Virus record (IMG/VR): IMGVR_UViG_3300031599_001121
Location: 1-23,614 of that record
Direction: 5' to 3' (one strand)
DNA: 23,614 nucleotides
DNA from: a virus
Part shown: positions 1 to 23,614 of the stretch, piece by piece
Layout: each line of letters opens with the position of its first letter
How positions within the stretch are numbered: the stretch's first letter is position 1
Program-made: the position numbers and the translations under genes
Notes under the pieces: model-generated
Told to the model about the DNA's origin: nothing
Database searches by the model: none
Seen by the model: the letters and a program-made list of their open reading frames with translations, nothing else

Positions 1-2
1 AC

Positions 3-518
3 TACTATCCAGAAAGCGAAGTTGACTATTACAAGGAAGTAGAATATATAGATTATAAATTTAATTACTGCAAGGAAGAGTTTATACACACTGATAATAC
101 TGAATGGAGTACTGGCGTGTATCGCGACGCCCAGCAAGTTGTTGTTCCTGCTAGTGGTATGTTGTACTTAAATTTAATTGAAGAAGGAAATGTTGTATTT
201 TATGACTACAATCAAAAGGCTTTAGATTATTGGAAGGAACACTGTCCAAGAAAAGCCAGTATAACATATAAATTTGTTAAAACAGATTTACTTAATGATT
301 TTAATCTAATAGATTCTATAGATCCTAAACTAAACACTTTTGTAAATTTATCTAATATATTTTGTTACGAAGGAACTGCTTCAAAGTATTCATTAAAGCA
401 TAGATTGCTTGCACAAGAAAATTTAGTAAATTTATTATCAAAACGTATTAAAAATCTACGAATAAACTTTGCACACAGAGCAAATCCTGATGTTTTAAAG
501 ATAGCAACTTGGCACTAA
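3..518 (+). CDS. SAM-dependent methyltransferase-like protein, 3' part (5' end outside window)
   Basis: The reading frame is open from the first bases of the window and ends at TAA 516-518, so this is the C-terminal 171 residues of a longer protein; the in-frame GTG at 117 is probably internal. About 45 residues in there is a small-residue turn (VVVPASGMLYLN) followed about 20 residues later by an acidic strand end (FYDYNQKAL) and then KTDLLND. That order resembles motif I, post-I and motif II of Rossmann-fold class I methyltransferases, where the turn and the acidic residue hold S-adenosylmethionine. The substrate is unknown. The gene meets the minus-strand radical SAM gene tail-to-tail with a 4-base overlap and no terminator hairpin. 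The motifs are degenerate, so another Rossmann enzyme is possible. Confidence 0.55.
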   Translation, partial: YYPESEVDYYKEVEYIDYKFNYCKEEFIHTDNTEWSTGVYRDAQQVVVPASGMLYLNLIEEGNVVFYDYNQKALDYWKEHCPRKASITYKFVKTDLLNDFNLIDSIDPKLNTFVNLSNIFCYEGTASKYSLKHRLLAQENLVNLLSKRIKNLRINFAHRANPDVLKIATWH

Positions 519-1921
519 AGTAAATGTGCTAACTCTGGAAATACTTGTGCTGCATTTAGTCCGCGAATAGCATCAAGTTTATTTACATATTCTTTGAAAC
601 CTGATAACAAATGACTATTGTCTTTACTATCCATATGCTTTAACAATCCTTCCCACTGTCGCCAGCCTTTAGGATTATGTATCCAAAATTCATCTTCTTG
701 TGTATAGTTATCCCATAACCATGTTTTAAGTTCTGCAAAACGCTCACGTACATCTTGCTTGTCTGCTTCAGGCAAGATTGTAATGTTAAGGAATGTAGGT
801 ATGTGTACTAAATGTGCATTAACTAATCCGCCGCCCATTGTTACTCCATTTATTAATCCAACATTCATTTTCTTAAAATTGCTGTTTACTTTCCACTTTA
901 TAAAGTCTGGTATATGTTTGATGTTGAATATTTGTACTGCTGTTGCCATACTAACATGTATGTTATCAGGAGTATTGTCTAACATATGCAAAGTGCGCTC
1001 TACTTCTGAAAACTTTCCAGGGAAGCGTATATAATCGTCACGTTCAAAACTTGCATCAACACTAACTGCAAACTTAACTTTACGGAACTTGCTCCACAAC
1101 TCAATTAGCTCGTTATCTACAAGAAGTCCATTTGAATTATAGCGTAATAACACTTTGTCTTGATAACCTTGTCTAACAATTTCTTGAATGAACATTTTAT
1201 GTTCTTTAATCATTAAAGGTTCGCCGCCGGCAAAGTAGACTTGTTTTAGATTAGGTATTTGTGCATACAACTCTTTCCAGAATGATTCTTTTTCGTGCCA
1301 CTTGTTATTAAATTCTTTCTTATCCCATGTCATCTGTTTCTTTACAGATTCATCTTCTAACTGCGGAACGAGTTTCTGCCAGTCTGCAACCCACTTGCTT
1401 GAATCATGCGGACTGCACATTACACATTTAATATTACAAGTATGTCCTAAACGCAAATCTAGGTATTGCAAGCGTTCAGGCACAGTGCCATCTTCTTCTG
1501 TTTGACGTATTAATTCTTCAGCGTCAACACCTTCGTCATTTAACCAAGTATAAGTTTCCCAGATACGTTTACTAACAATACCTTGTGATTCTTCGTCAAA
1601 GCATCCTGTACAACTTGCTGGTATTTCACCGGCGAGCATAGTAGTACGGACATTTTTCATAAAGTCGCTGTTCCATGCTTCCATAGGAGTAACTTTTCCA
1701 AAGTTAGCATGACTTCCGTCTTTGTTTTTAATTAATCCAACAGTGTGATTTTCTCCTGCACCGCTTGCATTTGCAGTACAGCATAATCTCATATCGCCAT
1801 TAGGACGAGTTGCTAAGTGTATCCACGGTAGTACACAAAACGTGCAACTTGATTTAGTTTCTAATTCGCGTTGAAACTTCCCTAAAATTGTATCTTCTTT
1901 ATCGTACCAATACTTAGACAT
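515..1921 (-). CDS. Radical SAM protein with N-terminal twitch-type cysteine cluster
   Basis: A 468-residue radical SAM enzyme. The core motif CNIKCVMC (C162, C166, C169) would bind the [4Fe-4S] cluster that cleaves AdoMet, and AGGEP follows about 90 residues later. Ahead of the core is a separate cysteine set: CTFC (26-29), CC (47-48) after an NGDMRL segment, and CTGC (104-107). This looks like a SPASM/twitch auxiliary cluster placed N-terminally rather than at the usual C-terminal position. I chose ATG 1921, which has AGGA about nine bases upstream and a GATAAGTA box behind it; an in-frame start at 2002 would add 27 residues that do not look conserved. Twitch radical SAM proteins of this kind are common in marine T4-like phages, but their substrates are largely unknown. 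The gene is divergent from the ten-gene plus operon and may serve the same pathway. Confidence 0.88.
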   Translation of the reverse strand: MSKYWYDKEDTILGKFQRELETKSSCTFCVLPWIHLATRPNGDMRLCCTANASGAGENHTVGLIKNKDGSHANFGKVTPMEAWNSDFMKNVRTTMLAGEIPASCTGCFDEESQGIVSKRIWETYTWLNDEGVDAEELIRQTEEDGTVPERLQYLDLRLGHTCNIKCVMCSPHDSSKWVADWQKLVPQLEDESVKKQMTWDKKEFNNKWHEKESFWKELYAQIPNLKQVYFAGGEPLMIKEHKMFIQEIVRQGYQDKVLLRYNSNGLLVDNELIELWSKFRKVKFAVSVDASFERDDYIRFPGKFSEVERTLHMLDNTPDNIHVSMATAVQIFNIKHIPDFIKWKVNSNFKKMNVGLINGVTMGGGLVNAHLVHIPTFLNITILPEADKQDVRERFAELKTWLWDNYTQEDEFWIHNPKGWRQWEGLLKHMDSKDNSHLLSGFKEYVNKLDAIRGLNAAQVFPELAHLL

Positions 1922-1940
1922 ATGTTTTCCTGTTATCGTG

Positions 1941-1948
1941 TACTTATC
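1941..1948 (-). promoter_or_regulatory. Candidate T4-like late promoter box (GATAAGTA)
   Basis: On the minus strand the octamer GATAAGTA lies 19 bases upstream of ATG 1921. T4 late promoters use TATAAATA just upstream of the start site; this box matches six of eight positions. It sits in the only divergent intergenic gap. Similar boxes precede 17644 and 20819, which raises confidence, but short AT-rich octamers are common in such DNA. Confidence 0.35.
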
Positions 1949-2015
1949 AACAGAGCTCGACGTATGTGCATCAGTTTGGCAATGAGATTGAAAGACTAGC
2001 AACTAAATATTGTTA

Positions 2016-2522
2016 ATGAAGCATTTAGGTAATATAGAAAATAACAACTGGATTACCCAAGTTGTAGAGCAAGTAATGTCTAAAGAAGGTATATTACGTC
2101 CTAAGCAAGGCGGAGTTCCAGAAGGTGCCAAAGGCAAAAGCGAGTGGCAGAAAGCAATTGATGCAGGATACGATCCTACTGCTGTGTACTTTCAAATGTT
2201 TACTACAGACAATTTACAAATAGACGTTCCAGATATTTCAACGTGTGGTAGACAGCAACACTGGTGGATTACTAAGATGCTGCCTGGTAACTTTATGCCA
2301 ATGCACGTAGATCCTCATACTGTGCAACAACAAAATGCAGATAGATTTTGGATACCATTACAAGACTGGCAACCTGGACACATTTTTATGTACGAAGACT
2401 ATGTTACAACTGACTACAAAAAAGGTGATATATTTCAATACACAAATAGTGCTGCGTTACATGGTGCAGCTAACATAGGATCTACTCCAAGAGTAGTATT
2501 ACAGGTTACATTACATGAATAA
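2016..2522 (+). CDS. 2-oxoglutarate/Fe(II)-dependent oxygenase
   Basis: A 168-residue protein with the metal triad of the double-stranded beta-helix oxygenases: MHVDPH supplies H97 and D99, LHGAANIG supplies the distal H149, and R159 ten residues later (TPRVVLQ) fits the 2-oxoglutarate carboxylate-binding residue. Such enzymes couple oxidation of 2-oxoglutarate to hydroxylation, and some to desaturation or halogenation, of a second substrate. Short single-domain versions are frequent in marine myoviruses. ATG 2016 is preferred; an in-frame TTG two codons earlier is possible, and neither has a clear ribosome-binding site. It opens the plus-strand operon and overlaps the halogenase gene by 8 bases. 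The substrate is unknown; a role in tailoring the operon's product is inferred. Confidence 0.8.
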   Translation: MKHLGNIENNNWITQVVEQVMSKEGILRPKQGGVPEGAKGKSEWQKAIDAGYDPTAVYFQMFTTDNLQIDVPDISTCGRQQHWWITKMLPGNFMPMHVDPHTVQQQNADRFWIPLQDWQPGHIFMYEDYVTTDYKKGDIFQYTNSAALHGAANIGSTPRVVLQVTLHE

Positions 2523-4074
2523 AAAAATAGTAATAGTCGGTGGTGGCACAGCAGGGTGGATGACTGCTGCTTATCTTGCAAAGTACCACGGCAGTGAAAA
2601 TGTTACAGTTGTAGAGTCTGCTACTATTCCAAAGATCGGAATTGGTGAAAGTGTTACTCCGCACGTTCGAGATTTCTTTGAAGAGATTGACATGGACGAA
2701 ACCGACTGGATGAAAGAAACAGGTGCTATTCACAAGTATGCAAATAAGTTTGTTGACTGGTGCGGTGCAGATGACGAGTCGTATTTTAGTTTTAATTACA
2801 CTACTCCTGCAAAACACCTGTACAAGGATATATCTAAAAATGTATCCAGCAACGATTTTAGTGAAAATACTACACAAGCAAGAACTATAGATATTTTATC
2901 TCACTTCTTGCATAATAATACGTATGACAGATTTGATCAATACTTTTGCCCACAGTTTCATTATATGGAAAATAATGTTTCTCCATATAATAACAATACT
3001 GCTGTGTTAAATCAAGCACACAGTTATGCCCATCATATTAACGCAGAGCTTATAGGCACTTATATTAAAACTAAAGTTGCTCCTAATATTACTAATATAA
3101 TTGCCAATGTTATTAAAGTAAATGTACACGAAGAAGACATTAGTTCAATCGAATTAGACAATGGATCTATAATAACTGCTGACTGGTTTATCGACTGTAC
3201 CGGGTTTAGTAAAGTATTAGTTAATGCACTAGACTGGAAAACAAAAACATACGATCATCCAATAGATAGTGCCTGGGTGTGCCAAACCGATTATAGCAAT
3301 CCTGAATCCGAGATGGTAAACTATACACAAAGTATTGCAGAGCCATACGGATGGCGTTTTAATATAGGACTATATCATCGTGCCGGGAACGGCTACTGTT
3401 TTAGTTCACAACATGTTAGTGACGAGGATGCTAAAGAGCATTTTCTAAAACAAATTAAGACTCCTAAAAACGAACCAAGATTAATTAAATGGAAGCCTGA
3501 GAGATTAGAAACGTTTGCTAACGGAAACTGTGTAGCTGTTGGCCTAACGTGTGGATTTGTCGAGCCACTTGAAGCAAATGCGCTATACACCATAGTTACT
3601 AGTATTAGAAGATTGAACGAAGTATTAAATCTAGCAAATTATGATTCGTATAATGAAAAAATGGCATGTACTATTGACGACATTGCTGATTTTATTTTAG
3701 TACACTATACGCTTAGTCCTAGAACAGATACTAAATTTTGGACAGACATGCAGGTAATGGGAAAAGCAAACGATCATGCATCTTTAGTTATAGACAAAAT
3801 TTATAACAAACGTAATAGTATGCTTGGGGCTATTACAGGATATACTATGTTTCCTGATTATATGTGGGCACAACTTGCAGCTCACTGGAATATAGATTTC
3901 GACATTCGGAATAAATCTAGCGATGCAGATAAAATATTAGCAAAGATGCATTTTGATTTTAATAATAATAAACACAAGTATATTTCATCATTAGGCGAAA
4001 ACAACTACGCATGGCTTAAGAGTAATATCTTTGGAAATGTACCTAGCAAAAAATGGAAAGCCAGTAGTGAGTAG
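2515..4074 (+). CDS. FAD-dependent tryptophan-halogenase-like protein
   Basis: A 519-residue flavoprotein of the tryptophan halogenase family, enzymes that use FADH2, oxygen and halide to make hypohalous acid. The FAD-binding GGGTAGW (G9-G14) is N-terminal. K74 in GAIHKYANKFVDW aligns with the lysine that forms the chloramine or positions HOCl in PrnA-type enzymes, and E353 in EPLEANALY matches the conserved EPLES-type glutamate. The WxWxIP signature is altered: W280-R-F282-N-I284-G285, with the second Trp replaced by Phe and the Pro by Gly. Length is close to the family norm (about 500-540). No flavin reductase is encoded in the window, so reduced flavin must come from elsewhere. The operon position next to a 2OG oxygenase suggests tailoring of a shared product. 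It could be a flavin monooxygenase rather than a halogenase. Confidence 0.85.
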   Translation: MNKKIVIVGGGTAGWMTAAYLAKYHGSENVTVVESATIPKIGIGESVTPHVRDFFEEIDMDETDWMKETGAIHKYANKFVDWCGADDESYFSFNYTTPAKHLYKDISKNVSSNDFSENTTQARTIDILSHFLHNNTYDRFDQYFCPQFHYMENNVSPYNNNTAVLNQAHSYAHHINAELIGTYIKTKVAPNITNIIANVIKVNVHEEDISSIELDNGSIITADWFIDCTGFSKVLVNALDWKTKTYDHPIDSAWVCQTDYSNPESEMVNYTQSIAEPYGWRFNIGLYHRAGNGYCFSSQHVSDEDAKEHFLKQIKTPKNEPRLIKWKPERLETFANGNCVAVGLTCGFVEPLEANALYTIVTSIRRLNEVLNLANYDSYNEKMACTIDDIADFILVHYTLSPRTDTKFWTDMQVMGKANDHASLVIDKIYNKRNSMLGAITGYTMFPDYMWAQLAAHWNIDFDIRNKSSDADKILAKMHFDFNNNKHKYISSLGENNYAWLKSNIFGNVPSKKWKASSE

Positions 4075-4504
4075 CGTCGAACAAGGTATTTCTGAATGGA
4101 TTGATAAGATTTCAGAAACACGTTCTGAATTAGGCAATATGCCAGTTTGTCCTTTTGCTAAAAACGCAAAATATAAAATAATAGAATTAGCAGACGAAGA
4201 AACATTAAATCCAGACTTTAGTACAGTTGAAGTAATACTTTACATAGTAAATAGCAGTTATAGCTTTGAGCAAGTAGAAAACATATCATCAGAGTATAAT
4301 AAAATATTTCCTAATCTGGTATTCCTTCCTGACAGTAAACACAGGTATTCACATATCAACGGAGTACAGTCTAACAACGATAAGTACAATTTAATACTAT
4401 GTCAAGAACGAAGCGAGTTACAGGCTGCAAGAGATCGGCTTTCCCAAACAACATATTATACGCACTGGGATGAAAGATATTTGAAGGAGATTTTAGACCA
4501 ATGA
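4067..4504 (+). CDS. Conserved hypothetical protein with CPFA motif
   Basis: An acidic protein of about 145 residues with no signal peptide or membrane segment. Its one recognisable feature is a segment of the form EWI...MPVCPFAKNAKY near the N-terminus, which recalls the W...LCPFAK start of DUF1415-type proteins; I would not assign the family on that alone. Start choice is uncertain: GTG 4067 has GGAAAG seven bases upstream and overlaps the halogenase gene by only 8 bases, while ATG 4037 and TTG 4031 are in frame but lack a ribosome-binding site. It ends in an ATGA overlap with the next gene. Its place directly behind the halogenase-like gene suggests a joint role, for example as a helper or substrate-binding protein, but nothing in the sequence shows this. 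Confidence 0.7.
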   Translation: MSSVEQGISEWIDKISETRSELGNMPVCPFAKNAKYKIIELADEETLNPDFSTVEVILYIVNSSYSFEQVENISSEYNKIFPNLVFLPDSKHRYSHINGVQSNNDKYNLILCQERSELQAARDRLSQTTYYTHWDERYLKEILDQ

Positions 4505-5121
4505 CAGACAATATATACCACCGCTATGTAAGCTTACCGTTTGAATATCCTAAACCAGAAATCTTTAACGAAGGTTCGAAAAATTATACAGCACTAATAG
4601 AAGACAAATATATTCATCCTCCTTTTAAAGAATGGATAGAAAGTTTTGGACTAACTATATCAAATGTATTAGAAGGATTTTATACTCCTCCAAACGGCGG
4701 AAGAGTTCCTTTACATTCAGACACATCTTCTATGCCTGGCGATAATGATTGTTGTAAATTAAACTTTACATGGGGATCACCAGATAGTACAACCCAATGG
4801 TATAAAATTAAAAATGACTCTAAAATAAAAAAGCATTACTTAGACGAAGCAGACGCTAACCAAAAATTTTACGAAGCAGGCATTGAACCTGATTTAGATA
4901 TAACTTATGTATTATTTGCCGATCACGAAGATGCAGATATAGTTCACGAAGTTGTTATAGACCGGCCTAGCTTACTTAACATTAGCCAATTACATTCTAC
5001 ATGGAACCCGTCGCCTACTGAACATCGCTGGTCATTGTGCTTTACACTTCTAGAAAATAAAAAACCATTAACATTTAAAAGAGCATTAGAAATATTCGAA
5101 ACTTACACGGAGAAATCATGA
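4501..5121 (+). CDS. 2OG-Fe(II) oxygenase-like (beta-helix hydroxylase) protein
   Basis: A 206-residue protein with a plausible oxygenase triad: PLHSD gives H72 and D74, QLHSTWN gives H165, and R176 in EHRWSLCF eleven residues later fits the 2-oxoglutarate-binding arginine. The spacing and the run of beta strands between resemble cupin-like aspartyl/asparaginyl hydroxylases and PhyH-type enzymes. It is more divergent than the other two oxygenases in this operon. AAGGAG lies about eleven bases before the ATG, and the gene is joined to both neighbours by ATGA overlaps. With the gene at 2016 and the one at 8379 it makes three predicted hydroxylases in one operon. If the triad is non-functional it could be a binding protein with the same fold. 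Confidence 0.6.
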   Translation: MTDNIYHRYVSLPFEYPKPEIFNEGSKNYTALIEDKYIHPPFKEWIESFGLTISNVLEGFYTPPNGGRVPLHSDTSSMPGDNDCCKLNFTWGSPDSTTQWYKIKNDSKIKKHYLDEADANQKFYEAGIEPDLDITYVLFADHEDADIVHEVVIDRPSLLNISQLHSTWNPSPTEHRWSLCFTLLENKKPLTFKRALEIFETYTEKS

Positions 5122-6269
5122 AATATACAGGCCTATTACCAGAAGTACAACCAGACAATGAAGAAGTAGAACTGCCGTTACCATATTGGAAATTTGGTGA
5201 AATACGAGACGGAAGAAAAGTAATTGATCCAATTTTGCAATTCGGCTGCTACGTCTTAGGGTATCATAACCAAGAAATTATTGATTATGTATACGACACT
5301 ATGAAAAATAACAAACCAGAAATAGGCGAACATTTTATGCCTAAAACTGATACGTTGCGCTTAAATCATATTAGTTTTCAACTTGCTGAAAGAGTACGTG
5401 AAATTTCAGGAATGAATCCTTTTTACGCTCTTAGTGGGTCTGATGCTAATGAAGGAGCAGTTAAACTTGCATGTGCGTACCAGTTCCAAAAAGGAAATTA
5501 CCATAAAAAAACTATTGTAGGATTTTTAGAAAGTTACCACGGCAGTACAAATTTTACTCAAAGTATCGGACACGATAATTTTATGGATGCACCGTTTTAT
5601 ACACTAGATCCAAATCCATCAGTAAAGCGCATACCTAGAGATGCTAGTAAGTTTGACGAAGTTGATTGGGATTCTGTAGCAGCAGTAGTTATTGAAACTT
5701 GTGCATATGGCAATGTTATGATTCCGCCTTCAGCAGAATTTTGGGCAAGCTTAGATAACATACGAACCAAGCACGATGTAGTAATAATTATTGATGATAT
5801 CTTTATGGGCGGTGGCAAGTCTGGAACTTACATTGGTTGGGAAAATATGAACATACGTCCTGATATTTCAACAATGGGTAAAGCAATTACTGGAGGATTT
5901 TTTCCGCTAAGTATGGTACTTTACAATGACAGAATTAAAAATACATTACCTAAGAACTTTAATTGGGAACACGGGTTTACATATTGTTTTAGTCTGCCCG
6001 GAGTAGCTGCTGCTGTAAAATACTTAGACATATTAGAAAGAGACAACTTATTAGACAATCATGATAGCATAGTAGAACGTGCTACAACAATATTTGAAGC
6101 TGCTGGATTCGAAGTATTTTATAGATTTGGATTGCACTTTCGGATTAGAAGACAACGTGACTATGGGTTAGAAAAATACTTTTATATTGTGCCAATTGCC
6201 GCAGATGATGAATATTTTGAAGCATTAGAGGAGAACCTACAATGGTTTACACAGAATACGACCCACTAG
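5118..6269 (+). CDS. Class III PLP-dependent aminotransferase
   Basis: A 383-residue fold-type I aminotransferase of class III (the ornithine/GABA/BioA/glutamate-semialdehyde aminomutase superfamily). Visible landmarks are LSGSDANEGAVK (105-116, phosphate cup), SYHG (139-142, ring stacking), IIIDDIFMG with D226 (bond to the pyridine nitrogen) and MGKAITGG with K255 (Schiff base). It is shorter than the usual 420-450 residues, mainly in the C-terminal small domain. It should move an amino group onto a ketone or aldehyde, or act as an aminomutase. It is preceded by GGAGA and overlaps the amidinotransferase gene by 28 bases, a coupling that suggests the amine it makes is passed to the next enzyme, as in streptidine-type pathways. 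The actual acceptor is unknown. Confidence 0.88.
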   Translation: MKYTGLLPEVQPDNEEVELPLPYWKFGEIRDGRKVIDPILQFGCYVLGYHNQEIIDYVYDTMKNNKPEIGEHFMPKTDTLRLNHISFQLAERVREISGMNPFYALSGSDANEGAVKLACAYQFQKGNYHKKTIVGFLESYHGSTNFTQSIGHDNFMDAPFYTLDPNPSVKRIPRDASKFDEVDWDSVAAVVIETCAYGNVMIPPSAEFWASLDNIRTKHDVVIIIDDIFMGGGKSGTYIGWENMNIRPDISTMGKAITGGFFPLSMVLYNDRIKNTLPKNFNWEHGFTYCFSLPGVAAAVKYLDILERDNLLDNHDSIVERATTIFEAAGFEVFYRFGLHFRIRRQRDYGLEKYFYIVPIAADDEYFEALEENLQWFTQNTTH

Positions 6270-7324
6270 AAGAAGTTATTGTTGCAGACTCATATGTAGG
6301 CGGCGACTTAGATCATTTATTTCCAAATGAAAACTTATCGCAGTTTAATCAAATACTAGATGAAACAAAAGAAGACTTTGACAAATTAGCAGACTTTTTA
6401 AAAGCAGGCAGCGTTACAGTTAAAAGACCAGACGTATATCATTATGATGGACATATTGCAATGCCGGGGTTTGATGTAAAGTTTCCAATGGGACCAACAG
6501 TTCCTAGAGACCAATACAAAGTAGCAGGTAAGACTATTGTGCAAACATATACTAGTTTAACTGATCGATATTTTGACGGACTAAGTTACTATAATATATT
6601 TTCGGATATGTTTGACGAAGGTTATAACTGGATTAGCCAAGCAGCTCCTCCATTAGTTCCTGTTACACCAAGTGACATATGGTATATGCCAGGACAAGAC
6701 CCCGAAACTAACATTTATCATAGTAAATTAAAAGACAGAGTACTATTCCACACAGCAACTATGTTTCCAGTAGGTGATAAAATTATTACTGCTGCTGATG
6801 GACCAGGTAATACAAAAGGTTACAAATGGCTTAAACGCAATTTACCCGAATTTGAATTTATAGAAAACATAGGCGGTCATTCTGAAAACTATGGTCACAT
6901 TGATCACGGATTTCTTATGATCGACGATGAAACAATTATACATGCTGGGATAGATTGGGTTCCTGTGGCATTGCGCCATCTAAAATTAATCGATGCTGAA
7001 GAATTTGTTCCTGTTCCTAAAACAAAAGAATATAAAACAAACTTTATTAATAAAGGTGGCAGATACGAATTAGACTGGGTCGAAAATTATTTAGGCAACT
7101 GGACAGGTTATAATCAAGACTGTTGCTTTGACCTTAACGTACTAGTTGTGGACAGAAACAATCTTATTTTTGGACGAGAAGTGCCAGATTTATTTAAATT
7201 CTTAAAAACACACGGAATTGATTGCCACGTATGCGACCAACGGCACATGCTGTTTTGGGAAGGCGGCATTCATTGCAGTACATTAGATACTAAAAGGCGC
7301 GGTTCTAAAAGATCAATCATTTAG
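6242..7324 (+). CDS. Amidinotransferase (glycine/inosamine amidinotransferase family)
   Basis: A 360-residue member of the arginine:glycine/inosamine-phosphate amidinotransferase family, which moves an amidino group from arginine to an amine through a Cys-amidino intermediate. C345 in GGIHCSTLDTKRRG is the expected nucleophile and H219 in GHIDHGF the general base; the N-terminal DPLEEVIVAD strand and C-terminal position of the cysteine fit the beta/alpha-propeller fold. Length matches the family (340-420). AGGAG precedes the ATG, which lies inside the 3' end of the aminotransferase gene. The pair resembles the StsC-StrB logic of streptidine synthesis (amine, then guanidine), which implies a guanidino-bearing product. 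Arginine or ornithine may alternatively be the relevant product, and I cannot name the acceptor. Confidence 0.88.
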   Translation: MVYTEYDPLEEVIVADSYVGGDLDHLFPNENLSQFNQILDETKEDFDKLADFLKAGSVTVKRPDVYHYDGHIAMPGFDVKFPMGPTVPRDQYKVAGKTIVQTYTSLTDRYFDGLSYYNIFSDMFDEGYNWISQAAPPLVPVTPSDIWYMPGQDPETNIYHSKLKDRVLFHTATMFPVGDKIITAADGPGNTKGYKWLKRNLPEFEFIENIGGHSENYGHIDHGFLMIDDETIIHAGIDWVPVALRHLKLIDAEEFVPVPKTKEYKTNFINKGGRYELDWVENYLGNWTGYNQDCCFDLNVLVVDRNNLIFGREVPDLFKFLKTHGIDCHVCDQRHMLFWEGGIHCSTLDTKRRGSKRSII

Positions 7325-7325
7325 T

Positions 7326-8009
7326 ATGGAACAATTAACTGTACAAGATATTATTAAGCAAGCTGGTGGGATAGAGTTAATCAATAACACCGGTATTGCT
7401 AGTAATAACAAGTACATGGTCCATGCCGAAGACACTATCGAAGAACAACTAAGATGGGCACATGCATTAAAGTTAAACCAGTTACAGCCTGTAGACATAC
7501 TAGAAATTGGCACTGGTGCAGGGTTCTTTCCGTTTATAAGTAAAGCATACGGACATAATGTAGATTCGTGTGATGATCGACATCCAGATAGCTGGTGGGA
7601 AGATGGCTATCAATTATTAAACGTAGATCCGAAGAATTATTTTATATACAAAAATACAAGTGTTGGCGATACTTTTGGTCAAAAGTTTGATATGATAGTT
7701 AGTTTTCGTAGCACGATAGGCACTACTACATATGTTGATCCACCGGATAGTGGTGTAGATGTTTGGAGCGTCGATGAATGGAAATTCTTCTTTAAAGACT
7801 GTTGTAAAAATTTATTAAAGACAGACAACAGTTTTATGTATTTTCAATGTAACAAAGGCTGTAACTTGCCGCCATATAATATGGATCCTAATCAAGTTAG
7901 CGACTGGGGATCTAAAGAACTTGGTGAATTTTTCTTACCATATCAAAACAATGATATTGCAGAAGCGCACCATTTTTACATTACAAAGGAACAGATTGAT
8001 ACCTTATGA
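7326..8009 (+). CDS. Class I SAM-dependent methyltransferase-fold protein
   Basis: A 227-residue Rossmann-fold protein. Motif I is DILEIGTGAGFFP (57-69), followed by an acidic turn SCDDRHPD (81-88) where the ribose-binding residue sits, and a motif IV-like strand KFDMIVSFRS. These make AdoMet binding likely. It starts one base after the amidinotransferase stop, without a clear ribosome-binding site, and its end overlaps speD by four bases. That linkage raises the possibility that it uses decarboxylated AdoMet, because aminopropyltransferases such as spermidine synthase share this fold; however the GGGDGG-type signature of spermidine synthases is not present. A methyltransferase acting on the operon's product (O- or N-methylation) is the simpler reading. 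The acceptor is unknown. Confidence 0.78.
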   Translation: MEQLTVQDIIKQAGGIELINNTGIASNNKYMVHAEDTIEEQLRWAHALKLNQLQPVDILEIGTGAGFFPFISKAYGHNVDSCDDRHPDSWWEDGYQLLNVDPKNYFIYKNTSVGDTFGQKFDMIVSFRSTIGTTTYVDPPDSGVDVWSVDEWKFFFKDCCKNLLKTDNSFMYFQCNKGCNLPPYNMDPNQVSDWGSKELGEFFLPYQNNDIAEAHHFYITKEQIDTL

Positions 8010-8377
8010 AAATATTAGAACACAAGCACTTAATTATTCGGGCAGAAGTTTCAAACCCGCCAACTGACGAAGCATGGTTACATAATTGGCTTAACACATT
8101 AGTTGAAAAAATTGGAATGAAAGTTTGCCGAGGGCCTATTACTGCATATGTAGATATGCCAGGAAACGAAGGATTAACTGGAGTAGTTGTAATAGAAACT
8201 AGTCACATTGCAATACATGTCTGGGACGCTGTAAATCCTGCACTTGTACAACTTGATGTTTATACATGTAGTACACTAGACAAAGATATTATTTTTGCAG
8301 AGTTAGAACAGTGGAACCCTACTAAAGTAGAATATAAATATTTAGACAGAGAATTTGGACTGAAAGAAGTTAAGTAA
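8006..8377 (+). CDS. speD: S-adenosylmethionine decarboxylase proenzyme
   Basis: A 123-residue protein matching the small prokaryotic AdoMet decarboxylases, which self-cleave at a serine to create a pyruvoyl cofactor and convert AdoMet to the aminopropyl donor of spermidine synthesis. In VVIETSHIAIHVWD, S66 is the predicted cleavage and pyruvoyl residue with H67 beside it; H71 and C88 (DVYTCST) match the processing histidine and the catalytic cysteine. The residue before the serine is Thr, where many homologues have Glu or Lys. speD is a known auxiliary gene of T4-like cyanophages. It overlaps the methyltransferase-fold gene by four bases. No clear spermidine synthase is present in the window, so its product would go to the host enzyme or to the neighbouring methyltransferase-fold protein. 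Confidence 0.88.
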   Translation: MKILEHKHLIIRAEVSNPPTDEAWLHNWLNTLVEKIGMKVCRGPITAYVDMPGNEGLTGVVVIETSHIAIHVWDAVNPALVQLDVYTCSTLDKDIIFAELEQWNPTKVEYKYLDREFGLKEVK

Positions 8378-8378
8378 T

Positions 8379-8963
8379 ATGATACTATCAATATTTGGAT
8401 CACCGGTTATTGTATTGCAAAACAATAAAGATTTATTTACAGATGAACTTTATAATATTGCAATAGAAAAACTTATGCTTCCTCAAAATAAAAATGTTAA
8501 TCATCCTTATGCTAGAGGAGGAAAGATTTGTAGTACAGATTTAGATCTTACATCGTTTGATGATTTTGCTAATTTTTTAGATAGATTAAAACAAATAGGT
8601 GAACAATATAGTAACTTATTTTCTAATAAATTTAACCTAAAGTTTAACAACATGTGGATTAACTTAACACACCAAGGATGCGAAACTAAAAATCACTGGG
8701 ATCGATATAGCATGGATGATGAAAAAAGTTTAATATTTCTTTTTTATCCCAAGGCTCCAGTTGGAGGATCGAATCTAGTATTCATACATAATAGCGAATA
8801 CGGAAAATGGCCGTCAGATTATCAAGATATAGACAGTGTCAAACTTGCTATCGAAGAAGGCGATATTGTAATTATGGACAATACTACTCTACATGCTGTA
8901 GATAAACATAGCGTTGCCGCGCCGCGTATGTGTTTTGCTACAGAGTTTGATCTTATATTATGA
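8379..8963 (+). CDS. 2-oxoglutarate/Fe(II)-dependent oxygenase
   Basis: A 194-residue protein with a clear oxygenase triad: NHWD gives H106 and D108, LHAV gives H172, and R183 (APRMCFATEFD) eleven residues later fits the 2-oxoglutarate-binding arginine. The order MWINLTHQG, NHWD, FLFYPKAP, GDIVIMDNTTLHAV, R..FATEFD resembles the prolyl-hydroxylase-like TIGR02466 group often found in marine phages. It starts one base after the speD stop and ends in an ATGA overlap with the SGNH gene. It is the third predicted oxygenase of the operon and does not look like a recent duplicate of the other two. It probably hydroxylates the compound or macromolecule made by the operon; the substrate is unknown. 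Confidence 0.8.
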   Translation: MILSIFGSPVIVLQNNKDLFTDELYNIAIEKLMLPQNKNVNHPYARGGKICSTDLDLTSFDDFANFLDRLKQIGEQYSNLFSNKFNLKFNNMWINLTHQGCETKNHWDRYSMDDEKSLIFLFYPKAPVGGSNLVFIHNSEYGKWPSDYQDIDSVKLAIEEGDIVIMDNTTLHAVDKHSVAAPRMCFATEFDLIL

Positions 8964-9538
8964 GAATAGTAGCATTTGGATGTAGTTATACGTATGGACA
9001 CGGGTTACCTGATTGTCTAGACAATGACGGACATCCTGGCACTAATGATAGTAAATTAGCATTTCCTGCATTAGTAGCAAAAAAGTTAGAATGCGAATAT
9101 GTTAATTTAGGAAAATCTGGTAGTAGTAATAAAGAAATTTGGAATGATATTTTAAATTTTAATTTTAAGGAAGGCGATATTGCCTTAGTTACTTGGACAT
9201 ATTACAGTAGATTTTGTATTATTAAGTCTAACAGAACAAAAAGAATTAATCCCTGGAATGAACAAGATAAACCGTTCTATATGAATTATAGTAATAGAAA
9301 TGATCTGTTGTTGGACTTTTATACTAGGTTAAATCATGTTAATACATATTTACAAAATAAAGATATTAAAAGTCTCAATTACGTTATAGAAAACAACAAA
9401 GAGAAATCTCCAGAATGGAATACTGTAGATATATTAGGATTGTTTGAAAAAATAGACGAAGCAGCAGACAAGTGCCATCCTGGCGAACATTCACATATAG
9501 TCTTTGCCGACGAAATCCATAATCATATTATTAGATAA
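8960..9538 (+). CDS. SGNH/GDSL-type hydrolase-like protein
   Basis: A 192-residue protein with SGNH landmarks: block I FGCSYTYGHG with nucleophile S9, NLGKSGSSN (49-57) at the position of block II, and DKCHPG with D170 and H173 as the Asp-His pair near the C-terminus. Enzymes of this fold are esterases, acetyltransferases or deacylases, and in phages they often modify glycans. The middle (about 85-160) is polar and unassigned. It is the last gene of the plus operon and overlaps its minus-strand neighbour by 48 bases at the 3' ends. Two further SGNH proteins are encoded at 20052 and 20851. A role in acylating or deacylating a glycan is inferred. Confidence 0.75.
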   Translation: MRIVAFGCSYTYGHGLPDCLDNDGHPGTNDSKLAFPALVAKKLECEYVNLGKSGSSNKEIWNDILNFNFKEGDIALVTWTYYSRFCIIKSNRTKRINPWNEQDKPFYMNYSNRNDLLLDFYTRLNHVNTYLQNKDIKSLNYVIENNKEKSPEWNTVDILGLFEKIDEAADKCHPGEHSHIVFADEIHNHIIR

Positions 9539-9745
9539 ACAATTAAAATAGTCATAAAACTCTGCATCCTGTTGCAACCAATATTTAATTGCAAGCTGAC
9601 TATCATTATCTAACTGCTCAACACTATCTTTAAAATACTGCGATTGCGTTAAAATAGCCTGGTCAATATCTTCCCAACTAGTTTGTTGGTTAGCTTGGTC
9701 ATTTAAAGTCTCTACTAACTTCCATGCTGCTTGTAAATTAATCAT
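9491..9745 (-). CDS. Small hypothetical protein
   Basis: An acidic 84-residue protein rich in Gln, Asn and Asp, predicted mostly helical, with no recognised domain, signal peptide or membrane segment. Support for it being a gene is positional: its ATG overlaps the stop of the upstream radical SAM gene as ATGA, as in the rest of this operon. Its 3' end runs 48 bases into the last gene of the opposing plus operon, an unusually long convergent overlap. A small partner protein of the radical SAM enzyme, or a precursor peptide, is conceivable, but no Cys-rich or repetitive core is visible. The coding potential could also be accidental. Confidence 0.55.
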   Translation of the reverse strand: MINLQAAWKLVETLNDQANQQTSWEDIDQAILTQSQYFKDSVEQLDNDSQLAIKYWLQQDAEFYDYFNCLSNNMIMDFVGKDYM

Positions 9746-10599
9746 AATAAATTTACTTTAATTTTTTTATCAGTACCGATAAAGTCGTGTCCTGTATTAT
9801 AGTTACTAGGGCAAAATTTGCACTGCGGTATAGGATTAATTAACTCGTCCACAAACTTTGCAACATCGTCATCGTGCGACATTGGTTGATATGCATGTGC
9901 TAACTCTTTATCCGCAATTGCAACATTAAATTGATCTAAAAAGTCTGGTAGTACACTTACTAATGGACATTTGTATAATTTGCCCTTGTTCATTTGATGA
10001 CAAGTTTTAAATCCACAATTTTTATGTGAAGCATCTGGATCACTATCGTACTTCATAGTTAGCTGATTGTTAACTAAGTCTACAGCACTGGATCTAAATG
10101 TTTGCGTCCAATCAAGTATTACTTCAACTCCGTTGTTATCAATAAATATCCTAGATACCCTACGGACAGGCGCTTCGCCAGTATCAGATACAATTACGTC
10201 GAGGAATGTTTTAATAAAGTCTAAAAAACTATCATATAGTTTTATATCATGGCATGTTATCCAAAGCGTACTATTGTTCCTTGCTAAAATGTTATAAACA
10301 TCATCTGTTATTTTATCAAGGGCCGTTCCGTTAGTAGCAATTTGCAACTGAGACTTCGGCCATAAATTAGATGTACCTTCGAGCCATTTGTAAAAATCAG
10401 GATTAAGTGTAGGTTCTCCGCCGATAAGTTGTATTATGTCAATGTCAATTTGTTTGCTTAATAGTTCGTACTCATCTTTATAGTCGTCCCAACGCTGGTG
10501 TCCTTTGAAAGCATAATTATTAAAACTCTGACAGTGTGTACAACTATAGTTACATACATTTGTAATGTTTAATTCTGAATATTGTAAAGTAGGCTTCAT
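9742..10599 (-). CDS. Radical SAM protein with C-terminal SPASM/twitch-type cysteines
   Basis: A 285-residue enzyme. The core motif CNYSCTHC (C16, C20, C23) and LIGGEPTLNPDF (58-69) mark a radical SAM domain that starts almost at the N-terminus. C-terminal cysteines C195, C200, C211, C260 and C263 (the last two as CKFC) are arranged like a twitch/SPASM auxiliary cluster. The protein is short for a SPASM enzyme (usually 350-450), consistent with the half-length twitch form. Its start overlaps the stop of the methyltransferase gene upstream as ATGA. It lies with two other radical SAM genes on the same transcript. Relatives modify peptides, carbohydrates or lipids by hydrogen abstraction; the substrate here is unknown. 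Confidence 0.85.
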   Translation of the reverse strand: MKPTLQYSELNITNVCNYSCTHCQSFNNYAFKGHQRWDDYKDEYELLSKQIDIDIIQLIGGEPTLNPDFYKWLEGTSNLWPKSQLQIATNGTALDKITDDVYNILARNNSTLWITCHDIKLYDSFLDFIKTFLDVIVSDTGEAPVRRVSRIFIDNNGVEVILDWTQTFRSSAVDLVNNQLTMKYDSDPDASHKNCGFKTCHQMNKGKLYKCPLVSVLPDFLDQFNVAIADKELAHAYQPMSHDDDVAKFVDELINPIPQCKFCPSNYNTGHDFIGTDKKIKVNLL

Positions 10600-11201
10600 T
10601 TCTTTTTTCCAATAATCATATAGCGTGTATACTTAGGAGTTTCAAATTCACCTCGCCATAGCGGTTTAATTTTACTCATACGCATAAAGTCATCCGCGTG
10701 TGTTGCACAACGTATATGTTCGGGCAAGTCAAAATAGTTATTACTCTGTATTACAAATACTGCATCGTCTGGTTGATTACTTAACCACTGTTCGTATTGT
10801 TCTTGCGTAACGTGTTCACAGCTTGTGTTAATAATAATATTTGCAGGAGATGCGTAGTCACACATATCTGCTGTTACTGCGGTAAACCGTCCTTCTATTT
10901 CCTGACGCTTGTTTACGGTACACGCTGTTTCTTCACATGCAGGGTCTATATCTACACTTGTAATGTGCCTAATGGACATATCACTATTAAATAGTAGGTT
11001 TGATAGTACTCCGTTCCAGCCACCAAAAATTACTATATTAGATTTACTATAATGCGCTTTATACACTTTAGTTAATTGTTCAATAAGCCAAACTTTACTG
11101 TTGACTTGTCCTTTCCAAAAGCTTTCTAATGTACGATAGCGATCTTCACTATTACGAATAGCATCCATCCAGAATAACACATCTTGTATTTCAACTTTCA
11201 T
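10596..11201 (-). CDS. SAM-dependent methyltransferase-like protein
   Basis: A 201-residue Rossmann-fold protein: strand NIVIFGGWNGVLSNLL (55-70) is a motif I variant with GGWNG in the glycine loop, ITSVDIDPACEETA (80-93) carries the ribose-binding acidic residues, TADMCDY is a motif II-like strand, and ANIIINTSCEHV is motif IV-like. AAAGG sits about seven bases before the ATG. It is sandwiched between two radical SAM genes with overlaps of 4 and 11 bases. Known pathways pair methyltransferases with radical SAM enzymes in glycan and peptide tailoring. The acceptor is unknown; a small-molecule or sugar O-methyltransferase is the likely type. Confidence 0.72.
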   Translation of the reverse strand: MKVEIQDVLFWMDAIRNSEDRYRTLESFWKGQVNSKVWLIEQLTKVYKAHYSKSNIVIFGGWNGVLSNLLFNSDMSIRHITSVDIDPACEETACTVNKRQEIEGRFTAVTADMCDYASPANIIINTSCEHVTQEQYEQWLSNQPDDAVFVIQSNNYFDLPEHIRCATHADDFMRMSKIKPLWRGEFETPKYTRYMIIGKKK

Positions 11202-12195
11202 ACTTTACCTTTGGTATCTTGCTGTCAGCACTGCTTACACAAGTAGGAGTAATACACTTACGCGGTGCTTTAAATAGCTCAAAGCCGCCGTCTAACGTGC
11301 CTAAGGGTTGATCGTGACAACTGTAGCTGCGCTTAACTTCATTCTCTCGTATGACACATCCTTGGTATCCTGCATTACAACTCCAGCCTTTGAACTTATT
11401 GAATCCAAACGCATTAAATCGTTCAGCTTGGTCTACGTAGTACTTATTTCCTGCTTTGTCTTGTAATTCTACTTGTAACAACGGTATTATTTTTTTGAAT
11501 TCGTCTGGGATTCGTTGGGGGAATCCTGTTTGCAACAAGTCGAGTTGTTCTTCAGTATACCCGGATACCACACGGGAGGCGGTAGGATCGGATTGGGGCT
11601 TGACAGTGACATTAATACCTCTGGCGGCAAATCGCTGTAGGCGCTCGTAAAGCTCTTCAAACATTTCTGGAACCATAACTTGATTAATCGTAATATATAC
11701 ATTATTATTCATTAATTGAAGACACTTATCTCCAAACTCCTGTTCATTTGCAAACTCTGCGTGATAGCTTGCAGTAATACTCCTACGTTGCAGACTGCTT
11801 GTAGTTTCTAACCATTTGCTCCACCACTTGCTTCCCGGGCTTAGATTAGTCGTCATGTGGATACTCTGGTACTCAGGAGCTGTATCACTACAGTAATGGT
11901 CTATAACCTTCCCAAAGTATTTATATGCAGTGGGCTCGCCGCCGCTAAAGCTAAAGTGGAAGTCAGTAAATCCATTTGCACGGGCTTGTAACTTAATATT
12001 ATCAATTGTATCGGTGTATACTGCTAAATCTTGGTGGTCAGGCGTACTACTTCTAGCATAAGGCCAACAATAGCTACAATTGTAATTACAAAATCTAGCA
12101 AGGATCCATGACACAGTAAACAGGTTAGTGTTTAGCAAAGTCTTCTGGCCAAAACTTGTTATGTCGTCAAATGGTATGTTTTGAAAGTTACTCAT
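11191..12195 (-). CDS. Radical SAM protein with C-terminal auxiliary cysteines
   Basis: A 334-residue radical SAM enzyme: CNYNCSYC (C36, C40, C43) binds the catalytic cluster and FSGGEPTAY (83-91) the methionine end of AdoMet. The C-terminal region has C273, C280, C293, C314 and C319, placed like a twitch/SPASM auxiliary cluster. The base composition is clearly richer in G+C than in the genes from 13899 to 17205 (one 60-base line, 11521-11580, is 50% G+C by my count), which may indicate separate acquisition. Its ATG overlaps the stop of the upstream radical SAM gene by four bases. It is not close to the other radical SAM proteins outside the motifs. Substrate unknown. Confidence 0.86.
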   Translation of the reverse strand: MSNFQNIPFDDITSFGQKTLLNTNLFTVSWILARFCNYNCSYCWPYARSSTPDHQDLAVYTDTIDNIKLQARANGFTDFHFSFSGGEPTAYKYFGKVIDHYCSDTAPEYQSIHMTTNLSPGSKWWSKWLETTSSLQRRSITASYHAEFANEQEFGDKCLQLMNNNVYITINQVMVPEMFEELYERLQRFAARGINVTVKPQSDPTASRVVSGYTEEQLDLLQTGFPQRIPDEFKKIIPLLQVELQDKAGNKYYVDQAERFNAFGFNKFKGWSCNAGYQGCVIRENEVKRSYSCHDQPLGTLDGGFELFKAPRKCITPTCVSSADSKIPKVKYES

Positions 12196-13238
12196 GTTCT
12201 ACTATCGTATAACGCTTTAGAGCATACTTTAACACAAGTTAGGCATTTATTCTTTCCTTGCCAAAAGTCTGGCATTTTTTTAAATAAATTTTCGTTAGTG
12301 TTTAAGACATCATCGTGGCAGTTAGGCACGCCTACAGTTTTTAATATAGTCTTTGTGTTGTCTACACTTAAATTTCTAAGATAGTGAATTGGTAATTTTT
12401 CTTCCACTGGTTGTTCAATATATTCACCGCCTATCCAACAGCAGGGAAATATATTACCATAAGGATCTACATAAACACCTTTCTCAGTTACGCATTTAGG
12501 CGCAATTATTGCTGATTCGACTGCTGCGTTACGTACCGACGGGTCTACAAGTGCATTTAAACTATTATTAGGAGTTTTTTTAAACCTTTCTGTTTGTGCA
12601 GGTGCAATAGTGTATTCTACATTACCATTATTATCGTGTACTTCAAACTCTTTCATTTCGTAAAATCGTGTAGTACTTACAAAGTTTACTTCTTGTACAC
12701 CTAATGATAGTAGATAACTTTCTAATTCATCTACTTCGTGTTCGTTGTGTTCAAACACTAAGCTATCAACACGGGCAATGCCTCCTGCATCGCAGAATGC
12801 TCTTAAGTTTTCGATTACCTTATCAAATTTTGTATTCTTACGGTATAATTCGTGTTTGCCTTTAAACCCATCAACAGCAAACGCAACATCAATATTATGC
12901 TGTGCTAGTTTTGCCCACCATGTAGGATTACGCATACCGCCGTTAGTATGTATTCCTAGCCGAACTGTAGGATTACATTCACGTACATAAGAATATATTT
13001 CTAAGCAGTCTTTTGCAAATGCTGGATCGCCATAATTACCACAACTGTAAAAGTTATTCAACTGCGCTAAAAACTGTTTAGGGAACCAATCTTTAAATTG
13101 TGCAATACTTATATCGCCATTACGAATAAACGGTCGAGTGGCTCCGCCGTGACTGTTTCTGGCACACATTGGGCACTGTGCTTGGCATTTATCAGTTAGT
13201 TCAATGTGTACTGTTTTAATGTCACTTACAAGTTGCAT
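12192..13238 (-). CDS. Radical SAM/SPASM protein (GNYGDP variant)
   Basis: A 348-residue enzyme: CQAQCPMC (C18, C22, C25) near the N-terminus is the catalytic cluster motif. The usual GGEP strand is replaced by CGNYGDPAF (66-74), a variant I recall from phage and bacterial radical SAM/SPASM proteins. FAVDG (120-124) is a typical later strand. C249, C266, C267, C332, C335 and C339 (VDPYGNIFPCCW and CLTCVKVC) form a SPASM-like domain, so auxiliary iron-sulfur clusters are expected. ATG 13238 is preferred over an in-frame start at 13262 because AGGAGAGG lies seven bases ahead of it; this leaves a 17-base overlap with the upstream gene. Peptide or sugar modification is typical for the class; the substrate here is unknown. 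Confidence 0.87.
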   Translation of the reverse strand: MQLVSDIKTVHIELTDKCQAQCPMCARNSHGGATRPFIRNGDISIAQFKDWFPKQFLAQLNNFYSCGNYGDPAFAKDCLEIYSYVRECNPTVRLGIHTNGGMRNPTWWAKLAQHNIDVAFAVDGFKGKHELYRKNTKFDKVIENLRAFCDAGGIARVDSLVFEHNEHEVDELESYLLSLGVQEVNFVSTTRFYEMKEFEVHDNNGNVEYTIAPAQTERFKKTPNNSLNALVDPSVRNAAVESAIIAPKCVTEKGVYVDPYGNIFPCCWIGGEYIEQPVEEKLPIHYLRNLSVDNTKTILKTVGVPNCHDDVLNTNENLFKKMPDFWQGKNKCLTCVKVCSKALYDSRT

Positions 13239-13899
13239 CAAACCTCTCCTGTAACCATTCAAAGTTATTTATAAGGCTAATATCGCTAGCCATAATAGAT
13301 AACCCAAACTCCCTGCCAGCAATAGCACCAGCAATAGCGAAACTACCACAGCGTCTCTCACTGCCTTTTGTACACCAAGACATAAGTCTATCTTCGGTTT
13401 CTTCATTATTTTGCCTCGTAATTGTTTTACTACTTAACTTAACACATTCCCTGAATGCACTGCGCCATGTACTAAATGCATCAATGTTAAATGCTGTAAT
13501 GTTTGCAGTTTCTTCTACAGCAATAAATTTTGAACTAATACTTGTAGACATGTCAGTTTTACTTATATCCATATCGATTGTCATCTGACGGGGAAATAAC
13601 TTTACTCCTCCGTAGCCGTACACTAAATCATTAATTGGATTAATACTACGCCATACATGTACATGGTCCAACTGATGGGACGGAACAACATGATTAAAGT
13701 TAAAATCATCTAAGATTATTGCATCGGCGTCTACAATCCAAAACATCTTAGTAAAGCATTTCTTTGCTGCTTTAATATGTGCTTGGTGTATTCCTTTAAC
13801 ACCATGCACCCGTTTGGCCATAGGAAATCTAGCCTTAAGGGCAGCATAATTGGCATCTGCACTAGATTCATCATAACTTATGAATACAATATCATACAT
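13222..13899 (-). CDS. DxD glycosyltransferase-like protein
   Basis: A 225-residue protein starting directly with a beta strand (MYDIVFISYDE). KMFWIVDADAIILDDF (51-66) contains a DxD motif (D57, D59), the metal/nucleotide-sugar site of GT-A glycosyltransferases, placed after a Rossmann-like first half. The conserved-looking HVWRSINPINDLVYGYGG (81-98) follows it. It has no signal peptide or membrane anchor, so it would act in the cytoplasm. I recall very similar proteins in T4-like marine phages and large viruses, usually labelled glycosyltransferase without biochemical proof. It is joined to the sulfotransferase-like gene upstream by a TAATG stop-start overlap and overlaps the radical SAM gene downstream by 17 bases. 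Confidence 0.7.
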   Translation of the reverse strand: MYDIVFISYDESSADANYAALKARFPMAKRVHGVKGIHQAHIKAAKKCFTKMFWIVDADAIILDDFNFNHVVPSHQLDHVHVWRSINPINDLVYGYGGVKLFPRQMTIDMDISKTDMSTSISSKFIAVEETANITAFNIDAFSTWRSAFRECVKLSSKTITRQNNEETEDRLMSWCTKGSERRCGSFAIAGAIAGREFGLSIMASDISLINNFEWLQERFDATCK

Positions 13900-14510
13900 T
13901 AAAACTCATACCCGTATAATTCAATATCTTCTTTAAAATATTTTTCAATAATGTTCCTAGTTGTTGGTGTATAATGCTGTTTATAATCAATTACAAAATC
14001 GTCTACATCTAACGATATGTCAGATTCAAAATAATGTTGCAATAATTTAAAGTCTTCATTTAAATTCTCTACCCGAAGTATATAGTCAGCTTGATTATTA
14101 TCGTAACTAAGCCATGTTGATTGCTGAGTAGTAGGATGCGTCTTAGCATCAATCATCTCACACTGTTCTATACTATTTAAATATGCGTCAAACGAGCTAA
14201 AGTCTATATTTTTAAAATGCTTCGAAACTTCAGCAACTCCTGGATATCCTTCCGGAGGGTCTATTGTCATATTATATGCCCAAAGTGCTCTAGCCCATGG
14301 ATTTGTTACAGCACCAACAACTTTAACTCCAGGATACATTTCATTAACGTCTTTAAGTGTTAATCTGTCTTCCTCAATTTCAAAATCGCGGATGAATCTA
14401 AATATTGCATTAGTATCTTTTTCAGCCCATTTGTATATGTCCCAATATTTTAGTGGAGTACGTATTGGTAATATAACTGTAAAAAAAGAACTATCAGTGT
14501 TATAATTCAT
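13899..14510 (-). CDS. Sulfotransferase-like protein lacking the 5'-phosphosulfate loop
   Basis: A 203-residue protein whose second half matches carbohydrate sulfotransferases: VVGAVTNPWARALWAYN (64-80) resembles the vvRnPwdRlvSay 3'-phosphate-binding motif, YILRVENLNEDF (143-154) the r.E.L..D strand, and the tail with KYFKEDIELYGYEF the y..D...fgY ending. The N-terminal PKtaGTs loop that binds the 5'-phosphosulfate of PAPS in this family is absent; the protein begins with FFTVILPIRTPLKYWD instead. The NPW motif also has Thr where Arg is usual. It could be a divergent active sulfotransferase or a degenerate relative. Its location two to four genes from a DUF2061 protein, in a glycan-like operon, fits sulfation of a sugar. 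Confidence 0.65.
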   Translation of the reverse strand: MNYNTDSSFFTVILPIRTPLKYWDIYKWAEKDTNAIFRFIRDFEIEEDRLTLKDVNEMYPGVKVVGAVTNPWARALWAYNMTIDPPEGYPGVAEVSKHFKNIDFSSFDAYLNSIEQCEMIDAKTHPTTQQSTWLSYDNNQADYILRVENLNEDFKLLQHYFESDISLDVDDFVIDYKQHYTPTTRNIIEKYFKEDIELYGYEF

Positions 14511-15654
14511 GTATTATCTTATCCATCATGGCTTTAGACCTCGAGCTATAATAATTATACATTCTTTCTTTGCAAAAGTCAATGTTTTTTTCAAAACGAT
14601 GTTTGTTTTTAACCCAAAGGTCTTTGGTATAGGCAGTATCAGTTAATAATGTAATGTTGTCTATGATTGCAGCTTCTAATCGTTCAGCAGGGTCGCTTAT
14701 ATTATCGTAACTATGATCGACTACATCATCAAACATATCTAATCCCATTTCTCTCAAGAACTTTACACTGTGTTTGCTACATATTAATATTGGAAAACAT
14801 GCACCGTAAATGCTGTTTAATGTTTTTTCAGTAAGATTAAAGCACTCTTCTGTGAAACTAGTTTCACTTACAATTTCAACAAATGTTTGTTTGTAATATT
14901 CAGCTAAACAGTTTTTAAAATTTTCTGGGTTATTGTTATGCGTCTTGTAGATTTTGAAATCATCATTAATGTTAGTTCCTTGGGTTTGTACTTTTATACT
15001 ACCTTCTTCATAATATTCAGATACGTCCCAGTCAATATTTTTAACTATTTTAGTTATTGATTCTTTAAACATGCAAGATATTAACCCAGTATACTGTATA
15101 TCAAGTTCGTAAAGTAAAGACACTAACATTGCCCTATGATTTCTAGGCTGTCTGTTTAAACTTAAATAACAGTAATTACTATCTAAATTTTTATCTAGTA
15201 TAGGATCTAATGTTTGATATTCTCTTTGATGATTTGTTATATCTCCTCCCCATGGAATTATACTAACATTAGGGTTTTTAATATAAGCGTCAAGTCCTTC
15301 TACTGATGTTAGTAGAATAAATGTTTTATCACTATATTCATTAAATAGATTAATAAGATATTCAGCTATGTCAGGTACAGTGTCGTTGTTAGTAAAGTTA
15401 ATAGAAGTCAAATGATCTTTTAATCCAATAACAACTAAATCTGATTTTATATTGTCAACTAGTTGCTTTCTATAATTAGACGATGTATAACATTCCCATT
15501 TACCACTTTCGTTCAACTCTTTATGTTCGTAATATAGACTGAGAGAAGATGCCCAAATATAAATTTTGTCATGTGGAATCTGTATTTTTGCACTTAAACT
15601 AACAAATGCTCTAAAAGTAAATTGATCTCCTGGAGGGCGTTTTATTACACTCAT
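14500..15654 (-). CDS. Glycosyltransferase-like protein (TEK/DxSYD family)
   Basis: A 384-residue protein with no membrane segment. Three blocks stand out: SLNRQPRNHRAMLVSLL (165-181), IVSETSFTEECFNLTEKT (261-278) and a DHSYD (313-317) after FLREMGLDMFDD. The second block, an ET..f...TEK strand-helix leading to a P-x-I strand, resembles the donor-binding region of GT-B fucosyltransferase/exostosin-like enzymes. The same blocks recur in the gene at 21645, making the two paralogues. The very AT-rich composition matches the genes around it. It overlaps the sulfotransferase-like gene by 11 bases and the PP-loop gene by four. Transfer of a sugar to a glycan is the likely role, but the family lacks a proven activity that I know of. 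Confidence 0.5.
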   Translation of the reverse strand: MSVIKRPPGDQFTFRAFVSLSAKIQIPHDKIYIWASSLSLYYEHKELNESGKWECYTSSNYRKQLVDNIKSDLVVIGLKDHLTSINFTNNDTVPDIAEYLINLFNEYSDKTFILLTSVEGLDAYIKNPNVSIIPWGGDITNHQREYQTLDPILDKNLDSNYCYLSLNRQPRNHRAMLVSLLYELDIQYTGLISCMFKESITKIVKNIDWDVSEYYEEGSIKVQTQGTNINDDFKIYKTHNNNPENFKNCLAEYYKQTFVEIVSETSFTEECFNLTEKTLNSIYGACFPILICSKHSVKFLREMGLDMFDDVVDHSYDNISDPAERLEAAIIDNITLLTDTAYTKDLWVKNKHRFEKNIDFCKERMYNYYSSRSKAMMDKIIHEL

Positions 15655-16562
15655 AACATACTTCTAAAAGTATTATAAGGAAATTCTACTTCTATTCCGT
15701 CAACAGTATTACTCGTATTGCGTTTATTAAATTCTTCCATATACGAAACTAAAGATTTATCAGGCAATCCTGATCCCCATCCTGATTGTTTTTTGCGTAT
15801 CCTTGTTCCAAAGAGTTTATTACTATTAAGATATTTTAGTTTATGAAGCCTAGCGTTATTAAAAGGTGGAGTTATTAATTTATGTTTTTTCCATTTGTGT
15901 AAATTTAGATCTAAGAATGCTGCCGTTAGCTCTGGAGAATAATCATACCAACTAGAAATAAGAGGTCTATTAATTGTGTTGCCGTGGACTGCTGTAGAAA
16001 AGTGCTTTTCATATATAACTATATTAAATTGTGTCTTACTAACCTGTCTAAAATTATCTGCATTAATACCATCGCATATTATCGGTATGTTATCAAGACT
16101 TTCTATAATCTTGGGCATAACCATATAACCAGCAGAGGCAAAGTATCCTCGATTCCACATGTCGTGTGCATCATTTTCTAAAAACGTTTTTAAATTGCAA
16201 TCTATAATAGTAGGAGTGACATTGTAAATTTGACAAGTTTTAAGTGCTTCGTGAAAATCAACTGCATTAATATCATCGTTGTATTTTGCAATGAAAACGT
16301 TTATAGGAATTTTTGCTTCTACGTAACTACGAAGTACTAGTTCACTATCTAAGCCGCCCGACAATAGTAAGTCAAGCGGCTCATTAAATGCATCCTTAAC
16401 TGCGTGTGCATTAAGTAATAACTCTTCGTGATAAGACTTAACTGGCCTAGAAATAGTTTTCTTAATACGTAGTTTCCACCATTCGCTCGCATCTGTTGTT
16501 CTAGTTTTTGCAACTCCTAGACGGTCATAATGATAACTGAGCCAATCATTTTTCCAATACAT
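15651..16562 (-). CDS. PP-loop (asparagine synthase-like) ATPase domain protein
   Basis: A 303-residue protein with LLLSGGLDSELVL (66-78), the SGGxDS pyrophosphate loop of N-type ATP pyrophosphatases. The arrangement resembles the synthetase domain of asparagine synthase B, but there is no N-terminal Cys2 glutaminase domain, so nitrogen or sulfur must come from a partner or from free ammonia. Related stand-alone enzymes make amides or amidines on bacterial surface sugars (WbpG-type) or modify tRNA. ATG 16562 is chosen because GGAGAAG lies about ten bases upstream; a TTG at 16580 is in frame. A second PP-loop protein is encoded at 17707, with little similarity outside the loop. The substrate is unknown. 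Confidence 0.75.
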   Translation of the reverse strand: MYWKNDWLSYHYDRLGVAKTRTTDASEWWKLRIKKTISRPVKSYHEELLLNAHAVKDAFNEPLDLLLSGGLDSELVLRSYVEAKIPINVFIAKYNDDINAVDFHEALKTCQIYNVTPTIIDCNLKTFLENDAHDMWNRGYFASAGYMVMPKIIESLDNIPIICDGINADNFRQVSKTQFNIVIYEKHFSTAVHGNTINRPLISSWYDYSPELTAAFLDLNLHKWKKHKLITPPFNNARLHKLKYLNSNKLFGTRIRKKQSGWGSGLPDKSLVSYMEEFNKRNTSNTVDGIEVEFPYNTFRSML

Positions 16563-17205
16563 TGGTTGTATCTTCTCCAATAAATTTGTAAGTTGTATCT
16601 TTTACATGGATCCAATTTTTGTCTAAACTTAAATCTAGATACTTGTTACTTTCTAAAGTTTTAACACACATAGTATCTGTTAGAATGTTAACTCCATGAA
16701 TTTTACTTAACGACATATATCCTAAGGGTCTGTCTTTAACACAAATTTCCCATGCTGCGCCAAATACATATATATTTTTTATTTTTGGATTTGCTTTAAG
16801 ATAATATTCTAATTCCCATCTCTGTAACATAGATATTTGGAATTTTGTTTTATTATAATATCTTAATATATCACGATGTGTATGCTCTATTGGCGGTTGC
16901 TCTTCTAAACTCTTTAATAGTAATATTTTCAATAGTTTATCTAGTTGAGATTGATATAATTCAAAGATATCAGGCGGCACATGTGAGGAATTAAAAAATT
17001 TATGATAATTATCATTCCAAATATTTTGTGCCGCCTGGTCAATAGGACAAGAGTAAGACGATAGTACTACAGTATCAATACAAGCTTTATCTATAAAAGA
17101 TAATATATTATGTCTTATATCTTTAGAAGATATTGATTGCAGTGGGTTAGTAGGTCTATTCCAGCAATCTATAAGTATAGCAAGGCTGTCACTCTTTGAT
17201 ATCAT
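16546..17205 (-). CDS. Isochorismatase-like (cysteine hydrolase fold) protein, tentative
   Basis: A 219-residue protein. LAILIDCWNRP (8-18) looks like the first strand of cysteine hydrolases with catalytic Asp (D13), and NIYVFGAAWEICVKDRPLGY (144-163) followed by HGVNILTDTMC resembles their v.G....CV..T..A...G..v....D block, which would make C155 the nucleophile. The middle is helical and divergent, with no clear catalytic lysine. Nicotinamidases and isochorismatases hydrolyse amides or vinyl ethers. The call rests on these two segments only. The gene overlaps its neighbours by 17 bases at each end. If correct, it might supply ammonia to the PP-loop enzyme encoded next on the transcript, but this is speculation. 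Confidence 0.4.
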   Translation of the reverse strand: MISKSDSLAILIDCWNRPTNPLQSISSKDIRHNILSFIDKACIDTVVLSSYSCPIDQAAQNIWNDNYHKFFNSSHVPPDIFELYQSQLDKLLKILLLKSLEEQPPIEHTHRDILRYYNKTKFQISMLQRWELEYYLKANPKIKNIYVFGAAWEICVKDRPLGYMSLSKIHGVNILTDTMCVKTLESNKYLDLSLDKNWIHVKDTTYKFIGEDTTNVLEK

Positions 17206-17644
17206 CTACGTCTAATACTTGCTTACCAAATGATGCAATATTCCAAAGTCTTTCATGTGACCAGTATATAAACATGTTAACAATTGTTGCTACACCTAAG
17301 AACGAAAGTCCTACTTTCCAACTTCCTGTTAATACCCACGGCATCCAAAAGTTGTTAAAAGTAATAATAACTCTCCACGATAAGTCTTTACTAATGCTTC
17401 TATACCATTTTTCATTATAAGTTGAGCCTTTTTGTTCTCTGCTCCACTGTATCTTGTTCCATACTCTTTCATGAACCCAATATAGGACTATGTTTACAGC
17501 AGCGCCTAAGCTTGCCATTTGGATACCAAATGCTAAACTTCCCGTTACTATTAGTCCGTTAATAATTTGTACAAGTGTTATTATTATTCGCCACGACACA
17601 GACTTGCCAATGGTACGTTTGTGTGCTTCATTAAATTTAATCAT
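17189..17644 (-). CDS. Tandem DUF2061 membrane protein
   Basis: A 151-residue protein built of two copies of the same module offset by exactly 72 residues. K14-S-V-S-W-R-I-I-I-T pairs with K86-D-L-S-W-R-V-I-I-T, each followed by a TGS and by YW.HER.WN (55-62 and 127-134). Each module has two hydrophobic segments, giving about four membrane passes. The motif set KS.sWR...t...tG...Y..HER.W is that of DUF2061. I recall DUF2061 near sulfate-activation genes in bacteria, which fits the sulfotransferase-like gene downstream, but its function is unknown. ATG 17644 has AAAGGA about eight bases upstream and a TATAAGTA box behind it, so it is probably the first gene of the transcript running to 9491. 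Confidence 0.85.
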   Translation of the reverse strand: MIKFNEAHKRTIGKSVSWRIIITLVQIINGLIVTGSLAFGIQMASLGAAVNIVLYWVHERVWNKIQWSREQKGSTYNEKWYRSISKDLSWRVIITFNNFWMPWVLTGSWKVGLSFLGVATIVNMFIYWSHERLWNIASFGKQVLDVDDIKE

Positions 17645-17667
17645 AGACTATCCTTTTTATATAATAG

Positions 17668-17675
17668 TACTTATA
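17668..17675 (-). promoter_or_regulatory. Candidate T4-like late promoter box (TATAAGTA)
   Basis: TATAAGTA on the minus strand, seven of eight matches to the T4 late consensus TATAAATA, 23 bases upstream of the DUF2061 start in a 62-base intergenic gap. A Pribnow-like TATTATATAA follows it. The gap separates two otherwise overlapping gene strings, so a start of transcription here is expected. Confidence 0.45.
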
Positions 17676-17706
17676 TGCGCAGTTAATGATTAAAGGTAGT
17701 TATGGT

Positions 17707-18834
17707 TTATAGTTTGTAGAACTTAGAAAGGTGTGCCGACATGCCCCAATTAATGCTATCTTTAAGCATGTGTTTTGAATCAGTATTTTGTCCTAGATAT
17801 TGTATAGTTTCCAAATAATTCATTCTTGTACGATTATCTGCTGTTTTCCAAAACCAATCATCCATTGGACGTTTGATGTGAGTATTAGGCTTTTCCGTTT
17901 GGAATGCCTCACAAAATTCTCTAGGATATATTGCGTCATGTATAATATCTCTATATTCGCTTATGTGTGTCGTTAATGATTGTTCAGCCATATGTGTAAT
18001 TGCAGGATTTGATTCGTAGAGGGCTTTTATTAATTGCGATTGCTTAACTACTATTTCAGGAAAGTCCGGTGTCCAATAGAAAAATTCAGTAGTTACTTGA
18101 TCATTAACTGTGCTTGAGCCAAAATCAACAGGACTCATAACATGATACGCAGAGTTATCTTGGAAGTATGCATAGTAGTCTTTGCCTTCTTTATATACCA
18201 AGGGTTTGTCAATACCCATAATATAGCATGTAGACAATCCAGTATCTTGCTGTCTAAGAAAATGTGCATCATTTTGTTGACATATTTGCCTTAGAATTCC
18301 TGATATACCAAGAGTTAATCCTAACGGCACATGCTCATACCAGTTATCTTTTTTACTTAATAACTCTAAGCCTGTTTTTGCAAAGTCTTTTACTGTAATT
18401 TTAGTCCTAGGATCTAACGAGTTTTTAACTTTATCCAAATGCGCGGTTGCAGCAAACTTAATTTCGCTAAGAAAATTTCCACTTGAATAATCTTTATTAT
18501 TAACTTTCTTTTCGTAAGGTTCCGGGAACCACATTAATATTTCATCTATAAAAATATTGTTGTCTATAAAAGCATGTAGTACAGTTGTACTATCTGCTCC
18601 GCCACTATAGTATAAAGTTAAGTAATCATACTTATTACGTAATTGAATAGCACGGGCTTTGTACAACTCCATTAAAGGAACATTAACAGGAACTGACCAG
18701 TCGATGTTTCCGTAGACACTATCATTAAATATCCAAGAAACATTGTGTCCACTTTTTTTGCTTTCTAAAAGTGCATGAGTCTTGTTATGAAACTTTTTTT
18801 GTCCTACCAAGTAGTAACCTAATCTATCTAACAT
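17707..18834 (-). CDS. PP-loop ATPase (asparagine synthase/QueC-like) protein
   Basis: A 375-residue protein with YLTLYYSGGADSTTVLHAF (71-89), the SGGxDS loop of N-type ATP pyrophosphatases. Such enzymes adenylate a carboxylate or amide oxygen and replace it with nitrogen or sulfur. There is no glutaminase domain and no QueC-type C-terminal zinc cysteines are visible. The rest of the protein (about 100-375), rich in aromatic residues, matches nothing I can name, though similar full-length proteins occur in marine myoviruses. ATG 18834 overlaps the sugar dehydrogenase gene by 11 bases. Linkage to that gene and to SGNH and glycosyltransferase-like genes suggests amidation or a related change of a sugar acid, for example a hexuronic acid to its uronamide. 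Confidence 0.78.
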   Translation of the reverse strand: MLDRLGYYLVGQKKFHNKTHALLESKKSGHNVSWIFNDSVYGNIDWSVPVNVPLMELYKARAIQLRNKYDYLTLYYSGGADSTTVLHAFIDNNIFIDEILMWFPEPYEKKVNNKDYSSGNFLSEIKFAATAHLDKVKNSLDPRTKITVKDFAKTGLELLSKKDNWYEHVPLGLTLGISGILRQICQQNDAHFLRQQDTGLSTCYIMGIDKPLVYKEGKDYYAYFQDNSAYHVMSPVDFGSSTVNDQVTTEFFYWTPDFPEIVVKQSQLIKALYESNPAITHMAEQSLTTHISEYRDIIHDAIYPREFCEAFQTEKPNTHIKRPMDDWFWKTADNRTRMNYLETIQYLGQNTDSKHMLKDSINWGMSAHLSKFYKL

Positions 18835-20050
18835 TTCTAGTATTCCCGTAATGAATTACTGTACACTTTGGATTAACATATGAGCGCCATGGATCAACTA
18901 CTATACTACCATCAGGTATATCGCAATACAATTTGTCTGCACTAGTTTTACCGGTATACTTGTATGTGGTACTTGCACTGTGTGCTAATAAAAATACACA
19001 AGGTACTGGTGTATTAAACTCGTCGCCTGTTAGTGGATCTACATACACAGGTTCAAATTGTTGCTCTTCGCAGTAATGACCAATTAGTAAACTGTAACTA
19101 CCATCACAGTATCCTACATTTGGCTTGTATGCTTTGCCATGAATAACAATTATCATATTATGTTCTTTAGCATGTTTCACTAATTCTAGTGCAATGTTCT
19201 TTGCTTGTATTTCTCTAGCGTTCATGATGCTGTCAAATAAATCGTATCCTAAATTTAACTCTTCGGCCATATAGCGTAGTGCAATATTATCACGTGGATG
19301 ACATCCGCCACCATCGCCCATACCAGCTTTCATATACTGTGGTCCCATGATACGCATAGTTGACTTAGCTAACGCATCTGTAACTACGTCAACATTAATG
19401 TTTCCTTGTTTTTGGGCTACGTCTTGTATCATATTAGCAAGTCCAATCTTAGTGCTAATAAATGTGTTATAAAATACTTTGATACACTCGCACTCGTCCC
19501 AAGTACCAATCTCGTAGCGTGGATTGTTTTCCATTATAGTTTTATAAAAGGCTACAAGTTGTTTTGCATCTCCTGTAGCACTACCGTCTTCAGTGCCAAT
19601 CATTACCATCTCTGGATTAACCATATCCCATGCTACACTGCCCATTGCAATCAAGTAAGGATTGTATACAAAGCGTGTGTTAGGAACAAGGTCAACAAAC
19701 TGCTTGCGTGTTGTGCCGGGCAATACTGTACTAATAAGCACAAGCAATTGATCTTGTGTCATGTGCTTGTTTGCTTCTACTAGTACATCCTTTACAATAT
19801 CGTAATTAAAGTCTTTTGGTGCTAAATGTGCAGTTGGTTCTCTGCCATCGTAGTCTGGATCGTGTGGAGTAGGCACTGCAACAAATACAATGTCTCTGCC
19901 TTCTACTGTATCTTTAATTGTAGGCAGCATTGTTACTTGGTGGCTAGTACACTTTGCAATATCGTAGCCTGTAACATTATGTTGTTTACTAGAAATTGCT
20001 TCTGCACATGGCATGCCTAACTTACCTGTGCCAATAAATCCTATTTTCAT
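18824..20050 (-). CDS. UDP-glucose/GDP-mannose dehydrogenase family protein
   Basis: A 408-residue NAD-dependent nucleotide-sugar 6-dehydrogenase, which oxidises a sugar C6 alcohol twice to give a uronic acid. Landmarks: GFIGTGKLGMP (4-14, NAD fold), VFVAVPTP (55-62), STVLPGTT (107-114), K191 and N195 in CIKVFYNTFISTKI, and the catalytic cysteine C250 in GGGCHPRDN, where PRD replaces the common PKD. The length fits the family (about 390-440). ATG 20050 is preferred because GGAAGGAA sits about seven bases ahead; a longer frame to 20089 adds 13 unsupported residues. Its start is one base after the stop of the SGNH gene upstream. UDP-glucose or UDP-N-acetyl sugars are the likely substrates; which one cannot be told. 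Confidence 0.9.
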   Translation of the reverse strand: MKIGFIGTGKLGMPCAEAISSKQHNVTGYDIAKCTSHQVTMLPTIKDTVEGRDIVFVAVPTPHDPDYDGREPTAHLAPKDFNYDIVKDVLVEANKHMTQDQLLVLISTVLPGTTRKQFVDLVPNTRFVYNPYLIAMGSVAWDMVNPEMVMIGTEDGSATGDAKQLVAFYKTIMENNPRYEIGTWDECECIKVFYNTFISTKIGLANMIQDVAQKQGNINVDVVTDALAKSTMRIMGPQYMKAGMGDGGGCHPRDNIALRYMAEELNLGYDLFDSIMNAREIQAKNIALELVKHAKEHNMIIVIHGKAYKPNVGYCDGSYSLLIGHYCEEQQFEPVYVDPLTGDEFNTPVPCVFLLAHSASTTYKYTGKTSADKLYCDIPDGSIVVDPWRSYVNPKCTVIHYGNTRNVR

Positions 20051-20051
20051 T

Positions 20052-20819
20052 CTATGTTCCTTCCCAGTTGTACACTCTAAAAAAATCATCTATCTCGTTA
20101 AAAGATGTTAATACTCCATTAAGTGATTTTTTCTTTATATCATCAGTTATACGGTTTTGTAGACCTTTGTATTTTAGTATAGTTTCATTTTTAATTTCCA
20201 TACCCATATGTTTAAGTGTTAACTGAGAGTGAGTTAAATGTGTTTGTATATCTGGATGATTATCTATTACTGTTTTATCAAACCCAGTTTTATTGATACG
20301 TCCATCGTCGAAAACAATTCTTGGATCTGGCATACTATTTAAATAATAATCGTATTCTTGAAAATTATAATTAGGCGAAGACGGATCCTCTTGAAAGGCG
20401 GCACCTTCATAATCAGTCATATAACTTTGAAACGGAATATTAAACATTTTGTTTGAAGATATTATTGCTGTACAATTTTTTACAATATCATTATTTTCCG
20501 TCCAATATTTTTTTAGCCATTTTTTACCAAAGAATTTATAATCATTGAATATATTGCCGCCAAGATGCCAAAATCCGTCGGACATAACTCTATCCTCTCT
20601 ATGAAAACTACTCCAGCAAACTAAGATTAAGTCATTTTCAGTAAAATTATTTTTTAAATCACATTCTAACATACGAGTTGCTATACCAACATTGCCCATA
20701 CCTGCCATGCCCCAGTTTTCATATGGAATATCTAAGTCGTATGCAATTATATCTGCCCAAGTAGGCCACAAAAATGAAGTAAAACTACACCCAAAAGTAA
20801 ATAGTCGTGTATATTTCAA
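20052..20819 (-). CDS. SGNH-like hydrolase/acyltransferase (TTG start)
   Basis: A 255-residue protein with block I LFTFGCSFTSF (nucleophile S12), NWGMAGMGN (35-43) where the block II glycine lies, and DNHPDIQTH (186-194) as the likely Asp-His block. The start is TTG: AAGGAG lies about six bases ahead of it and no ATG occurs before the block I serine, so the alternative start would remove the catalytic region. A GATAAATA box 32 bases upstream suggests it is the first gene of its own transcript. Residues 70-180 are aromatic-rich and unassigned. The adjacent gene at 20851 has the same fold but low similarity. Esterase or acetyltransferase activity on a glycan is inferred. Confidence 0.72.
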   Translation of the reverse strand: MKYTRLFTFGCSFTSFLWPTWADIIAYDLDIPYENWGMAGMGNVGIATRMLECDLKNNFTENDLILVCWSSFHREDRVMSDGFWHLGGNIFNDYKFFGKKWLKKYWTENNDIVKNCTAIISSNKMFNIPFQSYMTDYEGAAFQEDPSSPNYNFQEYDYYLNSMPDPRIVFDDGRINKTGFDKTVIDNHPDIQTHLTHSQLTLKHMGMEIKNETILKYKGLQNRITDDIKKKSLNGVLTSFNEIDDFFRVYNWEGT

Positions 20820-20850
20820 AAATAGCTCCTTTAGTTATGTACATACTTTA

Positions 20851-21648
20851 CTATTTATCTGAAAAAACAGACATTTTACGAAGTTCTGGATAATCTTCTG
20901 TTTCCAAAAAAGGTAAAATTATTTCTTCTACAAGTATTTTATAATGCTTAGGACCCGGGTGAACTCCATCAAGATGCATAGGCGCACTCTCTGTTGTATG
21001 TTTTTGTGCAAATTCCATCATACCGTTAATTGGTAAAAAACGTGTAAAATCTATCTGCTCATACAAGTGAGAAATTCTTAAACTAGGATTTTTATCTAAT
21101 ACGTCAGAAGTCATTGTAGTCATAAAATATTTTATATTATGTTTTTCTAAAAACCATTGTACCCTTAAAACATTTTCTAGCGTATAAATTGAACCTTGAT
21201 CTTTTGAGTGCCATTTCTTAAAATAATCACGTCCTAGTTTCCAATTAACATGGCCTGCTATAACCCAATTTTTATCATCGTCAATAAACCCAGTTGGGTT
21301 TTCCATCCAGCCATCCCAATTAGTAGCTTTATTTTTATCAAACATTCCAGCATCTCTAGCTAAATTGTGTTTAGCAAATTGGCTGTCATCAAACAAAAAA
21401 TCCATTCTATCAGGACCCGACCACTGTACTCCAACTAAGATATCTTTTGCCGGAACACCATCTTTTAGTTTTTTGGAAACTTCGTAAATAATTCCTCTAC
21501 TAATTAAACCATTTCCTTGACTTGCTAGACCTTTAGATATAAGATTATAACTATCGAGAGATTCTACTAGATGTTTAGGCCAACTTTTAAAGTGACTAGA
21601 ATGTATTTCACTAAAACTACATCCACTTGTAATTAAATATTTGCTCAT
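20851..21648 (-). CDS. SGNH-like hydrolase/acyltransferase
   Basis: A 265-residue protein with SGNH landmarks: ITSGCSFSEI (6-15, nucleophile S11), GLASQGNGLISRG (40-52, block II with the oxyanion glycine and Asn), VQWSGPDR (74-81), and HLDGVHPGPKHY (225-236) with D227 and H230 as the catalytic pair. The C-terminal block is the clearest of the three SGNH proteins in the window. AGAGG precedes the ATG, which overlaps the stop of the upstream TEK/DxSYD gene as ATGA. Family members are esterases, deacetylases or O-acyltransferases. Being co-transcribed with a glycosyltransferase-like gene, it probably acts on the same glycan. No signal peptide is present, so it would work in the cytoplasm. Confidence 0.8.
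   Translation of the reverse strand: MSKYLITSGCSFSEIHSSHFKSWPKHLVESLDSYNLISKGLASQGNGLISRGIIYEVSKKLKDGVPAKDILVGVQWSGPDRMDFLFDDSQFAKHNLARDAGMFDKNKATNWDGWMENPTGFIDDDKNWVIAGHVNWKLGRDYFKKWHSKDQGSIYTLENVLRVQWFLEKHNIKYFMTTMTSDVLDKNPSLRISHLYEQIDFTRFLPINGMMEFAQKHTTESAPMHLDGVHPGPKHYKILVEEIILPFLETEDYPELRKMSVFSDK
20852..20859 (-). promoter_or_regulatory. Candidate T4-like late promoter box (GATAAATA)
   Basis: GATAAATA on the minus strand, seven of eight matches to TATAAATA, 32 bases upstream of the TTG start at 20819 and overlapping the stop codon of the upstream gene. It lies at one of only two breaks in the long minus-strand string. A strong AAAGGAG ribosome-binding site follows at about 20830. Confidence 0.45.
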
Positions 21649-22940
21649 CCTAACCTCTTAAATAAAATGTTCTTTGTTATTGGCTGTTCTAGAAGCTGTT
21701 CTTGTAGGTCAAGTATGTGTACTTGGTTAAACATTAAAGTAGGTAGCATACGTTCGTATAGATTTTGTAATTCCTCTATACTCATATTACCTATCCAGTT
21801 AATTAGGTCTAGTATTTTTTCAATACGCTTATGATGACATTCTTCTTCATCATAACTCTCGTCCCAATAATCGCCAAATGTTTGGAATCCCCATTTATGC
21901 ATAAATTCTAAGTTGCCAGGTGGGCCTACCATTATAAAAGGTTTACAGTTTATTATAGGATTCATAATCTTTTCTGTAAGTAATCCGGTTGCTTGTGCAA
22001 ATCTAGGTTCAGTTATAATAGCACAAAAGCACTCGTTATAATAGCTTTTAGGAGTTGTATCTATATGCATCTCAGATGGTTCATCATTAATATCTAATGC
22101 ATTAGTTAATGTTATACCCATAGTAGCAGGTGCTACTAAATCTAACTGTTGAGCTCCATCAAGTATACTAGATTTATAATTTGGCAGCTCATCTAAATTA
22201 AACCAAATATTATTTTTTAACATTGTTTGACTTGAACTATAAATCCAACTTAAATTGATATCCGAAACATCAAACTTTCCCATAAGGTAACTTGCAATTA
22301 AATGCTTGTGAGAGGCATATTTCCAATTTCCGCACCAAAATTTCTTTACTATATTTGAAACTTCAGCAATTTGAATATCTACTTTCATTGTTGCAAGATG
22401 GTGCCAGTCAACAGGTGAACAGTATAATTTAAGTTCCGGGTATAATAATCCAAAATAATCGTTAACTTTATAATCAGGAGTATATACACTTACATTTGTT
22501 AGTCCGTTCCTTTCAGCAAACTTTGAAATACTATCTAATTCTTTTGCTCGTATATTATCTATATCAGATATTTCATAATTAGTATATAATGCTTCTTTGT
22601 TAACATCATTTATATTATATGTACTCAGCGGTTCTAATAGATAAATCTTAAGACCTTTTTTATTCATTTTATTCTTTGGCTTAATATCTAATATAGTGCT
22701 TGGCATTTCAAGATAATCTATCTTACCCATACCCATATATACAGCGTACGGATTTGAAATATCTTTAAAGAATGTGTTACCTAACTGTAGAAACATACTG
22801 TCCCAATCTTCTTGTAAGGCAGACTTTCGAGTTAAAGGAAACCAACTTGGACCTAACGGGTAGTTACTATACAATCCTGTATTATTGGGATTTAATATAT
22901 TATGCTGATCTAATAAATTATGATGATGTGAATATCTCAT
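21645..22940 (-). CDS. Glycosyltransferase-like protein (TEK/DxSYD family, second copy)
   Basis: A 431-residue protein whose C-terminal half repeats the blocks of the gene at 14500: NWKYASHKHLIASYL (205-219), an acidic-strand block with TEKI (322-325) leading to CKPFIMVGPPGNLEFM, then GFQTFGDYWDESYD (351-364) and KRIEKILDLI. The shared pattern is ET or TEP, then TEK, then P-x-I, then a hydrophobic helix, G(F/L)..F, and D.SYD. The first 190 residues differ, as expected for a GT-B-like acceptor domain. The ATG overlaps the upstream radical SAM stop as ATGA. Sugar transfer is the best guess; in databases such proteins are often simply hypothetical. Confidence 0.5.
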   Translation of the reverse strand: MRYSHHHNLLDQHNILNPNNTGLYSNYPLGPSWFPLTRKSALQEDWDSMFLQLGNTFFKDISNPYAVYMGMGKIDYLEMPSTILDIKPKNKMNKKGLKIYLLEPLSTYNINDVNKEALYTNYEISDIDNIRAKELDSISKFAERNGLTNVSVYTPDYKVNDYFGLLYPELKLYCSPVDWHHLATMKVDIQIAEVSNIVKKFWCGNWKYASHKHLIASYLMGKFDVSDINLSWIYSSSQTMLKNNIWFNLDELPNYKSSILDGAQQLDLVAPATMGITLTNALDINDEPSEMHIDTTPKSYYNECFCAIITEPRFAQATGLLTEKIMNPIINCKPFIMVGPPGNLEFMHKWGFQTFGDYWDESYDEEECHHKRIEKILDLINWIGNMSIEELQNLYERMLPTLMFNQVHILDLQEQLLEQPITKNILFKRLG

Positions 22941-23614
22941 ATGCTAGCTTTCCAATTATTAAAGTATGGGCTTAGTTCAGGAAAAGTAGTATGAAAATCT
23001 AAGCCACGCCGTTTATCATATTCTTCAAAAAACTTAACAAAGTTTTGTTGTGCATCAATTTTTTCTTGTGCAGGCAATTGTTGTTTCATAAAATCTAAGC
23101 TTCTTTCAAAACGTTGTATTTGATGCGGTTTAAATCCTACCCATCGACTTTCTCTATGCTTGTCTGTATTAGATTTCATAAACTCTAAACACTCATCTCC
23201 GTAATGCCAAAATTCTTTTGGCAATACTCTTAAACTTTGCCACGCTGGATAATGTAGTGCAGGAGTATCTACAAATACTCTATGGCAACCATAGAAGTTA
23301 AGTTTTCCATCATCTTTAGCTACTGTGCTTTTAACATTATGTATACGTTGTAATTCTAATATACCTTCCATTAAACGCTTAATACTCGGCATACTTAACA
23401 TATTTAATGTCACAATAAATGTAACTAGCCCGTCTTTGGTTCTAGTAAGATAATTGTTTACATTATTCCATAGTAGATTAAAGTCTAGAGGATCACGCAT
23501 GTATTCAGCTTGTTCGCCCCATCCGTCAACACTAACATACAGCCTAAAGCTTTCTAATTTTTTTTCCTCGTCAATAAAGCTAACAGTATCGACAAACCTA
23601 TTCCAATTCTTTTG
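22937..23614 (-). CDS. Radical SAM protein, C-terminal part (5' end outside window)
   Basis: The frame is open to the last base of the window, so the N-terminus with the CxxxCxxC motif is missing; the ATG at 23500 is internal. The visible 225 residues begin in a radical SAM barrel: FRLYVSVDGWGEQAEYMR matches the v.vDg....eY.R strand after which W.NVNNYL and FIVTLNMLSMPSI continue the fold. This pattern recurs in phage twitch radical SAM proteins. Only one cysteine pair could be formed in this C-terminal piece (GCHR and DEC), so any auxiliary cluster must be N-terminal, as in the gene at 515-1921. It is coupled by ATGA to the TEK/DxSYD gene. Substrate unknown. Confidence 0.7.
   Translation of the reverse strand, partial: QKNWNRFVDTVSFIDEEKKLESFRLYVSVDGWGEQAEYMRDPLDFNLLWNNVNNYLTRTKDGLVTFIVTLNMLSMPSIKRLMEGILELQRIHNVKSTVAKDDGKLNFYGCHRVFVDTPALHYPAWQSLRVLPKEFWHYGDECLEFMKSNTDKHRESRWVGFKPHQIQRFERSLDFMKQQLPAQEKIDAQQNFVKFFEEYDKRRGLDFHTTFPELSPYFNNWKASI

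Follow-up and report, generated by a model that had tools for sequence, protein, structure and literature searches.

The DNA analyzed here, a stretch of 23,614 nucleotides comprising positions 1 to 23,614 of IMG/VR virus record IMGVR_UViG_3300031599_001121 (hereafter "the window"), carries a conserved core of five gene families: the radical SAM (rSAM) proteins rSAM_B and rSAM_C, a methyltransferase (MT), an rSAM protein with an N-terminal SPASM/twitch domain (N_Twi, gene at 515), and a putative GT-A-fold glycosyltransferase (gene at 13222). A further rSAM gene, rSAM_A, is accessory. Phages and Bdellovibrionota chromosomes both show co-inheritance of the core genes, and the presence of the same unit in phages and Bdellovibrio-type chromosomes points to one shared multi-step pathway, supporting the multi-step radical pathway proposed in a preliminary description of this DNA. 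We estimate that there is about an even chance that this pathway produces or modifies a surface decoration of glycan or glycoprotein nature, with its phage neighbors acting as swappable tailoring genes.

The preliminary description had named four adjacent genes between positions 9742 and 13238, for rSAM proteins plus a methyltransferase. Since the product of 10596-11201 has a methyltransferase fold, this set consists of three rSAM genes and one methyltransferase gene rather than four rSAM genes, all on the minus strand. The rSAM genes, i.e., rSAM_C (12192..13238), rSAM_B (11191..12195), and rSAM_A (9742..10599), match PF04055 with 39.4, 42.8, and 46.5 bits, respectively (curated cut-off 29.5 bits), and the combination of a PF04055 match (39-46 bits) and a CxxxCxxC motif places A, B, C, and the N_Twi protein at 515 in the radical SAM superfamily. 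This motif is invariant in the alignments of rSAM_C (A1), rSAM_B (A2), and N_Twi (A5), and was read off the translation of rSAM_A as C16, C20, and C23. The open reading frame scanned for rSAM_C (12192-13262, minus strand) can be extended to a TTG at 13262, and its start is most likely the ATG at 13238, where its relatives begin (alignment A1). As first described, the auxiliary cysteines differ between these proteins: rSAM_C displays a SPASM-like C-terminal pattern (C-x11-G-x4-CC ... C-x2-C-x3-C), with C18/C22/C25, C249, C266, C267, C307, C332, C335, and C339 invariant in alignment A1, whereas rSAM_B carries C273, C293, C314, and C319 (alignment A2). Pfam identifies PF13186 (SPASM) in none of A, B, or C, despite the SPASM-like cysteines of the latter. 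The solved structure nearest to rSAM_C is that of the cytosylglucuronate decarboxylase BlsE, a sugar-nucleoside enzyme (7vob, E 2.7e-9, over the rSAM core), yet rSAM_C is not a member of the BlsE family (TIGR04466; 37.3 bits against a cut-off of 400).

MT (10596..11201, minus strand; alignment A3) matched no family above cut-off in the profile scan, with Methyltransf_32 as the best match (E 0.066), and PDB sequence searches with MT and GT-A profiles returned no significant match, so that structure models were needed for both. The AlphaFold model of MT (pLDDT 82.4) displays a class I SAM-dependent methyltransferase fold, which Foldseek relates with a probability of 1.00 to small-molecule O-methyltransferases and spermidine synthases. 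The product of the gene at 13222 (13222..13899, minus strand) includes an invariant D57-x-D59 (DxD motif), and its model (pLDDT 89.7) matches WrtF, SunS, and ppGalNAcT in Foldseek and B4GALNT1 in VIA-align (Z 11.7, 136 aligned, rmsd 2.8). Both fold and DxD motif are thus those of a GT-A glycosyltransferase; because the GT-A fold group also takes in nucleotidyltransferases, the transferase activity is a prediction from the model.

NTwi_515 (515..1921, minus strand) has an open reading frame that extends to a TTG at 2002 (515-2002, minus strand), and its relatives begin at the ATG at 1921. It belongs to the twitch domain-containing radical SAM proteins of NF033640 (381.4 bits, E 5e-114; cut-off 170) and carries PF13186 N-terminal to the rSAM core (23.4 vs 21.5 bits); to our knowledge, no reaction is known for this family. 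A second N_Twi protein is represented by its C-terminal part (22937..23614, minus strand), which covers only positions 222-398 of NF033640 and scores 111.1 bits, under the cut-off of 170. As its CxxxCxxC core would fall past the window end, its assignment as an rSAM protein is very probable without being visible in the sequence, and hence of the five rSAM proteins originally counted in the window, A, B, C, and 515 are confirmed and the fifth is very probable. Divergence between these proteins had been taken to argue against recent duplication, which is indeed ruled out by blastp finding nothing in common among A, B, C, and N_Twi. Clustering at E<1e-10 likewise separates them into four subfamilies rather than one, both N_Twi proteins falling in the same cluster.

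From 9491 to 17644, eleven minus-strand genes in a row overlap one another by 1-35 bases, leaving zero intergenic gaps, and on this layout the single transcript initially proposed is plausible; the promoter/terminator scan was uninformative, with 57 promoter-like sites only somewhat above the 41 expected from shuffled sequences (sd 6.4). An 84-aa open reading frame at 9491-9745 was considered as a precursor and set aside, being conserved in near relatives only (11 loci). Elsewhere, the window encodes a UDP-glucose/GDP-mannose dehydrogenase (UGDH; 18824..20089, minus strand; PF00984 E 2.4e-17, PF03721 E 1.3e-16), found immediately upstream of rSAM_B or rSAM_C in some related phages (G004, G009), along with a class III aminotransferase, an accessory tailoring gene (5118..6269, plus strand; PF00202 E 1.5e-41), and a glycine-amidinotransferase-like protein of the pentein type (6242..7324, plus strand), which matches its relative in the rSAM cluster of Campylobacter phage CP220, gp086 (25.4% identity, E 1.6e-20). 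A sister contig with 97-100% protein identity over the common genes carries three more rSAM genes beyond the left end of the window, so that the island holds at least eight. Related phage records include up to 13-15 rSAM genes each, and cultured jumbo relatives 0-1 in four cases and 4 in Phosso. Accessory genes are very variable between islands. The swappable neighbors include a halogenase, oxygenases, an amidinotransferase, an aminotransferase, sulfotransferase-like proteins, SGNH hydrolases, and extra rSAM proteins (e.g., A), and sugar epimerases, cupins, and a PfkB kinase are also among the genes of phage islands.

Dozens of islands from marine T4-like jumbo phages, with up to 15 rSAM genes, retain the core. 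Its best marker is rSAM_B, present in 157 of 161 loci collected, a set that includes four pieces of the window itself. Among distinct phage copies, 42 of 43 C genes have B after them and 46 of 78 B genes have MT, the N_Twi family comes after MT in 24 of 72, and GT-A is the upstream neighbor of 39 of the 43 rSAM_C copies and 33 of the 78 rSAM_B copies. rSAM_A is present in 25 loci, mostly immediately after MT. Hence, of the unit first outlined, B, C, and MT are retained and A is not, while NTwi_515 and the GT-A gene (13222), which lie outside the coordinates originally given, belong to it. All phage rSAM_B copies form one clade in the tree (support 100/100), and the phage islands sit downstream of tail and tail-fiber-like genes. 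Related records carry gp23 and a T4-type terminase, which rules out a mis-binned bacterial contig. One related record has a gp23 that shares 69-71% identity with those of T4-like jumbo phages of much larger size. The genes studied here belong to a hypervariable island in the genome of a marine, T4-like jumbo phage. A recent origin by capture from cultured phages was also rejected, given zero DNA match in 50,697 phage records and protein matches of only 22-27%.

Orthologs of rSAM_B were identified in 22 of 369 Bdellovibrionota genomes. Within the same 369 genomes, and taking genomes as independent for all p values, rSAM_B accompanied N_Twi in 20/20 genomes (p about 4e-31), rSAM_C in 19/21 (p 1e-26), MT in 18/21 (p 6e-24), and GT-A in 15/18 (p 7e-19). 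A close GT-A ortholog was missing, at the threshold used, from 7 of the 22 rSAM_B genomes, some of which are incomplete and some of which carry a more distant paralog. The bacterial core is chromosomal and nearly always single-copy, and family 2 glycosyltransferases are found next to bacterial copies. Several copies adjoin O-antigen-type genes (Bac_transf, Polysacc_synt_2, DegT, epimerase), and several others sit outside polysaccharide loci. On one bacterial chromosome, the island, flanked by housekeeping genes, combines rSAM genes and two glycosyltransferase-like genes with a relative of a 306-aa phage tail-side protein. One locus of phage-like appearance (L197) proved to lie on a chromosomal contig, with riboflavin, secretion, and tRNA-synthetase-type genes recognized by eye, and a "FWLPNEVRKL..." repeat near some bacterial copies corresponds to the C-terminal tail of a family 2 glycosyltransferase rather than to a peptide gene. 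Overall, the co-occurrence elsewhere on which the preliminary description had staked its pathway was found for B, C, N_Twi, and MT, both in dozens of marine phage loci and, outside any phage setting, in Bdellovibrionota chromosomes.

We propose that the core enzymes would act in sequence on one substrate, which we infer to contain a sugar. The dehydrogenase and other genes would supply an activated sugar, on which the radical enzymes may perform C-H chemistry (epimerization, decarboxylation, dehydration, or C-C/C-S bond formation); MT could then cap this sugar, and the glycosyltransferase would transfer it onto either a polymer at the surface or a protein of the virion (tail side). Swappable neighbors would alter the product from phage to phage, like serotype cassettes, and this variation may serve adhesion, shielding, or host-surface remodeling. 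This scheme is consistent with the co-inheritance of the core, its synteny in phages, the single rSAM_B clade, the GT-A fold, the sugar context, and a putative tail link suggested by island position and by the single bacterial island described above, as well as with the sugar-nucleoside activity of the solved relative nearest to rSAM_C. A search for a common precursor peptide or sugar substrate had been suggested at the outset: sugar genes are plentiful and no precursor-peptide family was found, which also favors the glycan pathway. Conversely, the likeness of rSAM_C to BlsE is weak (37 vs 400 bits), and both the bacterial copies outside polysaccharide loci and the rSAM_B genomes without a close GT-A ortholog count against it.

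Many SPASM-type rSAM enzymes work on peptides or proteins, and a protein substrate is thus also possible, if on balance unlikely. Such enzymes would put cross-links, epimerizations, or methylations on a phage structural protein (e.g., the 306/342-aa tail-side proteins) or a RiPP-like precursor, to which the glycosyltransferase and hydroxylases would add. The SPASM/twitch architecture of N_Twi (PF13186) and the SPASM-like cysteines of rSAM_C fit this explanation, as do the weak matches of both proteins to peptide-maturase models, the Asp/Asn-hydroxylase-like genes that form the commonest accessory family (8/88), and the relative of the 306-aa protein that accompanies the island into a bacterial chromosome. 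However, the context is dominated by sugar genes, and the hallmarks of a RiPP rSAM system were absent: the small-ORF search across bacterial cassettes yielded only two two-locus matches, one of them between close relatives, and no conserved family; the overlapping core genes leave a precursor no space; and no RiPP recognition element was among the Pfam matches.

Some phage DNA hypermodification pathways include a radical SAM isomerase, and the island could similarly put an elaborate base on phage DNA or RNA, evading restriction. Although glycan-type phage DNA hypermodification has been described (Pyle 2024, as cited in PMC12619734), this seems improbable for an island that adjoins tail genes and whose core is a chromosomal and nearly always single-copy locus in Bdellovibrionota, where the need for such a base is not obvious. 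Scarcely probable either is an auxiliary metabolic role, as suggested for CP220 (PMC2853527), in which unrelated radical enzymes aiding infected hosts (e.g., at low oxygen) were gathered by chance in a permissive region: the high variability of accessory genes would agree with it, but for the core it is disfavored by an order and content kept inside scrambled islands and in bacterial chromosomes, and by phage rSAM_B copies forming one clade instead of repeated pick-ups. Finally, viperin-type antiviral or anti-defense nucleotide chemistry is most improbable, as rSAM_B matches viperin structures weakly (E 0.002) and scores only 36.2 bits against the prokaryotic viperin model (NF038283; cut-off 180), and viperin loci are unlike a set of three differing rSAM proteins with a glycosyltransferase and a methyltransferase.

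Returning to the glycan or glycoprotein pathway, if its product is indeed displayed on a surface, it would represent a novel class of enzyme-made decoration at the phage–host interface and would supply new radical enzymes for sugars or proteins. The compact bacterial cassette, of four or five genes where the phage island spans 40 kb, opens a puzzle posed by uncultured giant phages to tests in bacteria. A more far-reaching version, speculative and probably not correct in full, is that giant marine phages cover either the host surface or a protein of the virion or tail side with an undescribed, radical-SAM-built sugar or side-chain structure that is diversified by cassettes, via a pathway exchanged with predatory-type Bdellovibrionota that use the core for their own surface. 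Were this true, radical enzyme clusters by tail genes would have been adopted separately in Campylobacter and phiKZ-like phages.

Phages rich in rSAM genes have been termed highly unusual since 2010, and such modules are already known, without assigned function, from CP220, pelagimyophages, and 332-Vera; the B-C-N_Twi-MT core and its bacterial counterpart were not named in the literature searched (open-licence PMC papers). Here, NTwi_515, a clear NF033640 member, is tied to B, C, MT, and GT-A as a co-inherited unit. The T4-related Campylobacter phages CP220 and CPt10 carry 11-12 rSAM genes, including an interchangeable cluster near baseplate genes with five rSAM genes, a glycine amidinotransferase, and two nucleotide-diphospho-sugar-transferase-fold proteins (PMC2853527). 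The window shares this content (rSAM genes, an amidinotransferase-like gene, and GT-A), but its rSAM proteins are only about 25% identical to those of CP220 and are not close orthologs; CP220 and CPt10 lack the B-MT-N_Twi core, and no link to marine phages or Bdellovibrionota was described for them (PMC2853527). The marine T4-like pelagimyophages have a hypervariable tail-fiber island of about 45 kb with glycosyltransferases and swappable radical SAM cassettes (PMC7029224), whereas here the gp23 of one related record points to much larger T4-like jumbo phages, and a conserved five-gene core is defined. The Aeromonas jumbo phage 332-Vera, likened to the window by description rather than sequence and belonging to a phiKZ-like lineage (Chimallinviridae), carries eight radical SAM genes inside its tail structural gene cluster, for which no pathway was proposed (PMC12390700).

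Three radical SAM (rSAM) genes scoring above the PF04055 cut-off, rSAM_A (9742-10599), rSAM_B (11191-12195) and rSAM_C (12192-13238), lie on the minus strand of the window, a 23.6-kb virus record, with MT (10596-11201, minus), a class I methyltransferase by predicted structure. The four adjacent genes of the preliminary description are confirmed as three unlike rSAM genes and a methyltransferase, the fourth being MT on structural grounds and not a further rSAM. Of the two outlying rSAM proteins also counted there, the one at 515-1921 is full length and of the N_Twi type (NF033640-type, with a SPASM-like domain N-terminal to the core), whereas that at 22937-23614 is only the C-terminal part of a second N_Twi protein, cut by the window end. 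No mutual similarity was detected by blastp between rSAM_A, rSAM_B, rSAM_C and N_Twi, which fell into separate clusters at E<1e-10, with both N_Twi proteins in one, in line with the suggested divergence as opposed to recent duplication. Because rSAM_A, rSAM_B, rSAM_C and MT lie among eleven consecutive genes that overlap one another on the minus strand, the proposed single transcript is likely.

Larger related records carry T4-type gp23 and terminase genes, and in one record gp23 shares 69-71% identity with its counterparts in T4-like jumbo phages (Sinorhizobium phage Phosso, Vibrio phage 2.275.O, Erwinia and Serratia jumbo phages, and GAP32). Among the related cultured phages checked, PF04055 matches numbered four in Phosso and one each in GAP32 and XbC2, with none in 2.275.O or PA5oct; related metagenomic records hold up to 13-15 rSAM genes, clustered in one region. 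With ORFs outside the window called mechanically, the island start adjoins ORFs of 515-697 aa matching tail and tail-fibre families, and others of 3464-4837 aa. A sister contig, L306, whose genes are near-identical, runs past the window's left end, where three more rSAM genes are found. L306 (3250-5668) matches window 1-2002 through the N_Twi gene and then diverges, the next gene being an rSAM in L306 versus the 3-518 ORF in the window, a recent local cassette exchange by gene replacement.

The genomes compared, phage and bacterial, are metagenomic and in part incomplete. Across the phage genomes, rSAM_C and rSAM_B each matched at least 80 loci in viral contigs and rSAM_A 15, and one gene order recurred in otherwise variable islands: GT-A, rSAM_C, rSAM_B, MT, N_Twi. 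The product of the GT-A gene (13222-13899, minus) has a predicted GT-A glycosyltransferase fold with an invariant DxD. GT-A directly precedes rSAM_C in 39 of 43 distinct copies, rSAM_B follows rSAM_C in 42 of 43, and MT follows rSAM_B in 46 of 78. The gene after MT (72 distinct copies) is N_Twi in 24, an rSAM_C-like paralog in 23, and rSAM_A in only 9, so that rSAM_A is accessory and outside the core. Mean column identity is 71-80% over the five core-family alignments, and the CxxxCxxC cysteines are invariant in those of rSAM_B, rSAM_C and N_Twi. Many phages (L171 10598-12532 and relatives) carry the GT-A domain within larger fusion proteins of up to 1057 aa that also contain other domains.

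When bacterial and archaeal genomes were scanned with rSAM_B, relatives at 48-58% identity came from Bdellovibrionota alone (Bacteriovoracaceae, Bdellovibrionales and relatives), all other matches being at most 31% identical. They occur in 22 of 369 Bdellovibrionota genomes, nearly always in single copy, with a second, divergent copy in one (G262). With ortholog E-value thresholds chosen after viewing score gaps, rSAM_B was present in 20/20 genomes with an N_Twi ortholog, 19/21 with rSAM_C, 18/21 with MT and 15/18 with GT-A (Fisher p between 4e-31 and 7e-19, with each genome counted as independent and phylogeny ignored), and three or all four of the remaining core families were present in 19 of the 22 rSAM_B genomes. 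The simplest bacterial loci (L187, L188, L276, L284) comprise rSAM_B, rSAM_C and N_Twi, with or without GT-A, amid ordinary chromosomal genes, while other copies (L275, L280, L289, L190) adjoin O-antigen-type genes and family 2 glycosyltransferases; several cassettes share the core, a family 2 glycosyltransferase group, and one uncharacterised 290-aa family. Phage rSAM_B sequences form one fully supported clade, consistent with a single transfer, in either direction. One bacterial family 2 glycosyltransferase (L297 10823-13368) ends C-terminally in many 'RMFWLPNEVRKLSYKFGRK' repeats, probably a membrane- or surface-binding tail. On a Bdellovibrionales chromosome (L197 4275-8686), a relative of a 306-aa phage tail-side protein and two glycosyltransferase-like genes adjoin rSAM genes, forming a phage-type block.

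Since five unlike enzymes are inherited together in both phage and Bdellovibrionota genomes, they very likely form one multi-step pathway, as the preliminary description had proposed. We are less certain of its substrate, which may be a glycan or a protein. A glycan is suggested by the putative GT-A partner within the core, by the UDP-glucose dehydrogenase-type gene UGDH (window 18824-20089) adjoining the core in some phages, by sugar epimerases and a carbohydrate kinase among island genes, by the glycosyltransferases and O-antigen genes near bacterial copies, and by the nearest solved relative of rSAM_C, BlsE, which acts on a sugar. A protein is suggested by the presence of SPASM domains, by the abundance of Asp/Asn-hydroxylase-like genes, and by the relative of the tail-side protein that accompanies an island in one bacterial chromosome; no precursor peptide, a shared substrate envisaged initially, was found among families common to the bacterial cassettes or among their small ORFs, and the overlapping core genes leave no space for one. 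The glycan and protein readings converge if the substrate is a glycosylated protein, a target class for which mycobacteriophage virion glycosylation, as cited in PMC12619734, offers a precedent.

The same island encodes a full-length flavin-dependent tryptophan-halogenase-family protein (2515-4074; PF04820, E 7.5e-93) in an operon-like run with Asp-hydroxylase-like, class III aminotransferase, amidinotransferase-like, AdoMet decarboxylase and 2OG-oxygenase-like genes. Two different PP-loop ATPase-like proteins (15651-16580 and 17707-18834; motifs SGGLDS and SGGADS) could perform amide-forming or sulfur-transfer steps of the core pathway. Three further proteins (8960-9538, 20052-20819 and 20851-21648) resemble SGNH hydrolases, a type often tied to glycan O-acetylation. 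The products of 14500-15654 and 21645-22940 are distantly related (31% over 90 aa), with a C-terminal region that looks glycosyltransferase-like by eye, and their relatives recur in many islands.

Modules rich in rSAM genes are described in several phage lineages, namely CP220 and CPt10 (PMC2853527), pelagimyophages (PMC7029224) and 332-Vera (PMC12390700), in several cases close to tail or baseplate genes. We found no tested function assigned to them in these reports, the CP220 authors suggesting a metabolic advantage (PMC2853527). In the open-licence literature searched, we found no earlier description of the five-family core or its Bdellovibrionota counterpart. Four rSAM-type genes, one annotated only as hypothetical, are clustered in the 255-kb Vibrio phage K566 (L304 14959-21701), which provides a cultured system for testing rSAM clusters.
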